A DNA stretch of 64,000 nucleotides from NCBI RefSeq assembly GCF_019075875.1, contig NZ_JAHOOZ010000001.1:3472001-3536000 (forward strand). The letters run 5' to 3'. This document shows, in pieces, positions 1-64,000 of the stretch; position 1 is the first letter of the stretch; each line of letters starts with the position of its first letter. The position numbers and the translations under genes were made by a program. Source of the stretch: Novosphingobium sp. G106 (GTDB taxonomy: Bacteria > Pseudomonadota > Alphaproteobacteria > Sphingomonadales > Sphingomonadaceae). The notes beneath the pieces were generated by a model that saw only the letters and a program-made list of their open reading frames with translations, ran no database searches and was not told the origin of the DNA.

Positions 1-292
1 GCGGCCCCAGGTAAGCGCCGGCTACCGCGCCGCCAGTCATCACCGCATGGCCGAACCAGCCGGCCGAGCCGTCCCAATAGGACAGCTCGCTGATCGCATC
101 GATCACGTCGCCGGGATGCGCCTCTCCGCCGCCGAGCTCGCGGGGCGCCATGATCGCGAAGAGGCCCGCCTCGTCGATCGCCCGCACCACTGCGGGCGAC
201 AACTCGGTGGCGGTCTCGGCCTCGGCCGCGGCGGCGTCGATCATCGGGCCGAGCGCGCGGGTGCGTTCGAGCCAGGATAGCGCAGTCGACAT
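1..292 (-). CDS. Acyl-CoA dehydrogenase-like flavoprotein, N-terminal part (runs off the window)
   Basis: Only about 97 N-terminal codons are inside the window; the gene continues beyond base 1. The start at 292 is preceded on the minus strand by a good AGGGAGA ribosome binding site. The visible part has the all-alpha N-terminal domain pattern of acyl-CoA dehydrogenases and of the related FMN/FAD-dependent hydroxylases (HsaA, pigment-production hydroxylases): a helix ending in ELSPAVVRAIDEAGLFAIM, then APRELGG and a downstream SYWDGSAGWFGH segment. The last type of sequence is more typical of the HsaA-like monooxygenase branch than of fatty-acid dehydrogenases (inference). It is divergent from the P450 gene with about 215 bases between them, so both may share a control region. 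Confidence 0.7.
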   Translation of the reverse strand, partial: MSTALSWLERTRALGPMIDAAAAEAETATELSPAVVRAIDEAGLFAIMAPRELGGGEAHPGDVIDAISELSYWDGSAGWFGHAVMTGGAVAGAYLGP

Positions 293-507
293 CTCGTCTC
301 CCTTTATTCTGTCGGCGCTTCATGCCTATCCGCGGGCGAATGCGCGAGGCCGCGCGTCCAATCTCCCGCGCCTCTTCCCCAACCGACAAGACACGATGCT
401 GGAACAGTCTCGCGTTCTGTCCAAACAAATCCGCTGCGTGCCAGGCGCCGCCCGATGTATAGCCTGAGAGCGATAAAAACCGGGAAAATGCCGGAGAGGA
501 TACCGAC

Positions 508-1747
508 ATGCAGCATCTCGCAGAACTCGATCTCCACTACCTGGCCTGGAACGAGCCCGGCTTCGCCGCCGATCCCTATCCGCACTTCGCCGACGCGCGG
601 AAGAAGCACCCGTGGATCGCCAAGACGGACAACGGCTACGTCGTGTTCGAATACAACGCGATCCGCGACCTGATGCTGCAGGATGACAAGATGCGCGCCT
701 CGTTCGACGGCATCGTCGAGATCATGGGGGGCGCAAGGCACGCCCTGGGGCCGCTTCACCGAGGAACAGATGCTGGCCCTGCCCGCGCGCGAGCATCGCG
801 TGCTGCGCGATACTTTCGCCGCGCGCTTCACTCCGCGCTTCGCCAACGGCGTCCGCCCGCTGATGCGCGAGACGCTGAACCGGCTGATCGACGAATGGGC
901 CGCGGGCGGGTCGATGGATTTCGAGGAATTCTCGTCCTACTACCCGGTCTCGGTCATGGCGCAGTTGATCGGCGCGCCGCTTTCGGCGATCCCGGGCCTG
1001 CGTAAATCGCTCGAGACGATGGGCCTCGCTTTCAGCATGAACCCCGATCTCGAGCCCGCGCTGCAGGAAGCGATCGTTCATATCGACCAGTTCTGCCAGG
1101 GCCTGATCGACAACCGCCGCGCCAATCCCAAGTCCGCAGGCAGCGAGCCCGACCTGCTCGACATCCTGCTCGACGCCAGCCGCGAGGGCGGCATCTCGGA
1201 CCGCCAGCTGACCGACCTGCTGATCTTCCTGTTCGTCGCCGGCTACGACACGTCGAAGAACGTGTTCACCTATCTGATGCACCTGCTGATCACGCACCCG
1301 GACATCTACAATCGCTGCGCCGAGGACATCGACTATTGCCGTAAGGCGGTCGAGGAAGGGCTGCGCTACTTCAATCCCAGCTCTGCCTTCCGCTTCACCG
1401 ATGCCGACATCGAATACCGCGGCGTGGTCCTGCCCAAGGATACGATGCTGTTCTTCACGCTCAACATGTCGGGCCGTGATCCGACGCTGTTCGACCGGGC
1501 AGACACCTTCGATCCCGAGCGGCCGGTCGATCCCAAGAAGCGCCAGATCGCTTTCGGCCTGGGCAAGCACATGTGCCTCGGCCAGTACATCGCCCGCGCG
1601 CAGCTGCAAGAAGGCCTGCACCTCGTGGCGCAGCGGATTCAGGCGCCTCGGATTTCCGGCGAGATCGACTGGCGGCCGTTCCCCGGGATCTGGGGGCTCA
1701 AAGGATTACCGCTCGAATTCACCCCGGTTGCGCTGGAGCCCGCCTGA
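508..1747 (+). CDS. Cytochrome P450 (apparent frameshift in a G run)
   Basis: Bacterial class I cytochrome P450, a soluble haem monooxygenase that needs a ferredoxin and reductase; none is encoded here. The restored protein is 412 residues, normal for the family. The I-helix oxygen-binding motif reads FVAGYDTSKN, the K-helix ExxR is EGLR, and the haem loop is FGLGKHMCLG with Cys356 as the thiolate ligand. The reading frame breaks at six Gs (726-731): codons up to Met73 are in one frame and everything from GAQGTPWGRF onward is in the next. Removing one G gives one continuous protein, so either the assembly has an extra base or the gene is inactivated. The start has a GGAGAGG site nine bases upstream. 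The following SDR starts 4 bases after the stop, so they are probably cotranscribed. Confidence 0.9.
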
Positions 1748-1751
1748 GGCC

Positions 1752-2684
1752 ATGGCGCAATTCGGAGCAGAAACCACCACTGAGGACGTGCTTGCGGGCA
1801 TCGACCTGACGGGCAAGCGCGTGCTCGTCACCGGCGTCTCGGCCGGCCTCGGCATCGAGACCGCGCGGGCCGCGGCGGCGCACGGCGCGCAGGTGATCGG
1901 CACCGCGCGCGACCTCGGGAAGGCGGCCACGGCGCTGGCGGAGCATAGCGAACTCGGCATCGAAGTGCTCGAATGCGACCTCGCCTCGCTCGCCAGCGTC
2001 CGCGGCTGCGCCGATGCGCTCCTGGGCCGCGACGAGGCCTTCGACGTGATCATCGCCAACGCCGGCGTGATGAACTGCCCATTCGGCCACACCGCCGACG
2101 GCTTCGAAACGCAGTTCGGCACCAACCATCTCGGCCATTTCGTCCTGGTCAACCGGCTGGCGCCGCGGCTCAGGCCCGGCGGTCGCGTGGTGATCGTATC
2201 GTCGAGCGCGCACCAGTTCGCCGATGTCGATCTGGACGATCCGGGGTTCGAGAAGACCGACTACGATCCGATGGTCGCCTATGGCCGCTCGAAGACAGCC
2301 AATATCCTTTTCGCGGTCGAACTGGACCGGCGGCTACGCGGTCGAGGGATATGCGCGACCGCGCTGCACCCAGGTGGGATCATGACCGAATTAATGCGCC
2401 ACACCACACCCGAAATGCTGCAGGACATGGCCGCCAAGGCCGCCGGGAATGCTGGCGCGCGGGTGAAGGTCAAGACCGTGCCGCAGGGCGCCGCGACCTC
2501 GGTCTGGGCTGCTTTCGTCGCGCCGGCGGAAGCGATAGGCGGGCGCTATCTCGTCGATTGCCAGGTGGCGGAGGTCGCTTCGGGTCGCGAAGGCGTGCAG
2601 GCCTATGCCTTCGACCCGGAGCGCGCCAAAGCGCTCTGGGCCAGAAGCGAGGAAATGGTCCGGGAGCGGTTCCCCGAGGCTTAG
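1752..2684 (+). CDS. Short-chain dehydrogenase/reductase (retinol-dehydrogenase-like)
   Basis: NAD(P)-dependent oxidoreductase of 310 residues. The Rossmann glycine motif is TGVSAGLG near residue 27, the NAG motif is IIANAGVMN, the catalytic serine lies in VIVSSSAHQF and the active-site YxxxK is YGRSK. The C-terminal extension after the core (about residues 200-310) is the arrangement seen in WW-domain oxidoreductase and retinol-dehydrogenase-like SDRs. It follows the P450 by 4 bases, so oxidation of a P450-generated alcohol is a reasonable role, but the substrate cannot be read from sequence. The stop codon overlaps the stop codon of the small convergent gene. Confidence 0.88.
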   Translation: MAQFGAETTTEDVLAGIDLTGKRVLVTGVSAGLGIETARAAAAHGAQVIGTARDLGKAATALAEHSELGIEVLECDLASLASVRGCADALLGRDEAFDVIIANAGVMNCPFGHTADGFETQFGTNHLGHFVLVNRLAPRLRPGGRVVIVSSSAHQFADVDLDDPGFEKTDYDPMVAYGRSKTANILFAVELDRRLRGRGICATALHPGGIMTELMRHTTPEMLQDMAAKAAGNAGARVKVKTVPQGAATSVWAAFVAPAEAIGGRYLVDCQVAEVASGREGVQAYAFDPERAKALWARSEEMVRERFPEA

Positions 2685-2887
2685 TGTCCCGGGTGAATCA
2701 CCGCGTCGGGGAACTGGACCGTCCGGTTCAGCCGGTCGATAACCTCATCCATCGGCTCGACCACGGTGATGCTGCGCCCCTCGCCGAAGCGGATGCGCGT
2801 CCCCTCGGTGACCGACGAAATGAACGTGACCTGCGAGGCATTCACCGCGGTTGCGACGCGATCGGCGCTGATGAACTTCACGAACAT
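2681..2887 (-). CDS. Small hypothetical protein (68 aa, FlbD-like pattern)
   Basis: I do not recognise the function. The start at 2887 is chosen because an AGGAGAG site lies upstream; a longer reading to 2977 lacks one. The protein begins MFVKFISADRVATAVNAS and alternates beta-strand-like hydrophobic residues, with a C-terminal helix EPMDEVIDRLNR. This layout resembles small FlbD-family proteins (about 60-70 residues, strands then a helix), but the similarity is weak and no flagellar genes are nearby. It converges on the SDR gene and the two stop codons overlap by two bases. Confidence 0.55.
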   Translation of the reverse strand: MFVKFISADRVATAVNASQVTFISSVTEGTRIRFGEGRSITVVEPMDEVIDRLNRTVQFPDAVIHPGH

Positions 2888-3073
2888 AGGCAGGCTCTCC
2901 TTGTATGATCGGGCCGATGGTAACCGCTTGCGCCGCGTAAGCCAGCCGCAATCGTACGGCATGGTAGAGTCCGCCATTGTGCTTGTGGCGCGAAAAGCCT
3001 ATCTGGCTCGGCTTCCGCGGGCTATCCGGACAATATCCGGGTCGCAAAGCCCTGCCCTCGCAAGCAAGAGATA

Positions 3074-4855
3074 ATGACCTTTCAGAACCTTCCCACGCTT
3101 CTATCCGAAGCGCTCGCAGCGCGTGGCTATGCCGCACCCACCCCCGTTCAGGCCGCGGTCCTGGAGCCGGAGGCGGAAGGGCGTGACCTCGTCGTCTCGG
3201 CGCAGACCGGCTCGGGCAAGACCGTCGCCTTTGGCCTCGCCATGGCGCCGCAGCTGCTCGACGAGGCCGGCCGGCCGCGCCCGGCAATGACGCCGCTGGC
3301 GCTGATCATCGCGCCGACGCGCGAGCTGGCGCTGCAGGTCAGCCGCGAGCTGACCTGGCTCTACCAGTCGAGCAACGTCCGCGTCGCGACCTGCGTCGGC
3401 GGTATGAACCCCTCGGTCGAGCGCCGCGCGCTGTCCTATGGCGCGCATATCGTCGTCGGCACGCCGGGCCGCCTGCGCGATCACCTCGAACGCGGCGCGC
3501 TGGACCTCGAGGAACTCGCCGTCGCCGTGCTCGACGAGGCCGACGAGATGCTCGACATGGGTTTCCGCGAAGATCTCGAGGAACTGCTCGACGCCACCCC
3601 CGCCGGCCGCCGCACGATGCTGTTCTCGGCGACGATGCCGCAGCCGATTGTCGCGCTGGCGCGCCGCTATCAGCAGGACGCGCTGCGCATCTCGACCGTC
3701 GGCGAGGACCGCGGCCACGGCGATATCTCCTATCAGGCCATGGCGATCGCCCCAGCCGACATCGAGCGCGCCGTGGTCAACCTGCTGCGCCTGCACGATG
3801 CCGAAACCGCGATGCTGTTCTGCGCCACGCGCGACAACGTCCGCCACCTCCATTCGAGCCTGACCGAGCGCGGCTTCGCGGTCGTCGCGCTGTCAGGCGA
3901 GCACAGCCAGAACGAGCGCAACGCAGCGCTGCAGGCGCTGCGCGACCGCCGCGCCAAGGTCTGCGTCGCCACCGACGTTGCCGCGCGCGGCATCGACCTG
4001 CCGAGCCTCAGCCTCGTCATCCACGTCGAGATCCCACGCGACGCCGAAACCTTGCAGCACCGCTCGGGCCGCACCGGCCGCGCCGGCAAGAAGGGCACGG
4101 CGATTCTGCTGGTGCCTTACCCGCGGCGGCGCCGCGTCGAAGGCATGCTGCGCGGCGCGCGCATCGCTGCCGAATGGATCAATCCGCCCTCGGCCGCCGA
4201 CATCCGCGCTGCGGACAACGATCGCATGCTGGAAGCGCTGCTCGCACCCGTCGAGATCGAAGATACCGATCGTGAACTGGTGAACCGCCTGCTTGCCGAG
4301 CGTACCCCCGAGGAGATCGCGGCAGCGCTCGTCCAGGCGCACCGTGCGCGCATGCCCGAGCCCGAAGAACTGCTCGCCACCGAAGCGCCGCCGCCGAAGG
4401 GGCCGCGCGAAGGCTTCGAGGGCAGTTCGTGGTTCCGTCTCAACGTCGGCCGCCGCCACAATGCCGATCCGCGCTGGATCCTGCCGCTGCTCTGCCGTCG
4501 CGGCCATGTCAGCCGCAGCGACATCGGCGCGATTCGCCTTGCCGCCAACGAAACGCTGTTCGAAATCGCCGGCCCCGCCGCCGCGCGCTTCCTCGAAGCC
4601 GTCCAGCGCACGTCCGAAGAGGATGATGGCGTTGAGATCACGCCCGCCGACGGCGCCCCGCGCGAAGAGGCCCGCCGCAACCGGCGCGACCACCAGCATA
4701 CCGGCCCCGCGCGTTCGGGCCCGCACAAGCCCAAGCCCTATCAGCACGGTCCCCGTCCGGAAGGCCGCAGCGATGGACAGGGAGCCAAGCCGTTTCGCAA
4801 GAAGGGCCCCGGCGGCCAGGGCGGCTGGAAGAAGAAGCCGGATCAGGCGCGCTGA
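3074..4855 (+). CDS. DEAD-box ATP-dependent RNA helicase with DbpA-type RNA-binding domain
   Basis: Cytoplasmic RNA helicase of 593 residues. In order: Q-motif phenylalanine and TPVQ near the N-terminus, Walker [21 protein letters not shown] box [12 protein letters not shown] motif [18 protein letters not shown], and [10 protein letters not shown] in the second RecA domain. About residues 450-520 ([18 protein letters not shown] onward) match the DbpA/CsdA RNA-binding fold, and the tail is a basic, glycine- and proline-rich RNA-contact region. The set fits a DeaD/CsdA-like helicase used in ribosome assembly or cold-stress RNA unwinding. It overlaps the next gene by one base (TGATG), indicating translational coupling. 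Confidence 0.95.
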
Positions 4856-5331
4856 TGACCGAAGGCACCGTCCGCATCCTGGTCGATGCCGATGCCTGCC
4901 CGGTCAAGGAGGAGATCTACAAGGTCGCCTTCCGCCATGCCGTGCCGGTGACGGTGGTCAGCAACAGCCCGATCCGCGTGCCCGCGCACGCGCTCATCGA
5001 CCGGGTGGTCGTCAGCGACGGCTTCGATGCGGCCGACGACTGGATTGCCGAACGCGCAGCGCCCGGCGGCGTCTGCATCACGGCCGACATCCTGCTGGCC
5101 GACCGCTGCCTGAAAGCCGGCGCGGCGGTGATCGCACCCAACGGCAAGCCGTTCACCCACAGCTCGATCGGCAGCGCCATCGCGACCCGCGCGATCATGG
5201 CCGACCTGCGCGCCGGCGGCGATTCGATCGGCACGCAGATCGGCGGCCCGCCGCCCTTTTCCAAGACCGACCGGTCACGTTTCCTGTCGACGTTGGACGA
5301 AGCCGTCGTCCGCGCTAAGCGGGGGCGCTGA
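4855..5331 (+). CDS. UPF0178 (YaiI/YqxD family, DUF188) protein
   Basis: Cytoplasmic protein of 158 residues belonging to the UPF0178 family, which has a PIN-like nuclease-type fold. Conserved features seen are the N-terminal VDADACPVK motif, VVSNSPIR, the acidic [10 protein letters not shown] segment, [11 protein letters not shown], and the [13 protein letters not shown] signature near the C-terminus. The biochemical role of the family is not established. It starts inside the stop codon of the helicase gene, consistent with joint roles in RNA metabolism (inference from coupling only). Confidence 0.92.
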
Positions 5332-5341
5332 GGAGCAACTT

Positions 5342-5521
5342 ATGGGCGAAAGATTCGAACGGCACCGCCAACCCTGGAACGCGGACGAGCTCCAGAAGCT
5401 GCACACGCTCGCCAAGAAGGGCATGCCGCTGAAGGCCATTGCCAAGGCGCTGACCCGCAGCGAGGAGTCCGTGAAGGACCGCGCCAAGGCCGACGGGCTG
5501 AGCATCGCCAAGCTGCGCTGA
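5342..5521 (+). CDS. Small helix-turn-helix-like protein (59 aa)
   Basis: A 59-residue gene that follows the UPF0178 gene by 10 bases and ends just before the FAD protein, with TGAGGAG upstream of the ATG as a ribosome binding site. The sequence PWNADELQKLHTLAKKGM followed by IAKALTRSEESVKDRAKADG has the shape of a Myb/SANT or GcrA-like DNA-binding helix-turn-helix: a tryptophan, a first helix, then an AIAKAL...SVKDRA recognition unit. It may be a small DNA-binding protein, but a function cannot be assigned. Confidence 0.65.
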   Translation: MGERFERHRQPWNADELQKLHTLAKKGMPLKAIAKALTRSEESVKDRAKADGLSIAKLR

Positions 5522-5528
5522 TCGCCGC

Positions 5529-7154
5529 ATGATCCGCCTGTCCGAACTCAAGCTGCCGCTCGACCATGCACCCGGGGCGATCACCCCCGCGATCTGCGCA
5601 CGGCTGGGCATCGCGCCCGAGGCGCTGAAAAGCTGGCACGTCTTCCGCCGCGGCAACGATGCGCGCAAGCGGAGCGCGATCCAGCTCGTCTATACGGTAG
5701 ATGTCGAAGTGGACGGCGAGGCCGAAGTGCTGGAGCGGTTCGCCGGCGACAAGGATGTCCGCCCGACGCCCGACATGGCGTATCGCTTTCCGACGAAAGC
5801 CCCCGCCGGCTGGTCGGGCAAGCGTCCCGTCGTCATCGGCGCCGGCCCCTGCGGCCTTTTCGCCGGGCTGATCCTCGCGCAGATGGGCTTCAAGCCGATC
5901 ATCCTCGACCGCGGCAAGGTCGTGCGCGAACGGACCAAGGACACCTGGGGCCTCTGGCGCCGCAACGAGTTCAATCCGGACAGCAATGTCCAGTTCGGCG
6001 AAGGCGGCGCCGGCACCTTCTCAGACGGCAAGCTCTATTGCCGCACCAAGGACCCGCGCTTCCTGGGCCGCAAGGTGCTCGAGGAGTTCGTCAAGGCAGG
6101 CGCGCCCGACGATATTCTCTGGGAAGCGCACCCGCACATCGGCACTTTCCGCCTCGTCACCATGGTCGAATCGATGCGCAAGACGATCGAGGAACTGGGC
6201 GGCGAATACCGCTGGCTGACCCGGGTCGACGATCTCGAACTCGAGCGGCAACCCGACGGCAACCATGTGCTCCGCGGGCTGCACCTCGCCGACGGCACTT
6301 TTCTCGAAGCCGATCACGTCGTCATGGCGATCGGCCACTCTGCGCGGCCGACTTTCGAGATGCTTCACCGGCGCGGTGTCTATCTCGAAGCCAAGCCCTT
6401 CTCGATCGGGGTACGGATCGAACACCCGCAAAGCTGGGTCGACCGCGCCCGCTACGGCAACTGCGCCGGCCATCCCGACCTCGGCGCCGCCGCCTACAGC
6501 CTATCGCATCATGCCTCGAACGGCCGCACGGTTTACAGCTTCTGCATGTGTCCCGGCGGCCGCGTCGTCGCCGCGACTTCCGAGGAAGGCCGCGTCGTCA
6601 CCAACGGCATGAGCCAGTATTCGCGCGCCGAATTTAACGCCAACTCGGGCCTCGTTGTCGGGATCGACCCGGCGCGCGACTATCCCGGCGGCCCGCTCGC
6701 GGGCATTGAGTTCCAGCGCAAGTGGGAAAGCCTGGCCTATGTCGCCGGCGGCTCGACCTATGCCGCACCCGGCCAGAAAGTCGGCGATTTCCTCGCCGGT
6801 CGGCCCTCGACCGAACTCGGCGAAGTCGTTCCCTCCTACAAGCCCGGCGTGACGATGACCGACCTCGCCGAGTGTCTTCCCGCCTTTGCCGTGGAAGCGA
6901 TCCGCGAGGCGCTACCCGTATTCGGCCGCCAGATCGCCAACTACGATCACGCCGACGCGGTGATGACCGGGGTCGAGACGCGCACGTCCTCGCCGCTGCG
7001 CATCACCCGCGGCAAGGACTTCCACAGCCTCAATGTCGAGCGGCTGTTCCCCGCCGGCGAGGGCGCGGGCTATGCCGGCGGCATCCTCTCGGCCGCAATC
7101 GACGGGATCAAGGTCGGCGAAGCCGTTGCTGCCAGCATCATGGCCGATGCCTGA
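5529..7154 (+). CDS. FAD-dependent dehydrogenase-like protein (COG2509 family)
   Basis: Flavoprotein of 541 residues in the uncharacterised FAD-dependent dehydrogenase family COG2509. About residues 1-90 form the family-specific N-terminal domain (begins MIRLSELKLPLDH, with SWHVFRRGNDARKRSAI). The FAD-binding dinucleotide motif is VVIGAGPCGLFAGL at about 102-115. Family signatures NVQFGEGGAGTFSDGKL, the cysteine-containing SFCMCPGG loop and the C-terminal FPAGEGAGYAGGI are intact. The substrate is unknown for the family; a redox or tRNA/thiol role has been proposed only by analogy. It overlaps the next flavoprotein gene by 8 bases. Confidence 0.9.
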   Translation: MIRLSELKLPLDHAPGAITPAICARLGIAPEALKSWHVFRRGNDARKRSAIQLVYTVDVEVDGEAEVLERFAGDKDVRPTPDMAYRFPTKAPAGWSGKRPVVIGAGPCGLFAGLILAQMGFKPIILDRGKVVRERTKDTWGLWRRNEFNPDSNVQFGEGGAGTFSDGKLYCRTKDPRFLGRKVLEEFVKAGAPDDILWEAHPHIGTFRLVTMVESMRKTIEELGGEYRWLTRVDDLELERQPDGNHVLRGLHLADGTFLEADHVVMAIGHSARPTFEMLHRRGVYLEAKPFSIGVRIEHPQSWVDRARYGNCAGHPDLGAAAYSLSHHASNGRTVYSFCMCPGGRVVAATSEEGRVVTNGMSQYSRAEFNANSGLVVGIDPARDYPGGPLAGIEFQRKWESLAYVAGGSTYAAPGQKVGDFLAGRPSTELGEVVPSYKPGVTMTDLAECLPAFAVEAIREALPVFGRQIANYDHADAVMTGVETRTSSPLRITRGKDFHSLNVERLFPAGEGAGYAGGILSAAIDGIKVGEAVAASIMADA

Positions 7155-8328
7155 ATCCTACGATGCCATAGTGCTCGGCGCCGGTGCAGCGGGGCTGATG
7201 TGCGCAGCCACGGCCGGCCAGCTCGGCAAACGTGTGCTGCTCGCCGATCACGCCGACGAGCCGGGCAAGAAGATCCTGATCTCGGGCGGGGGACGGTGCA
7301 ATTTCACCAACGTCAATGCGCGCGCCGAATGCTACCTCTCGGCCAACCCGCATTTCGCCAAGTCCGCGCTCGGCCGCTATCGCCCACAGGACTTCATCGA
7401 CCTGGTCGACGGCTACGGCATTGCCTGGCACGAGAAGACGCTGGGCCAATTGTTCTGCGACAGCTCGGCCCGGCAGATCGTCGACATGATGGTCGAGGAA
7501 TGCGCCAAGGGCAGCGTCACGCTGCTGCTCGGCGATCCCGCGACCGAGATCGAGCATGCCGACGGCCAGTTCCGCATGACGATCGGCGGGCGTGCCGTTT
7601 CCGCACCTGCGCTCGTACTGGCGACCGGCGGCCCTTCGATCCCCAAGCTCGGCGCGACGACTTTCGCTTACGACATCGCGCGTAGGTTCGGTCTGTCGAT
7701 CGTCCAGCCCCGGCCGGCACTGGTGCCGCTGACGCTCGGCCCTGACGACGCGCTGTTTCGCGAGCTGTCAGGCGTCTCGACCAACGTCGAGGTTCGCTGC
7801 GGAAAAGCCGAGTTCCGTGAGGCAGCGCTATTCACGCATCGCGGGCTTTCCGGCCCGGCCATGCTGCAGATCAGTTCCTACTGGCCGCACAAGGGCGAGA
7901 TCGCGGTCAGCTTCCTGCCCGATCGCTCGCAAGGCTGGCTGCTCGAAGCCAAGCGCGCGCAGCCCCGCACACCGATCCGCCGCGCTCTGGCGCCGCTGCC
8001 CGAACGCCTGTCCGATGCGCTGATCGAAAAGCTGGGCGTGGAGGGCGAACTCGCCGGGCTGACCGACAAGACGCTCCGCCAGGTCGAGGAGCGACTGCGC
8101 GACTGGCGCTTCAGCCCGAATGGCACCGAAGGCTTCGCCAAGGCCGAAGTCACCGCGGGCGGCATTTCGACCGCCGACCTATCCTCGCAGACGCTTGAAG
8201 CGAAGCGCCTGCCGGGCCTCTACGCGATCGGCGAGGCGGTCGACGTCACCGGCTGGCTCGGCGGCTATAACTTCCAGTGGGCCTGGGCGAGCGGTCGTGC
8301 AGCGGCACAGGCGATCGCCGGACGCTGA
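7147..8328 (+). CDS. HI0933/BaiN-family FAD flavoprotein
   Basis: Flavoprotein of 393 residues in the HI0933-like family (which also includes BaiN and RdsA type reductases). The start ATG at 7147 lies 8 bases inside the preceding gene and leads directly into the FAD motif AIVLGAGAAGLMCA. The family signatures GKKILISGGGRCNFTN and the C-terminal GGYNFQWAWASGRAA are present, as is LATGGPSIPKLGATTF in the middle. The family reduces or rearranges unsaturated cyclic substrates in a few cases; here the substrate is unknown. Coupling to the previous flavoprotein suggests they are made together. Confidence 0.9.
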   Translation: MPESYDAIVLGAGAAGLMCAATAGQLGKRVLLADHADEPGKKILISGGGRCNFTNVNARAECYLSANPHFAKSALGRYRPQDFIDLVDGYGIAWHEKTLGQLFCDSSARQIVDMMVEECAKGSVTLLLGDPATEIEHADGQFRMTIGGRAVSAPALVLATGGPSIPKLGATTFAYDIARRFGLSIVQPRPALVPLTLGPDDALFRELSGVSTNVEVRCGKAEFREAALFTHRGLSGPAMLQISSYWPHKGEIAVSFLPDRSQGWLLEAKRAQPRTPIRRALAPLPERLSDALIEKLGVEGELAGLTDKTLRQVEERLRDWRFSPNGTEGFAKAEVTAGGISTADLSSQTLEAKRLPGLYAIGEAVDVTGWLGGYNFQWAWASGRAAAQAIAGR

Positions 8329-8399
8329 TGGTCCCAAACCTCTGGAAAACGGGCCGCGCCGGCTTGGTCCGAATCCATGCCGCGATCTAAGCGCATAGG

Positions 8400-9869
8400 G
8401 TGAGCGCACCCATCCAAATCGGCGTCGACCCCGGCGGCAGCCCGATCGCCATCGACGTCGAGGAGCTTCTGGCCACGCGTCTGCTGGTGCAGGGCAACAG
8501 CGGCTCGGGCAAATCGCACCTGCTGCGCCGCATCCTCGAGGAGAGCGCCGGGATCGTCCAGCAGGTCGTGATCGATCCCGAGGGCGACTTCGTCACCCTG
8601 GCCGACGTCTTCGGCCATATCGTCGTCGACGGCGCGGCCTATTCGGCGGCCGAACTCACCCGCCTTGCCGCGCGCATCCGCGAGCACCGCGCCTCGGTCG
8701 TGCTGGCGCTCGACGGGCTGGAGATCGAGGCGCAGATGCGCTGCGCCGCGCTGTTCCTCAATGCACTGTTCGATGCCCCGCGCGAGCAGTGGTTCCCCGC
8801 GTTGGTCGTGGTCGACGAGGCGCAGATGTTCGCGCCTGCCGCCGCCGGCGAGGTCAGCGACGAAGCCCGCCGGCTCAGCCTCGCCGCCATGACCAACCTC
8901 ATGTGCCGCGGCCGCAAGCGCGGGCTTGCGGGCATCGTCGCCACCCAGCGCCTCGCCAAGCTCGCCAAGAACGTTGCGGCCGAGGCTTCGAACTTCTTGA
9001 TGGGCCGCACCTTCCTCGACATCGACATGGCGCGCGCCGCCGACCTGCTCGGCATGGAGCGCCGCCAGGCCGAGCAGATTCGCGACCTTGCGCGCGGGCA
9101 GTTCCTCGGCCTCGGCCCGGCGATCAGCCGGCGGCCCGTCGCGGTGAGGGTCGGCACGGTACGCACTGGTGCGCGCGTGCTGATCCAGAAGATGGCGCCG
9201 CCGCCCACGGCCTCGCCCGACGAGCTTCACGCGTTGCTCCATAACGACCTGCATCTGGACGACGCCCCGGTCTATCAGCCCGAACCGCTGCCCGAACCGG
9301 TCGACGCCGAAGTGCTGATGGAGCAGATCGCCGCGGTGCCGCTCGGCGAAGAGGAAGAGGTGGAACAGCCACAGCTCTTCGCCCCATCGCGCCACGAGAT
9401 CGACGCCGCGGTCAACGAGATCCTGGTCGACATGGCGGCCGAGGAAGGCTGCACCTTCCAGCCGCCAGCGATGCTGTTCCAGGACTTCTCCGTGCGTTGC
9501 AGGATGCAGCGTCTGACCGCGGGTCATGTCGACATGACCCAGTTCCGCCGCCGTTTCGCCATGGCCGTGGCTGGCGTAACCGAACCCGACAGCCAGAACT
9601 GGAAGGACGTCCTGCGCGTCGCCGGGCCGCTGTCGGACGACCTGCTCGCTCCGTTCCTGGTGATCGCCCGCGCCGCGCAGGAAAGCGCGCCCTGCCCCGA
9701 CGACGACGAACTCGCGCGGATCTACGGCACCAATTCGCTGGGACGCATCCGCCGCCTGCTCGATCATTACGAGAAGAGCGGCCTGATCGTCGTGCGCACC
9801 GATTTCAGCGGTCGGCGATCGGTAGCGATACCCGAGCTGGGACTGGCAACGGCGCCGCTCGAAGCCTGA
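8400..9869 (+). CDS. HerA-like ATPase (DUF87 domain)
   Basis: ATP-binding protein of 489 residues related to HerA/FtsK-type hexameric DNA translocases. Walker A is QGNSGSGKS at about residues 31-39, Walker B is ALVVVDEAQMF near 138, and the arginine-rich sensor region RGRKRGLAGIVATQRLAKL follows. The C-terminal 200 residues are family-specific, with acidic linkers and a possible winged-helix end (IYGTNSLGRIRRLLDHY). No NurA nuclease gene is adjacent, so the role is uncertain (DNA processing or defence-related in some genomes). The proposed start is GTG at 8400 with a weak binding site, so the exact N-terminus is less sure. Confidence 0.85.
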   Translation: MSAPIQIGVDPGGSPIAIDVEELLATRLLVQGNSGSGKSHLLRRILEESAGIVQQVVIDPEGDFVTLADVFGHIVVDGAAYSAAELTRLAARIREHRASVVLALDGLEIEAQMRCAALFLNALFDAPREQWFPALVVVDEAQMFAPAAAGEVSDEARRLSLAAMTNLMCRGRKRGLAGIVATQRLAKLAKNVAAEASNFLMGRTFLDIDMARAADLLGMERRQAEQIRDLARGQFLGLGPAISRRPVAVRVGTVRTGARVLIQKMAPPPTASPDELHALLHNDLHLDDAPVYQPEPLPEPVDAEVLMEQIAAVPLGEEEEVEQPQLFAPSRHEIDAAVNEILVDMAAEEGCTFQPPAMLFQDFSVRCRMQRLTAGHVDMTQFRRRFAMAVAGVTEPDSQNWKDVLRVAGPLSDDLLAPFLVIARAAQESAPCPDDDELARIYGTNSLGRIRRLLDHYEKSGLIVVRTDFSGRRSVAIPELGLATAPLEA

Positions 9870-9912
9870 CGAAAGGCTTCACCTCGGCGGCGCGGAAGGC
9901 CATAGCGGGAGA

Positions 9913-11019
9913 ATGATCTCGGGCCTCGCCGACAGGATCTCGAACGAGCTGCGCGTCCTGGTGACGCCGGGACGGCGCATGGCCGACGAGCTGGAATGCG
10001 TCGCCTCGGTACTGCTGGCGATCGTGCTCGCCCACCTGATCGGCGCGAAGATGATAGCCTGGGCCGCCTTCAGCGCCTTCGTCCTGATGAAAGGCCCGAT
10101 GTCCGAGACACTGCTGCGCGGGGTGCTGCGGATGATCGGGACGCTGCTCGGGGCGACCCTGGCGATCTGGTTCGTCCGGCTCTCGCCGGGCATGCTGTGG
10201 GCGACGATGCTGGTGATGGCGCTGGTCGGCAGCCTGGGCCTCTACGGCACGCTGACCGCGCACCGCTCCTATGCCTGGCTGCTGTTCGGACTGACTTTCG
10301 TCATGATCCTGCTCGACAAGCTGCAGCAGCCAGGGATCGACGTCCAGGCGCTCGCAGTAACCCGCGTGCTCGAGGTCGGCGCGGGGACCGTGGCCTGCGT
10401 CGCGGTGAGCCTGGTCTCGACACTGACCGCGCGCCGCTGGTGGCCCGTCTTGCCCAACCCGCCCACGTCTTCCGCCGGTTGGCATCCCGACGCAGCCCGC
10501 CACGCGGCGCAGGCAGGCCTCGCACTCAGCCTCTTGGTATTGCTCAACCACTTCGTCGCCATACCCGAGCTGGCCCAGGCCGGCGTGACCGTGATGGCGG
10601 TGATGATCGTGCCTGTCGCGGGCCTGGGCTCGAGCGGCCTCATCCCCGTCGGCCGCCGCCTGCGCCACCGCGCGATCGGCTGCCTCGCAGGGGGCATCCT
10701 GGCCTCGCTCGTGCTGCTCGTCGCCGGTGGCAGCGTGCCGGTGCTCGTCGTGGGCACCTGCCTCGGCATCATCGCCGGCCGCCATATCGAGAACGGCGGA
10801 CCCGAGCGCGCCTATCTCGGGCTGCAGTTTACCCTGGCCGTGCTGATCGTGTTGATCCCCGACGACTATTCGAACGTCGCGATCGAGCCGGGGATGAAGC
10901 GCTTCCTCAGCGTATTCATCGGCATGGCGGTGCTGGTGCCGATCCTGCTGGCCGGGCATTTCCTCGTTCCGGAGCGCAAGGCCGCCGAACCCGCTACCGA
11001 AAGCGGGGCGTCGGAATAG
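9913..11019 (+). CDS. FUSC-family inner-membrane protein
   Basis: Polytopic membrane protein of 368 residues. Two blocks of about five to six hydrophobic helices (residues 25-160 and 205-360) are separated by a loop containing TARRWWPVLPNPP, the repeat layout of the fusaric acid resistance/aromatic-acid exporter (FUSC, AaeB-like) family. The family exports aromatic acids together with a periplasmic adaptor, but no adaptor gene is next to this one. A GGGAG site is close to the ATG. Assignment to the fold is firm; the substrate is inference. Confidence 0.8.
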   Translation: MISGLADRISNELRVLVTPGRRMADELECVASVLLAIVLAHLIGAKMIAWAAFSAFVLMKGPMSETLLRGVLRMIGTLLGATLAIWFVRLSPGMLWATMLVMALVGSLGLYGTLTAHRSYAWLLFGLTFVMILLDKLQQPGIDVQALAVTRVLEVGAGTVACVAVSLVSTLTARRWWPVLPNPPTSSAGWHPDAARHAAQAGLALSLLVLLNHFVAIPELAQAGVTVMAVMIVPVAGLGSSGLIPVGRRLRHRAIGCLAGGILASLVLLVAGGSVPVLVVGTCLGIIAGRHIENGGPERAYLGLQFTLAVLIVLIPDDYSNVAIEPGMKRFLSVFIGMAVLVPILLAGHFLVPERKAAEPATESGASE

Positions 11020-11334
11020 GGCTGCCGACCCACAAGAAAAGTGCTCTCGCGACGAAATATCATCCATTTTCGTGGTATTTTACTACTACCGTCGGCAAGG
11101 ATTCCATCGCTTTCACAGCACTGCCAGCGTCGAGGCTGCGGCTTCCAGCCTTTACTCGGCGGCGGTTTTCGCCTTGCCGCGATGCTGGCTGACCACCGGC
11201 AATTCCAATCGAGCATTCAACTTCTTGCCGACGCCTAGCATTTCTACATATCGGCTCGGAATGCCGCCCTTAACGACGACTTGCCTAACGCCCCGTTGAC
11301 CAAGACATTTTGGGTGAAACGGGGCTTAATCTAC
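11020..11334. other. Intergenic leader upstream of TonB receptor
   Basis: About 315 bases between the FUSC gene and the TonB receptor start. No convincing gene is present on either strand. The stretch is less GC-rich than its neighbours around 11040-11110, which is where a promoter would be expected, and ends in an inverted repeat described separately. Confidence 0.6.
11290..11325 (+). promoter_or_regulatory. Leader hairpin just before TonB receptor start
   Basis: GCCCCGTT at 11290-11297 is exactly complementary to AACGGGGC at 11318-11325, giving an eight-pair stem that ends 9 bases before the ATG at 11335. The 3' arm contains the only G-rich stretch able to act as ribosome binding site, so folding could limit translation. 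This is a structural inference; no known riboswitch is recognised. Confidence 0.4.
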
Positions 11335-13818
11335 ATGAAATTCAAGTATCTGCTTCTGGCTGCGACGTTCGCATGCCCGATTTCTGCTTATGCCAACGAT
11401 GCGGAAGCCAACAGTTCGTCGGCGTCGGCTCAGCCGGCTGCGGCCGAAACGGCACAGCCGACCAAGCGCGCTTTTACCACCGGTGTCGCGCGGGGGCGCG
11501 ACCTGCTGGACAGCGCAATCTCGACCAGCGCGCTGGATGAGACGGAAATCGAGAAGTACGCACCGCGTTCGGTTGGCGAAATCTTCCGCAACATCCCGGG
11601 CATGCGCGCCGAGCCCTATGCTGGCGAAGGCTATGCCAACATTTCGATCCGCGGCCTGCCGCTCGCGCTGGGCGGCGCCAAGTTCCTGCAGCTGCAGGAA
11701 GACGGCATGCCGGTCCTCGAATTCGGCGACATCGCCTTCGGCACTGCCGACCAGTTCCTGCGCGCCGACCTGACGCTGTCGCAGGTTCAGGCGATCCGCG
11801 GCGGTTCGGCTTCGACCTTCTCATCGAACTCGCCGGGCGGCGTGATCAACCTCATCTCGAAGACGGGTGAGGAACAGGGCGGCGCGGTCCAGCTGACGAC
11901 CGGGCTCGACTACGAAACCTACCGCATGGACTTCGACTACGGTGCGAAGCTCAGCGACACCGTCCGCTTCAACATCGGCGGCTTCTACCGTCAGGGCGAA
12001 GGCCAGCGCGCCACAGGCTATGACGCCTACAAGGGCGGCCAGCTGAAGTTCAACATCACCAAGACGTTCGACGGTGGCTATATCCGCCTCTACGCCAAGT
12101 TCCTCGACGACAAGTCGCCGCAGTACTTGGCGGTGCCGATGCAGGTAACGGGCACGAACAGCGATCCGCACTATGCCAACGTCGGCGGCTTCGACGCGCG
12201 CACCGACACGATGCTGTCGCGCTACCTCCAGTCGAACGTGACGATGAGCAAGAACAACCAGCTCACGCGCTACGACATGACCGACGGCATGCATTCGAAG
12301 GTCAAGTCGCTCGGCGGCGAAGCTCAGTTCGAGCTCGGCGAATGGACCATCACCGAGCGCTTCCGCTATTCGGACATCTCGGGTGCCTCGCGCGGTGTCT
12401 ACTTGGCGCCGTCGCTGACCGGCCCAGCCGCGGCGATCTCGGCGATCTGGGCACGCACGCCGGGTTCGATCCTGAGCTACGCCAACGGCCCGAGCGCCGG
12501 CCAGGTGATCGCCAATCCGGCGGCACTCAACGGCAACGGCCTGCTCGCTTCGGCCACGCTGTTCGACACCGATCTGGACGATCTGACCAACATAACCAAC
12601 GACATCCGCGCCAGCCGCGTCTGGGATCTGGGCGGCGGCAAGCTGACCGCCACGGCCGGCTTCTACAAGGCCGCGCAGACGATCGACACGACCTGGCACT
12701 GGTCTTCGGTGTTCATGGAAGTGAAGGGCGATGGCCAGGCCGCGCTGCTCAACCTCGCGCTGCCGAACGGAACCTCGCTGACGCAGGACGGCTACTTCGG
12801 CTTCGGCACCAGCTTCCTCGGCAACGTCCGTCGCAACATCTATGACACTCAGTATTCGGTCAACGCGCCCTACGCGTCGCTGAACTACCACATCGGCAAG
12901 CTCGCGATCGGCGGCTCGCTCCGCTACGACTTCGGCACCGCCCGCGGTCAGGTCTTCGGCAGCACCGACCTCGGTCGTCCGGCCAGCGTCACGAGCTATG
13001 ACGTCAACGGCAACGGCGTGATCTCGAACGCCGAGACGCGCGTGGCGGTCTATCCGCTGCTGACGCCCTCGCCGGTCCACTACGACTACGACTACCTGTC
13101 GTACTCGATCGGCGTGAACTACCGCATCGCCGAGCAGCTGTCGGTCTTCGGCCGCTACAGCCGCGGCGGCCGCGCCAATGCCGACCGCATCCTGTTCTCG
13201 AACTATGTGAACTCGGTCGACGGCAGCCTCCGCCGCCCCGATGCCGCCTATGATCCGGTCACCCAGGCCGAAGGCGGTGTGAAATTCCGCGGTGCGGACA
13301 CCGAGCTTTATGTCACCGGCTTCTGGGCCAAGACCAAGGAGCACAACATCAACCTCGACCGCTCGTACCGCGCCTATGGCGTGGAGCTCGAGGGCTCGAT
13401 CAAGAAGGGCCCGTTCCGCCTGAACGCCGGCGCCACCTATACCAAGGCCAAGATCACCGCCGACGCGCTGGTCGCCGCCATGGTCGGGCACGTGCCCAAG
13501 CACCAGGCCGACCTGATCTTCCAGGTGACGCCGCAGTTCGAGACCGAACGCTTCGTGATCGGCGCGAACGTGATCGGCACGACGGACAGCTATGCCGGTG
13601 ACGATAACCTGCTCAAGATCCCTGGCCACGCTCTGGTCAACGGCTTCGCGCAGTATCGCCTGACGGAACGGATGCTGTTGTCAGTCAATGCCAACAACCT
13701 GTTCAACAAGCTGGCCGTTATCGAAACCCAGGAAACCGCTCTCCCCGCGACTGGCATCGTCCAGACCCGCGTGGCGAACGGCCGCACGGTTTCCGCTTCG
13801 GTTCGCTTCGACTTCTAA
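11335..13818 (+). CDS. TonB-dependent outer-membrane receptor
   Basis: Outer-membrane, 22-strand beta-barrel importer of about 827 residues. The start MKFKYLLLAATFACPISA gives a typical Sec signal peptide cleaved after YANA-like residues; an upstream in-frame start would spoil it. The plug domain covers roughly residues 60-190 (SVGEIFRNIPGMRAEPYAG, NISIRGLPL, GGSASTFSSNSPGGVINLIS), and the barrel ends with the aromatic terminus VSASVRFDF required for outer-membrane assembly. There is no canonical DxxIVTG TonB box; the region KRAFTTGVARGRDLLD may take its place. The ligand is unknown. A chemoreceptor gene follows 77 bases downstream, which suggests sensing of the same compound. Confidence 0.93.
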   Translation: MKFKYLLLAATFACPISAYANDAEANSSSASAQPAAAETAQPTKRAFTTGVARGRDLLDSAISTSALDETEIEKYAPRSVGEIFRNIPGMRAEPYAGEGYANISIRGLPLALGGAKFLQLQEDGMPVLEFGDIAFGTADQFLRADLTLSQVQAIRGGSASTFSSNSPGGVINLISKTGEEQGGAVQLTTGLDYETYRMDFDYGAKLSDTVRFNIGGFYRQGEGQRATGYDAYKGGQLKFNITKTFDGGYIRLYAKFLDDKSPQYLAVPMQVTGTNSDPHYANVGGFDARTDTMLSRYLQSNVTMSKNNQLTRYDMTDGMHSKVKSLGGEAQFELGEWTITERFRYSDISGASRGVYLAPSLTGPAAAISAIWARTPGSILSYANGPSAGQVIANPAALNGNGLLASATLFDTDLDDLTNITNDIRASRVWDLGGGKLTATAGFYKAAQTIDTTWHWSSVFMEVKGDGQAALLNLALPNGTSLTQDGYFGFGTSFLGNVRRNIYDTQYSVNAPYASLNYHIGKLAIGGSLRYDFGTARGQVFGSTDLGRPASVTSYDVNGNGVISNAETRVAVYPLLTPSPVHYDYDYLSYSIGVNYRIAEQLSVFGRYSRGGRANADRILFSNYVNSVDGSLRRPDAAYDPVTQAEGGVKFRGADTELYVTGFWAKTKEHNINLDRSYRAYGVELEGSIKKGPFRLNAGATYTKAKITADALVAAMVGHVPKHQADLIFQVTPQFETERFVIGANVIGTTDSYAGDDNLLKIPGHALVNGFAQYRLTERMLLSVNANNLFNKLAVIETQETALPATGIVQTRVANGRTVSASVRFDF

Positions 13819-13826
13819 GCTGAGCC

Positions 13827-13857
13827 GGGCGGCCGGGGGCGATGCTCCCGGCCGCCC
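13827..13857 (+). terminator. Strong GC hairpin after TonB receptor
   Basis: GGGCGGCCGGG at 13827-13837 pairs perfectly with CCCGGCCGCCC at 13847-13857, directly after the receptor stop codon. No T tract follows, so it may be a weak terminator, an attenuator before the chemoreceptor gene or a 3'-end stabiliser. Confidence 0.5.
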
Positions 13858-13895
13858 AAGCTCTTACGCAGGGTCCTCAATCGAGAGTAAAGACA

Positions 13896-15743
13896 ATGCT
13901 GAAATCCGCGAAGATCCCCAGGAAGCTCGGTCTTTCGTTCACCATGATCTGCGCCATGGCGGCGATCGTGATGGTCGTGTTCCTGGCCAACATCCTGATG
14001 ATCAGTGGTTCGACGGATCGCAACAACGCGAGCCAGGAGATCCATGCGGAGGTCCTGGCACTGGAAACCGCTCTGCTGCGCCAGAACAGCCAGCTGCGCG
14101 GCTACCTGGTGACGGCAGACCAATCCTACCTCAAGTCGTATTACGAAGGCCGCGACGCCTACGACGAGGCTTCGAACAAGCTCGAGAAGGTGCTGACCGA
14201 GCCCGAACTCAAGGCCGCGCTGCTAAAGTCGCGCGAAGAGACGCTCAAGTGGCGCAAGAACTGGGGTGACCGCCTGATCGCCGAGGTCAAGGCCGGGCGC
14301 CAGGAGCCCGCATCGAACGAAGTGCGCGGCGCCGGCAAGGCCGTGCTGATCAGCGACGCGGTGCTGCCGCTGCGCGCCATCCGCGATGCCCAGGTCGCCG
14401 CAATCAAGGAAAATTCCGAGCGCCAGGAAACCGCGATCCGGGTCGCGCTGATCACGCTCACCGTCGGCGGCATCGCGCTGCTTGGCCTTGCGATCATGCT
14501 GGCCATGATGCTCACCAAGATCATCGCCCGCCCGATCACCGGTCTGACCAAGACGATGGCGCAGCTTGCCGCGGGCAAGAACGACATCGCCGTGCCCGAT
14601 GCCGATCGCGTCGACGAAATCGGCGACATGGCCCGTGCGGTCCTCGTCTTCCGCGACGCCGCGGTGGGCAAGGAAACCGACGACCGTGACCGCGAGCTGG
14701 CCATGGGCGAGATTGGCCGCAAGCTGCACGATCTGTCGCAGTCCGACCTGCGCGCCCGCCTCAACGACCTGCCGCCGGCCTTCTCGGGTGTCGCCCGCGA
14801 CTTCAACGCCGCGCTCGAACAGCTCTGCGGCGTGATGGGTTCGGTGCGCGGCACGATCGATTCGATCAGCACCAGCTCGTCCGAGATTCGCCAGGCCACC
14901 AACGACCTGTCGAAGCGCAGCGAACAACAGGCCGCCAAGCTGCAGTCGTCGACTGCCGCCATGGCCGAGATCACCCGCAAGGTCAGCGAAAGCGCCGCGA
15001 TCGCGGCCAGCGCCAGCAAGTCGATGCTCGAAGCCCGCGCCGAGGCCGAACAGGGCGGCGACGTCGTCCACAAGGCGATCGAAGCGATGAACGGTATCCA
15101 GAAGGCCAGCCAGGAAATCGTCGAGATCGTCACCGTGATCGACGGCATCGCCTTCCAGACCAATCTCCTCGCGCTCAACGCGGGTGTCGAAGCGGCCCGC
15201 GCCGGTGACGCCGGCAAGGGCTTCGCGGTCGTCGCCAGCGAAGTGCGGGCACTCGCCCAGCGCGCTGCCGACGCCGCCAGCGACGTCAAGACCAAGATCA
15301 CCTCGACCGCCGCGCACGTCACCACCGGCGTGGAGCTGGTCAACGAGACCGGCGGTTCGCTGGGCCGCATCATCGAGCGCGTCGCCAGCGTCAGCGAGTC
15401 GATCGAGGCAATGGCCCAGGCGGCCGAGCAGCAGTCGACCGGCCTCGGCGAGGTCAACTCGGCGATCGGCTCCATGGACATCATGACGCAGCAGAACGCG
15501 GCCATGGTCGAGCAGACGACCGCCGCGACCGAGCTGCTCGCCAAGGAGGCCGAGGATCTCTACCGCGCCTTCTCGGCCTTCCAGGTCGATGCGGGCTCGG
15601 CACGCCGCGCCGCGGCACCCGCTGCGCCCGTGGTCCACGCGATGCCCGTCCAGCACCGCGCGCCCCCGCCGCGTCCCGCACCGCCGCCACCCGTCGTCGG
15701 CAACCTGGCGGTCCAGAGCGACGACGACTGGTCCGAATTCTAA
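13896..15743 (+). CDS. Methyl-accepting chemotaxis protein with CheR/CheB tether
   Basis: Inner-membrane chemoreceptor of 615 residues. Transmembrane helix 1 is at about 12-36, a four-helix periplasmic sensor (CHASE3-like, residues 40-175) follows, transmembrane helix 2 is at about 181-205, then HAMP ([17 protein letters not shown]...) and the long cytoplasmic coiled coil whose tip [19 protein letters not shown] contacts CheW/CheA. The C-terminus is a proline-rich linker ([12 protein letters not shown]) ending in DWSEF, which fits the xWxxF pentapeptide that docks CheR and CheB. No che genes are in the window. It follows the TonB receptor and is followed by a clear terminator. Confidence 0.95.
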
Positions 15744-15768
15744 CCGCCTGACCAGGCGATTATCCCCG

Positions 15769-15799
15769 AAGGCCGGCAAGCGCAGCTTGCCGGCCTTTT
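15769..15799 (+). terminator. Rho-independent terminator after the chemoreceptor gene
   Basis: A 13-pair perfect stem (AAGGCCGGCAAGC with its complement GCTTGCCGGCCTT) around a three-base GCA loop is followed by a T run. It lies 26 bases after the chemoreceptor stop codon. Confidence 0.9.
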
Positions 15800-15919
15800 G
15801 GCATTTTAGCCCCAGCGCTTCAGAAATATCTGGCCGCGATCGGCGCACCGAGGCGCTTGTTAAAGTTAATCGTTTTCAACCGACCCGCCGGCCAACTTGT
15901 TAATTAATTTCATAATGCC

Positions 15920-15944
15920 GGAACTTCGCAAACGACCGGCCGTT
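15920..15944 (+). promoter_or_regulatory. EcfG (general stress sigma factor) promoter
   Basis: GGAAC at 15920-15924, 16 bases, then CGTT at 15941-15944. This exactly matches the GGAAC-N16/17-CGTT consensus known for the alphaproteobacterial general stress sigma factor EcfG. It lies about 115 bases upstream of the LuxR-type gene start at 16060 and reads toward it. Confidence 0.75.
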
Positions 15945-16047
15945 CACTCGGCGTGACCGCGCTGGATCCGCCCGATCCGCTCAAGCTGCGGTCGGCTGAT
16001 GCGTCCCGGCCTGCCCGCATGTGAACCGGGGCGCATCAGCACAGGAC

Positions 16048-16083
16048 CCGGAACGCAATATGAAGCCGGAACGCAATATGAGG
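16048..16083 (+). repeat. Tandem 18-bp duplication carrying two start codons
   Basis: Two adjacent 18-base copies (16048-16065 and 16066-16083) begin CCGGAACGCAATATGA and differ at one position. Each copy contains an ATG in the same frame (16060 and 16078), so the duplication gives the LuxR-type gene two possible starts six codons apart. The repeat is likely a recent slippage event. Confidence 0.85.
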
Positions 16084-16326
16084 GAAGCCGTGACGGGATT
16101 GAAACACGACGGGTCCTTGACCATCCGCGAACTCGAGGTCCTGACGCTGATCGCCCAGGGCCTGTCGGCAAAAGAGGCTGCAATCATCTGTAGCATAGCG
16201 CCGCGGACGGTGGAGACACACCTGGATGCGATACGCGTAAAGCTGAGGGCGCGTAATCGAGTCCACATGGTCGCAATCGCGATCAACTCGCAGATATTGT
16301 CGTTCGTCGCTTCTGAGGCCGCCTGA
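16060..16326 (+). CDS. Small LuxR-type helix-turn-helix protein
   Basis: A stand-alone LuxR/NarL DNA-binding domain of about 88 residues with no receiver or sensor domain. The core reads LTIRELEVLTLIAQGLSAKE followed by AAIICSIAPRTVETHLDAIR, covering the scaffold and recognition helices, and ends with RVHMVAIAIN. Two in-frame ATGs (16060, 16078) sit in a tandem repeat; a GTG at 16021 is also possible, so the true start is uncertain. An EcfG promoter upstream indicates expression in the general stress response. It probably regulates transcription, though without a partner domain its trigger is unknown. Confidence 0.85.
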   Translation: MKPERNMREAVTGLKHDGSLTIRELEVLTLIAQGLSAKEAAIICSIAPRTVETHLDAIRVKLRARNRVHMVAIAINSQILSFVASEAA

Positions 16327-16452
16327 ACGTTAATCGGGTACTCGACCCTCGATAGTGTGCGATTGGGCATAAGTTCAGCCCGGGCGGCCCTGCCTCTTCA
16401 TCGCTCCCACTGCGCAGTCTCAGCATGTAGAATTAACCATAAGTGTTCGACT

Positions 16453-16477
16453 GGAACGAAGACAAAAGTTAATCGTT
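16453..16477 (+). promoter_or_regulatory. EcfG (general stress sigma factor) promoter
   Basis: GGAAC at 16453-16457 and CGTT at 16474-16477 with exactly 16 bases between. It is 29 bases upstream of the ATG at 16507, preceded by the AGGAGA ribosome binding site, so it should drive both small membrane-protein genes that follow. Confidence 0.8.
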
Positions 16478-16506
16478 CAACAAGGCACTCACACAGGAGA
16501 TCGAAC

Positions 16507-16744
16507 ATGGCAAATGATGGCCCCCCTTATTGTCGAAACCGGCAATCGCAGCAGCGGAGCAGGTTGGGTAATCGCACTCGTGCTCGTCGTTGCGCTCGTC
16601 GCTGGCGTGATTTTCTTCACCCAGATGTCCGGTAGCCAGAACGCAAAGGACAATGCGATCGCCAATGCGGCCGGTCAGGTCGGCAACGCAGCCGAGAAGG
16701 CCGGCAACGCGGCGCAGGATGCTGCGAACAACACCAAGCAGTAA
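16507..16744 (+). CDS. Small stress-induced membrane protein (apparent frameshift in a C run)
   Basis: From the ATG at 16507, which has an AGGAGA site eight bases upstream, the frame breaks at six Cs (16521-16526). Removing one C gives a 78-residue protein beginning MANDGPLIVETGNRSSGAGW. An internal ATG at 16514 would also give the main part but is badly spaced from the binding site. The protein has one transmembrane helix (GWVIALVLVVALVAGVIFF) and an Ala/Asn-rich helical tail, QVGNAAEKAGNAAQDAANN, with a heptad-like repeat. It is preceded by an EcfG promoter and followed by the GlsB-like gene, so a role in envelope stress is inferred. The specific function is unknown. Confidence 0.75.
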
Positions 16745-16762
16745 GCAAGAGAGGACAGGATC

Positions 16763-17032
16763 ATGGGCCTGATTATTCTGATTATCGTCGGCGGCGTCAT
16801 CGGATGGCTCGCCAGTATGGTCATGCGTACCGATGGCCAGCAGGGAATCCTGCTCAACGTCGTCGTCGGGATCGTCGGTGCGCTGGTTGCCAGCTTCCTG
16901 CTGAATCCGCTGATCGGCGGCGGCAATATAATGGCTGGGGACTACAGCGCCAGTTCGCTGATCGTCACGTTCCTGGGCGCGGTGGTCCTGCTCGCCATCG
17001 TCAACCTGATCCGTCGCGGTTCGGCCCGCTGA
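16763..17032 (+). CDS. GlsB/YeaQ/YmgE-family stress response membrane protein
   Basis: Inner-membrane protein of 89 residues in the transglycosylase-associated (GlsB/YeaQ/YmgE) family. It has three hydrophobic helices: MGLIILIIVGGVIGWLASMV, a central NVVVGIVGALVASFLLNPLI and a C-terminal SLIVTFLGAVVLLAIVNLI, with the family glycines conserved. Members are small stress-inducible membrane proteins of unknown mechanism. It lies 18 bases after the preceding small membrane protein and shares its EcfG promoter, with a terminator downstream. Confidence 0.93.
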   Translation: MGLIILIIVGGVIGWLASMVMRTDGQQGILLNVVVGIVGALVASFLLNPLIGGGNIMAGDYSASSLIVTFLGAVVLLAIVNLIRRGSAR

Positions 17033-17103
17033 TCGGCCTGAACCACTAGACCGTTTTTGAACGGCGCCGGATGCTACCAGGGATCGGGAGCATCTTACCT
17101 ATC

Positions 17104-17127
17104 ACCCCCGCTTCGGCGGGGGTTTTT
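17104..17127 (+). terminator. Rho-independent terminator after GlsB-like gene
   Basis: Stem ACCCCCGC (17104-17111), loop TTCG, complementary arm GCGGGGGT (17116-17123), then a T run. The very stable UUCG tetraloop is typical. It ends 15 bases from the stop of the convergent DUF2332 gene. Confidence 0.92.
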
Positions 17128-17141
17128 CGTAGGGCCGACCT

Positions 17142-18299
17142 TCAGCCGCGCCAGTCGATCCAGCTGCCATAGGCGTGGCAGAGCGCCAGCACGCGGCTGG
17201 TGCCGGTCTCGCCGCCCTCGCCCGGCCAGCGGGTAAGGCGCAGTTGCACTTCGGTGCGGTCTGAATTCCATTCGAGGCCGATCCAGGCGAATGGGCGGTC
17301 CGGCGTCGCGCGGGCGCCGGCGGCCATGATCGAGGTCAGCGCAGCGCGGCGTTCGGCCTCGGGCAAATATTGCAGCACCATCGAATGCATGACGACGCGG
17401 CAGACGCCCTCGCGCTGCGGCTGGGTAAGCTGATGTGCCAGCCAGGGCGCGGCGCTGGCGCGCTCGATCTGCGGCGGGCGGGCGAGGTTCAGCGCGATCG
17501 CGTGGCACAGCCGCTCGGCCCGCGCGGGATGGTCGGCCCAGATGTAGGACAGCAGGCGCTCGCGGGTGAACGGGTCTTCGAGCCGCAATGGCCGCAAGTC
17601 GACCCCGCGTACCGAATGGATCTGCACGGGCGCTTTGACCACGGCAGCGCCACGCCATTCGGGCGACACGCGCACAGGCGAATCTGGCGTTCCCGCGCCG
17701 ACGCCACCGAGGTCGTGGGCATAGCGGTCGAGCATGAGGTTGAGCCCGGCACTGGCGCCGAATTCGAGCAACTCGAACGGCATACCGGCGCCGTCGGCCA
17801 GCGTCATCAGCGCGGCCATGAAAGCGGCCGAGCGGCCCACTTCGTTGGTCTGCGTCGGATGGTCCATCCATTCGAGGATCGTCTCTTCGCCCACTTCCAG
17901 CGCCGCACCGATGGCCCGGCCGAAATTGGCGTGGAGGCCGGCGTAGAGCGCGCTCAGGTCGGGAAGGGCACCGCGCCGAGCCAGCGCATGGAGACCGGCG
18001 TTGAGCCGCATAGCCATCGCCGCCGCGGCCGGATCGCCGGGCCAGTTGGAGACCAATGCGGCGAGGCGCGGCGCGCGGTCGAGTTGGCGCCAGGCAGCGG
18101 CGAGAACTTCACTGACGAAGGGCGAACCGAGGTCACGGGCGATGCCCGACTGGCGCAGCAGTTCGGCGCGCCCATCCCGAGTAACGGCGTCGCGAGTCTC
18201 TACAGGGGTCTGCGGAGCCGACTCCGGGCCCGGTGGCGCAGCCCGCGCAGTACCGTGAGACTCGCCCAGTTCGGTCCTCAGAATGGCTGTACTTGTCAC
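17142..18299 (-). CDS. DUF2332 family protein
   Basis: Cytoplasmic protein of up to 385 residues in the DUF2332 family. Recognisable parts are SPFVSEVLAAAWRQL near residue 60, the NWPGDPAAAAMAMRLNAGLH segment, TQTNEVGRSA, and the methyltransferase-like ELLEFGASAGLNLMLDRY motif. The last is a Rossmann-type signature, which suggests a SAM-dependent fold (inference). The assumed start is GTG at 18299 with no strong ribosome binding site; the first 50 residues are low-complexity, so the real start could be further in. No operon partner is obvious. Confidence 0.8.
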   Translation of the reverse strand: MTSTAILRTELGESHGTARAAPPGPESAPQTPVETRDAVTRDGRAELLRQSGIARDLGSPFVSEVLAAAWRQLDRAPRLAALVSNWPGDPAAAAMAMRLNAGLHALARRGALPDLSALYAGLHANFGRAIGAALEVGEETILEWMDHPTQTNEVGRSAAFMAALMTLADGAGMPFELLEFGASAGLNLMLDRYAHDLGGVGAGTPDSPVRVSPEWRGAAVVKAPVQIHSVRGVDLRPLRLEDPFTRERLLSYIWADHPARAERLCHAIALNLARPPQIERASAAPWLAHQLTQPQREGVCRVVMHSMVLQYLPEAERRAALTSIMAAGARATPDRPFAWIGLEWNSDRTEVQLRLTRWPGEGGETGTSRVLALCHAYGSWIDWRG

Positions 18300-18449
18300 C
18301 GGATACCCGCAGATAGCGCCGGGCGAATTCGGGTCCCGACTGTCAATCTGCGACTACGCCCGCATGGTGAACTCTTCGGGAATGCAGCCCTCGGAAATAT
18401 ACCTGTTACGGCAAGAAAAATCGTCGGAAATCAACCATTCTGGTGGAAG

Positions 18450-18665
18450 TCAGCCTTCGGCCTTCGCCTCCGCCTTCAGCACCCAGATGTCGACGGGGGC
18501 GATGAACTTGCCCGGCGCGGGCTTACCCACGTCGATCCGCTGGGCGGTGACGAGTTCGCCGCTTTCGAGCGTGAAGCTGGCCCAGGGCTTGGGCATCCGC
18601 TCGAACTTCATTTTCTGGATGGGCCGCCCGGTAGCGGCATTCATGATCGTGGCTATGATGGACAT
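18450..18665 (-). CDS. Small hypothetical protein (71 aa)
   Basis: I do not recognise a family. The protein starts MSIIATIMNAATGRPIQKM, is mixed alpha/beta, has no signal peptide or membrane helix and ends in a short Glu/Lys/Ala tail. It sits 123 bases downstream of the cytochrome c gene on the same strand, so it may be the last gene of that transcript. The binding site is weak. Support comes from position and codon usage only. Confidence 0.5.
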   Translation of the reverse strand: MSIIATIMNAATGRPIQKMKFERMPKPWASFTLESGELVTAQRIDVGKPAPGKFIAPVDIWVLKAEAKAEG

Positions 18666-18788
18666 GCCGGGCCGGTAGCGAGCCCGGCCCGGGCCTGTCC
18701 ATCAGGCGACTCGAAACTCCCCCGGAAATTGGCCGGGCTTTGCACCGAAATTCTGCAGGTCCGCGATCTGGCGGCGCTGGCGCCTCCC

Positions 18789-19268
18789 TCACCCCGGCAT
18801 CTGGTTCGTCGGCGCCTGCGCCCCGGCCCGTGCTTCCTTCGCTTCGGCCGCCGTCACCGGAGCCTTGTAGCGGTTGCCGAAATGGGTGCGGACGTAGTTG
18901 ACGACCTCGGCCGCCTGCTGGTCGCTCATCATCATGCCTATAGCGGGCATGCCGTTCATCCCCTGCATCAGCACCGACAGCGGATAGCCGCCGGCTTCGA
19001 GCTTGGGATTGCCGGCCAGCGCCGGATAGTGACCGGCGCCCTCCGCGCCTTTGGCATCGGGCATGTGGCAGGCGGCACAGACGCGGCGGTACATCGCCTC
19101 GCCGCTGGTCTCGGCGAACTGGCCGCGCCCGGCAAAGGCGCCGTCGGCGGCGTCGACCACGGCCGGCGTTGCCGGCGGAGCAGACTTGGCGGCGACGCCC
19201 ACCGAGCCGAGCGCAACGCCCATTGCCACTACGCCCGCCGTAAGGAGAGAAAGGGTCTGGATCTTCAT
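18789..19268 (-). CDS. Exported class I cytochrome c (partner of amine oxidase 1)
   Basis: Periplasmic monohaem cytochrome c of 159 residues. The signal peptide is MKIQTLSLLTAGVVAMGVAL followed by GSVGVAAKSA. The haem motif is C64-AA-C67-H68, in the block VCAACHMPDAKGAEG, and a methionine-rich segment (LMQGMNGMPAIGMMM) supplies the sixth ligand. Its start has a GAGAGGAGAG site and lies 11 bases after the stop of the flavin amine oxidase gene, so the two are cotranscribed. By analogy with NicA2 and its cytochrome CycN, it probably takes electrons from that flavoenzyme (inference). Confidence 0.9.
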   Translation of the reverse strand: MKIQTLSLLTAGVVAMGVALGSVGVAAKSAPPATPAVVDAADGAFAGRGQFAETSGEAMYRRVCAACHMPDAKGAEGAGHYPALAGNPKLEAGGYPLSVLMQGMNGMPAIGMMMSDQQAAEVVNYVRTHFGNRYKAPVTAAEAKEARAGAQAPTNQMPG

Positions 19269-19279
19269 GGTCTCTCCTC

Positions 19280-20872
19280 TCAGGCCGCGAGCACGTGTTG
19301 GTGGAGCCGGCCGATCGCGTCGATCGCCGAGGTGATGCCGCCCTCCTGCCAGCCGCCGTAGTAGGAGGCATGTTCGCCCGCGAGCATGATGCGGCCGTCC
19401 ATCGCGCAGAGGTTCTTGTAGTGCTCGGCGCGCGCCTGCTCGGTCCAGGTGCCGAAGCAGCCCAGCACCCAGGGTACGCGGTGCCAGCCGACCGACACGG
19501 CGTTCATGTACTCGGCCTTGGCCTGCGGATGGATCACCGAGTTCCATTCGAGCACCCGCGCGTGGCGTTCGGCCGGGGGCAGCGCGGTCAGCTCATAGCC
19601 GGTCGGGCCGCCGGTATAGGCGCCCAGCCAGACGCCCGGCCCCTTGGCGCCGTACTTGCTGCTGGGATAGCTGATCTGGCTGTTCGGCAAGTCGGTGTAG
19701 GAGATGCCGCCATAGATCTGGTCGTCCTGCTCCCAGAACCGGCGCTTGAACTCGAGCCCGACCTTGCAACTCGTCGAATAGGCGATGCCGCGGATCGCCG
19801 CGGCCATTTCCGGCCCGACGTTCATGTCCACCTGCGCGAGGATCGGCAGCGGGATCGTGCAGATGACGTAGTCGGCGCTGGCCGTCTGCTTGGCGCCGGT
19901 CTTGGTGTCGGTATAGGCGACCGTGACGCCCTTGTCGTTCTGCTGGATCGCAGTGACCTTGCTGTTCAGCCGGACGAGATGGCCGACCGCGCGTTCGAAC
20001 CCCTTGGCCACCTGCCCCATGCCGCCAACCGGCTGGAAGATGGTGAATTCGTGATCCCAGCTGAGGTTGCCGCCCAGCGTTTTCCACAGGCCCGAGCGCA
20101 GTACGGTCTCGGCGGTCATCGGCTCGGAAGGGATCGGCTCGGCGGAAAGGCCGCCGCCCGGTTCCTTGTCCCAGCCGCGCCGGTTGCTGGACTCGCGGCC
20201 CTTCACATAGCGCATGTTCTTGTCCAGCCCGCCCCAGCTGCGGAGCGATTCCAGCAGGATTTCACCGTCTTCCTTGGTGATCGTGTCGGTCAGCGCACCC
20301 TTGTTCACCGCCTTGGCGAGAAGCTCGCCGACATGACCATAATAGTCGGCCTGGGCGTGACGGAAGCGCTGTGGCTTGCCGTCGAACTGCTTCGTCGAAT
20401 GGATATAGGCATTGTAGTTGACCTGCATGAACGGCTGCAGCTCTACGCCGAGCTCGTGGCAGTAGTGGATCAGGCCGTGGTGGTGCCACGGAATGCGCCA
20501 GGGACCGGGATTGATGTAGTTGCCCGGCGCGAATTCACAGCGCTGGGTCGCGCCGCCGAGCTCGGTAAAGGTATCGCCGCCCTGCAGCGTCCACGAACGG
20601 CCGCCGACGCGGTCGTTGTATTCGAGCACCTGGACCTTGTAACCGGCGCGGCTGAGCTCCAGCGCCGAAGTCATGCCGGCAACACCGGCACCGAGGATCA
20701 GCACCGACGTTCCCTTGGGATCGCCGTCGAGCTTGATCGGGCCCTTGAAATTCGAAGCCTTCGCCTGGTCGAAGGCCCCCATGGCCATATACATGACCGT
20801 ACCCCCGGCTGCAGCGCCGATCAGACTCAGAAGATCGCGCTTGCTCATCCCCGGGTTGAGGTTTTGCGACAT
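19280..20872 (-). CDS. Exported flavin amine oxidase 1 (PF01593 family)
   Basis: FAD-dependent amine oxidase/dehydrogenase of 530 residues. The N-terminus MSQNLNPGMSKRDLLSLIGA is a Tat-like signal with a KR pair instead of RR, suggesting folded export. The FAD-binding motif is VLILGAGVAGMTSALELSRA (about 56-75), followed by GGRSWT; the C-terminal FAD block is MLAGEHASYYGGWQEGG. The sequence NPGPWRIPWHHHGLIHYCHE near residue 130 is shared with the two other amine oxidases downstream. The start was set at 20872 because GAGGG precedes it. The enzyme should oxidise an amine to an imine; its substrate is unknown. The cytochrome c gene follows directly, and a hybrid kinase gene is divergent. Confidence 0.9.
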   Translation of the reverse strand: MSQNLNPGMSKRDLLSLIGAAAGGTVMYMAMGAFDQAKASNFKGPIKLDGDPKGTSVLILGAGVAGMTSALELSRAGYKVQVLEYNDRVGGRSWTLQGGDTFTELGGATQRCEFAPGNYINPGPWRIPWHHHGLIHYCHELGVELQPFMQVNYNAYIHSTKQFDGKPQRFRHAQADYYGHVGELLAKAVNKGALTDTITKEDGEILLESLRSWGGLDKNMRYVKGRESSNRRGWDKEPGGGLSAEPIPSEPMTAETVLRSGLWKTLGGNLSWDHEFTIFQPVGGMGQVAKGFERAVGHLVRLNSKVTAIQQNDKGVTVAYTDTKTGAKQTASADYVICTIPLPILAQVDMNVGPEMAAAIRGIAYSTSCKVGLEFKRRFWEQDDQIYGGISYTDLPNSQISYPSSKYGAKGPGVWLGAYTGGPTGYELTALPPAERHARVLEWNSVIHPQAKAEYMNAVSVGWHRVPWVLGCFGTWTEQARAEHYKNLCAMDGRIMLAGEHASYYGGWQEGGITSAIDAIGRLHQHVLAA

Positions 20873-21238
20873 ATTGTATTTGCCCTCGCTTGCGGCCGCC
20901 CTGCCGTGCAGGGGAAATTCGGCCGCCACGGGCAAAATGTTGATACGCCTTTGTGCTTATTCCGCCAACGTTGTCATTCGACAAGGGTACCGCACTTGCG
21001 AAGGCCGGAGATTCCGGCGATCACCCCTATATCACGGGCTATTGTCCCTCTATGGGCCTGCGCAAAACCACGGTCTTGCCTTTGCCCTTCGGCAATGCAA
21101 CATTCCAATGCAGATACAAAAACAGGGCGCGTCCCAACTAGGGTCTCAGGGCAGAATGTTTCGACACCGACGGCAGTGCTGTGCGCTGAATACCATGACG
21201 CGAGCAAAGTCTCCGCAGCCGGGCACGCGCTGACGGCC
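20873..21238. other. Divergent control region between amine oxidase 1 and hybrid kinase
   Basis: 366 bases with no convincing gene. It should contain both promoters. It holds a perfect inverted repeat GCCGGA-GAT-TCCGGC (21004-21018) and a CCCTATAT...CTATGGG stretch (about 21025-21056). The order GATTCC(A/G)GC, ATC, CCCTA and ATGGGC resembles the region upstream of the TonB receptor at 25668-25707, hinting at a shared regulator site. This is my visual comparison only. Confidence 0.5.
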
Positions 21239-22906
21239 ATGGCGCTGTCCGACGCGAACTGGCTGAGAAAGGCGCCGCCCGTCTCGCGCGGTCCCTGGCG
21301 GATCGGCGTGCTCCGCGCCGCGCCGCTGTTCGCCCTGGCCATGGCGCTGCTGGCGATCGCGGCTGATCTCGCCGCCGAATTCTCCTCGGCCGACGATACC
21401 CAGATGCACCTGATCGGCATTGTCTGCATGATCGGGATCTGTGTCGTGGCCGCAGTGATTCTCGCACGCGAAGGTGCACGCGTGCCCGGTGCAGTAGTGG
21501 CGGAAGAAAATGCCGACCAGCTCAATCTGGACAAAGAGGCCGCAGAAACCGCCAATTTCGCCAAGAGCCGCTACATCGCCAGCGTCAGCCACGAGATCCG
21601 CGCGCCGCTCAATGCGATCTACGGCTACGCGCAGCTCATGGAGCGCGGCGACCAGGTCGATTCGCGCGAAGCCGCGCAAGTCATCCGCCGCTGCTCGGAA
21701 CACCTGACCAGCCTGGTCGACGGGCTGCTCGACATCAGCCAGCTCGAAAACGGCATCATGCGGGTCAAGCACGATACCGTTCGCTTTCGTGATTTTCTCG
21801 ACCAGATCTTCTGGATGCTGCGACCTAGCGCGCAGGCCAAGGGACTGGATTTCATCGCCGACTATCCCGAACGGCTGCCTGAATATATCCGCATGGATCA
21901 GAGCCGGCTGCGCCAGGTGCTGATCAACCTCGTATCCAACGCGATCAAGTTCACCGAGGCGGGATCGGTGACCTTCAAGGTCGGCTACGCGGGACAGATC
22001 GCCACTTTCGAAGTGATCGATACCGGCCCCGGCATCCGCCAGGAGGACCGCGAGCGGATCTTCGATCCCTTCGAGCGCGGCGGTGACGCGCACGAGCAGG
22101 TGCAGCCCGGGGTCGGGCTCGGGCTGCCGATCACCCAGGCGATCGTCAAGATCCTCGGCGGCGACCTCACGTTCGACAGCATTCCCGGCCAGGGCACCCG
22201 GTTCAAGGTCACGCTGATGCTGGGCGACGTCGCCGGCAAGATCAGCGACCTATCGCCGTCGCGTTCCATCGTCGGTTACGAAGGGCCGCGCCGCTCGCTC
22301 CTCCTCGTCGATGACGACGTGCGGCAGCTTTCTTTCCTGCGCAATCTGTTGGAATCGATCGGCTTCGACGTCGCGGCCGTACCCAACGGCGAGACCGCAG
22401 TTGCGCTCTGCGAACGCCGGCGATTCGATCTAGCGGTGCTCGACATCTCGATGCCCGGCATGTCGGGCTGGCAGACGGCCTCCTACCTGCGCGAGAAGAT
22501 GCAGCTCGACCTGCATATCGTCATGCTGTCCGCCAATGTGCAGGAATTCCACAAGCCCGAGACCCAGGTGATCGTCCACGACCTGTTCCTGGTGAAGCCG
22601 GTCGAATTCAACGCGCTGCTCGACGCGCTGGGCGGCCTGCTCAACCTCTCGTGGAAATGGGAAAACCTGGACCGGACCGTGCCGCTGCCCAAATCGGCGC
22701 CGACCGGCGACCTCTCCGAAGACGCCATGGTCCACGTCGAGCGGCTGCGCGATCTCCTGCGCATCGGCCACATCCGCGGGGTCGAGGCCGAGATCGCCGC
22801 GCTCGACGAGGCGGCACCCGAAGCGCGCGCGCTGATCGCGCATCTCTATGATTGTCTGGATCGCTACGATCTTTCTGCGATGGTAAGGAAACTGGAAAAT
22901 GTCTGA
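21239..22906 (+). CDS. Hybrid sensor histidine kinase
   Basis: Inner-membrane hybrid kinase of 555 residues. Two transmembrane helices at about 22-47 and 56-77 frame only a short periplasmic loop, so there is no large input domain. The HisKA phospho-acceptor is His118 (ASVSHEIRAPL); the ATPase has NLVSNAIKF, DTGPGI and GVGLGLPIT. A receiver domain (about 352-470) has phospho-acceptor Asp402 in VLDISMPGMSGW and a LVKP lysine. The C-terminal 70 residues form a helical tail often found in hybrid kinases. The start at 21239 is my choice; upstream in-frame sequence is antisense to amine oxidase 1. It overlaps the response-regulator gene by 8 bases. Confidence 0.9.
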   Translation: MALSDANWLRKAPPVSRGPWRIGVLRAAPLFALAMALLAIAADLAAEFSSADDTQMHLIGIVCMIGICVVAAVILAREGARVPGAVVAEENADQLNLDKEAAETANFAKSRYIASVSHEIRAPLNAIYGYAQLMERGDQVDSREAAQVIRRCSEHLTSLVDGLLDISQLENGIMRVKHDTVRFRDFLDQIFWMLRPSAQAKGLDFIADYPERLPEYIRMDQSRLRQVLINLVSNAIKFTEAGSVTFKVGYAGQIATFEVIDTGPGIRQEDRERIFDPFERGGDAHEQVQPGVGLGLPITQAIVKILGGDLTFDSIPGQGTRFKVTLMLGDVAGKISDLSPSRSIVGYEGPRRSLLLVDDDVRQLSFLRNLLESIGFDVAAVPNGETAVALCERRRFDLAVLDISMPGMSGWQTASYLREKMQLDLHIVMLSANVQEFHKPETQVIVHDLFLVKPVEFNALLDALGGLLNLSWKWENLDRTVPLPKSAPTGDLSEDAMVHVERLRDLLRIGHIRGVEAEIAALDEAAPEARALIAHLYDCLDRYDLSAMVRKLENV

Positions 22907-23825
22907 AATGGCCGTAGCCCCGCGGCCGGACACGGTGCTCGTGATCGACGACGAGCCCGATTCGCTGCGCATGCTGACCGCGATGCTCGAAACCGCGGAC
23001 CTGACCGTCCTGATCGCCACTTCCGGCAAGGCCGCACTCGACGTGCTGCAGCACGTCAAGCCCGACCTGATCCTGATGGACGCGGTGATGCCGGGGATCG
23101 ACGGCTTCGAGACGACGACGCTGATCAAGCGCGATCCGGCGCTCGCCCCGATCCCGATCATCTTCATGACTGGCCTGACCGAAAGCGAGCACGTCATCGA
23201 GGCCTTCGAGGTCGGCGGCGTCGACTATGTGCGCAAGCCGATCAACTGGCAGGAACTGCTGGCGCGCGTGCGCGTCCACATGGCGCAGAGCCGCGCGGTT
23301 CACGCCAGCGTGACAAGCCTCGACGCGACGGGGCGGCTGATGATGGCGACCGACAGCGAAGGCCGCCTGCTCTGGTGCACGCCGCTTGCCGAACGCGCGA
23401 TCGCGCGGGTCGCGCCCGGCTGGGACCGCGGCACGCCGGTCCTGCCGCCGCTGCTGCGCGGCGGCGTGCAAAAGCTGCTCGGCCAGGAGAATGCCAGCGG
23501 CTCCTCGATCCGTATCGAGCAGCCGCAGGGGACGATCGAATTGGTCGTCATCGACCGGCTTCGCGGCGACGAGGTGCTGATCCAGATCAACGAGCTCGAT
23601 CCTAAGCAGGACGTGCTGCGGCTGCAGAACGGGCTCAACATCACCTCGCGCGAGGCCGAGGTGCTGCTCTGGGTCAGCTACGGCAAGTCGAACTCGGACA
23701 TCAGCGACGTGCTGACGATCAGCCCCCGCACGGTGCAGAAGCACCTCGAGCACATCTACGACAAGATGGGTGTGGAAACGCGCTCTTCGGCGGCGGCGAT
23801 CGCGATCAAGATCATCGGGCGGTAG
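22899..23825 (+). CDS. LuxR-type response regulator with extra middle domain
   Basis: Cytoplasmic two-component response regulator of 308 residues. The receiver domain (about 10-130) has acidic pair Asp17/Asp18, phospho-acceptor Asp61 in LILMDAVMPGIDG and the conserved KP. Residues 135-240 look like a degenerate PAS-type domain (RLMMATDSEGRLLWCTPLAE). The C-terminus is a LuxR/NarL helix-turn-helix: LNITSREAEVLLWVSYGKSN, then ISPRTVQKHLEHIYDKMGV. It is translationally coupled to the hybrid kinase and is the obvious candidate regulator of the amine-oxidation genes on both sides. Confidence 0.92.
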   Translation: MSEMAVAPRPDTVLVIDDEPDSLRMLTAMLETADLTVLIATSGKAALDVLQHVKPDLILMDAVMPGIDGFETTTLIKRDPALAPIPIIFMTGLTESEHVIEAFEVGGVDYVRKPINWQELLARVRVHMAQSRAVHASVTSLDATGRLMMATDSEGRLLWCTPLAERAIARVAPGWDRGTPVLPPLLRGGVQKLLGQENASGSSIRIEQPQGTIELVVIDRLRGDEVLIQINELDPKQDVLRLQNGLNITSREAEVLLWVSYGKSNSDISDVLTISPRTVQKHLEHIYDKMGVETRSSAAAIAIKIIGR

Positions 23826-23857
23826 GAGGAAGCGTCTACCGCGCCGCGCGCAATGGA

Positions 23858-24361
23858 TCAGGCAGCCGGCTTGGCCGCGATCGCTTCGATCTCGATCAGG
23901 TAGTAAGGGCCGACCAGCGCGGCTACCTGGAAAGTCGAACGGGCAACCGTGACAGGCGTCTCGGCCGTGCCGAAGAAGGTCTTGAAGCCCTCGTTGGCGC
24001 CGGCGAAGTCCATGCGCCCGGTCTTGGGATCGGGCGCGAGGAACAGAGACAGCTTGATCGTGTCGGACATCTTGTAGCCCTGGGTCTCCAGGATCTTCTT
24101 GATCTTGCCCAGTGCGCTGATGGTCTGGGTCTTGGTATCCCCCATCTCCTCTACACTCTTCACATCGGCCATCGGCTTTGCGGGGTCGACCGGCGACGGG
24201 AGCTGGCCCGAGACGTAAAGCATCTCCGCCCCGGCACCGACCTTGGCGGCGTCGAGGATGATCGCCTGGGGATTGCTCTTGATGCGCGTGACCTGGGCGT
24301 GAGCCCCAGACGGCAACAGCGCGGCCGATAGTACGGCGGCAAACAGCATTTTAAATCGCAT
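23858..24361 (-). CDS. Exported RidA-family (YjgF) imine deaminase 1
   Basis: RidA-fold protein of 167 residues. Unlike ordinary RidA (about 130 residues, cytosolic), it starts MRFKMLFAAVLSAALLPSGA followed by HAQ, a Sec signal peptide. The RidA core includes MLYVSGQLP, the Thr/Gln-rich dimer region and the signature ARSTFQVAAL...LIEIEA, in which the catalytic arginine is conserved. RidA proteins hydrolyse reactive enamine/imine intermediates to keto products and ammonia. The start at 24361 has a CAGGAGAA site. It lies 33 bases downstream of the DAAO-like gene and probably deals with its product (inference). Confidence 0.9.
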   Translation of the reverse strand: MRFKMLFAAVLSAALLPSGAHAQVTRIKSNPQAIILDAAKVGAGAEMLYVSGQLPSPVDPAKPMADVKSVEEMGDTKTQTISALGKIKKILETQGYKMSDTIKLSLFLAPDPKTGRMDFAGANEGFKTFFGTAETPVTVARSTFQVAALVGPYYLIEIEAIAAKPAA

Positions 24362-24394
24362 GGATCTTCTCCTGGACGTCTTGGCAAGCATGGT

Positions 24395-25588
24395 TCAGCC
24401 CTTCGCCGCTGCCGCAGTGCGGGGCTGGAACATCGTCGCGACCACGCCGATCGAATCGCGCGCAGCGGCGTAATCGGGCTCTTCGTTGGGATCATTGAAG
24501 CCGAAGGCCTCGTCGGCGCCGAGCGCCTGGACGAGGATGCCGTCGCGGCGCGCGAGCACCGAGACGTGGTTGTACTGGAGGCCGTAGTCGACCTCGGGCT
24601 GCGGCAGCAGCCAGGCGATCTGACCGCGCACCGGGACAATGCTCTCGTCCTTCATCAACGCCCGCGCGCCGTAGCCCGTGCAGTTGACGATCGCCTTTTC
24701 GCGAATGCGCGCGAAGTCGGCGGGGCCGGTCAGTTCCATCGGCACGAAGCGCCCCCCAGCAATCAGGAAGTCGCTTTCGAGCTGGTGGTAGAGGTCGGCA
24801 ACGTTGTAGCGCAGCGTGCTCGTCCGCCGCACGAAAGGCATGGAGAACGGGTGCGCGCCGCTGGCGAGATCATCGTTGCGCGGCGTGAGGTCCTTCACCC
24901 GGTCGTCGTAGTCGACAAAGGTGTCGCTGCCGCCGCCCGGCATGGCGATCACCGTCTTGGGGCGCTTCTCGAACGGGGTGTCCGACAGCACGTAGCGGTC
25001 GACCCATTCGACGGGATTGCCGGCGAGGCCGAGGTAGGATTGGTGCACGGTGAAGGTACGCCGCGCCATCCGTTCCCACTTGGTCGTGAAAGCATCGTTG
25101 ACTGCGCCGTCCATGGCAACGCGGCTGTGCGGCGACCAGGTGCCGGTCGCCCGTGCAGAGCGGACGTCGGGAAAGCGATCCCTGGCGTAGATCGTGACCT
25201 TCAGCCCCAGGCGCTGGGCGGTGATCGCGGTGGTCATGCCGATCGCGCCGGCGCCGACCACGGCAATCTCCTTCGCACCGGTCTGCAGCAGCAACGGCAG
25301 CGCCTCCATCGCCGAGCCCCAGGACAGCGACCATCCGCTGCCGCCGTGGCCGTAGTGATGGAGCACGGTCTTGCCCGCGATCTGCTCGACTTCCATGCGC
25401 GGCCCAGCGGCACGGAAGGGACGAAGGCAGACGGTGACCTTGAACATGCGGTCGGCCCGCGCCTTGACCGGTGCCAGTGCAGGCGGCGAAGCGAAGGCCG
25501 TCTGCGCCATCAGCCTGGCCGGCAAACCGCCGGCGGCCCCAAGCGAACCCCACGCTGCGCTTCGTAAAACCGCCCGACGATCGACCAT
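24395..25588 (-). CDS. Tat-exported D-amino-acid-oxidase-like flavoprotein
   Basis: FAD-dependent oxidoreductase of 397 residues in the DAO (PF01266) family. The N-terminus MVDRRAVLRSAAWGSLGAAG carries an RR twin-arginine-type export signal. The FAD motif is IAVVGAGAIGMTTAITAQRL (about 105-125), typical of D-amino acid oxidases, and the C-terminal half has the NCTGYGARAL block with GQIAWLL. D-amino acid oxidases convert amino acids to imino acids with transfer of electrons to oxygen; an exported member is unusual. A GGAGGAG site precedes the ATG. The downstream RidA gene suits removal of an imino product. Confidence 0.88.
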   Translation of the reverse strand: MVDRRAVLRSAAWGSLGAAGGLPARLMAQTAFASPPALAPVKARADRMFKVTVCLRPFRAAGPRMEVEQIAGKTVLHHYGHGGSGWSLSWGSAMEALPLLLQTGAKEIAVVGAGAIGMTTAITAQRLGLKVTIYARDRFPDVRSARATGTWSPHSRVAMDGAVNDAFTTKWERMARRTFTVHQSYLGLAGNPVEWVDRYVLSDTPFEKRPKTVIAMPGGGSDTFVDYDDRVKDLTPRNDDLASGAHPFSMPFVRRTSTLRYNVADLYHQLESDFLIAGGRFVPMELTGPADFARIREKAIVNCTGYGARALMKDESIVPVRGQIAWLLPQPEVDYGLQYNHVSVLARRDGILVQALGADEAFGFNDPNEEPDYAAARDSIGVVATMFQPRTAAAAKG

Positions 25589-25687
25589 GCGTTCTTGCGC
25601 TCCTCCGCGGCCCGATTCGCCTGCGCAAAAAACGGCGCGGAACGGCCTGCGAAGCCCATAATCTAAGGATTCCAGCCAATCGGACCC

Positions 25688-25703
25688 TACGCATATCGGC
25701 GTA
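25688..25703 (+). promoter_or_regulatory. Candidate operator, inverted repeat TACGC-N6-GCGTA
   Basis: TACGC (25688-25692) and GCGTA (25699-25703) form perfect five-base arms about 170 bases before the TonB receptor start and about 100 before the DAAO-like start on the other strand. Wider flanks CCC and TGGG extend it. LuxR/NarL-type regulators often bind such sites, so the response regulator at 22899 is the likeliest partner (inference). Confidence 0.4.
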
Positions 25704-25874
25704 TGGGCAACCCCCGCGCTTTCGAGTGGACTGAGGCTTCAATCGGGAAGTCACCGCGACAGGGCGAAGACGTCTTCGAGAGCAAAAGATAAAAACGGGT
25801 CGCGCAAGTTGAAGACCACGACGCGCGGACCTGTGAACAAGAGGGAGAGATACGACAAAACATGGGGGTGACCA

Positions 25875-28619
25875 ATGTCGCGTATCTCTAAAGTTGCTAT
25901 TGCCGTACTTCTGGGTTCTACAACTCTAACTAACGCCCAAGCCGCTTTGGCTCAGGCTGATCCCACACCCGCGCCGACCGAGGTCCAGACCACGGATACT
26001 GGGTCGGGCGCCGACGACATCATCGTCACCGGCACGCGCGAAGTCGGCACCAAGGCCGCAGACGCCGCCGCGCCGATCCAGCTCCTCTCGCAGGAAGCGC
26101 TCGAGCACGTCGGCCAGCCGAACCTCAACCAGGCGCTGACCCAGATCGTGCCGTCGTTCACGGCGCAGACGCAGGGCACCGACATGGCGAGCTTCTCGCT
26201 CTCCGCCCGCCTTCGCGGCGTCAGCCCGAACCACACGCTGGTCATGGTCAACGGCAAGCGCCGCCACGGCAACGCGATCCTTCAGGTGATCAACGGCGCC
26301 TTCGGCGGCTCGGCCGCACCGAGCATCGACCTCATCCCGCCGGACTCGGTCCAGCGCATCGAAATCCTGCAGGATGGTGCCGCCGCGCAATATGGTTCGG
26401 ACGCCATCGCCGGCGTCATCAACATCATCCTCAAGAGCAACGATTCGGGCGTTTCGGCCAAGGCCACCGCCGGCGAATACTATGACGGCGAAGGCCGCAC
26501 CTACAGCGCCAGCGGCAATTTCGGCCTGCCCGTGGGTGACAGCGGCTTCCTCAGCGTGACGCTGTTCCAGCGCAGCAACGACTATACCAAGGTCGGCGAC
26601 GGCCAGTTCACGGTGCGCAACATCAACGGCTCGCGCAACACGGGCATCACCGGCGCCTTCGCACCGATCTACGATTCGGTCATCGCCCGCAACGCCGACG
26701 CCAACATCAACGGCGGCCAGCCCAAGTCGCAGCTCTACATCGCGTCCTACAACTTCGGCTACGACTTCGGCGGCGTCGAATTCTATTCATTCGGCGACGT
26801 GTCCTACCGCCACGGTGATGCTCTTCAGGGCTACCGCCCGCCGAACCGCATCTGCTCGTCGAGCACTCTCCCCGGGACTTGCCTCCAGTCGACCATCACC
26901 AACGGCCTCGTCCCGCACATCGAGGTCAAGCAGAACGAATTCGCGCTGACCGGCGGCTTCAGGGGCGAAGTGGGCGATGGCTGGAACTGGGACCTGTCGG
27001 GGACCTATGCCGAGGACGTCGCCAAGATCTATACGACCGGCTCCGCGAACGCGTCGATGTTCATCAACACGTTCAACGCCGGCAGGAATGCCGCCTACTG
27101 CGCAGCCAATAACTGCGTAGGGTTGACTGCGACGCAGATAGCAAACGCCGCCAACGCTTCGGCTACTGCCGTCGCCGCAGGGCAGGCTGCCGCCCAGACG
27201 CCGAGCTATTTCTACGACGGCTCGTTCAAGTTCACGCAGTTCGTCGGCACGCTCGATATCCGCAAGGAACTCGATGTCGGCATGCCGCTGACCCTCGCGT
27301 TCGGCGGCGAATATCGCAAGGAGACCTATGCGATCAGCGCCGGCGATGCTGCATCGACCTATTTCGAAGGCGGCCAGTCGTTCCCCGGCTACACGGCCGG
27401 CGATGCCGGCACGCTCAAGCGCGACGCCGAGGCAATTTACATCGACCTCATCGCCAAGCCGGTAGATGCCTGGCAGGTCGATGTCGCCGGCCGCTTCGAG
27501 CACTACAGCGACTTCGGCGACACGGTGATCGGCAAGCTCACCACGCGCTATGACTTCTCCGACGCCTTCGCTCTGCGCGGCACGGTCAGCACGGGCTTCC
27601 GCGCTCCGACGCTGCAGGAATCGGGCTACTCGTCGACCAACGTCGGCCCGACCAGCGCGACGCTTCAGCTTGCGCCGAGTTCGCCCGGCGCGGCGGCTGC
27701 CGGCTTCGGTGCACTCAAGCCCGAGAAGTCGCTCAACTTCTCGGCAGGCGTCGTGCTGCGTCCGATACCCCGCCTGGTCGTGACGCTCGACGGCTACTAC
27801 ATCAAGATCAGGGACCGCATCGTCTCGTCGGGCTCGATTACCGGCCAGGACTCGTCGCCCTTCCCCGTTCTGGGCATCCCGCGGACGAACATCATCAACG
27901 GCGTCACGGCGTTCCAGCTCGTGCAGAATGCGATCGCGGCGAGCGGAAAGAACCTTGATCCGACGGTGGTGCAGTCCGGCTCGCTCGCGATCCAGACCTT
28001 CACCAACGGCATCGATACGCGCACCTACGGCCTCGAGCTGTCGGCCCGCTATCCCGTCGAGCTCGGCTTCGGCAAGCTCGATCTGTCGCTGGGCGCCAAC
28101 TACAACGATACGAAGGTCACCAAGAACAAGCTCGGCACGCTGTTCAACCTGGCGGCGTACTCGATCATCGAAGACTCGAGCCCCAAGTTCAAGAGCGTGT
28201 TCGGCGCTCTGTTCAGCAGCGGCGGCTTCACCCTGAGCTCGCGCGCGACCTACTACAGCAAGACCACCACGCTGGTTCAGCCGAACGCCTTCTCGACGAC
28301 GGTCCGTCCGATCACTGGTGACGGCACGGCGGGCTACTACGAGGGCGTAGTCAAAGCCGCGGTCATCTTCGATCTCGAAGCGAGCTACGACCTGACCAAG
28401 TTCCTCAATGTCGCGGTCGGCGCGAACAACCTGTTCAACAAGAAGCCGGAGATCCCGGCTCTGGTTGCCGACTACGATCCGGCCAACCCGCGTGCGGGCT
28501 GGCTGGCGGGCCGCTCGCCCTACGTCAACGGCGGCGGCACGATCAACGGCCCCTACACGCACGGGCCCTACGGTACCAACGGCGGCTACTACTACGCCCG
28601 CCTCTCGCTGAACTTCTGA
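25875..28619 (+). CDS. TonB-dependent outer-membrane receptor (amine-oxidation locus)
   Basis: Outer-membrane beta-barrel importer of 914 residues. It has a signal peptide (MSRISKVAIAVLLGSTTLTN then AQAALAQA), a clear TonB box and start of the plug, DDIIVTGTREVG, and plug motifs ARLRGVSPNHTLVMVNGKRR and IEILQDGAAAQYGSDAIAGV. The C-terminus YYYARLSLNF ends in phenylalanine as needed for BAM recognition. Sphingomonads use such receptors to take up large or rare compounds. It sits between the DAAO-like and RidA genes and the amine oxidase pairs and is the probable entry point for the substrate. A hairpin follows the stop. Confidence 0.95.
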   Translation: MSRISKVAIAVLLGSTTLTNAQAALAQADPTPAPTEVQTTDTGSGADDIIVTGTREVGTKAADAAAPIQLLSQEALEHVGQPNLNQALTQIVPSFTAQTQGTDMASFSLSARLRGVSPNHTLVMVNGKRRHGNAILQVINGAFGGSAAPSIDLIPPDSVQRIEILQDGAAAQYGSDAIAGVINIILKSNDSGVSAKATAGEYYDGEGRTYSASGNFGLPVGDSGFLSVTLFQRSNDYTKVGDGQFTVRNINGSRNTGITGAFAPIYDSVIARNADANINGGQPKSQLYIASYNFGYDFGGVEFYSFGDVSYRHGDALQGYRPPNRICSSSTLPGTCLQSTITNGLVPHIEVKQNEFALTGGFRGEVGDGWNWDLSGTYAEDVAKIYTTGSANASMFINTFNAGRNAAYCAANNCVGLTATQIANAANASATAVAAGQAAAQTPSYFYDGSFKFTQFVGTLDIRKELDVGMPLTLAFGGEYRKETYAISAGDAASTYFEGGQSFPGYTAGDAGTLKRDAEAIYIDLIAKPVDAWQVDVAGRFEHYSDFGDTVIGKLTTRYDFSDAFALRGTVSTGFRAPTLQESGYSSTNVGPTSATLQLAPSSPGAAAAGFGALKPEKSLNFSAGVVLRPIPRLVVTLDGYYIKIRDRIVSSGSITGQDSSPFPVLGIPRTNIINGVTAFQLVQNAIAASGKNLDPTVVQSGSLAIQTFTNGIDTRTYGLELSARYPVELGFGKLDLSLGANYNDTKVTKNKLGTLFNLAAYSIIEDSSPKFKSVFGALFSSGGFTLSSRATYYSKTTTLVQPNAFSTTVRPITGDGTAGYYEGVVKAAVIFDLEASYDLTKFLNVAVGANNLFNKKPEIPALVADYDPANPRAGWLAGRSPYVNGGGTINGPYTHGPYGTNGGYYYARLSLNF

Positions 28620-28625
28620 TCATGG

Positions 28626-28656
28626 CCGGGCAGGCGCATCCGCTGCGCCTGCCCGG
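28626..28656 (+). terminator. Hairpin after TonB receptor
   Basis: A perfect 13-pair stem, CCGGGCAGGCGCA (28626-28638) with TGCGCCTGCCCGG (28644-28656), around loop TCCGC, begins six bases after the receptor stop. Only TTCCTATTT follows, so termination may be partial, which would let some transcripts continue into the RidA and oxidase genes at a lower level. Confidence 0.6.
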
Positions 28657-28683
28657 TTCCTATTTCGTGTCCCCAGGGAGAAG

Positions 28684-29187
28684 ATGATGAAGCAGTTGAT
28701 GAGCCTAGCCGCCGCTTCCGCGGCGCTCGCCCTTTCCGCGGGCACCGCGCATGCCGCAAAGCCCAAACCCGCGCTGGTAGTCGAGCGCACCGGCCAGCCG
28801 ACTGGCGTGATTTCCAGCACGGCCACTGTGCCGGCTGAGATGAAGCTGATCTTTCTCTCGGGCAGCACAGCGTCGCCGCTCGATCCGGCCAAGCCCGACG
28901 ATTTCGGTGACACCCGCCAGCAGACGCTTTCGATCCTCACCAAGATGAAGGCGCAACTGGAATCGATGGGACTCGGCATGGGCGACATCGTGAAGTTGAA
29001 CGTCTTCCTCGTCGCCCCGACGCCCGGCGGACGGATGGATTCGGCGGCCATGAACGAAGTCTTCAAGACCTTCTTTGGCACGCCCGAACAGCCCAACAAG
29101 CCCACGCGTTCAACGGTGCAAGTCGCCGCGCTCGGTCGCCCGACCACTTATGTCGAGATCGAAGGCATCGCCGCCAAGGCACCCTGA
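28684..29187 (+). CDS. Exported RidA-family (YjgF) imine deaminase 2
   Basis: Second exported RidA-fold protein, 167 residues. Signal peptide MMKQLMSLAAASAALALSAG followed by TAHAA. The core has LIFLSGSTASPLDPAKP, a central Gln/Thr helix region and the signature TRSTVQVAAL...TYVEIEG with the catalytic arginine retained. It is clearly related to the RidA protein at 23858 (shared RMD...N and VFKTFFGTPE/GFKTFFGTAE blocks) but is divergent enough to act on another product. It has an AGGGAGAAG site and is 47 bases upstream of amine oxidase 2, so cotranscription is likely. Confidence 0.9.
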   Translation: MMKQLMSLAAASAALALSAGTAHAAKPKPALVVERTGQPTGVISSTATVPAEMKLIFLSGSTASPLDPAKPDDFGDTRQQTLSILTKMKAQLESMGLGMGDIVKLNVFLVAPTPGGRMDSAAMNEVFKTFFGTPEQPNKPTRSTVQVAALGRPTTYVEIEGIAAKAP

Positions 29188-29234
29188 TTTCCGCAAGACC
29201 CGAAGTTTCCCCGAGGGAAAGGATCGCCTGAAAG

Positions 29235-30840
29235 GTGTCCAGCACGATTTCCGATATGTCGCCGCAGACCCGGCGCGAACTGCTGGCGATGATCGGCAAG
29301 GTCGGCGGCGGCCTCGCCATGTACCAGGCGATGACTGCACTCGGCCACGCCGCCGAGACGCAGTTCACCGGGCCGCCGAACTTATCGGGGGCCCGGCCGG
29401 GCGCGAGCGTGCTGGTGCTGGGCGCAGGACTCGCCGGCATGGTCGCCGCTTACGAACTGACCAAAGCAGGCTACAAGGTTCAGGTGCTCGAATATCAGGA
29501 CCGGCCCGGCGGGCGGAACTATTCGGTGCGCGGCGGCGACAAGATCGTCGAGGTCGGCGGCGCGACGCAGACCGTCGGTTATGCGCCCGGTAACTACCTG
29601 AACCCCGGGCCTTGGCGCATCCCGCACCACCACCGCACACTGATCCACTACTGCAAGGCCTTCGGCGTCGAGCTGGAGCCTTTCATCCAGCTCGATCACA
29701 ACGTCTTCGTTCACAAGTCGGACGCCTTCGGCGGCAAGCCGCAGCGCTACAAGGAGCTGGCGACCGACTTCAAAGGCCACGTCTCGGAGCTTCTCGGCAA
29801 ATCGCTCAACGCCGGCGCGCTCGATGCTGCAGTGACCAAGGAAGACAAGGACAAGCTGCTCGAAGCGATGCGCGACTGGGGCGCGCTCGACAAGAACATG
29901 GCCTATTCGAGTTCACTCGCCGTTTCGGGCCAGCGCGGCTACGATCAGGCGCCGGGAGGCGGTGTGGGCGGCGCGCCGACGCCGTCGAAGGTCAACGGCC
30001 TGTCCGACGTGCTGGCCTCGCACGTCTGGACGCAGATGGGTTTCTATTTCAGCTACGTCATGCAGACCACCATGTTTCAGCCCAAGGGCGGCATGGACAT
30101 GATCGGCAAGGGTTTCTACCGCCAGATCAACAAGATGGTCCGGCTGAATACCAAGGTGACCAAGGTCGCCCAGGACGACAAGGGCGTTACGGTCTCGTGG
30201 CAGGATGCCAAGACCGGCCAAGTCGGCGAAAGCAAGGCCGACTACTGCGTCTGCACGATCCCGCTACCGGTCCTCAGCCAGCTCGACATCCAGGTCGCGC
30301 CGAAGACGCAGGCCGCGATCAAAGCCGTGCCCTATGGCAGTGCCGTCAAGATCGGCCTCGAGATGAAGCGGCGGTTCTGGGAAGAAGACTATTCGATCTA
30401 CGGGGGGGCACAGCTTCACTGACCAGGCGATCGGGCTGATATCCTACCCCAACTTCGATTTCTTCAAGGACGGGCCGGCCGTGGTGCTCGGCGCCTTCGC
30501 CAATGGCAGCGCAGGGGCGTTCCAGCTCGCCGGCATGACGCCCGAGCAGCGCATCCAGGCGGCGCTCGACCAGGGCGCGGTGTTCCACCCGGATTCCTAT
30601 CGCAAGGAGTTCGCCAATGGCGCCTCGGTCGCCTGGAGCCGGATGCCCTGGATCCTCGGCTGCTCGTCGCGCTGGACCGATGACTTGCGCGCGACGCACT
30701 ACCAGAATCTCGTCGCGATCGACGGGCGCATCGCGCTCGCAGGCGAGCATGCGTCCTACTACGGCGGCTGGATGGAGGGCTCGCTGCTCTCGGGCATCGA
30801 CGCCATCAAGCGCGTGCATCAGATGGCCATGTCTGCATGA
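29235..30840 (+). CDS. Exported flavin amine oxidase 2 (apparent frameshift in a G run)
   Basis: FAD-dependent amine oxidase; 534 residues after removing one G from the run of seven at 30402-30408 (the frame SIYGGHSFTDQAIGL then continues). Two alternative starts exist: GTG 29235, with an AAGGA site upstream, or ATG 29256; GTG is preferred because it matches the length of the paralogue. The signal is Tat-like: TRRELLAMIGKVGGG. FAD motif VLVLGAGLAGMVAAYELTKA, then PGGRNYSVRGG; NPGPWRIPHHHRTLIHYCKA; C-terminal LAGEHASYYGGWMEGSLLS. Very similar to oxidase 3 over its length. The next gene, a cytochrome c, overlaps the stop codon by 4 bases (ATGA). Confidence 0.88.
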
Positions 30841-31281
30841 GCAGGACCAGGCATGCGATGACTGTCGTGCTCGGCGCAGCGGGCCTGCTCGCCGGAGCGA
30901 CTTTCGCTGCGCGGGCGCAGGACGCGCCCGGTGGCGTCACCAGCGTCCAGGTCGCGGACGAGGGCAAGCAGGTCTACGAGCAGATCTGCCAGGCCTGCCA
31001 CATGGCCGATGCCAAGGGCGGCGGCAGCGCGGGCGCGATGATCCCGGCGCTGGCGGACAATCCGCGGCTCAAGGACCCCAACTATCCCATCGTCATCCTG
31101 CTCAAGGGCCGCGGGGGGAATGCCCTGGTTCAGCGACATGCTGACCCCGGCGCAGATGGCCGCGGTCATCACTTACGTCCGCGGCCATTTCAACGCCTAC
31201 CCGGACCCGGTGACCGAAGCCGAGGTCAAGAAGCTCGCGGCCGACCCGCCGCCGGTGCCCGAATGCAACTGCACGCGATAG
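30837..31281 (+). CDS. Exported cytochrome c, partner of amine oxidase 2 (apparent frameshift)
   Basis: Periplasmic cytochrome c of 147 residues after removing one G from the run of six at 31113-31118. Signal: MSRTRHAMTVVLGAAGLLAG followed by ATFAARAQ. Haem motif C51-QA-C54-H55 in ICQACHMADAKGGGS, closely resembling the cytochrome at 18789. After the frameshift the chain continues GMPWFSDMLTPAQMAAVITY, containing the methionine ligand region, and ends PPPVPECNCTR. Translation is coupled to amine oxidase 2 by an ATGA overlap, the strongest sign that it serves as that enzyme's electron acceptor. Confidence 0.87.
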
Positions 31282-31300
31282 AGATCAGGGGACACAGACA

Positions 31301-32894
31301 ATGACCGCGGAACTGTCGGCGCCGACCCGGCGCGAACTGCTCAGCGCCATCGGCAAGGTCGGCGGCGGCATGGCCATGTACCAGGCGATGACCGCGCTGG
31401 GCCATGCGGCAGAGACCCAGTTTACCGGCCCGCCGAACCTCACGGGCGCGCGCAAGGGCGCGAGCGTTCTCGTGCTCGGCGCAGGCCTTGCCGGCATGCT
31501 CGCCGCCTACGAGCTGACCAAGGCGGGCTACAAGGTTCAGGTGCTCGAATACCAGGACCGTCCCGGCGGGCGGAACTACTCGGTGCGCGGCGGCGACAAG
31601 ATCGTCGAGGTCGGCGGCACGACGCAGACCGTGGGCTATGCCCCGGGCAACTACCTCAATCCCGGCCCCTGGCGCATCCCCCCACCACCACCGCACCTTG
31701 CTGCACTACTGCAAGGCCTTTGGGGTCGAGCTCGAGCCGTTCATCCAGCTCAACCACAACGCCTTCGTCCACCGCACCGACGCCTTCGGCGGCAAGCCGC
31801 AGCGCTACAAGGAGCTGGCGACCGACTTCAAGGGCCACGTTTCCGAACTGCTGGCCAAGTCACTCAATGCTGGCGCGCTCGACGGCAAGGTGACCAAGGA
31901 GGACAAGGACAAGCTGCTCGAGGCGATGCGCGACTGGGGTGTGCTCGACAAGAACATGGCCTACTCCAGCTCGCTCGCGGTCTCAGGCCAGCGCGGCTAC
32001 GATCAGGCCCCCGGCGGCGGGGTGGGCGGCGCGCCGACGCCGTCCAAGGTCAACGGCCTGACCGACGTGCTGGACTCGCACGTCTGGACGCAGATGGGCT
32101 TCTACTTCGGCTATGTCATGCAGACGACGATGTTCCAGCCGAAGGGCGGCATGGACATGATCGGCAAGGGTTTCTACCGCCAGATCAGCAAGCTCGTCCG
32201 CCTCAACACCAAGGTGACCAAGGTCGCGCAGGACGATAGCGGCGTTACCGTGGGCTGGCAGGATGCCAAGACCGGGCAGATCGGCGAGAGCAAGGCCGAC
32301 TACTGCGTCTGTACCTTGCCCGCGACGATTGTCAGCCAGCTCGACATCCAGATGGGCGATGCCAAGAAGGCCGCGGTCAAGGCGCTGCCCTACAGCGGCC
32401 AGGTCAAGATCGGGCTCGAGATGAAGAGCCGGTTCTGGGAAGAGAACTACTCGATCTACGGCGGCCACAGCTTCACCAACCAGGCGATCGGCCTAGTCTC
32501 CTATCCCAATTACAACTTCTTCAAGGACGGGCCGGCCGTGCTGCTCGGCGCCTTCGCCAGCGGTGCGGGCGGCTACCAGCTTGCCGGCATGACGCCCGAG
32601 CAGCGCATCCAGGCGGCGCTCGACCAAGGTGCGGTGTTCCATCCGGCCGAATATCGCCGCGAGTACATGAACGGCGCCTCGGTCGCCTGGAGCCGGATGC
32701 CCTGGATCCTCGGCTGCTGCGCGTCCTGGACGGAGGAATCGCGCGCCGCGCACTACCAGAACCTCGTCTCGCTCGACGGCCGCATCGTTCTGGCGGGCGA
32801 GCACGCGTCCTATTACGGTTGCTGGATGGAGGGGGCGCTGCTGTCATCGATGGATGCTATAAAGCGGCTCCACCAGCGGGCTCTCCAGGCCTGA
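31301..32894 (+). CDS. Exported flavin amine oxidase 3 (apparent frameshift in a C run)
   Basis: FAD-dependent amine oxidase, 530 residues after removing one C from the run of six at 31678-31683, which restores PWRIPHHHRTLLHYCKAFG. An AGGGGA site precedes the ATG. The Tat-like signal is PTRRELLSAIGKVGGG. FAD motif VLVLGAGLAGMLAAYELTKA and GRNYSVRGGDKIVEVGG are nearly the same as in oxidase 2, so the pair arose by tandem duplication. The C-terminus reads IVLAGEHASYYGCWMEGALL, with a cysteine where oxidases 1 and 2 have glycine. It begins 20 bases after the cytochrome of pair 2. Confidence 0.88.
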
Positions 32895-32929
32895 CGGAAC
32901 CACACAGGGAAAATGGATTCATACTGCCA

Positions 32930-33319
32930 ATGAAAATACGAATGATTGCCGCCCTCGCCATGGCCGCCGCTGCCTGCTCGGCGACGATGACCTATGCCGC
33001 CGGTCCCGCGGGCGATCCGGTCAAGGGCAAGACGGTGTTCGCCCGCTGCATGGCCTGCCACAAGATCGACGCCAGCAACACGTCTGGCCTGGGCCCCAAT
33101 CTCAACCGCCTCGCCGGGCGGCGCGCGGGCAGCCTGCCCGGCTTCCGCTATTCGCCGGCGATGGCCGGTTCGGGCAAGGTCTGGAACGATGCCTCGCTCG
33201 ATGCCTATCTGACGGCGCCCGCGCGCAACGTTCCCGGCAATCGCATGGCCTTCCCCGGCCTGAGCAATCCGGCCGACCGCCAGAACGTCATCGCCTACAT
33301 CAAGTCGGCTTCGAAGTAG
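32930..33319 (+). CDS. Exported cytochrome c2-like protein, partner of amine oxidase 3
   Basis: Periplasmic cytochrome c of 129 residues, different in type from the other two cytochromes of the locus. Signal MKIRMIAALAMAAAACSATM then TYAA. Haem motif C40-MA-C43-H44 (CMACHKIDASN), then GLGPNLNRLAGR and the C-terminal RMAFPGLSN Met-ligand loop, the pattern of class I cytochrome c2/c550. It begins 36 bases after amine oxidase 3 and ends 6 bases before the RND adaptor gene. The start at 32930 is supported by the signal peptide; a binding site is only weakly placed. Confidence 0.88.
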   Translation: MKIRMIAALAMAAAACSATMTYAAGPAGDPVKGKTVFARCMACHKIDASNTSGLGPNLNRLAGRRAGSLPGFRYSPAMAGSGKVWNDASLDAYLTAPARNVPGNRMAFPGLSNPADRQNVIAYIKSASK

Positions 33320-33325
33320 CAGGTC

Positions 33326-34384
33326 ATGGCGCGCGGCGGTGTTCTCGTCTGTCTGATCGGCACTCTCCTCGTCGCAGGCTGCGGCAAGGCTGGGGGCGAT
33401 CGCAAGAAACCGCCGCCGCCGCTTGTCGCGGCAGCCGCGGCGGTGCGCCACCGCTTTGTCGACGTGATCGAGGCGGTCGGTACGGCCCGCGCCAACGAGC
33501 AGGTGACCATCGCCTCTCCGGTCACCGAACGGCTGGAACGCGTTTTGTTCGACGACGGCATGGCGGTCAGCAAGGGCCAGCTCCTGGCCGTGCTCTCGCA
33601 AGGCCAGGAGGACGCCCAGCTGCGCGGCGCGATCGCGGTGCAGACCCAGGCCACCGCGCAATATGATCGTATCAAGTCGCTGGCCGACCGCGGCTTCGCC
33701 ACGCGCACCCAGCTCGACCAGCAGCTCGCCACGGCCGAAGGCGCCCGCGCCAGCGCCGCCGAAGCGCGTGCCGCGATCGGCGACCGCATGATCCGTGCAC
33801 CTTTCGCCGGCTATACCAGCCTGCGCACGATCTCGGCCGGGATGGTCGTCAGTACGGGGACCCCGCTTGTGACGATCAGCGATCTCTCGCGGATCAAACT
33901 CGATTTCACCGTGCCCGAAACCAAGCTGCAGGCGCTGCGCGTCGGCCAGCCGATCCAGGCCCTCGCCGCGGCGTTCCCGGGCGCGCCGTTTACCGGCACG
34001 ATCACTTCGATCGATCCCGTGATCGATCCCTCCAGCCGCGCCGTGCTGGTCCGCGCAACGCTGCCCAACCCCGGTGCTCGGATCAAACCGGGCATGCTGA
34101 TGACGGTGCGGGTCGGCGCGGCCGAGCGGGTCGGCGATGCCGTGCCCGAACTCGCCGTCACCGGCCGCGGCGACGAGCGTTTCGTCTTCATCGTCACGCC
34201 AGAAAAGAAAGCCAAGCAGGTTCCGGTCAAGACCGGCCTGCGCTCCGCGGGCCTGATCGAAGTGACCGGCCTGCCCGCCGGCGCCAAGGTCATCGGCGAC
34301 GGCGTCATCAAGGTCAGCGACGGCAGCCCCGTGCGCCTGCGCGGCGAAAAGCCCCGCCCGACGCGCACCGCAAGCGCCGACTGA
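33326..34384 (+). CDS. RND efflux periplasmic adaptor (membrane fusion protein)
   Basis: Periplasmic adaptor of 352 residues anchored as a lipoprotein: LVCLIGTLLVAGC with a cysteine at residue 19. The lipoyl/hairpin domain spans about 45-170 (EAVGTARANEQVTIASPV, then QTQATAQYDRIKSLADRGFA and TRTQLDQQLATAEG), with beta-barrel residues TISDLSRIKLDFTVPE and the membrane-proximal end after 270. It overlaps the RND pump gene by one base (TGATG) and directly follows the cytochrome gene with a 6-base gap, so it may be transcribed with the amine-oxidation operon. Confidence 0.93.
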   Translation: MARGGVLVCLIGTLLVAGCGKAGGDRKKPPPPLVAAAAAVRHRFVDVIEAVGTARANEQVTIASPVTERLERVLFDDGMAVSKGQLLAVLSQGQEDAQLRGAIAVQTQATAQYDRIKSLADRGFATRTQLDQQLATAEGARASAAEARAAIGDRMIRAPFAGYTSLRTISAGMVVSTGTPLVTISDLSRIKLDFTVPETKLQALRVGQPIQALAAAFPGAPFTGTITSIDPVIDPSSRAVLVRATLPNPGARIKPGMLMTVRVGAAERVGDAVPELAVTGRGDERFVFIVTPEKKAKQVPVKTGLRSAGLIEVTGLPAGAKVIGDGVIKVSDGSPVRLRGEKPRPTRTASAD

Positions 34385-37300
34385 TGTTCCTTTCCGACCT
34401 TTCGGTCCGCCGGCCCGTTGTGGCGACCGTGGCGGCGATCCTGCTGACGCTCGTCGGTTTTGTCGCCTTCACGCAGCTTTCGGTGCGCGAGTATCCCGAT
34501 ACCGACCCGCCGGTGGTGTCGGTCCAGACGGTCTATACGGGCGCCAATGCCAGCGTGATCGAGAACCGCATCACGCAGCCGCTCGAAGACCTGCTCGCCG
34601 GGGTCGAGGGGATCGAGACGATCAGCTCGCAGTCGATGGACGGGCGTTCGGATATCACCATCGAGTTCCGCGCCGGCCGCGACATCGACGCCGCTGCCAA
34701 CGACGTGCGCGACCGCGTCGCCCGCGGCGCTTCCGATCGGCCCGAAGACGCGCTCGCCCCCGAAGTGCGCAAGGTCGATACCGACGCGCAGCCGATCATG
34801 TTCTTCTTCGTCACATCGCCGACCTGGGACCAGATCAAGCTGGGCGAATATGTCGATCGCGTGGTGGTCGACCGGCTTTCGACGATCGACGGCGTCGCCC
34901 AGGTCACCACCCAGGGCCTGGCGCGTCCCGCGATGCGCGTCTGGCTCGATCCGGGCCGGCTCAGCGCCTATCGCCTGACGCCGAACGACGTGGAGAACGC
35001 ACTGCGCCGGCAAAACGTAGAGCTTCCGGCCGGCCGCATCGAGGCGGCGAGCCAGAACGTCTCGCTCAAGGTCAACCGCAGCTTCACCACCCCGGCGGAC
35101 TTCTCCGCGCTGGTGATCGGCCGCGGGCCCGACGGCTACCTCGTCCGCCTCGGTGACATCGCGCGGGTCGAGGAAGCGGCTGAGAACCCCTACACCAAGT
35201 TCCGCTACAACGGGAAACAGGGCGTCGGCCTTGGCATCGTGCGCCAGTCGGGCGCCAACACGCTCGAAGTCGCGCTGGCCGCCAAGGCGACGATGGCCGA
35301 ACTCCAGCGCGAACTGCCGCCCGGCGTCGAAATCCAGATCGGCAGCGACAGCTCGCTCTATATCGAGCAGGCGATCAAGGGCGTCTGGCACACGCTGCTC
35401 GAAGCCGCAGCGCTGGTCACGGTCGTGATCTTCCTGTTCCTCGGCTCGTGGCGCGCGACGCTGATCCCGGCGATCACCGTGCCGATCTGCCTGCTCGCGA
35501 CTTTCGCGGTGCTCTGGGTGCTCGGCTATTCGATCAACCTGCTGACACTGCTGGCGCTGGTCCTGGCGATCGGCCTCGTGGTCGACGACGCCATCGTCGT
35601 GCTGGAGAACGTCCACCACCGCATCGAGCAGGGCGAGCCGCCGCTCCTCGCCGCCTTTAACGGCGCGCGGCAGGTCGGCTTCGCCGTCATCGTGACGACC
35701 TTGGTGGTCTGCGCGGTCTTCGTGCCGGTGATGTTCCTGGCGGGCCAGACCGGCCTGCTGTTCCGCGAGCTGGCCGCGGCGATGATCGCGGCCGTCGGTA
35801 TCTCCGGTTTCCTCGCGCTCACTCTGTCGCCGATGCTCTGCTCGAAGCTGCTCAAGGCCAACACGCACAGTGGGCTTTCGGCCCGGATCGAGCATATTCT
35901 CGATCGCATTACCGACACCTACGCTCGCTCACTCGATAGCAGTCTCCGGCGCTGGATACCCGTCGCGGGCGCGACCGCTGTGCTGCTGGTGGTCGGTGCC
36001 TTCCTCTTCACGCGCGTCGAAAGTGAACTGGTGCCGGCCGAGGATACGGGCGTGATTGAGGTCCGTCTGAGCGCGCCCGAGGGCACGAGTTTTGCCGAAC
36101 TCGACCGCAGCGTCGGCGAGGCCGAGCAGGCGATCATCCCGCTGGTCGGCAAAGGCGGCGTGCGCGGGATGAATGCGCGCGTTCCCGGCGGCTTCGGCCT
36201 GACCGAGGATTTCAACCAGTCGAACATGCTGGTCTTCCTCAATCATTGGGACGAGCGCAGCACCAGCTCGCAGGACATCGCGCAGCTGGTCAATCGCAAG
36301 CTCGGCACCGTCGCCTCGCTGCGCGGCAACGGCGTCGTGCGCAGCTCGCTCGGACGCGGGCGCGGCCAGCCGATCGGCTTCGTCATCGCCGGCACGACCT
36401 ATGAGGGCCTGGCCCGGGCGCGCGACCGCATCCTTACCGCGGCGCGCGACTTTCCGGGCATCGTCAATCTCGATGCCGACTACGTCGAAACCAAGCCGCA
36501 GCTCCTCATCGACGTCGACCGCCAGCGCGCGGGCGATCTCGGCATATCGGTCGCCGACGTCAGCCAGGCCCTGCAGACGCTGATGGGCTCGCGCCGCGTC
36601 TCGACCTATGTCCGAGACGGCGAGGAATACTATGTCATCGTCCAGGCCGACGACGCCAACCGCGACACCGAGGCCCGCCTCGATGGCGTCTACGTCCGCT
36701 CGCGCAGCGGCGAGTTGGTGCCACTGTCGAACCTCGTCAACGTCCACGAGAGCGCCACGGCACGCCAGCTCGGGCGGTTCAACAAGATGCGCGCGATCAC
36801 GCTGCAGGGCGGCGTCGCGCCCGGCCATTCGCTCGGCACGGCGCTCGATTTCCTCGAGACCGAGGCGCGCAATTCGCCCGAGGTCCTCTCGGTCGGCTAT
36901 CGCGGCGACAGCCTGGCCTTCAAGCAGACCGGCGGCTCGATATGGGCGGTCTTCGCGATCACCGTGCTGATCATCTATCTGCTGCTGGCGGCGCAGTTCG
37001 AAAGCTTCATCCACCCGGCGGTGATCGTCTCGGCCGTGCCGCTGGCCGTGGCGGGCGGCGTGATCGGGCTCTGGGCCACGGGCATGACGATCAACCTCTA
37101 TAGCCAGATCGGCGTGGTCATGCTGGTCGGCCTCGCCGCGAAGAACGGCATTCTCATCGTCGAATATGCCAACCAGCTGCGCGATGCCGGCGCGAGCATC
37201 GACGAGGCGATCCGCGAAGCCTCGGCGCGGCGCCTGCGCCCGATCCTGATGACCTCACTGGCGACGGTTGCCGGCGCCGTGCCGCTGGCGCTCAGCCATG

Positions 37301-37503
37301 GAGCGGGTGCCGGTGCGCGCTCGGCGATCGGCGTGGTCGTGGTCTTCGGCGTAACGATCGCCACTGCGGTCACGCTCTACATCGTCCCGCTGCTCTATCG
37401 CTGGCTGGCGCCCTACACCTCGTCGCCGCAGACGATCAGCCGCCTGCTGCGCAAGATGATGCGCGGCCAGCCCAAGACGCCTGTCCCGGCGCCTGCCGAA
37501 TAG
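34384..37503 (+). CDS. RND multidrug efflux transporter (inner membrane)
   Basis: Proton-driven inner-membrane pump of 1039 residues, full length for the HAE1 family. It starts MFLSDLSVRRPVVATVAAIL and has twelve transmembrane helices with two large periplasmic loops. The conserved proton-relay acidic pair is in LVLAIGLVVDDAIVVLENVH in helix 4, and GLAAKNGILIVEYANQLRD lies in the second half. It should form a tripartite system with the adaptor encoded just upstream and an outer-membrane factor encoded elsewhere, since none follows here. Substrate is unknown; the position suggests efflux of the amine compound or its toxic products. Confidence 0.95.
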   Translation: MFLSDLSVRRPVVATVAAILLTLVGFVAFTQLSVREYPDTDPPVVSVQTVYTGANASVIENRITQPLEDLLAGVEGIETISSQSMDGRSDITIEFRAGRDIDAAANDVRDRVARGASDRPEDALAPEVRKVDTDAQPIMFFFVTSPTWDQIKLGEYVDRVVVDRLSTIDGVAQVTTQGLARPAMRVWLDPGRLSAYRLTPNDVENALRRQNVELPAGRIEAASQNVSLKVNRSFTTPADFSALVIGRGPDGYLVRLGDIARVEEAAENPYTKFRYNGKQGVGLGIVRQSGANTLEVALAAKATMAELQRELPPGVEIQIGSDSSLYIEQAIKGVWHTLLEAAALVTVVIFLFLGSWRATLIPAITVPICLLATFAVLWVLGYSINLLTLLALVLAIGLVVDDAIVVLENVHHRIEQGEPPLLAAFNGARQVGFAVIVTTLVVCAVFVPVMFLAGQTGLLFRELAAAMIAAVGISGFLALTLSPMLCSKLLKANTHSGLSARIEHILDRITDTYARSLDSSLRRWIPVAGATAVLLVVGAFLFTRVESELVPAEDTGVIEVRLSAPEGTSFAELDRSVGEAEQAIIPLVGKGGVRGMNARVPGGFGLTEDFNQSNMLVFLNHWDERSTSSQDIAQLVNRKLGTVASLRGNGVVRSSLGRGRGQPIGFVIAGTTYEGLARARDRILTAARDFPGIVNLDADYVETKPQLLIDVDRQRAGDLGISVADVSQALQTLMGSRRVSTYVRDGEEYYVIVQADDANRDTEARLDGVYVRSRSGELVPLSNLVNVHESATARQLGRFNKMRAITLQGGVAPGHSLGTALDFLETEARNSPEVLSVGYRGDSLAFKQTGGSIWAVFAITVLIIYLLLAAQFESFIHPAVIVSAVPLAVAGGVIGLWATGMTINLYSQIGVVMLVGLAAKNGILIVEYANQLRDAGASIDEAIREASARRLRPILMTSLATVAGAVPLALSHGAGAGARSAIGVVVVFGVTIATAVTLYIVPLLYRWLAPYTSSPQTISRLLRKMMRGQPKTPVPAPAE

Positions 37504-37520
37504 CCAGGGGCCGAACAAAC

Positions 37521-37551
37521 GAAAACGCCGGAGCGCATAGCGCCCCGGCGT
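37521..37551 (-). terminator. Bidirectional-type hairpin, terminator for the UrcA gene
   Basis: Stem ACGCCGG (37525-37531) with CCGGCGT (37545-37551), plus an inner GCGC/GCGC stem, with one mismatch between. On the minus strand it is followed by TTTTC, so it best serves the UrcA-family gene at 37610; for the RND gene on the plus strand the T tract is missing. Confidence 0.65.
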
Positions 37552-37609
37552 CATCTCGTTCCAGCTTCAGCTCAGCCTTCCAGCCGTCGGCGAGCGAAGC
37601 GGAGTAGCC

Positions 37610-37930
37610 TTAGAGGCCCGTGTTCGAGCCGAAGCGGCTCTGCGTCGCCCGGGCAGCGATCTGCTGCATCGTGGGCTGCACGTTGGCCGCCATCTCGCGG
37701 CGGCACTTGTAGTCGGGCGAAAGGTCCGCGCCGACCCGGTCACCCGGGTTGCACGCGGCGGCGATCGCCTTGTCGATGCGGTTCTGGAGCTGCGCCACGC
37801 CAGCCTGCGTGGTCAGGTCGAGGTCAGCCGACGAAACATTGACGGAAACGTTCTCGCGCGAGGTTTCAGCCGAAACAGCCGCGGACGCGAACAGGCAAGC
37901 AGCCGCGACAGCGGCGCCGATGTACTTCAT
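37610..37930 (-). CDS. UrcA family protein
   Basis: Exported small protein of 106 residues in the UrcA family, common in sphingomonads. Signal peptide MKYIGAAVAAACLFASAAVS followed by AE. The mature part has VNVSSADLDLTTQAGVAQLQ and RIDKAIAAAC, with two cysteines (near residues 61 and 77) that probably form a disulfide. The family function is unknown. A CAGGAGAA site precedes the ATG. It is convergent to the RND pump gene and shares the terminator hairpin. Confidence 0.9.
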   Translation of the reverse strand: MKYIGAAVAAACLFASAAVSAETSRENVSVNVSSADLDLTTQAGVAQLQNRIDKAIAAACNPGDRVGADLSPDYKCRREMAANVQPTMQQIAARATQSRFGSNTGL

Positions 37931-38278
37931 GGGAATTCTCCTGCAAACAGCGTTTGAGTAGATTTATGGGATTTTTCGCATCGCTCTATTCCGGGGAACC
38001 GCCGCTCAAGTGGGCGATTGGCCGGTGGACGTTCTGTGCGTCCTTGCGCTCTTCTTTAATCCTCTAGAGGCGAGGCAACAAGAGCGAATCGCATGCTGCA
38101 CCGCGGAAATCCGCCATTTTTTGATGCTGAGGCGCAGCAAATTCCTGTTTTGTTCACCCAAACCCGGTTCTTGCCCCATCGTCCACTGCGATCCAGGCAA
38201 TACGTCAAACTGCGCAATTGCCTCGTCCATCGCACCGACGCATGCTCCCTCACTGCAAGTAAATTCGGAGAAAAGTTC
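37931..38278. other. Divergent intergenic region, UrcA gene to peptidase
   Basis: 348 bases with no gene that I can support. It contains the promoters of the UrcA-family gene (minus) and the peptidase (plus). A T-rich stretch around 37960-38000 and another around 38120-38150 are candidate promoter sites; I cannot assign a sigma factor and see no stable inverted repeat. Confidence 0.5.
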
Positions 38279-39700
38279 ATGCTGTCGGGACGTATCGTGG
38301 CAGCATTCTCCGCCCTTGCCCTGCTATCGGAACCTGCTGCTGCTGCGCCACTCCGCCCCGACCAGCAGAGCTTCTTCGAACTCTACAAGGAACTGGTCGA
38401 AACCAACACCACCGCCTCGGTCGGCAGTTGCACCCAGGCGGCGGCCCAGCTCGAAGCACGGCTGCGCAAGGCGGGGTTCGGGGACACCGAGCTGTTTTCC
38501 TACGCACCGCCTGAGAACCCCCGCCACGGCAATCTCGTCGCGACGATGGCGGGCAGCGACAAGAATGTCCCCGCGGTGCTGCTGCTCGCACATCTCGACG
38601 TCGTCGAAGCCAACCGCGCCGACTGGGAGCGCGACCCGTTCAAGCTGACCGAGGAAGGCGGCTTCTACTTCGCGCGCGGCTCGACCGACGACAAATCGCA
38701 GGCGGCGATCTTCACCGATACGTTGATCCGGCTCAAGCAGTCGGGCTTCAAGCCCCGCCGCATGCTGAAGCTGGCGCTCACCTGCGGCGAAGAAGGCGGT
38801 ACCGGTTCGATCAACGGCGCCGAATGGCTGGCGCGCAACCGCCCAGACCTGATCGCCGCGGGCTTCGCGCTCAACGAGGGCGGGCCGGGACGCATGGCGG
38901 CCGACGGTGGCCCTTTGAACCTCGGCGTACAGGTTGGCGAGAAAGCCCCGCGCAGCTTCACGCTCGAAACCACGAACAAGGGCGGGCATAGCTCGGTGCC
39001 GGTCCGCGACAACGCGATCTACCAACTCGCCGACGCCGTGCTGAAAGTGCGCGAACTGAAGTTCCCGCTGCGGCTCACCCCCGTGACCAAGCTCTACTTC
39101 CAGCGCATGGGCGCCCTGCGCAAGGATGCGATGGGCGCGGCGATGATCAAGCTGGCGGCCGATCCCACGGACAGCGCGGCCGAAGCGCTGGTTTCGTCCG
39201 ACCGGTCGTTCAACTCGATGCTGCACACCACCTGCGTCGCCACGGAGATCGGCGGCGGCCACGCGATCAACGCGCTGCCGCAGCGCGCGAAGGCCAGCAT
39301 CAACTGCCGCATCCTGCCCGGCGAGACCGTAGAGGAGACCGAGGCCGCACTCGTTGGCGCGATCGCCGATCCCGGGGTCAAGATTACCCTCGTGCAGGAA
39401 GGCCTACGTACCCTGGCGATTCCGCCGACGCTCGATCCCGCGGTGATGGACCCAATGGAGCGGCTCACGCAGAAACATTTTCCGGGCGTACCGCTGATCC
39501 CGATGATTTCGACCGGGGCGACCGATTCCACCTGGCTGGGCCTCGTCCACATCCCGACTTACGGCATTCCCGGCCTCTGGACCGATCCCGAGACCGTCGG
39601 CACGCACGGGCTCAACGAACGCGTGTCGATCCGGGCGCTCTACGAGGGCCGCGACTATATGTTCGACCTGATCAAGACCTACGCCGCGAGCCGCGAGTAA
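38279..39700 (+). CDS. Exported M20-family metallopeptidase
   Basis: Zinc-dependent M20/M25/M40 peptidase of 473 residues, probably periplasmic. The signal peptide is MLSGRIVAAFSALALLSEPA followed by AAAPL. Zinc ligands and catalytic residues are visible as LAHLDVVEA (His-x-Asp), RGSTDDKSQAA (bridging Asp) and CGEEGGTGSING (Glu-Glu), with the dimerisation lid starting NKGGHSSVPVRDN and the last ligand near the C-terminus. Start at 38279 has a GGAG site; a longer frame upstream lacks a signal peptide. It could cut dipeptides or acyl-amino acids. It is monocistronic. Confidence 0.9.
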   Translation: MLSGRIVAAFSALALLSEPAAAAPLRPDQQSFFELYKELVETNTTASVGSCTQAAAQLEARLRKAGFGDTELFSYAPPENPRHGNLVATMAGSDKNVPAVLLLAHLDVVEANRADWERDPFKLTEEGGFYFARGSTDDKSQAAIFTDTLIRLKQSGFKPRRMLKLALTCGEEGGTGSINGAEWLARNRPDLIAAGFALNEGGPGRMAADGGPLNLGVQVGEKAPRSFTLETTNKGGHSSVPVRDNAIYQLADAVLKVRELKFPLRLTPVTKLYFQRMGALRKDAMGAAMIKLAADPTDSAAEALVSSDRSFNSMLHTTCVATEIGGGHAINALPQRAKASINCRILPGETVEETEAALVGAIADPGVKITLVQEGLRTLAIPPTLDPAVMDPMERLTQKHFPGVPLIPMISTGATDSTWLGLVHIPTYGIPGLWTDPETVGTHGLNERVSIRALYEGRDYMFDLIKTYAASRE

Positions 39701-40152
39701 GCGCGTTCCGCCGCAAATTTCCGAGATAAGCCGTCGAACTGGTCGATACACCGGCCGCAGGCCCGGCTTGATCGCAGCCACGCGCCGATCAGCTATTTAC
39801 AAAATCGACCTCATCATCCGCGGAGAGGATACGACCTGGCTGCCAGTTATCGTCGCCTGCATGGCTGCACGTATTGGCAATCGCAAGGTATTAACCTGGT
39901 CAAAGTCAAGATTTCCCTGTTTTTAACGATCAAGTTATGGATGTTTCCAATATCCTCCTCTTAAACGAAATCGCGATGAGCTCAATTCTATTGGAGGCCT
40001 CCGCTCATCCGGCCGATCTCACCATCCCGGAGGAAGCATCCATTTTCGATGCAAAATCATTGCACTATTTAACTGATTTTCCTCGCTGCGAGTGGACGCA
40101 GACCCCGCGTTGAGCTTACCGGGGGTTGGGGTCGCTTTGAGTAGAGTATTGA
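39701..40152. other. Low-GC intergenic region upstream of MarR-like gene
   Basis: About 450 bases, noticeably lower in GC than the surroundings (39860-40090). No recognised gene; an unbroken 58-codon ORF from ATG 39937 to TGA 40113 lacks a ribosome binding site and has no family I know. Lower GC suggests regulatory DNA or a remnant of foreign origin. Confidence 0.45.
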
Positions 40153-40632
40153 ATGAGCTCCAATTCAAAATCGGGCGAAAACGAGATTGAGGGCATCCCC
40201 GTCCAGAAGAACGATGGCGAGCTCCGTGATCCGCGCATGCTCATCGCCAAATGGATCTACTCCAGCCGGCAGGATCGTCCAGGCGGCAGCGACACGCGCC
40301 TTTTCGGCGAGCCCGCTTGGGACATAATCCTGGATATCTACATCCACCAGGCCAAGGGGCGCTCGACCAGCATCACGGCGGCCTGCATCGGATCGCACGC
40401 GCCGGCTACGACGGCCCTGCGCTATATCGACCTGCTCTGTGAACTCGACTGGGTCGAGAAGATCCCCGACGACAACGACCGGCGACGCTCCCTGCTGGCA
40501 CTGACGGCATCGGCCAAGAATCAGATGGACAGCTATCTGGATCGCGTGCTCGAAGGGTTGGCCCGCATGGCGCCCGAGCTCCTGCAGCACCTCCGCAGCA
40601 ATTCGACCGGCGCGCTCGAACAAAGCCCCTGA
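40153..40632 (+). CDS. MarR-like winged-helix DNA-binding protein
   Basis: DNA-binding protein of 159 residues. Residues 50-130 form a winged helix: a helix WDIILDIYIHQAKGRSTS, recognition region ATTALRYIDLLCELDWVEKI, the wing DDNDRRRSLLALT and the dimer helix that follows. It probably represses a nearby gene; an AraC gene is convergent. The first 40 residues are polar and unstructured. The effector is unknown. No strong ribosome binding site is seen before the ATG at 40153. Confidence 0.75.
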   Translation: MSSNSKSGENEIEGIPVQKNDGELRDPRMLIAKWIYSSRQDRPGGSDTRLFGEPAWDIILDIYIHQAKGRSTSITAACIGSHAPATTALRYIDLLCELDWVEKIPDDNDRRRSLLALTASAKNQMDSYLDRVLEGLARMAPELLQHLRSNSTGALEQSP

Positions 40633-40656
40633 CGAACGGCAAGTGGACGCACCGGT

Positions 40657-41668
40657 TCAGTGCAGGCGAAATTGGCTTCGCTTTATTCGCCAAGCGAGCG
40701 GGCCTTCGCCGAATTCGCGCGAGAACCACCGCGAGAACGTGCTTCCGTCGCTGAAGCCGACCATTTCCGCGACGATCGAAAGCGGTAGCGAAGACGTATT
40801 CACATAACGTATCGCCAGATCTCGCCGTGCCGCTTTCAGCAATTCCGAAAAACTGGCCCCCTCATCCATCAACGATCGCTGCAATGAACGCGCGCTCACG
40901 CCCAGATTTCTGGCGACGGATGTCAGCGTAGGCGCTTCGGATCCGATCATCAGGGAGATGGCGTGGCGCGTCTTCTCTGCCAGGGTGCGAACCCGCGCAT
41001 TTGCCGGCAAGGTATCCAGCAACGCTCGCGCGTTCTGCACCATGCGCTCATCCGCCAGCGGGTTGGGGACATCGAGCAAATGCTCCGAACAGGAAAATCC
41101 GTCGAAGTTGCTATCGAACTCAATGATATGATTGAAATATTCGGAGAATGGACGAGTGTTGTCCGGCCTATACCTGGTGAAATGCACGCAATCCGGATGC
41201 CACGATCCCCCCGCTTGAAACGCGAAGGACGTTGAACAACACCGCCATATACAGGCTCATTGTCTGAAACTCGGCGCCTTCGCAGTTCAATCCGCATTTG
41301 ATCGAAGCGGCGCCATCGCGGGTCTCCATATGAAGGCTGATAATATCGTTTATCAGGTGGCGGTACTCTTTCCCGGTGGCGATCACATCGCGTGGGGTTC
41401 GAACATGCTGGAGCAGAAGACTGAGCGGCCCCAAGCTTGCATAGCTGCGACGCCTCGCCATCAGAATTCCGAATTCCTGGCAGTTCGACAGTATCGCCGA
41501 GTCTTCGATCAGGGATACGACCGGGCCGGCGCCCAGCGACCATTCGGGATTCTGGAGATCCTTGGGGAGCAGTCGTTTTTCCAGAAGCATCGCATAAGGA
41601 TCGAGCCCGACCGAGCGCGCTACCTCGATGTAGTCGGTCAGAATGACAGCCCGCACTCTCGGCGTCAT
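40657..41668 (-). CDS. AraC-family regulator, broken by a frameshift in a C run
   Basis: Transcription regulator of 336 residues once one base is removed from the six Cs at 41207-41212. The N-terminal half (41215-41668) is the arabinose-binding-like domain of AraC regulators (DYIEVARSVGLDPYAMLLEK, LGPLSLLLQHVRTP); after the break, VSSGGSWHPDCVHFTRYRPD restores the frame. The C-terminal HTH_18 has LGVSARSLQRSLMDEGASF and MVGFSDGSTFSRWFSREFG. The domain order matches OruR/VirF-type AraC regulators. The regulated gene is not evident. It converges on the MarR-like gene with 24 bases between stops. Confidence 0.87.
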
Positions 41669-42056
41669 GAAGCGACCCCGCCGGCAAACCTATGCAACGG
41701 CGCATCTTTAGCTGTGCTGTGATCGAACGACCATCGGGTGTTTCCCCAAGCCGGTCGGCGCTGGCGAAATCCGGAACGGCGGGTGCGACGAGCAAGCTGA
41801 GCCAACCCGTCGCACCTTCTCGTTATTGTCGAGATTTTGCGAACCGAAGGGGGGATGAACGGCATGCCCCTTCTCGACATGGCGCTTTTCAGCAGGTTCG
41901 CAGCGCGGGCGCTTTGCAAAGCGCGAAAGATTCTATGCCCCTCACGCCACTCGCGGGATCATCCCCGCGTGGCAGAGCCGGCTTCCGGAAGCGCGAACGG
42001 GCGCAGGTTGGTGGCAGCGGCGCGGACTCGCATCGCTGCCACGCAAATCCGGTCGG
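41669..42056. other. Intergenic region between AraC and MucR genes
   Basis: 388 bases without a supportable gene. It should hold the AraC promoter near 41670-41760. CGCGGG (41952-41957) and CCCGCG (41964-41969) form a six-pair hairpin that could end MucR transcription, though no T tract follows. A GGGGGG run (near 41848) is outside any gene. Confidence 0.5.
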
Positions 42057-42557
42057 TCAGGCCTGGGGCGCTGCTTCGGTCTTGGCGCGACGCGGCGCCT
42101 TTGCTTTGGCAGCGGGCTTGCTTGCCACCTTGGTGCCAGGCTTGCGGCCAAGGCCGATCTTCTTGGCAAGACCACGCCGCATTTCCGCATAGTTCTCCGC
42201 AACCATCGGATAGTCCGGCTTCAGGCCATAGCGCTCACGATACTGCGCCGGCGTCAGTCCATGACCCGACAGATGGCGCTTCAGCGTCTTGTAGGGCTTG
42301 CCATCGATCATCGAGATGATGTGGTCCTTCGAAGCCAACGAACGACGCGCCGTAACCGCCGCGGCGTATTCGGACGCAGGCGCCGCCTCTTCGGCCTTGG
42401 CCGGAGCCGCGGCCAGACTTGTCACCGCCCCATGCATCTTCTCGAGGAAGGAAGGCACTTCTTCTGCTGAGGCTCTGGTATTGGGATTGGAGAGCCAAGC
42501 GATCGTCAATTCGGTCGCCAGTTCGAGAAGACTGGGATCGGAAGCTTCATCGGCCAT
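42057..42557 (-). CDS. MucR/Ros-like transcription regulator without zinc cysteines
   Basis: Nucleoid-type transcription regulator of 166 residues. The N-terminus (LLELATELTIAWLSNPNTRA) is the MucR oligomerisation region. The DNA-binding part reads GKPYKTLKRHLSGHGLTPAQ, YRERYGLKPDYPMVA, then MRRGLAKKIGLGRK, as in MucR/Ros. The two zinc-binding cysteines present in Ros are replaced (ASKDHIISMIDG) and the protein has no cysteine at all, a state known in some Ros/MucR proteins that fold without zinc. The tail is lysine- and alanine-rich. A perfect inverted repeat lies in front of it and may be an autoregulatory site. Confidence 0.9.
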   Translation of the reverse strand: MADEASDPSLLELATELTIAWLSNPNTRASAEEVPSFLEKMHGAVTSLAAAPAKAEEAAPASEYAAAVTARRSLASKDHIISMIDGKPYKTLKRHLSGHGLTPAQYRERYGLKPDYPMVAENYAEMRRGLAKKIGLGRKPGTKVASKPAAKAKAPRRAKTEAAPQA

Positions 42558-42872
42558 GTGAAATCCTCGTTATTGGACAGAACCCATCTACTGACAAACC
42601 TGTCAACGTCAATGCTTACTCGTATTTTCAACAGGTAATCTCCATTTCATGGACTTCAACGCTGTGCAAGCATCGAAAATGTCGCACGTTTGCTTGGCAG
42701 CCGACCTTCTGTTTCCCTGCAAGCACGGTGCAACAACATCGGAGCGATTGACTTTTGCCAATCTGATCGGGAAGTGTTCCGATTAGACACAGTAGCTCTT
42801 GCGTAACCGAGGGCTTCAGATATCATCGCGGTCTCTCATTACTTTTGATTTGCCCTTCGCTTTGCGGGAGTC
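42558..42872. other. Divergent intergenic region, MucR to FHA-phosphatase gene
   Basis: 315 bases that are AT-richer than the average of the window, with no supportable gene. Both divergent genes should start here. An inverted repeat at 42592-42605 is listed separately. I see no EcfG-type promoter. Confidence 0.5.
42592..42605 (-). promoter_or_regulatory. Candidate MucR-operator inverted repeat TGACA-N4-TGTCA
   Basis: A perfect palindrome, TGACA at 42592-42596 and TGTCA at 42601-42605, lies 35 bases before the mucR-like start. On the minus strand it lies within TTGACAGG, which resembles a -35 element. Autoregulation is typical of Ros/MucR, so this may be the operator (inference). Confidence 0.4.
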
Positions 42873-43994
42873 GTGGGCTTGGCCGATTTCGAGCAAACTC
42901 AGATGGTTACAAGTGCCCGGCTGATGGACCTCATCGCCGGTGACCGCTTGCATTGTCTCGAGTTGGCGATCGGTGGCGACATCGAGAGGCGCCATGTCGT
43001 CAGCCCCTTGGGCCTAAAGATCGGGCGGACCGCACCCGCCGACGTCATCATTGCCGATTCCGAAGTATCGCGGTCGCACTGTCTGGTCGCGCTCAAGGGA
43101 GACGAGCTTTACGTTTCCGACCTCAATTCCACCAACGGTACATTCATCGACGGCGTCCGCGTCACCGGCGTCGCGCCGCTGCCGGTCGGGTCGGTGCTGC
43201 AGGTCGGCAGCCGCACGCTCAAGCATGAATGGCGCACGCGAATCGAGATCGATCAATCGGACGATTTCGACCGCGACCTGCAAAGGGCGGCGTCCTATGT
43301 GAAGGCGCTGCTGCCGCCGCCGTCGACCGAAGGGCCGATCAGGGCCGACTGGATCTACAAACCTTCGACCAAGCTGGGCGGCGACGCTTTCGGCTACGGC
43401 AAGCTGACCGACGACCTCTATGTCTGCTATCTGGTCGATGTCGCCGGGCACGGCGCGGGCGCGGCCATGCATGCCGTGGCGATCATGAACCAGCTGCGGC
43501 AACGATCGCTTCCCAACACCGACATGGCCCAGCCCGAACTGGTGCTGAGCACGCTCAACGAGCTGTTCCAGATGGAGGACCACGACGGCCTCTATTTCAC
43601 CATCTGGTACGGGGTCTACGATGCCCGCACGCGGCGCCTGAACTTCGCCAGCGGCGGCCACCATCCGGCCTATCTGGTTCCGCCCGACCGGCCCGCGGCC
43701 ATTCCGTTGCGCACACGCAACATCATCATCGGCGCTATGCCGGCGATGAATTTCGTCCGCGGATCGGTCACCGTACCGCCGGGCTCCTCATTCTATCTTT
43801 TTAGTGACGGCGTGTACGAAATCATTGACAAGGAAGGGACTCAATGGACGATTGAGGACTTCACGTCGTTGATCCTTCAGCCGCCCGTTCCAGGGCTCAG
43901 TGAACCGCAGCGGCTTTACGAGGCCGTCTGCGAACAGGCGCAGTTGACGACGCTGGAAGATGATTTTTCGCTCGTTGTCGTCACGTTCGACTGA
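42873..43994 (+). CDS. FHA-domain and SpoIIE-type PP2C serine phosphatase
   Basis: Cytoplasmic signalling protein of up to 373 residues. Residues about 45-115 are an FHA domain (phosphothreonine reader): GLKIGRTAPADVIIAD, VSRSHCLVAL and LNSTNGTFIDG carry the conserved Gly-Arg, Ser-x-x-His and Asn. Residues 160-370 are a SpoIIE/PP2C phosphatase with KLGGDAFGYG, LVDVAGHGAGAAMHA, FASGGHHPAYLV and YLFSDGVYEI aspartates that bind Mn/Mg. It would dephosphorylate the STAS protein encoded next. GTG at 42873 or TTG at 42879 are both possible starts next to CGGGAG. Confidence 0.9.
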   Translation: MGLADFEQTQMVTSARLMDLIAGDRLHCLELAIGGDIERRHVVSPLGLKIGRTAPADVIIADSEVSRSHCLVALKGDELYVSDLNSTNGTFIDGVRVTGVAPLPVGSVLQVGSRTLKHEWRTRIEIDQSDDFDRDLQRAASYVKALLPPPSTEGPIRADWIYKPSTKLGGDAFGYGKLTDDLYVCYLVDVAGHGAGAAMHAVAIMNQLRQRSLPNTDMAQPELVLSTLNELFQMEDHDGLYFTIWYGVYDARTRRLNFASGGHHPAYLVPPDRPAAIPLRTRNIIIGAMPAMNFVRGSVTVPPGSSFYLFSDGVYEIIDKEGTQWTIEDFTSLILQPPVPGLSEPQRLYEAVCEQAQLTTLEDDFSLVVVTFD

Positions 43995-44012
43995 GCTCTG
44001 CGGGGACCCGTC

Positions 44013-44351
44013 ATGGATGTTTTGATTACCGATGTTTCCGGCGTGACCAAAGTCGAGCTCAATGGGCGGCTCGACACGGCGAACGTCAATCAGGTCGAAA
44101 CCTCGTTCATCGCCGGCATAGTACCCCAGGGCCAGAACACGATGATCGACCTGACCCAGGTCACTTTCATCGCTTCGCTGGGCATCCGCATGCTGCTGAG
44201 CGCGGCGCGCGTGCTGACGCGCCGTGGCGCCAAATTCGTGATGTACGGCGCAACGCCCGCCGTGCTCGACATCATCGAGACGACGGCACTGTCCGAGGTG
44301 ATCCCTGTCCTGGGCAGCGAAGCAGACGCCATGGCCGCAATCAACGCTTGA
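44013..44351 (+). CDS. STAS-domain anti-sigma factor antagonist
   Basis: Single STAS domain of 112 residues, SpoIIAA/RsbV-like. MDVLITDVSGVTKVELNGRL starts the first strands, and TFIASLGIRMLLSAARVLTR carries the serine (near residue 55) that anti-sigma kinases phosphorylate. It lies between the SpoIIE phosphatase (18 bases upstream) and the RsbW-like kinase (overlapping start), the classic partner-switching order. It should release a target from the kinase when unphosphorylated. Confidence 0.92.
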   Translation: MDVLITDVSGVTKVELNGRLDTANVNQVETSFIAGIVPQGQNTMIDLTQVTFIASLGIRMLLSAARVLTRRGAKFVMYGATPAVLDIIETTALSEVIPVLGSEADAMAAINA

Positions 44352-44788
44352 ACGACGGGAGCGTGAATCCCAACCGGTCACCCCGAGAAGAAGTCTTCTT
44401 CCTCGACCTGCCGGTGGCCATGGAGTCGCTCGAAACCGGCCGGCTTGCGCTCCTGTCCTATCTCGAACCCTTCGCTCTCGAAGCGCGGCTGATCAACCGC
44501 GTCGAAGTGGTGTTGGAAGAACTGGTCAGCAATGTCGTGCGTCATGCCAAGGACGCGAACAACCTGGCAATCGAGGCCGAACGGACGGGCTCCGCGGTGC
44601 TGCTGGCGGTCGAGGACGACGGCCCCGCATTCAATCCGCTGAGCATGCCCGAACCGCCCTCGTTCACTGCCATCGAGGATGCCATGCTCGGTGGTCAGGG
44701 CATCCCCCTGATCCGCCGCCTGTCGCAGTCGGTCCGCTACGAACGCCGCGAAACGCGCAACCGGATCGTCGCGCTGATTACCGGCTAG
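44348..44788 (+). CDS. RsbW/SpoIIAB-like anti-sigma factor kinase
   Basis: GHKL-type ATPase of 146 residues. The N-box motif is VEVVLEELVSNVVRHAKD, the G1 box is LAVEDDGPAFNP and the G2 glycines are LGGQGIPLIRRLS, so the ATP site is complete. It should phosphorylate the STAS protein. The start appears to be TTG at 44348 overlapping the STAS stop; a GTG at 44363 also exists. No sigma factor gene is nearby, so the target may be a different protein. Its stop is convergent with the Ser/Thr kinase gene. Confidence 0.88.
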   Translation: MNDGSVNPNRSPREEVFFLDLPVAMESLETGRLALLSYLEPFALEARLINRVEVVLEELVSNVVRHAKDANNLAIEAERTGSAVLLAVEDDGPAFNPLSMPEPPSFTAIEDAMLGGQGIPLIRRLSQSVRYERRETRNRIVALITG

Positions 44789-44792
44789 GTCC

Positions 44793-47126
44793 TCACCGCG
44801 ACGCTGCCGAGGACCGCGACTCCATGAGCTGCAGATAGCGCTTCGTCTGCTCGCCTTGGGCGATCAGACGGTCGGCATCGTGATCGGTCTTCGCGCCGCG
44901 CATCGAATTGGTCAGCGTGTTGAGATAAGTCAGATAGCCTTGGGCGCTCTGCATGTTCTGCTGCAGCGTACGATAATTGGCCTTCTCGTCGTCAGAACCA
45001 CGGGGGTTTGACCGGGCAGACCGGCCCATCTTGATGACCTTCTGCGCGATCTCGCGACTAGAGGAAACGATGCCGGCCAACTGCTGCGCCTTGCTGCCGG
45101 AGACGGCTTGGTTCGCGCTCGATGGCAATGCTACCGGGGCGGCGGGCGTACTCGCGGGGGCAGCAACTTCGCCCGAGCTCAAGCCTGTCTGGTCGACCAC
45201 AATCGAAGGTGAAGTTGCCGCGGCCCTCGCCTGCGCCGAGACGAAGCTGCGCCAGCTGGAGAGCGCCGCCTGTGCCGAAGCCATCGCCTGACTTGGATCC
45301 GCGGCAGTACTCGCCGACTGTGCGGCAGCCGAAAGCGCTCCGCTGGACTGCAGCAACCTTGCGTGGACGCCGCGCCGCTCGGCGCTTTCCGAACGCGCGG
45401 CATTTGGCCGCCGCGGATCGGCCCAGGGCAGCTGCCGCGCGATCCGCTGTGCGCGGCGTTCGGCATCGCTGAGCAAAGCCTGCGCGAAGCTCGTGCTGGC
45501 GCTCTTGGCCAGACCGGGAATGTCGGCCTGGCCAGTCTGGCCCGCTTGCGCCGCGGTCGCCGCCAGCGCGTTCACCGCGTCGGCCGGTGCACCAGACTTG
45601 CGCGCCTCGTCCGCGAGCGCCTGCAGCGTCTGCGCAAAGCCCGTGCTGTCGGAAAGGTTGATCGGCACCGCGGAAGCAGTGGCACCGGGCTGCGGAGCGC
45701 CGGCGATCGGACTCACGGCGTCGCTCGCCGCCGTTTGCGACTTGCCGTTCAGCAGGTACCAGCCACCGCCCAGTCCCGCGGCCAGGACCGCCACGCCACC
45801 GAGTACGAGCGGCAGCTTGCCCCCGCCGGATGTCTTGACCGGCTTGGCCGCCGGCGAAGGCGCCGAAGGCATCGCGGCAGCAGACTGAACCGGCTTGCCG
45901 GGCGGCGGCGGATCGGCTGGACTCCCGTTGGTGGCAATCGGCGACACCGGCGCAGGCTTGGCCGGAGGTTCGACGAGCGCAGCGGACGACAGCCCATCGT
46001 CGAGCACAGCTTCCTCGCCGGCCGGGACCAGTTCCGACTGCCTGGCCGCATCGGCATCTTCGCCGACCTGCTGGAACTCGGCCTTGCTGACGCTGTCGGG
46101 AACCGGCACTTCGATGTCGTCGACCCGCTCGAACCCCGGCGGTGGCGGCGCGACCGGGAGAATCCGGCGGGTAAGCGTATCGTAGGTCACGAACCGCGTG
46201 GTATCGTCATCCTCGCCATCCGAGGCACGGGCCCCCGCAGCGCCAGCTTCCGGCGAGAGTAGGGCCAGCCATTCCGAAATCGACTGCGGCCGTTCTTCGG
46301 GCCGGACGATCATCGCTGCATCGATCGCTTTCAGGAACGCGCGGCTGTATCCTGGCCAGTCGCCATCCGCGAGCGGGCTACCCAGCCCGCCGTGCATCCG
46401 CTCCAGCACTTCGGGCGGTTTCTGCCCGGTGATGCATTCGTAGAGCACCACGCCGAGGGCATAGATGTCGGTCCATGGGCCTTGGGCATAGGTCTTCACA
46501 TACTGCTCGATCGCAGCGTAAGGCGGCGTGTGGAAGGTGACCTTGGTGCTGGTCGCATCCGCCGCTTCGAAGCGGGCCGAGCCGAAATCGATCAGGACAG
46601 GCCGACCGTCTTCGTTTACCAGGATGTTCGGCGGCTTGATATCACGGTGCAGGACGCCGACGCGGTGCGCCCGTTCCAGACCCTCGGCAATCGGCCGGAG
46701 CAGCGCCAGCAGGCTGGCTTCGTTGAAGCGCTGGCCCTGCTTGAGGATCTTGGATAGCGACATGCCGTCCTCGAAATCCATGACCATGTAGGCCGTGCCG
46801 TGGATTTCGAACAGACTGCGGACGCTGACGATGTTGGGGTGACGCGAGGGCGTCGACAGGTTCCAGAGGAGCTTGGCCTCCTCAACGAATTTCTTGAGAC
46901 CGAGCGCGTGGACTTCCTCGGCGGCGGAATCGATCGGGACGACAGTATCGCCGTCCTTGCGATCGCTGATGGCGCTCGGGAAATACTCCTTGATCGCCAC
47001 GAGCTCGTCGAAATAGATGCCGCGGCCTTTGTAGACAATGCCAAAGCCACCGACACCCAGGACTTCTTCGAGGCGCCATTCCCGAAGAACTGTTCCGGGC
47101 GGAAGAGCCTTGTTGCTGTACGCCAT
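44793..47126 (-). CDS. Membrane-bound Hanks-type Ser/Thr protein kinase
   Basis: Receptor-like kinase of 777 residues. The kinase domain is at residues 15-290: glycine loop LGVGGFGIVYKGRG, catalytic loop VLHRDIKPPNILV (His-Arg-Asp at 160-162), and DFGSARF. A disordered Pro/Ala-rich linker (300-436) precedes one transmembrane helix at about 437-460, and residues 460-777 would be periplasmic, a helical Ala/Ser-rich region. This is similar to PpkA-type kinases of type VI secretion, but no T6SS genes are in the window. A PP2C gene starts divergently 103 bases away, the usual kinase-phosphatase pairing. Confidence 0.92.
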   Translation of the reverse strand: MAYSNKALPPGTVLREWRLEEVLGVGGFGIVYKGRGIYFDELVAIKEYFPSAISDRKDGDTVVPIDSAAEEVHALGLKKFVEEAKLLWNLSTPSRHPNIVSVRSLFEIHGTAYMVMDFEDGMSLSKILKQGQRFNEASLLALLRPIAEGLERAHRVGVLHRDIKPPNILVNEDGRPVLIDFGSARFEAADATSTKVTFHTPPYAAIEQYVKTYAQGPWTDIYALGVVLYECITGQKPPEVLERMHGGLGSPLADGDWPGYSRAFLKAIDAAMIVRPEERPQSISEWLALLSPEAGAAGARASDGEDDDTTRFVTYDTLTRRILPVAPPPPGFERVDDIEVPVPDSVSKAEFQQVGEDADAARQSELVPAGEEAVLDDGLSSAALVEPPAKPAPVSPIATNGSPADPPPPGKPVQSAAAMPSAPSPAAKPVKTSGGGKLPLVLGGVAVLAAGLGGGWYLLNGKSQTAASDAVSPIAGAPQPGATASAVPINLSDSTGFAQTLQALADEARKSGAPADAVNALAATAAQAGQTGQADIPGLAKSASTSFAQALLSDAERRAQRIARQLPWADPRRPNAARSESAERRGVHARLLQSSGALSAAAQSASTAADPSQAMASAQAALSSWRSFVSAQARAAATSPSIVVDQTGLSSGEVAAPASTPAAPVALPSSANQAVSGSKAQQLAGIVSSSREIAQKVIKMGRSARSNPRGSDDEKANYRTLQQNMQSAQGYLTYLNTLTNSMRGAKTDHDADRLIAQGEQTKRYLQLMESRSSAASR

Positions 47127-47229
47127 ATTGATCGTCGTCCCACCACGCGATTTTGCGACGCAACAATCAGTCGCATGATCCGCACACCTTTGCTAGTCTC
47201 GCTGCGGCAGAATACGCAAGGACATCCGC

Positions 47230-47949
47230 ATGGTATTCGATTGCGCGACCCGGACACATGTGGGGCATCGGCGCAAGCTTAACGAGGATGCAGTGCTCGA
47301 CTGCGGCGAACAAGGGCTCTGGGCCGTCGCAGACGGCATGGGCGGACATGAGGCCGGCGAAGTCGCCAGCACAATGGTGGTGGAAGCACTCAGCAATTTC
47401 GCCGCGGCGGGCTCCATCGAGCATCGGATCGACAGTGTGATCACCGCGCTAGAGAACGTGAACCTCTCGCTGCACGACATGGGCCGCGCATCGATCAGGC
47501 AGCGGACGATTGGCACGACCGTGGTCGGGCTCGTGGCCGACGGCGAGCAATTCCGCTGCTTCTGGGCCGGGGACAGCCGCGCCTATCGGCTGCGCGGTCC
47601 CTCGATCGACCAGCTCACGCGCGACCACAGCCTCGTCCAGGATCTCGTCGATGCGGGCATGATCGAGCCGGGCGAGGCCGAGACGCATCCCAACTCCAAC
47701 GTCGTGACCCGCGCGGTGGGCGCGGCGGAACGGCTTCAGGTCGATACCGTCGGCGGACCGCTCAATGGCGGCGACACGTTCCTGTTGGCCAGCGACGGGC
47801 TGACAAGGCTGGTCCGGCCCGAAGAGATCGCGCTTCAGCTGGCCTCGCCAGGCCTCGACACGGCAGCCGACAGCCTGATGGACCTGGCGCTCGACCGGGG
47901 CGCGCCCGACAACGTCTCGCTGATCATCGTCCGCTTCCGGAAAGGCTAG
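47230..47949 (+). CDS. PP2C-family serine/threonine phosphatase
   Basis: Cytoplasmic PP2C phosphatase of 239 residues (PppA/Stp1-like). Metal-binding motifs are GHRRKLNEDAVLD at residues 13-24, VADGMGGHEAGEVAS, FWAGDSRAYRLR and, near the end, GAPDNVSLIIVR. It should reverse the action of the neighbouring Ser/Thr kinase, which is divergent with a short shared control region. Its stop codon lies in the palindrome CTAG (47946-47949), where the glutaminase gene also stops on the other strand. Confidence 0.93.
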   Translation: MVFDCATRTHVGHRRKLNEDAVLDCGEQGLWAVADGMGGHEAGEVASTMVVEALSNFAAAGSIEHRIDSVITALENVNLSLHDMGRASIRQRTIGTTVVGLVADGEQFRCFWAGDSRAYRLRGPSIDQLTRDHSLVQDLVDAGMIEPGEAETHPNSNVVTRAVGAAERLQVDTVGGPLNGGDTFLLASDGLTRLVRPEEIALQLASPGLDTAADSLMDLALDRGAPDNVSLIIVRFRKG

Positions 47950-48938
47950 CGGATCAGAGAGGAGATGAAGGAGGAACCGACGTTGGTGCAGTCGAAGGCG
48001 TGCAGTCCGAATTCTTCGGCCAGCGTTTCGAAGCTGGCAACACCGCGGACCGAATTACCCTTGGCGTCGAGCCGCGGCGAATAGCTGCCAATCCCCAGTT
48101 GCCGGTTGATCACCCCGACTATGCCGCCGCCGACGCCGCTCTTGGCGGGAATGCCGACGTCGTAGGCCCAGTGACCGGCATAGTCGTACATGCCGCAGGT
48201 AAACATCACCGACAGCGTGCGGCGCACCGAAGTCAGCTCGAAGGCCAGGCGCTTGTCGAGCGGGCTCTGTCCCATGTTGGCGAAAGTCGCGCCCATGCGG
48301 GCGAGATCGACCGCGGTCACGCTGATCGAGCATTGCCGGAAATAGAGATCGAGCGCCTTGTCGGGCGACGATCCCGACAGGGCACCGTTCGCCAGCAGGA
48401 GATGCGCGATGGCACGGTTGCGATGGCCGGTCTCGTTCTCGGAGCGGTAGACCGCCTCGTCGACCGAGAGCTCGCGCCCCGCGGCGACTGAGAAACGATT
48501 GAGCAGGAACTCGAAGGCATCCTTGCCCAGATAGTCGCAGAGAATGCCGGCGACGGCGATAGCGCCGGCGTTCACCATCGGGTTGAACGGCCGGTTCGTG
48601 CTGGGATCGAAGACGATCGCATTGAACGGATCGCCGCTCGGTTCGACGCCGACGCGGCTCGATACGCGCTGCGGGCCGGCGATCTCCAGCGCGAGACAAA
48701 ATGCGAAGGCCTTCGACACCGACTGAATGGTGAACGGCACTTCCGCATCACCGATGGTGTAGAGTTGGCCCTTCGACGTGGCGATGGCGAGACCGAAGTC
48801 GTCGGGATTGGCCTTGCTCAGCTCGGGAATGTAGTCGGCGACGGCGCCCTTGGAATTCTTGCCGTGCATCGCCCAGGCCCGCTGCAGAGCGCGATCGAAT
48901 TCGTTGTCGGGTCCCGCATCCGCGTCTTCTAGCCCCAT
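47946..48938 (-). CDS. glsA: Glutaminase A
   Basis: Hydrolyses glutamine to glutamate and ammonia. The start at 48938 (MGLEDADAGPDNEFDRALQ) has a GAGGTGGG site; upstream codons would add 34 unrelated residues. With 330 residues it is a normal size. Serine-beta-lactamase-like fold: catalytic IQSVSKAFAF (Ser-x-x-Lys), NPMVNAGAIA, SENETGHRNRAIAHLL, and the lid residues YDYAGHWAYDVGIPAKSGVG. The 3' end overlaps the convergent PP2C gene by 4 bases in a shared CTAG. Confidence 0.95.
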   Translation of the reverse strand: MGLEDADAGPDNEFDRALQRAWAMHGKNSKGAVADYIPELSKANPDDFGLAIATSKGQLYTIGDAEVPFTIQSVSKAFAFCLALEIAGPQRVSSRVGVEPSGDPFNAIVFDPSTNRPFNPMVNAGAIAVAGILCDYLGKDAFEFLLNRFSVAAGRELSVDEAVYRSENETGHRNRAIAHLLLANGALSGSSPDKALDLYFRQCSISVTAVDLARMGATFANMGQSPLDKRLAFELTSVRRTLSVMFTCGMYDYAGHWAYDVGIPAKSGVGGGIVGVINRQLGIGSYSPRLDAKGNSVRGVASFETLAEEFGLHAFDCTNVGSSFISSLIR

Positions 48939-49096
48939 GCCCACCTCTTGGCTGGCGCCGGAGACCGGCGCGGCCAGAATGCGGCACCCCCTGCCGCTCT
49001 GACGAAAGCGCATGGCATCATACTTTATTGTGCGCCGCAATAGAGCATTCGCAGCCAGGCCGCAGATCGAGCGGTCGGCATCAACGCCTTAGGGCC

Positions 49097-49516
49097 TCAT
49101 GCGCGGTGCCAGACCTGCGACTTGCAGATCAATCCACCGAGAACGCAACCGCTGATCTTGAGCTTGTTCGGATCGAGCAGGGAGATCGTCGAATAGTAGG
49201 TGTGGCCCATGTCCGGCACGAAGACTTCTCCCACCCAGTTGCCCGGGCGCGTGCTGACATAGTCGCGCAGCAGGGTCGTGCCGACGATTTGGGGGACGCC
49301 GCCGGCCGCGGCGTCTGCCGCTGCCTCCTCGTTCGCCCAGACGACCCAGCCACACAGCTTGTCGCCGCATCGGCCGGTCTGCACTTTTACGGAACCGTAC
49401 GGATTTACCCAGGTGCCGATCTCCTCGCCGGAGGAAACCGGTGTCGCCTGCCCGGGTCCAGACACCAGGGTCAGCGTTGCCGCGGCCAATGCCGCCCAAA
49501 GCGCCATTCTTCTCAT
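49097..49516 (-). CDS. DUF2147 exported protein
   Basis: Exported protein of 139 residues in the DUF2147 family. Signal MRRMALWAALAAATLTLVSG then PGQATP. The mature domain has GTWVNPYGSVKVQTGRCGDK, CGWVVWANEEAA, RDYVSTRPGNWVGEVFVPDM and a cysteine pair in SGCVLGGLIC. The fold is a small beta-barrel found in the periplasm; the role is not established. It lies between glutaminase and MprF, without tight spacing to either. Confidence 0.88.
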   Translation of the reverse strand: MRRMALWAALAAATLTLVSGPGQATPVSSGEEIGTWVNPYGSVKVQTGRCGDKLCGWVVWANEEAAADAAAGGVPQIVGTTLLRDYVSTRPGNWVGEVFVPDMGHTYYSTISLLDPNKLKISGCVLGGLICKSQVWHRA

Positions 49517-49561
49517 GGGAAAGCCTTATATTCTCTTGGATGAATCGGACATTGCCGGATC

Positions 49562-52301
49562 TCAGATCACCCCGCCGCTTTGCACCGCCAGCAATGGCTT
49601 GGGTTCCAAGCCGGAAATCGCCCCAACGGCTTGGGGACGAGCGGCGCCAGCGCGAGGCGCCCTGCGGTCGCGGGTGTTGGTGCTTCCGGTGGGCGGGTTG
49701 GAGATCAGGCGGTTGAGGTCGATCAGAGCCTGCAACAGCGCCAAGCCCTGCGGTCCCGCAATATAGCGCGGCTCCCAGTAAGGATCGAACTTGTCCTTGT
49801 AGTTACGGAGGCCCTTGAAGCCGTAGAGCCGCTCCCCGTGGTTGAACATGACCGCGGCGATCTTGGCCCAGCGCGGCGAAAGTCGCCGCGCCTCGATGCC
49901 CGACAGCGGCGCCAGGCCGAGCGCAAAGCGCTGGTACCCGTTCTCCCTGCCCCATTGCATGAGGCTGGCGAAGAGAAAGTCCATCGTGCCCGGAGGCATC
50001 GTATCGAGATGCCGCATCAGGTCGACCGAAAGCTCCTGCCGGCCGAAAGTCGCCAGCACATTGGCGAAGGCGACGATCCGGCCCTCGTGGCGGACGACCG
50101 CGCAATCGAACCGGGTGAGATAGTCGGGATCGAACCGCCCGAGGCTGAACCCCTTCTCCTGCTGATTCTTGTCGGCCAGCCAGGCATCCGAAATCGCCGC
50201 GAGTTCCGGCAGAATCCGCTCTACCGACGAGGCAGGGATGATTTCAAACGTAGCCCCCTCGCGCGCCGCGCGGCGCTGCGCGTGGCGCAGGCCACGCATG
50301 CGCGGGCCGTCGAGCGTGAAGTCGGTGAGGTCGACCAGCGCCTCCTCGCCATATTTGACCAACTGGAAGCCGAGCTCGAGCGCGATTTCCAGCGCCGCGG
50401 CGCTGATCTGATAGAGCAGGAGCCGGCCCTGCGCGGCATGGGCTCGCCCCCGGATCGCCCAGAGCAGTTCGCGCCAGTCCTCGCGCGGACCCACCGGATC
50501 GCCCATCACCAGCCAGCTCGATCCGCGCACCTGGTACATCAGCAGCGCGTTCCCAGACGCGGAGCAGATGAAGCGCTTGTCACCGGTATAGGCCAGCGTC
50601 GCATCGGTCCGCACCGCGCCTTCGAGGATCCGCTCGAGGTCGACTTCGTCGATGCCCACATCGGGCGACATGCGCGACGATGGTCCCAGCAGGCGCCACA
50701 CCGCGGCCCCCGCAAGAACGATCCCGACGCCGAGGCTGGCGCGGAGGAACCGCGAGGCATCGCCTTTCAGCGTGAACTGCCACCACAGCGAATCCTGATA
50801 GGTGACGTGCTTGTTGGAAAAGAAGCCGATCCACAGCGAGATGCCGACCACTGCCACGACGCAGACCAGCCAGCTCCGCGAAAGCATCTGCCCGGTCAGC
50901 GCCGTGCGGCGGTAGAAGGCGGGGCTGGTCAGTTGCAGCAACCCTGCAATGGCGAAGCAGATGATCGCTTCTTCATAGTCGATGCCCTTGATCATAGAGA
51001 ACACGGCGCCCGCGATCAGCAGCGTCCGCGTCATCAAGAAGGCTCCGTCGAGCCGGCGATAGAGGCCCGGCGCGAGGAGCAGGAGCGCGGTGCCGGCAAT
51101 CGATGCGGCAACGTGTGAGGCTTCCACAAAGGGAAGCGGCACGACATGCGTCAGCAGCTTGATGCGGTGATGTATGCCCGGCAGCGACCCCGACAGGACC
51201 AGCACGGCCCCACCGGTGAAGCAGGCCGCGCTCATCAACACTGGCACCAGGGCGTCCGCAACGCTGCGCGCGCCAGCCAGCGTGCGCGTGGCCGACCGGC
51301 GCCAGCGGCGTCCCTCGTTCAAGGCCAGCAGAGTCACCGCGCAGGCCAGCGGCAGCAGATAGTAGATCAGGCGATAGACGATCAGCGCGGCGAACAGCGA
51401 TGCGTCGCTGCTCGGCAGGGCGGCGATCACCACGGCCTCGAACACCCCGACGCCGCCGGGCACATGGGAAACGAGCGTCGCGACGAGCGCGAGCGAATAG
51501 GCCAGGACGAAGCTCGGCAGCAGGCTCGGGTCGAGGTTCGGGACGAGGATGAACAGCGCCGCGGAAGCCGCGCTGAGATCGACGGCGGCCACCGCGATCT
51601 GCGCGAGGATCAGCCGTCGGTTCGGCAGAGGCAGGCGCCAGCCGAGCAGGTGCAGTTCCTTCACCCGCTCGTTGCCGAGGATCACGATGATGCCAAGAAC
51701 CAGCAGCATGGCCATGCCGATCAGCCGCAGGTTGTCGGGAGAAACGCTCCAGACGCCGATCGTCAGCGGGCTTTTCGTCGTGGTCAGGGCAACGCCGCCC
51801 ATGACGACGACGCCCATCCAGAACGCCGCCCCGGCCAGCGCGACGATCCGCGCGACGTCCGATCCCGACAGCCCCGCATTGGTATAGACGCGGTAGCGCG
51901 CCGACCCGCCGGTGATCAGCCCGAGGCCAAGATTATGACTCAGCGTATAGCTGGTAAACGAGGCCAGCGCGGCCGTGCGCCAGGGCAATGGCCGGCCGAT
52001 GATCCGCAGCGCCAGCACGTCGTAGAATGTCAGCGCGAGATAGCTGATCGCAGTGAGCCCGATGGCAGCGGCCATTTGCACACCGCCGATCGCCCGCAAT
52101 GCCGAGCGGACATCGCAGAACTTCATGGTCCGGGTCAGGTGATGCAGCGCCCCCCAGCCCCAGCGCGATAAGCACGATGACTGCGGCAATCGCCACAGCC
52201 GCGCGATAGCGCGGCCAGGCAGTGCGCAGGCGAACGATCAGAGCGTGACCACCCCGGTCTTCTTGCCCCGCGACCGCTACGGATTGTGCGCCAGGATTCA
52301 T
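49562..52301 (-). CDS. mprF: MprF-type lysylphosphatidylglycerol synthase/flippase (apparent frameshift in a C run)
   Basis: Bifunctional inner-membrane protein of 912 residues once one base is removed from the six Cs at 52150-52155, which joins AAVIVLIALGLG to ALHHLTRTMKFCDV. The N-terminal about 560 residues hold the flippase with many transmembrane helices (FTSYTLSHNLGLGLITGGSA, SHVPGGVGVFEA); residues 560-860 are the DUF2156 aminoacyl-transferase domain (MYQVRGSSWLVMGDPVGPRE, then LGFQLVKYGEEALVDLTDF). It transfers lysine or another amino acid from tRNA to phosphatidylglycerol and flips the product, lowering surface charge and sensitivity to cationic peptides. The C-terminal 40 residues are an unrelated Arg-rich tail. 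Confidence 0.92.
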
Positions 52302-52471
52302 ACCGAAGTCTCGGTCAGCGCAACCCCGGCGCGCCTGTTCCGCCGCCGCTTCAGGTCCATCACTCGCCCGTACAATTCAATTTTCCCTAAAATGAGAAAA
52401 CTGATTCCTAGGCGCTTGGCCTTGTCCGCGTGGTGGCGCCGAAGTGAACTATCCGTAATTCTTCGGGTTCA

Positions 52472-53680
52472 TCACTCGTGCCGCAGGGCATCGATCGGGT
52501 TGAGCGAGGCGGCACGCCGCGCCGGGAAATAGCCGAAGACGACGCCGATCAGGCCCGAGATCACGAAAGCGACGACGTTGATCTGGATGTCGAAAGTCCA
52601 GGGAACCTGCATCAGCGGTGTGGCCACAGCGATGACCAGCTGGGCAAGCAGCAGGCCAAGCAGGCCGCCGATGCAGGACAGCACTACCGACTCCACAAGG
52701 AACTGCAGCAGCACCTCGTTCGCCACCGCGCCGATGGCAAGGCGGATGCCGATCTCGCGCGTGCGCTCGGTCACCGACACCAGCATGATGTTCATGATGC
52801 CGATCCCGCCAACGACGAGGCTGATCGCCGCCACCGCCGTGACGATCGCCGTCAGCAGTGTCGTCGTCCCGGTAAGCGTGTCGGAGATTTGCTTGGTGTC
52901 GAAGATGTTGAAATTGTCATCGCGGCCCGCGGTGATGTGGCGGCGTTCGCGCAGCAGATCGGTGATCGAGGCCTGGACCTGGGTCGTCGAATAGGCCTGG
53001 TCGACACCGACGAGCATCAGCCGCACGTCGGTGCTGCCGGTGAAGCGGCGCTGCACAGTCTTGATCGGCATGATGACGACATCGTCCTGGTCGCCGCCGA
53101 AGCCGGCTTGGCCGCGGGTCGAGAGCAGGCCGATGACATCGCAGCTGACATTGCCGATGCGGAAGCGCAGCCCAACGGCGCGACCGCCGCGGAACAGGTT
53201 GGTCTTGACCGTCGAACCGATGATGCAGACCGCCTTGCCCGCGGCTTCCTCGGCCGGAGTGAAATAGCGGCCCGAAGTCAAAGGCCAGGGCTGGACCTGG
53301 AAGTAGCCGGAGGTGGTGCCGTTGATCGTCGTCGACCAGTTGGCACCTTCGTAGATCGCCGTCGCGGTCGACTGCGCCTGCGGGGCGACTGCGGTGACGC
53401 CGGCAATCTGCTGCGCCACCGCCGTCACGTCGCTCGGATCGAAATCGGGCGGGCGCGGGCCGCCACCGCCACGGCCGAAGCCCTGGCCCGGCCGGATCTG
53501 CAGGACGTTGGTGCCGAGCGCCGCGATCTGCTGCTGCACCGCCGCTGTGGTCGCCTTGCCCAGCGTGGTCATCGCCACGACCGCGCCGACACCAATGACG
53601 ATACCGAGCACGGTCAGGAACGAGCGCAGCACGTGTCGCCGTATCGAGCGCAGCGCCAGGAGGAAAATCGTGCCGAGCAT
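52472..53680 (-). CDS. MacB-type ABC transporter permease
   Basis: Inner-membrane ABC permease of 402 residues. One N-terminal transmembrane helix (RSFLTVLGIVIGVGAVVAM), a large periplasmic domain to about residue 275, and three C-terminal helices containing ISLVVGGIGIMNIMLVSVTE and RTREIGIRLAIGA give the MacB/LolC mechanotransmission fold. No ATPase domain is fused to it: the ATPase is a separate gene directly upstream, whose stop overlaps this start. Together with the adaptor and outer-membrane factor it forms a tripartite exporter. Confidence 0.93.
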   Translation of the reverse strand: MLGTIFLLALRSIRRHVLRSFLTVLGIVIGVGAVVAMTTLGKATTAAVQQQIAALGTNVLQIRPGQGFGRGGGGPRPPDFDPSDVTAVAQQIAGVTAVAPQAQSTATAIYEGANWSTTINGTTSGYFQVQPWPLTSGRYFTPAEEAAGKAVCIIGSTVKTNLFRGGRAVGLRFRIGNVSCDVIGLLSTRGQAGFGGDQDDVVIMPIKTVQRRFTGSTDVRLMLVGVDQAYSTTQVQASITDLLRERRHITAGRDDNFNIFDTKQISDTLTGTTTLLTAIVTAVAAISLVVGGIGIMNIMLVSVTERTREIGIRLAIGAVANEVLLQFLVESVVLSCIGGLLGLLLAQLVIAVATPLMQVPWTFDIQINVVAFVISGLIGVVFGYFPARRAASLNPIDALRHE

Positions 53681-54393
53681 CAGGCGGAAGCCTTCTCGTG
53701 CTGCTCGATACGGTCGACCAGGCCATCCCTGAAATGGACGATCGTGCGCGCGAAGGCCGCCATGTCTGGCTCGTGGGTTACCATCAGCACGGTAATCCCG
53801 GACTCCTGGTTGAGCGCGGTCAGAAGCTGCATGATCTCGACCGAACGTTCACTGTCGAGGTTACCGGTCGGCTCGTCGGCAAGGAGGACGTCGGGATTGG
53901 TGACGATGGCGCGGGCTATCGCGACGCGCTGCTGCTGGCCGCCCGAAAGCTCAGCGGGCGTATGATCCCACCAGTCCTTGAGGCCCACCTTGTCGAGCGC
54001 GGCCAGCGCCGTCTCTCGCCGCGCATGCTTCTCGTCGCCACGATAGAGCAGCGGCAGCTCGACATTCTCGAGCGCCGAAGTCCGCGCCAGCAGGTTGAAG
54101 CCCTGGAACACGAAGCCGAGATACTTGCGGCGCAGCAGCGCACGCTGATCGCGGTCGAGCGCCTCGACGTGGCGCCCCTTGAACAGGAAGCTGCCGGCGC
54201 TGGGCATGTCGAGACAACCGAGAATGTTCATCGTCGTCGACTTGCCCGAACCCGATGGGCCCATGACCGCGACGAAATCGCCGCGCTTGATGTCGAGATC
54301 GATACCTTTCAGCGCTTCGAATGCGGTCGGTCCTTCGCCATAGACCTTGGTCACGCCGCGCAGGGCGATGAGCGCTTCCTCAGGCTCAGCCAC
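53680..54393 (-). CDS. MacB-type ABC transporter ATPase
   Basis: ATPase subunit of 237 residues. Walker A is GPSGSGKST, the Q-loop is LGFVFQGFNLL, the signature LSGGQQQRVAIARAI and Walker B VLLADEPTGNLDS follow, ending with the H-loop VTHEPD. The start chosen is GTG at 54393 because a strong AGGAGG site lies seven bases before it. It overlaps the adaptor stop by 8 bases and the permease start by one, so the four efflux genes are one transcript. Confidence 0.93.
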   Translation of the reverse strand: MAEPEEALIALRGVTKVYGEGPTAFEALKGIDLDIKRGDFVAVMGPSGSGKSTTMNILGCLDMPSAGSFLFKGRHVEALDRDQRALLRRKYLGFVFQGFNLLARTSALENVELPLLYRGDEKHARRETALAALDKVGLKDWWDHTPAELSGGQQQRVAIARAIVTNPDVLLADEPTGNLDSERSVEIMQLLTALNQESGITVLMVTHEPDMAAFARTIVHFRDGLVDRIEQHEKASA

Positions 54394-55798
54394 CGCCGCC
54401 GCCTCCTGCGCCAGCGCCGCCACCGCCCTGCCGCCGCCGCTGCCCGCCACTACCGCCGCCCGAGCCCGCCTTGTCGCTGGAGTCCGCGAGCTGACCGGTG
54501 ATCACTTCCATCCCGGGTTTGAGCCCGCCCGAGACGACCTCGGTCTGCGAACCGTCGCTGTCGCCGGTGACGATCTGCACGGCTTTGGGCTTGCCCTCCT
54601 CGTCCTTGACATAGACCGTCTGCGATGCGCCGCGGCTAAGCGTCACGCTGCGCGTGTTGCCCTGACCGCGGCGCGGCGGGCGGAAGCTGATCGCGCTGGT
54701 AATGCCGCCGGAACTGCCGCCTCCGCTGGCCTGAGCCTGCGGCGTGAAGCGTAGCGCGGCGTTGGGGATCAGCAACACGTTCTGCTTGTCGGCCGTGACG
54801 ATGTCGGCCGTGGCGGTCATGCCCGGGCGCAACTGCTGGTCGGCATTGGCCACCGAGAGGTCGGCCGCATAGGAGACGACCTGCCCCGCGGTGGACGTCG
54901 TCGTGGTCGACGACGAAGAGGAACTCGCCGCCGATGCGGTCAGGTTCGAGCCGATTTCCACGCGCGTGATCTTCGCCGGGAAGGTCTTGCCCGGGAATGC
55001 ATCGACCGTGAACGTCGCGTTCTGGCCCTGCTTGACCGTGCCCACGTCGGCCTCGTCGATCGCGACTTCGAGCTTCATCGTCGTCAGATCCTCGGCAATG
55101 ACGAACAGCGTCGGCGTGTTGAACGAGGAGGCGACGGTCTGGCCGGGATCGACCTGGCGCGCCAGCACTACGCCGGCGACCGGCGAACGGATGATGGCGC
55201 GGGCGCGCTGCGTCTGGGTCTGCGCGAGGCTCGCCTGGCTGGCGACGACATTGGCCTGCGCCACCTTGAGCGCCGCCACCGCGCGCTGGGCATCGGCGCG
55301 CCCGGTCTGCAACTCGGTGCGCGCGGGCACCTTGCCGCCCGAGAGCCGCGAGACTTCCTCGAGCCGCGCGAGCTGTGCCTGCGCCTCGGCCACGGTGGCC
55401 TGCGCCTGCCCGACCTGCGCCTGGTTGGCCGCGAGCTGCGCCTTGCCCTGGCGAATCTGGTCGTCGAGCTGCTCCGGGTCGATCTCCGCAAGCGCCTGCC
55501 CCGCGACGACGTGATCGTTCACGTCGACCAGCACTTTGACGACGAGGCCCGAAAGCTGTGAGCCGACGGTAACCTGGTTGGTCGGGGCGAGCTTGCCCGT
55601 GGCAGAAACGGTCGTGGTTAGCCGGCCCCGCTCGATCGCTACGGTCGAATATTTCGGTTCGCTCGATCCGCCGAAGAAGCGGAATAGCAGCAACAGCACG
55701 ATCAGCACCGCCAGCGCGATACCGCCCCACTTGGCATAGCGGTGCCAGGCCGGCTTCGGCTTCACGCCCAGGAAATCGTCGAGGTTTTCGTCTGCCAT
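54386..55798 (-). CDS. MacA-type periplasmic adaptor protein
   Basis: Membrane fusion protein of 470 residues. The N-terminal transmembrane helix (GGIALAVLIVLLLLFRFFGG, about 25-44) anchors it. It then has a lipoyl domain (TVGSQLSGLVVKVLVDVNDH), a helical hairpin made of Ala/Gln heptads (AAN QAQVGQAQATVAEAQAQLA) and a beta-barrel domain. An unusual feature is the serine/threonine run near residue 300 and a Gly-rich C-terminus. It matches MacA, which bridges the MacB ABC protein to the outer-membrane channel. The gene begins two bases after the stop of the outer-membrane factor gene. Confidence 0.93.
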   Translation of the reverse strand: MADENLDDFLGVKPKPAWHRYAKWGGIALAVLIVLLLLFRFFGGSSEPKYSTVAIERGRLTTTVSATGKLAPTNQVTVGSQLSGLVVKVLVDVNDHVVAGQALAEIDPEQLDDQIRQGKAQLAANQAQVGQAQATVAEAQAQLARLEEVSRLSGGKVPARTELQTGRADAQRAVAALKVAQANVVASQASLAQTQTQRARAIIRSPVAGVVLARQVDPGQTVASSFNTPTLFVIAEDLTTMKLEVAIDEADVGTVKQGQNATFTVDAFPGKTFPAKITRVEIGSNLTASAASSSSSSTTTTSTAGQVVSYAADLSVANADQQLRPGMTATADIVTADKQNVLLIPNAALRFTPQAQASGGGSSGGITSAISFRPPRRGQGNTRSVTLSRGASQTVYVKDEEGKPKAVQIVTGDSDGSQTEVVSGGLKPGMEVITGQLADSSDKAGSGGGSGGQRRRQGGGGAGAGGGGGG

Positions 55799-55799
55799 A

Positions 55800-57269
55800 T
55801 CAGTTGGTTCCTCGCGGTGCCGGCGGGACTGTAGCAACGGTTGGCGTCACCGAGCTGTCCCAGCCGCCGCCGAGCGCGGCATAGAGCGCAATCAACGCGG
55901 TCGCCTTGTCCGAGCGCGCCTGCACGAGCCCGTTGCGCGCCGAGATCAGCGCCGATTCCTGCGTGTTGAGCGTGGTGAAGTCGGTCAGTCCCGTGCGGTA
56001 CTGGCTGCGCGCCAGGATCGCCGAATTATTCGACGCGTCGTAGGCGATGGCGAACTGGCGCTCGCGTTCCTGCGCCGAATTCAGCGCGACGACGGCATTC
56101 TCGATGTCTTCCATCGCAGTCAGCACGGTCGACTTGTAGGCGGCAAAGGCGCCGTCCGCCGCGGCGCGGCTCGAACGGACCTGGGCATTGAGCCGCCCGC
56201 CGTTGAAGATCGCCTGAGTCAGCCCGGCGAAGAGCCCGCCCGTGATCGTCTCGAACAGGCCGCCAATATTGCCCGCGCTGGTATCCAGGCTGCCGCTGAT
56301 GTTGAGCGCAGGGAACAATTGCGCCTTGGCGACGCCGATCTGCGCGGTCGCGGCAGCGAGACTGCGTTCGGCCGCACGCACGTCCGGGCGCTGGCGCAGC
56401 ACGTTGGCGGGGATGCCGGCACGGACGGTCGTGGGACCGCTCGGGATCGGCTTCATCGGCGCCAGCATGGCCTTGAGCGCGCCCGGCGCCTGGCCGGTGA
56501 GCACGCCGATGCGCGACACCGCGGCATTGTACTGCTGCTCGATCTGCGGGATGCCCGCGGCAGTCTGCGCCCGGCTCGCCCGCGCCTGCTCGGCATCGAC
56601 CGAGGAAACGAGGCCGGCCTGGACGCGGAAGCCGGCGATCTCGAGATTGTCGTCCTGTATGGCCAGGCTGGCCTTGGCGTTATCGAGCTGCGCCTGATAG
56701 GCGCGGGCCAGCACATAGTTGCGCGCGACCTCGCTCTCGACCGACAGCAGCGTGGTCGCATAGTCGAAGCCCGCGGCCTCGTACTGCGCGCGGCTCGCCT
56801 CGATGCCGCGCCGGACGCCGCCGAAAAGGTCGACCTGATAGCTGGCATCGAGCCCCAGCGAGAAGTTGCTGCTCCCGCCGCGGCCGGTGGTGGTCACCGT
56901 GCCGTCGGGCAGCGTCACCACTTGCCCCCCGCCGCGCAGCGATTCCGTGCGACTAAAGCCGCCCGAACCACTGACGGACGGGAAGATGTCGGACCGGCTG
57001 ACGACCAGCGCCTCGCGCGCCTGGCGCAGCCGCGCCACCGCCTGGGCCAGATCGAGATTGGCCGCAGCCGCCTGCCCGACGAGCTGGCCCAGCACAGGAT
57101 CGTCGAACTTGTCCCACCAGCGGGTAATATCCTCGGCCGTCGGCGGAGCGGTGACCGACCAGGCATCGGGCACGCCGAGTTCGGCAGTGCTTTTCGGATG
57201 ATAGTCTGGGCCGACGCTGCACCCCGAAAGAAGTGCCGCCGCGAGCAGGAAAGGGGTCGCACGCCTCAT
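55800..57269 (-). CDS. NodT-family outer-membrane efflux lipoprotein
   Basis: Outer-membrane factor of 489 residues, TolC-like. The lipoprotein signal is MRRATPFLLAAALLSGCS with Cys17, and the mature part begins VGPDYHPK, typical of NodT/RND outer-membrane factors. Two copies of the outer-membrane efflux repeat follow, with IPANVLRQRPDVRAAERSLA as the conserved block. It is the first gene of the four-gene efflux operon. The start at 57269 fits the lipobox; an upstream in-frame extension does not. Confidence 0.93.
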   Translation of the reverse strand: MRRATPFLLAAALLSGCSVGPDYHPKSTAELGVPDAWSVTAPPTAEDITRWWDKFDDPVLGQLVGQAAAANLDLAQAVARLRQAREALVVSRSDIFPSVSGSGGFSRTESLRGGGQVVTLPDGTVTTTGRGGSSNFSLGLDASYQVDLFGGVRRGIEASRAQYEAAGFDYATTLLSVESEVARNYVLARAYQAQLDNAKASLAIQDDNLEIAGFRVQAGLVSSVDAEQARASRAQTAAGIPQIEQQYNAAVSRIGVLTGQAPGALKAMLAPMKPIPSGPTTVRAGIPANVLRQRPDVRAAERSLAAATAQIGVAKAQLFPALNISGSLDTSAGNIGGLFETITGGLFAGLTQAIFNGGRLNAQVRSSRAAADGAFAAYKSTVLTAMEDIENAVVALNSAQERERQFAIAYDASNNSAILARSQYRTGLTDFTTLNTQESALISARNGLVQARSDKATALIALYAALGGGWDSSVTPTVATVPPAPRGTN

Positions 57270-57402
57270 GAATATCTGGATGGCTCTCGCAGTTGAACGC
57301 GTCCAGTCGCAATTTGTCGTCGAGTGTGACAGCCGGACTATGCGCACTAACGCACAAAGCCCGCAGCGGTTGCCGCTGCGCCATCCGGCCGGCGAAATGT
57401 GC

Positions 57403-58233
57403 TCAGGCCGCTACTTCGACCCCAGCGATGCCAGTGCGGTGCATCCTGCGCCCCGAATCCAGCGCGTAGGGGATCACGCGGTGGAGTGCGGACGGGTTGT
57501 CCCAGATCACGCAATCGCCCTCCTGCCAGTGATGGCGATAGGTGAACGCGGGCTGCGCGGTCCAGTCGAGCAGGCGCGCGAGCAGAGCGCGGCCCTCGGC
57601 ATGACTCAATCCGACGATTTCATCGGCGGTAGAGCCGATGATCAACGCCTTCGTGCCGTCGCCGCGCGTCCAGACGAGCGGATGCTCGCGCAGCATCTTG
57701 CGCCGCGTATCGTCGATATCGTCGGGCCCGCAGACCTCGCGCAGCGAAGCCGTCACCGTATGCTTCACGCGCAGGCCTTCGAGTTCCGCCTTCTCCTCCT
57801 TGGGCAGCGCCTCGTAGGCGGCTTTGGTGCTGGCGAACTCGGTATCGCCGCCCTTCGCCGCCAGTTGGCGTGCGCTGAGCACCGAGGCCTTCGGCGGCGC
57901 TCCGTCTACCGTCAGACCGTCCATGTGCCAGAAGAAGGTGCCGAGCACATATTCGCGCTCGATCGCCGCGCCTTCGTTCAAGGTCACCTCATAGACCGGC
58001 GCCGCATCGGCACGGCCCGGGACCTTGGCGGCCACGTTGACCCGCTCGCCTAGCGCATCGGTCAAAGCGAGCTGCTCGGCGTCGGACAGGTTGATCTGCG
58101 GGAAGACCAGCACCGTATGTTTTTCGAGCAGCGCAAGCAGTTCCTGGCTGACCTCGGGATCGCCGATCATATCGCGATCGAGATAGACCTTGGCACCGAC
58201 GGCCGGCTTGAGAACTTCAACTTTGAGAGTCAT
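57403..58233 (-). CDS. TauD/TfdA-family 2-oxoglutarate-dependent dioxygenase
   Basis: Non-haem iron dioxygenase of 276 residues, cytosolic. The metal triad is His103-x-Asp105 (FFWHMDG) and distal His251 (NPSALHRV), and Arg266 in GRRMHR is in the position that binds 2-oxoglutarate. It would hydroxylate or cleave a substrate with an ether, sulfonate or other activated carbon. It is the 3'-most gene of the catabolic minus-strand cluster and lies 26 bases downstream of the SnoaL gene, so its role is likely in the same pathway. Confidence 0.92.
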   Translation of the reverse strand: MTLKVEVLKPAVGAKVYLDRDMIGDPEVSQELLALLEKHTVLVFPQINLSDAEQLALTDALGERVNVAAKVPGRADAAPVYEVTLNEGAAIEREYVLGTFFWHMDGLTVDGAPPKASVLSARQLAAKGGDTEFASTKAAYEALPKEEKAELEGLRVKHTVTASLREVCGPDDIDDTRRKMLREHPLVWTRGDGTKALIIGSTADEIVGLSHAEGRALLARLLDWTAQPAFTYRHHWQEGDCVIWDNPSALHRVIPYALDSGRRMHRTGIAGVEVAA

Positions 58234-58259
58234 GACACGCCTTCCGCTGCCCCTATCGA

Positions 58260-58688
58260 TCAGTTGCCGTGCGCCAGTTCGTCGCCCTTTGCGGCGAGCA
58301 GCGGCAGGATCTTCGAATCCGCGAGCACGGTGCAGAAATATTCGTTGAGCTGCCTGATCTTGCCGTCCTCGAAGGTGAAGATGAAGACGTACTGGTTGCA
58401 GTAGGGCTCCCCGTTGCTCAGCACGGCGTTCCCTTCGAACTCGACGACGACCGTGTCGCCTTCGGCCACGACCTTGCCGATCTTGAGGCGGAAGCCGCCG
58501 GGCATCACGTCGCCGAAGGCTGCCGTGGTCGCCAGCATGGTCTCGCGGTTGCGCCAGCCCGAGACCTGGCCGAAGCCCTTGGTGAAAGTCTCGGCATTGG
58601 GGCCGATGCAACGGTCCATCAGCGGGGCGTCGCCCGTGTCCATTGCCTTGAGGAAATCGAGGGCAATCTGCTTGTTCGCTTCGCTCAT
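58260..58688 (-). CDS. SnoaL-like (NTF2 fold) protein
   Basis: Small protein of 142 residues with the NTF2-like fold of SnoaL polyketide cyclases and ketosteroid-isomerase-like enzymes. It starts ANKQIALDFLKAMDTGDAPL and has FTKGFGQVSGW and YVFIFTFEDGKIRQLNEYFC. Residues that would prove isomerase or dehydratase activity cannot be identified with certainty. The start overlaps the CoxG-like stop by 4 bases, which is tight coupling. Confidence 0.85.
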   Translation of the reverse strand: MSEANKQIALDFLKAMDTGDAPLMDRCIGPNAETFTKGFGQVSGWRNRETMLATTAAFGDVMPGGFRLKIGKVVAEGDTVVVEFEGNAVLSNGEPYCNQYVFIFTFEDGKIRQLNEYFCTVLADSKILPLLAAKGDELAHGN

Positions 58689-59239
58689 GTTCTCACTCCA
58701 TCGGTCCGCTTGCTGCCAAAGATCGCGTTCCAGATCGATCGCAACCAGGCGAAGAAGCCCGTCGGCGCGGCCTGCGGCGCTGCCACAGGCACATCGACTG
58801 CGGCCGCCTCGATCTTGTCCCTAAGCTGACTGGCAAAACCCTTGGCGAGCGTCGGTAGCAGCGGCTTGCCCATGGCTTCCCACATCGGTGCCATCGGCCC
58901 GCCGCCCACCACTTGGACGACGAGCTTGACCTCGGTCTCGCGCGGCCCGGTCGCGGTCGCGAGATAGGATCCCCCGCCCTGCACCGGATCGCCCTCGAGC
59001 TTGTAGGTGAAGAACACGCGTTCGGGACCGTCCCATTGGTCGACATGGACCTGCACCTTGACCGTGCGGACCAGCCCACCGACGCCGACCTTCAGCGTCC
59101 AGCGCGAATTGTCGTCATCGATGACCTCGCATTCCTGCATGCCCGGCATGAGGCTGGCCCAGCCGCGGATATCGCGCGCGAAGGCCCAGACGTTCTCGAT
59201 GCTCTCGCGGATCGTGACGGTCTGTTCGGTTTCGATCAT
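58685..59239 (-). CDS. SRPBCC/CoxG-like protein
   Basis: Protein of 184 residues in the SRPBCC (START-like) superfamily, CoxG type. It starts MIETEQTVTIRESIENVWAF and has WASLMPGMQECEVIDDDNSR, FFTYKLEGDPVQGGGSYLAT and a C-terminal amphipathic helix (TGFFAWLRSIWNAIFG) that may bind membrane, as CoxG does. In some catabolic clusters such proteins accompany SDR and FAD enzymes. It lies 7 bases downstream of the KstD-like gene. Confidence 0.85.
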   Translation of the reverse strand: MIETEQTVTIRESIENVWAFARDIRGWASLMPGMQECEVIDDDNSRWTLKVGVGGLVRTVKVQVHVDQWDGPERVFFTYKLEGDPVQGGGSYLATATGPRETEVKLVVQVVGGGPMAPMWEAMGKPLLPTLAKGFASQLRDKIEAAAVDVPVAAPQAAPTGFFAWLRSIWNAIFGSKRTDGVRT

Positions 59240-59246
59240 GACGCGC

Positions 59247-60980
59247 TCACAGCCCCATGCGCTCGACTTCGCGCTTCAGGAGATCGCTGGGATCGCCGCA
59301 GGCCTCGCGCGCGGCGAGCCAGCCATAGGTCATGCCCCGCGCGTTCGAGATGCCGCTCTGCATGACCGCGCCGGTTTCCATCCGCGCGGTCGAATTGCCG
59401 GCGGCATAGAGCCCGGCGATCGGCTGGCTGTCCCAGCCGATGACGCGCGCGTGGTGATCGATCATCAGTCCCGCCGCGGCAATGCCGGTACCGCCCATGC
59501 GCCGCATCTCGACCGCGTAGAATGGCCCCTTTTCGAGCGGCCCGAGGTTGGGGTTGGGCTTGTGATAGATGTCGCCGCACATCCACGCGCTCCACGGATG
59601 GGTACCGCGGCCGAAGTCGGGATCCTCGCCCTTTTCGGCATTGAGGTTGAACCGGGCGACGGTCTCCTGAAGGTTCTTCGCATCGACGCCGATCTTGCCC
59701 GCCAATTCGGCCAACGTATCGGCCTTGGCGCCGAATCCCTCGGGGAATTCCTGGCCCGGCGTCACCGAGAAGAACGGGTATTTTTCCAGCACCTGGCTGT
59801 CGATCACCACCCAGCAGGGGAAGTTCGGGTGCGTCTGGTTGCCGCCGTCGATCTGGTCGATCTTGTAGTAGAACGAGCGGTAGAACGCCTCGTTGCCGAA
59901 GCGCTTGCCCTCGCGGTTGACGACGATGGTATGCGGCTGGCCTATGACCGGCAGCGCGCTGCGCCACAGCGGCTTGCCTTCCTCGTCCTCCTCGCCCGGA
60001 ACGGTCACGCCCAGCGAGGTGATGTCGGGCACCGTCGCGATGCGTGCGCCGAGCGGTCCTGCCAGGCGGAAATTGGCGCCGTTGATGCCGGAGAACAGCA
60101 TCGAACCCTGCTCAAGCTGGCGGGCGAGCGTCTTGTTGAGGTCCTGGTTCTGCTCGTAGGAACTGACCGCGACGACGACGGCCCTGTTCGCCTTGATGAA
60201 TTTCTCCTGCCCGTCCTGCGTCACGCGCACGCCGACCACGCGGGTGCCATCGGAGATCAGCTCGTCGGCATTGGTGCCGGTCAGCAGCGGGATGTTCCGG
60301 TCGAGCGCGCCCTTGACGAAATAGGCGGCGAGCCCGGCGCCAAGGCAGCGCTCGTCGTTGGTCAGCCGCTCGCCCATCTTGGCGAAGTCCCACTTCATCA
60401 TGTTCGCGGTGCCGCCGCCGTCGCCCATGTCCTTGTGGGTAAAGCCATAGGGCATCTGCGGCGAGACGCGGGTTCGGGTCTGCCAGTCACCCAGCGTCGC
60501 GCCCTTGAACGGCTTGCATTCGAGCATACGCCCCTGCGCCACCGCGTCGTTGGACACGGTGTAATAGTAGTCGGGGCAATCCTCGATGACTGCCATCTCG
60601 AGGCCGATCCGGTCCTCGAAATAGCTCAGCGCCGCGCGCGCGTGGACCACCTTGTTGAGGATTGAGAGGTCGTCGCCATAGTCCATCGACAGGCGCTTGA
60701 GGTAGCGGAAGCCGCTGTCGGTCGAATCCTCGACACCCATCTCGGCGGCATGATGATTGCCCGCAACCCAGACCTCGCCCATCGACAGCGCGGTGACGCC
60801 GCCGACCTGCTCGGAACGTTCCAGTACGATGGCGCTATGGCCCAGCTCATGCGCGGTGATGGCGGCCGACAGGCCGCCAATGCCCGAACCGATCGCGACC
60901 AGGTCTGCTTCCATGTCCCATCGTGCCGGCAGGTTGTTGAGCACTTCGACGATCCCTTCCCATAGACGGCGCGGCTTCAT
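59247..60980 (-). CDS. KstD/fumarate-reductase-like FAD flavoprotein 1
   Basis: FAD-dependent enzyme of 577 residues in the FAD-binding 2 family (3-oxosteroid 1-dehydrogenase, fumarate reductase flavoproteins). The FAD motif is VAIGSGIGGLSAAITAHELG, then GGVTALSMGEVWVAGNH. The C-terminal block is GLYAAGNSTARMETGAVMQS followed by GISNARGMTYGWLAAREA, which differs from bona fide KstD (GNAAAS...GATLGPAMTFG), so ketosteroid dehydrogenation is not certain. A GGAG site is near the ATG. The substrate could be a steroid, terpenoid or other cyclic ketone. Confidence 0.87.
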   Translation of the reverse strand: MKPRRLWEGIVEVLNNLPARWDMEADLVAIGSGIGGLSAAITAHELGHSAIVLERSEQVGGVTALSMGEVWVAGNHHAAEMGVEDSTDSGFRYLKRLSMDYGDDLSILNKVVHARAALSYFEDRIGLEMAVIEDCPDYYYTVSNDAVAQGRMLECKPFKGATLGDWQTRTRVSPQMPYGFTHKDMGDGGGTANMMKWDFAKMGERLTNDERCLGAGLAAYFVKGALDRNIPLLTGTNADELISDGTRVVGVRVTQDGQEKFIKANRAVVVAVSSYEQNQDLNKTLARQLEQGSMLFSGINGANFRLAGPLGARIATVPDITSLGVTVPGEEDEEGKPLWRSALPVIGQPHTIVVNREGKRFGNEAFYRSFYYKIDQIDGGNQTHPNFPCWVVIDSQVLEKYPFFSVTPGQEFPEGFGAKADTLAELAGKIGVDAKNLQETVARFNLNAEKGEDPDFGRGTHPWSAWMCGDIYHKPNPNLGPLEKGPFYAVEMRRMGGTGIAAAGLMIDHHARVIGWDSQPIAGLYAAGNSTARMETGAVMQSGISNARGMTYGWLAAREACGDPSDLLKREVERMGL

Positions 60981-61072
60981 CCGGTCTCCGGAGCCACTGC
61001 CTTCTCATTCGTTCGGCTGCCTCATTTACCGGAGTCGGGCAAGAATAAAAATACCGAACGGTCCATTTGTTT

Positions 61073-61927
61073 TCAAGGACGCTGCGCATCCGGCACGCGT
61101 CCGGCGCGCAATTCGTCCATCAGCGGCTTGCCGTATGCCTCGTCGAGAAAATCGGGCGCCATTCCGCCGAGCTGCTGGCCGCCGTCGGCCGCGAAATTCT
61201 GGCCGGTGATCCAGCCGGCTTCGGGTCCGGCGAGAAAGCGGATCGCGCGCGCAACGTCCTCGGGCTCACCCGTACGGCCAAGCGGCGTGATCGCCGCATA
61301 CTGGTCCTCGGTGCCGGGCGTATCGTACATGAACGCAGTCGCCGCCGAGCGGGTCATCCCGGGGCGCACCGAATTGACGCGGATCTTCGCGCCGCCCAGT
61401 TCGAGCGCGGAAAGCTCGACGAGCCGCTCGACGCCGGCCTTCATCGCCGCATAGGTGACGAGCCCGGTCGAGGACTGCGCGACGACCGCAGTCGAGACGC
61501 AGACGATCGAGCCACCATCGGGCGCCATCAGCGGCGCGCCGTCGCGAACGGCCAGAAACGCGCTGAGGAAATTGCGCTTGAACACGTAGAACACGTGCTC
61601 GGTCGGCTCCATCAGCATCGGCGAGTAATTGTTGCTGCCTCCGACCGCGGGCACGATGATGTCGAGCCGGCCCGCCATGGCATGCGCCTTTACAAGCGCC
61701 GCACGCACGTCGCCCTCGTCGGTCGCGTCGCCGGCAAAGGTTTCGATGCTGGCCTGCGGAAGAGCGTCGACGATCCTGCCGCGCGCCGCCGCCAATGCCT
61801 CTTCGCCACGCCCCATCATCAGCACGGCTGCACCGTCTTCGGCCAGCAATCGGGCGCTCGCCTCGCCAATGCCGCTGCTGGCCCCGGTTACGAAGGCTGT
61901 CTTTCCGGTCAGTGCTCCGCCGGCCAT
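61073..61927 (-). CDS. Short-chain dehydrogenase/reductase
   Basis: Classical SDR of 284 residues. Glycine motif TGASSGIGEASARLL (about 14-28), catalytic serine in VCVSTAVVAQSS and YAAMKAG (Tyr-x-x-x-Lys). The usual NNAG is replaced by IIVPAVGGSNN. The C-terminus has GWITGQNFAADGGQQLGG, standard for the family, with an extra tail. It lies between two KstD-like flavoproteins on the same strand, and probably acts on the same alcohol or ketone. Confidence 0.9.
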   Translation of the reverse strand: MAGGALTGKTAFVTGASSGIGEASARLLAEDGAAVLMMGRGEEALAAARGRIVDALPQASIETFAGDATDEGDVRAALVKAHAMAGRLDIIVPAVGGSNNYSPMLMEPTEHVFYVFKRNFLSAFLAVRDGAPLMAPDGGSIVCVSTAVVAQSSTGLVTYAAMKAGVERLVELSALELGGAKIRVNSVRPGMTRSAATAFMYDTPGTEDQYAAITPLGRTGEPEDVARAIRFLAGPEAGWITGQNFAADGGQQLGGMAPDFLDEAYGKPLMDELRAGRVPDAQRP

Positions 61928-61993
61928 TTCTCTCTCCCGTTCAGTGCCCTGCGGGCATCCGACTCCGGTTTCTGAGCCTAATCGAGCTGGGCT

Positions 61994-63709
61994 TCAAGCT
62001 GGAGCGGAACTCTGCGCGCGCTCGGCCAGCGCGGCCGCCAGAAGGGTGCTGGGATCGCCCGCGGCGTGCCGCGCAGCGAGATAGCCATGGGTCATCCCGC
62101 GCGCATTGGACATGCCGCTCTGCATCACCGCACCGTTGTCCAGCCGCGCGACCGAGTTGCCGGCCAGGTAGAGGCCCTCGATAGGCTCGCCATCCCAGCC
62201 CATGGCCCGGCAGTGCTCGTCGACGACTACACCCGCCGAAGCGATGCCCGAACTGGCGAGCCGGCTCAGCGACACGGCATAGAACGGCGCCTTCAGCAAA
62301 GGCCCCAGCGTCGGGCTCGGCTTGTGGAACTTGTCCCCGGTCATATAGGCGCCCCATAGCGACTTGCCGCGGCCGAACTCGGGATCGTCGTTGCGTTCGC
62401 AATAGGCGTTGAAGTTCGCGATCGTCTCGGCGAGACCTTCTGCGGCGATGCCGGTCTTGGCCGCCAGTTCCGCGATACTGTCGGCAGTGATGCCCACTTC
62501 CTCGGGGATCGGCTGGCCCGGCAGGATCGAGGCCAGCGGATATTTCTCGCGCGCCTGGCTGTCGAGCACGAGCCAGCAGGGGAAATTGGGATGATCCTGC
62601 GTCGCGCCGTCGATCGCATCGACTGCGAAATAGAGCGAGCGGTAGAAGCCCTCGTCGGCGAACCGCTTGCCCGCCCGGTTGACCACCATCGAATGCGGCA
62701 GCCCGGCGAAGGCCATGATGTTGCGCCAGAGCGGCACCCCTTCCTGCAGCTCTTCGCCTGGAACGGAGAAACCCAGCATCGTCACGTCGGGCACCCGCGC
62801 CACCCTGGCGCCAAACTTGCCCGCCAGCCGCAGGTGCGCCCCGTCGACCTCGGGCATGATGACCGATTGCACGTCGAGTTGCTGGCCCAGCGTCTTGGAG
62901 AAGGCCGGTGAGCGCTCATAGCTGCTGACCGCCACCACCACGCCGCGATTTGCCTTGATGAACAGCTCCTCGCCGCCGCGTACAGCGCGAACGCCGACGA
63001 CACGCGTCCCGTCCCCAATCAGTTCCTTGACGTCCATGCCGGTGTGCATGGGAATGCCGCGATCGATCGCGCCTTTGACGAAGTAGCAGATGAGGCCCGA
63101 ACCCAGGCAGCGCTCGTCCTTTTCGAGCCGTTCGGCCATGGCCGAGAAATCCCACTTGAGAATGTTCGCCGAGCCGCCGTTCCGGGAGATGTCCTCGTGG
63201 GTGAAGCCGTACATGACGTGCGGCGAAACCCGCGTGCGCTCCTGCCATTCGCCGAGCGTCTGCGCAGGAAACGGTTCGACCTCGAGCAGCCGGCCCTCGG
63301 CGACGCTGTCGTTGGAATAGCCGAAATAGTAATCGGGGCAGTTGCGGATGACGATCATCTTGAGGTCGATCGTCTTCTCGAAGAATTCGAGCATGGCCGG
63401 GCCGTGCACCGCCTGGTTGAGGATGGCGACGTCGTTGGCATAGCCCATGCCGAGGCTCTTGACGTAGCGGAACCCGCTCTCGGGTGAATCCTCGATGCCA
63501 ATCTCTGCCTCGAGATGATTGCCCGGTATCCAGACCTCGCCGAGCGAATAGGCGGTGACGCCGCCGACCTGCTCGGTGCGCTCCAGGATCATCGCGCTGG
63601 CACCATGTTCATGCGCCGAGATCGCGGCGGCAAGCCCGCCGGCTCCCGAGCCCACGGAGACGACATCCGCCTCGAGATCCCAACGGTCGGGCAGGTTCCG
63701 AATGATCAT
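61994..63709 (-). CDS. KstD/fumarate-reductase-like FAD flavoprotein 2
   Basis: Second flavoprotein of the same family, 571 residues. MIIRNLPDRWDLEADVVSVG then GSGAGGLAAAISAHEHGASA give the FAD motif; PGNHLEAEIGIEDSPESGFR is shared with flavoprotein 1. The C-terminus GLYLAGNSVARLDNGAVMQS followed by GMSNARGMTHGYLAARHA matches paralogue 1. The GAGGAG site before the ATG at 63709 fixes the start. A gene pair like this could act on two double bonds of the same ring system (inference). Confidence 0.87.
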   Translation of the reverse strand: MIIRNLPDRWDLEADVVSVGSGAGGLAAAISAHEHGASAMILERTEQVGGVTAYSLGEVWIPGNHLEAEIGIEDSPESGFRYVKSLGMGYANDVAILNQAVHGPAMLEFFEKTIDLKMIVIRNCPDYYFGYSNDSVAEGRLLEVEPFPAQTLGEWQERTRVSPHVMYGFTHEDISRNGGSANILKWDFSAMAERLEKDERCLGSGLICYFVKGAIDRGIPMHTGMDVKELIGDGTRVVGVRAVRGGEELFIKANRGVVVAVSSYERSPAFSKTLGQQLDVQSVIMPEVDGAHLRLAGKFGARVARVPDVTMLGFSVPGEELQEGVPLWRNIMAFAGLPHSMVVNRAGKRFADEGFYRSLYFAVDAIDGATQDHPNFPCWLVLDSQAREKYPLASILPGQPIPEEVGITADSIAELAAKTGIAAEGLAETIANFNAYCERNDDPEFGRGKSLWGAYMTGDKFHKPSPTLGPLLKAPFYAVSLSRLASSGIASAGVVVDEHCRAMGWDGEPIEGLYLAGNSVARLDNGAVMQSGMSNARGMTHGYLAARHAAGDPSTLLAAALAERAQSSAPA

Positions 63710-63777
63710 GCAGGCTCCTCGCAATTGGCGGCGGCGCTTGGCGGCCGCTTCGCCGTTTAGTCCAGTTGCTTGGCGCC

Positions 63778-64000
63778 TCAGACCGGCTGCCAGATCGGCG
63801 AGCCGCGCTCGGCCCGGTTCGACGGGACGACATGGCCGTCCACGTCGGTGATGCCGTATTCCTGCGCCAGCTCGGCATTGATGAAAGTCCCGCCGCTGCG
63901 CTTCATGATCGCAGGATCGGCAGCCAGCGCGGCGACGACGCGGCCCGGAAATTCCGGCGAACTGCCCGCCGAACTGCGCAGTTGCGCGGCCATGCCGGGA
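63778..64000 (-). CDS. SDR family protein, C-terminal part (runs off the window)
   Basis: Only the last 73 codons are inside the window. The sequence SPEFPGRVVAALAADPAIMK then RSGGTFINAELAQEYGITD matches the C-terminal part of SDR proteins common in sphingomonad catabolic clusters, after the nucleotide-binding core. The 5' end is missing, so the catalytic residues cannot be checked. It precedes KstD-like flavoprotein 2 by 68 bases. Confidence 0.7.
   Translation of the reverse strand, partial: PGMAAQLRSSAGSSPEFPGRVVAALAADPAIMKRSGGTFINAELAQEYGITDVDGHVVPSNRAERGSPIWQPV

Follow-up and report, generated by a model that had tools for sequence, protein, structure and literature searches.

A candidate periplasmic respiratory amino acid deamination locus with a predicted circularly permuted D-amino-acid oxidase in Novosphingobium sp. 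G106

Among the closest described systems is lao-cccA-ridA of Gluconacetobacter diazotrophicus, which comprises a Tat-type L-amino-acid oxidase (LAAO), a cytochrome c and RidA (PMC5053998). For other flavin amine oxidoreductases, excerpts of PMC12224317 provide kinetic precedent for dehydrogenase activity where a Tat signal is combined with an adjacent cytochrome; amino acid oxidases are not mentioned in that paper's main text, and the rule is extended to LAAO here. Rid proteins hydrolyse imines produced by amino acid oxidases in vitro (excerpts of PMC4433059 and PMC5619798), and Rid3 proteins hydrolyse iminoarginine from a D-arginine dehydrogenase (excerpts of PMC5619798).

The window, a stretch of 64,000 nucleotides from Novosphingobium sp. 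G106, contains a locus that, on balance, probably encodes a periplasmic respiratory amino-acid deamination system. An amino-acid-type substrate would cross the outer membrane through a dedicated TonB receptor, and Tat-exported LAAO-type flavoproteins would convert L-amino acids to 2-imino acids. Electrons would pass to the neighbouring c-type cytochromes and on to the respiratory chain, so that the LAAO-type flavoproteins would in effect be L-amino-acid dehydrogenases. Exported Rid proteins would turn the imino acids into keto acids and ammonia. A D-amino-acid oxidase with a circularly permuted sequence (cpDAAO), predicted to be exported by Tat and encoded by the operon-mate of one Rid gene, would do the same job on D-amino acids. 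The two-component pair could control the system, and the RND pump may protect against its products or the inducing compound.

Every gene named in the first-pass annotation was recovered from reading frames and Pfam near the position given there, including the TonB receptor and the two-component pair (Table 1). Export calls for the oxidases, Rids, cytochromes and cpDAAO are readings of motif and hydrophobicity. The cytochrome c 1 gene lies 11 bases after OX1, and the Rid1 gene 3 bases after the cpDAAO gene. On the other strand, Rid2, OX2 and cytochrome 2 adjoin in a triad like lao-cccA-ridA, cytochrome 2 being placed between OX2 and OX3, and the operon continues into the RND pump pair (33326–37503). 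An M20 peptidase gene is found downstream.

Table 1. Features of the locus, with window coordinates and the basis of each assignment
Feature	Coordinates	Strand	Basis
Cytochrome c 1, CBB3/class I type	18789..19268	-	PF13442 4.3e-11, CxxCH, Sec-like signal; predicted start, M = residue 94 of ORF
OX1, LAAO-type flavoprotein	19280..20872	-	PF01593 2.6e-61, Tat-like motif SKRDLL; predicted start
Hybrid sensor histidine kinase, HisKA-HATPase-receiver	21239..22906	+	Pfam domains; predicted start
Response regulator, receiver + LuxR (GerE) domain	22899..23825	+	Pfam domains
Exported Rid protein 1 (Rid1), Rid3-like	23858..24391	-	PF01042, Sec-like signal
Circularly permuted D-amino-acid oxidase (cpDAAO)	24395..25588	-	PF01266, Tat-like signal with N-terminal RR (MVDRRAVLR)
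TonB-dependent receptor of specific family	25875..28619	+	PF00593/PF07715
Exported Rid protein 2 (Rid2)	28684..29187	+	PF01042 5.5e-16, signal-like N terminus
OX2, LAAO-type flavoprotein	29235..30840	+	PF01593, RR Tat motif; frame broken near 30402
Cytochrome c 2	30837..31281	+	CxxCH; predicted start; frame broken near 31113
OX3, LAAO-type flavoprotein	31301..32894	+	PF01593, RR Tat motif; frame broken near 31678
Cytochrome c 3, c550-like	32930..33319	+	PF00034; predicted start
RND membrane fusion protein	33326..34384	+	Same + strand operon, at end
RND efflux pump, AcrB type	34384..37503	+	Same + strand operon, at end

Apparent one-base frameshifts, each at a G/C run, interrupt OX2 (G7 at 30402), cytochrome 2 (G6 at 31113) and OX3 (C6 at 31678); the first-pass annotation had not reported them. 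Three frame breaks inside 1.3 kb could mean that in this strain the oxidase operon of the + strand is in decay, leaving only OX1, cpDAAO and the Rids functional. We regard this as very improbable: the breaks fall at 3 of the window's 10 long homopolymer runs, and coding similarity runs on either side of each one, as for assembly indels.

Among the PDB matches listed, the best for OX1, OX2 and OX3 was the LAAO of R. opacus (2JAE), which OX1 matched over nearly its full length with 309 bits. The first-pass annotation had taken NicA2 as the model enzyme, but R. opacus LAAO is the closest solved relative among these matches. A NicA2-type identity as the closest relation was set aside, since LAAO structures lead among the 60 of 110 oxidase matches listed, none of which is a chain named nicotine oxidoreductase. 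All three of the Tat-like flavin amine oxidases of the first-pass annotation were found, although the RR pair, as judged by motif reading, is confined to OX2 and OX3, with KR in OX1. The 54/54 aligned LAAOs, and OX3, retain the Arg found at position 83 of the 2JAE chain (R84 in the literature), which we take to be the substrate-carboxylate residue. Position 370 of that chain, presumably Y371, the second carboxylate-contacting residue of LAAO, is Tyr in OX1 and Phe in OX3 in an alignment covering these two of the three oxidases, and residues at presumed LAAO pocket positions differ from those of the R. opacus enzyme. Because R. opacus LAAO is the closest solved relative, L-amino acids are the likely substrate class of OX1–OX3 on sequence grounds.

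Each oxidase had been described as lying beside its own exported cytochrome, and this held for OX1, OX2 and OX3 alike. Across the wider family, an adjacent CxxCH frame accompanies 33/33 LAAOs of one branch versus 0/21 of the others, corresponding to one change on the LAAO tree (SH-aLRT 95). All 33 cytochrome-branch LAAOs carry Trp before the key Arg, and 18/21 of the others carry Ala, a difference that is suggestive only as a signature of the branch. Cytochrome 3 is c550-like, unlike cytochromes 1 and 2, and scored 91 bits against the NCBIfam c-550 CycA model, below the model cut-off of 240. R. opacus LAAO is an oxidase, and the sister LAAOs that have no cytochrome neighbour nevertheless carry Tat motifs, many of them being linked to Rid and receptor genes; both points would fit conventional LAAOs that use oxygen and generate hydrogen peroxide extracellularly, the cytochromes serving another role. 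Restriction of the cytochrome association to a single branch argues against this, as does the kinetic precedent for Tat and cytochrome pairs (excerpts of PMC12224317), and such a reading seems highly unlikely.

The two signal-peptide RidA proteins of the first-pass annotation correspond to Rid1 and Rid2, both with PF01042 and Sec-like signals. With Rid1 as the query, the best solved matches were PFL_1385 and PSPTO_3006. In the alignment of exported Rids the catalytic Arg and Glu are kept in 44/44, and a crude scan found a signal in 38/44. Conserved co-occurrence in other genomes, on which the earlier proposal had been staked, was checked and the association held, the oxidase being accompanied by both an exported Rid and the specific TonB receptor. 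An exported Rid was present in 23/23 LAAO genomes in a set of 149 (Fisher 7.6e-22), and LAAO in 9/10 Rid genomes in a set of 385 (Fisher 1.9e-12), both values counting the strain's own genome and ignoring relatedness; in all 9 of the latter, the genes lie within 5 kb. The Rid–LAAO distance exceeds 10 kb, or the genes are on different contigs, in 4/23 family genomes (different contigs in set genomes G020, G034 and G106; far apart on one contig in set genome G028). G111, the only listed genome from this genus, gave no match to LAAO, Rid or cpDAAO, which counts against the proposed pathway, as do the separated Rid and LAAO genes.

Annotated LAAO, cytochrome c and Rid triads also occur on plasmids (L220 and L222), and LAAO genes of the OX type are found on plasmids of nodule bacteria, with a cytochrome gene beside the LAAO in the single R. 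tropici example inspected. Together with the loss of auxin production on Tn5 insertion in G. diazotrophicus lao (PMC5053998), these genes invite a reading in which the same enzymes make a signal or hormone-like keto acid (e.g. indole-3-pyruvate, leading to auxin, from tryptophan) rather than serving nitrogen or energy supply. This is unlikely, as no decarboxylase or other auxin gene was present among the 29 Pfam-scanned reading frames of the window, and the receptor and pump would be left unexplained. R. tropici y4wF, considered as the same gene as the LAAO, was ruled out; it is a different gene that sits elsewhere on the plasmid.

In 18/22 cases, a gene of the receptor family has an exported Rid no more than 5 kb away, and the next best receptor match in the strain's own genome reached 61 bits. 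Reading a substrate from the receptor was set aside, since it matched siderophore and colicin receptors only weakly and for the most part at the plug. Kinase and response regulator homologues adjoin the cluster in L161–L163, and the RND pair does so in L163, with weaker counterparts in L164 and L165; beside the cluster, the RND counterpart is close in G076 (1584 bits) and weaker in G035 and G118 (about 520 bits). The linked, specific receptor, the downstream M20 peptidase and the hydrolases, cytochrome and TonB receptor that surround the cpDAAO gene of Kozakia are all compatible with a substrate larger than a free amino acid, be it an amine or a compound that contains amino acids (peptide, siderophore or natural product), imported by the receptor and deaminated by the oxidases. 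We consider this possible but doubtful: conservation of the presumed carboxylate-binding Arg in all 54 aligned LAAOs favours alpha-amino acids, and sphingomonads use TonB receptors for small molecules too.

Judged by its sequence, the 24395..25588 product is a D-amino-acid oxidase family member with permuted domain order. The DAO fold, RPxR Arg and GHGG motif are all present, and the C-terminal block comes first. The first-pass annotation had assigned this protein as a Tat-signal DAAO-like flavoprotein; the family and the RR motif stand, but the circular permutation had been missed. GHGG precedes the last RGQ in 117/120 cpDAAO proteins, 128/130 loci (which include overlapping duplicates) and 80/80 named loci, the exceptions either lacking GHGG (P0030), lacking RGQ (P0050, L013 and L042) or having an early RGQ only (P0071). 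An overly strict regular expression classed 106/120 proteins and 55/130 loci as permuted, 14 and 73 as incomplete, and 0 and 2 as other. De-permuting cpDAAO merged two alignment blocks into one collinear stretch with no rise in score (60.0 versus 61.5 bits for 6rkf; 50.7 versus 54.2 for 7ct4). A motif-copy search did not clearly find a tandem-duplication intermediate of the permutation; a second GHGG-like match occurred in 8 sequences, none after the last RGQ of an otherwise normal protein. Such a permutation would fuse the original termini and set the new amino end behind a Tat signal.

An exported Rid was present in 1, and LAAO with cytochrome in 1, of the 80 named cpDAAO loci. The largest neighbour cluster, excluding cpDAAO and overlapping frames, occurred in 15/100 loci. 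Among the neighbour families listed (the first 25 of 60 and of 54), the commonest Pfam family reached 5/72 upstream and 8/77 downstream, from scans of 72/76 upstream (L071, L096, L126 and L130 dropped) and 77/77 downstream neighbours. A role for cpDAAO as a constant partner of the system was ruled out, as its neighbours differ among the 80 named loci; because it usually lies away from Rid, LAAO and cytochrome genes, its place in the pathway is weaker. A CxxCH frame is nearby in 4/100 loci (L042 being discounted for want of a signal), and a cytochrome gene directly follows cpDAAO in Kozakia, G076 and G028. Tentatively, cpDAAO might represent a large, unreported family of naturally permuted enzymes that is Tat-exported in many Alphaproteobacteria and Acidobacteria and serves, with c-type cytochromes, as a respiratory D-amino-acid dehydrogenase. 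Coupled in the window with the LAAO-type dehydrogenase branch, it would then allow one locus to oxidise both mirror forms outside the inner membrane.

If the proposed deamination pathway is correct, LAAO-type enzymes comprise one branch coupled to cytochromes and other lineages that have no cytochrome neighbour, with export motifs in both, and provide matched pairs for studying how a flavoenzyme trades oxygen for a protein acceptor. It would also suggest that amino acids are deaminated before cytoplasmic uptake, with Rids on periplasmic duty. The permuted DAAO family represents natural circular permutation in a textbook flavoenzyme, and raises the question of whether relocation of the termini accompanies export or a switch of electron acceptor.

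The first-pass annotation had known of no described system with this combination, but lao-cccA-ridA already unites LAAO, cytochrome c and RidA (PMC5053998). The core of the gene set thus appears to resemble a described system, with one enzyme apparently from a rearranged D-amino-acid oxidase family. Likened by gene content rather than by direct protein sequence comparison, the two share adjoining LAAO, cytochrome c and Rid genes and a Tat-type LAAO signal, the G. diazotrophicus enzyme being proposed as periplasmic (PMC5053998). As in NicA2/Pnao with CycN and other Tat flavin amine dehydrogenases, a Tat signal is combined with an adjacent exported cytochrome c; unlike those described in excerpts of PMC12224317, the window oxidases have LAAO as their closest solved relative and are linked to Rid and receptor genes. 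R. opacus LAAO is the best PDB match of the three oxidases, and its key Arg is kept in the alignment; they differ from it in a Tat motif, a cytochrome partner and the residues at presumed pocket positions. The Rids retain the catalytic Arg and Glu of the Rid3 proteins PFL_1385 and PSPTO_3006, differing from them in their signal peptides and in sharing operons with LAAO or cpDAAO, which itself departs from DAAO and DASPO in its circularly permuted order and Tat-like signal. Compared with lao-cccA-ridA, the window has three LAAO and three cytochrome genes and two exported Rids, and adds a TonB receptor, a two-component pair, an RND pump and cpDAAO.

Every gene that the first-pass annotation had listed for this candidate amine-oxidation pathway was confirmed to be present in the window, which lies on a 6.17-Mb contig of the 7.2-Mb genome. 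The reading that we consider most likely, at moderate confidence, is that the locus encodes a periplasmic respiratory deamination system for amino acids. On the minus strand, cytochrome 1 begins 11 bases after OX1 and Rid1 begins 3 bases after the D-amino-acid oxidase-like gene (cpDAAO), with the kinase-regulator pair sitting between these two gene pairs. The plus-strand order is receptor, Rid2, OX2, cytochrome 2, OX3, cytochrome 3, RND fusion protein and RND pump; because the intergenic gaps are shorter than 70 bases or replaced by overlaps, these genes probably form a single operon.

Features of the window, with apparent one-base frame breaks
Feature	Position	Strand	Break
Cytochrome 1	18789-19268	-	
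OX1 (LAAO)	19280-20872	-	
Kinase	21239-22906	+	
Regulator	22899-23825	+	
Rid1 (exported)	23858-24391	-	
cpDAAO	24395-25588	-	
TonB-dependent receptor	25875-28619	+	
Rid2 (exported)	28684-29187	+	
OX2 (LAAO)	29235-30840	+	30402
Cytochrome 2	30837-31281	+	31113
OX3 (LAAO)	31301-32894	+	31678
Cytochrome 3	32930-33319	+	
RND fusion protein	33326-34384	+	
RND pump	34384-37503	+	
FHA-SpoIIE phosphatase (+) and nearby Ser/Thr kinase (-)	42873-47126	+/-	
Two FAD_binding_2 flavoproteins	59247-63724	-	

In OX2, cytochrome 2 and OX3 the frame is lost at a run of G or C, and the three sites are among 10 long homopolymer runs (G/C of at least 6 or A/T of at least 7) in a scan of the window. Since the breaks fall at homopolymer runs and likeness to relatives persists on both sides of them, assembly error appears likelier than gene decay.

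Among solved structures, the top match for all three oxidases was the L-amino-acid oxidase (LAAO) of Rhodococcus opacus (2JAE), with 309 bits in an alignment spanning almost the whole chain for OX1, 214 bits for the first part of OX2 and 194 bits for the second part of OX3. Arg at 2JAE chain position 83 is conserved in all 54 LAAOs compared and also in OX3, and the Tyr at position 370 is retained in OX1 and replaced by Phe in OX3; both residues are presumably involved in binding the substrate carboxylate. By motif reading, the N termini are Tat-like, with RR in OX2 and OX3 and KR in OX1.

For cytochrome pairing, 54 LAAO genes (phmmer above 200 bits, reading frame above 1100 bases) from loci L161-L218 and the window were sampled, OX3 being excluded as a fragment. 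A motif screen for CxxCH reading frames on the same strand, up to 900 bases away, gave 33 genes with such a neighbour and 21 without; at L163 one cytochrome neighbours both LAAOs. A single branch of the LAAO tree separates the 33 paired genes from the others (SH-aLRT 95, by a quick method without bootstrap), and pairing requires one change versus a shuffled mean of 16.9. Rid genes lay within 5 kb of 22/33 paired versus 11/21 unpaired LAAOs, and receptors within that distance of 18/33 versus 8/21, shares that are not unbiased because loci were picked from LAAO and Rid matches. Tat-like motifs occur in both types, with none for L184 in the stretch examined. Export motif, Rid and receptor are thus common to many LAAOs of both types, while the cytochrome is specific to one branch. 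In the alignment, the residue preceding the key Arg is Trp in 33/33 cytochrome-branch LAAOs and Ala in 18/21 others. A sister lineage (L169-L176, L178 and L179) has the Tat motif, an exported Rid at 10/10 loci and a receptor at 8/10, with no cytochrome gene beside its LAAOs in the motif screen; these are candidate exported oxidases for comparison. The window's genome carries a second cytochrome-paired LAAO (L192, G000:C1:2620670-2622235; 69% identity to OX1), and no Rid or receptor match was found within the 19 kb examined around it.

Across 149 family genomes, including the window's own, LAAO (E<=1e-60) was found in 23 and exported Rid (E<=1e-20) in 29, the latter in all 23 LAAO genomes (Fisher 7.6e-22, genome kinship ignored). 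The two lie within 10 kb in 19/23, on separate contigs in the genomes with handles G020, G034 and G106, and not within 10 kb in G028. Among 385 class genomes, LAAO occurred in 19, Rid in 10 and both in 9 (1.9e-12, kinship ignored), within 5 kb in 9/9; minus two matching own-family genomes, the figures are 17, 8 and 7 (6.7e-10). Gene counts are lower bounds because only the best first-look candidates were scored per genome (LAAO, 9 for the family and 3 for the class; receptor, 6). The receptor family (E<=1e-60) comprises at least 22 genes in 20/149 genomes, 18/22 having an exported Rid no more than 5 kb away; the exceptions are those of G024, G008 and G045 and the second G027 copy. The receptor's runner-up in its own genome scored 61 bits, so the match is not a generic TonB one. 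G111, the sole listed genome of the window's genus, gave no LAAO, Rid or cpDAAO match at the thresholds used. In the gene maps, both Rids, the receptor, the regulator and the kinase accompany oxidase and cytochrome genes in G076, G079 and G147. The G076 cluster contains two oxidases with a cytochrome and also includes the pump and cpDAAO; in G079 and G147, which have oxidase(s) and a cytochrome, cpDAAO is on a different contig. Rids and receptor occur in G035 and G118 together with two pairs of oxidase and cytochrome genes and a pump of lower similarity.

Support for cpDAAO as a member of the system is mixed. Its circular permutation is almost certainly real, and fold and motifs make activity on D-amino acids likely; its named best matches are from Novosphingobium. 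It shares an operon with Rid1 in the window, lies beside the cluster in G076, follows receptor, LAAO and cytochrome consecutively at L096, and accompanies receptor and Rid at L084. Strong cpDAAO matches (E<=1e-80, a threshold of our choosing; 17/149 family genomes) cover 8/13 genomes with a cytochrome-branch LAAO (4.7e-6). Most of 80 named cpDAAO loci (L088-L130 and others) showed no Rid, LAAO, receptor or cytochrome-type neighbour, and the top neighbour among the families listed was transglutaminase-like, downstream in 8/77 named loci. A cytochrome gene immediately follows cpDAAO in G076, G028 and Kozakia baliensis, and cytochrome coupling is only a lead. On the K. baliensis plasmid (L221), cpDAAO and cytochrome c neighbour serine hydrolases, a further FAD oxidoreductase, a CocE/NonD hydrolase and a TonB receptor, a set possibly serving breakdown of D-amino-acid peptides.

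Several parts of this system have precedents. In PMC5053998, lao-cccA-ridA of G. diazotrophicus, whose LAAO has a Tat-type signal, is required for auxin production, and a Chlamydomonas periplasmic LAAO-RidA complex is cited. PMC12224317 shows dehydrogenase activity for many flavin amine oxidoreductases that carry a Tat signal and are encoded beside a cytochrome gene; its main text lacks the terms 'amino acid oxidase', 'LAAO', 'RidA' and 'TonB'. Rid proteins hydrolyse the imine products of LAAO, and Rid2 and Rid3 hydrolyse iminoarginine (PMC4433059 and PMC5619798). Three of 37 plasmid records carrying LAAO were examined, and these hold annotated sets: LAAO-cytochrome-RidA triads in Comamonas odontotermitis and Paracoccus marcusii and an LAAO-cytochrome pair in Rhizobium tropici. 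Given these described precedents, the core of the system is of a known kind, and the receptor, the doubled Rids, the pump and cpDAAO are additions to it.
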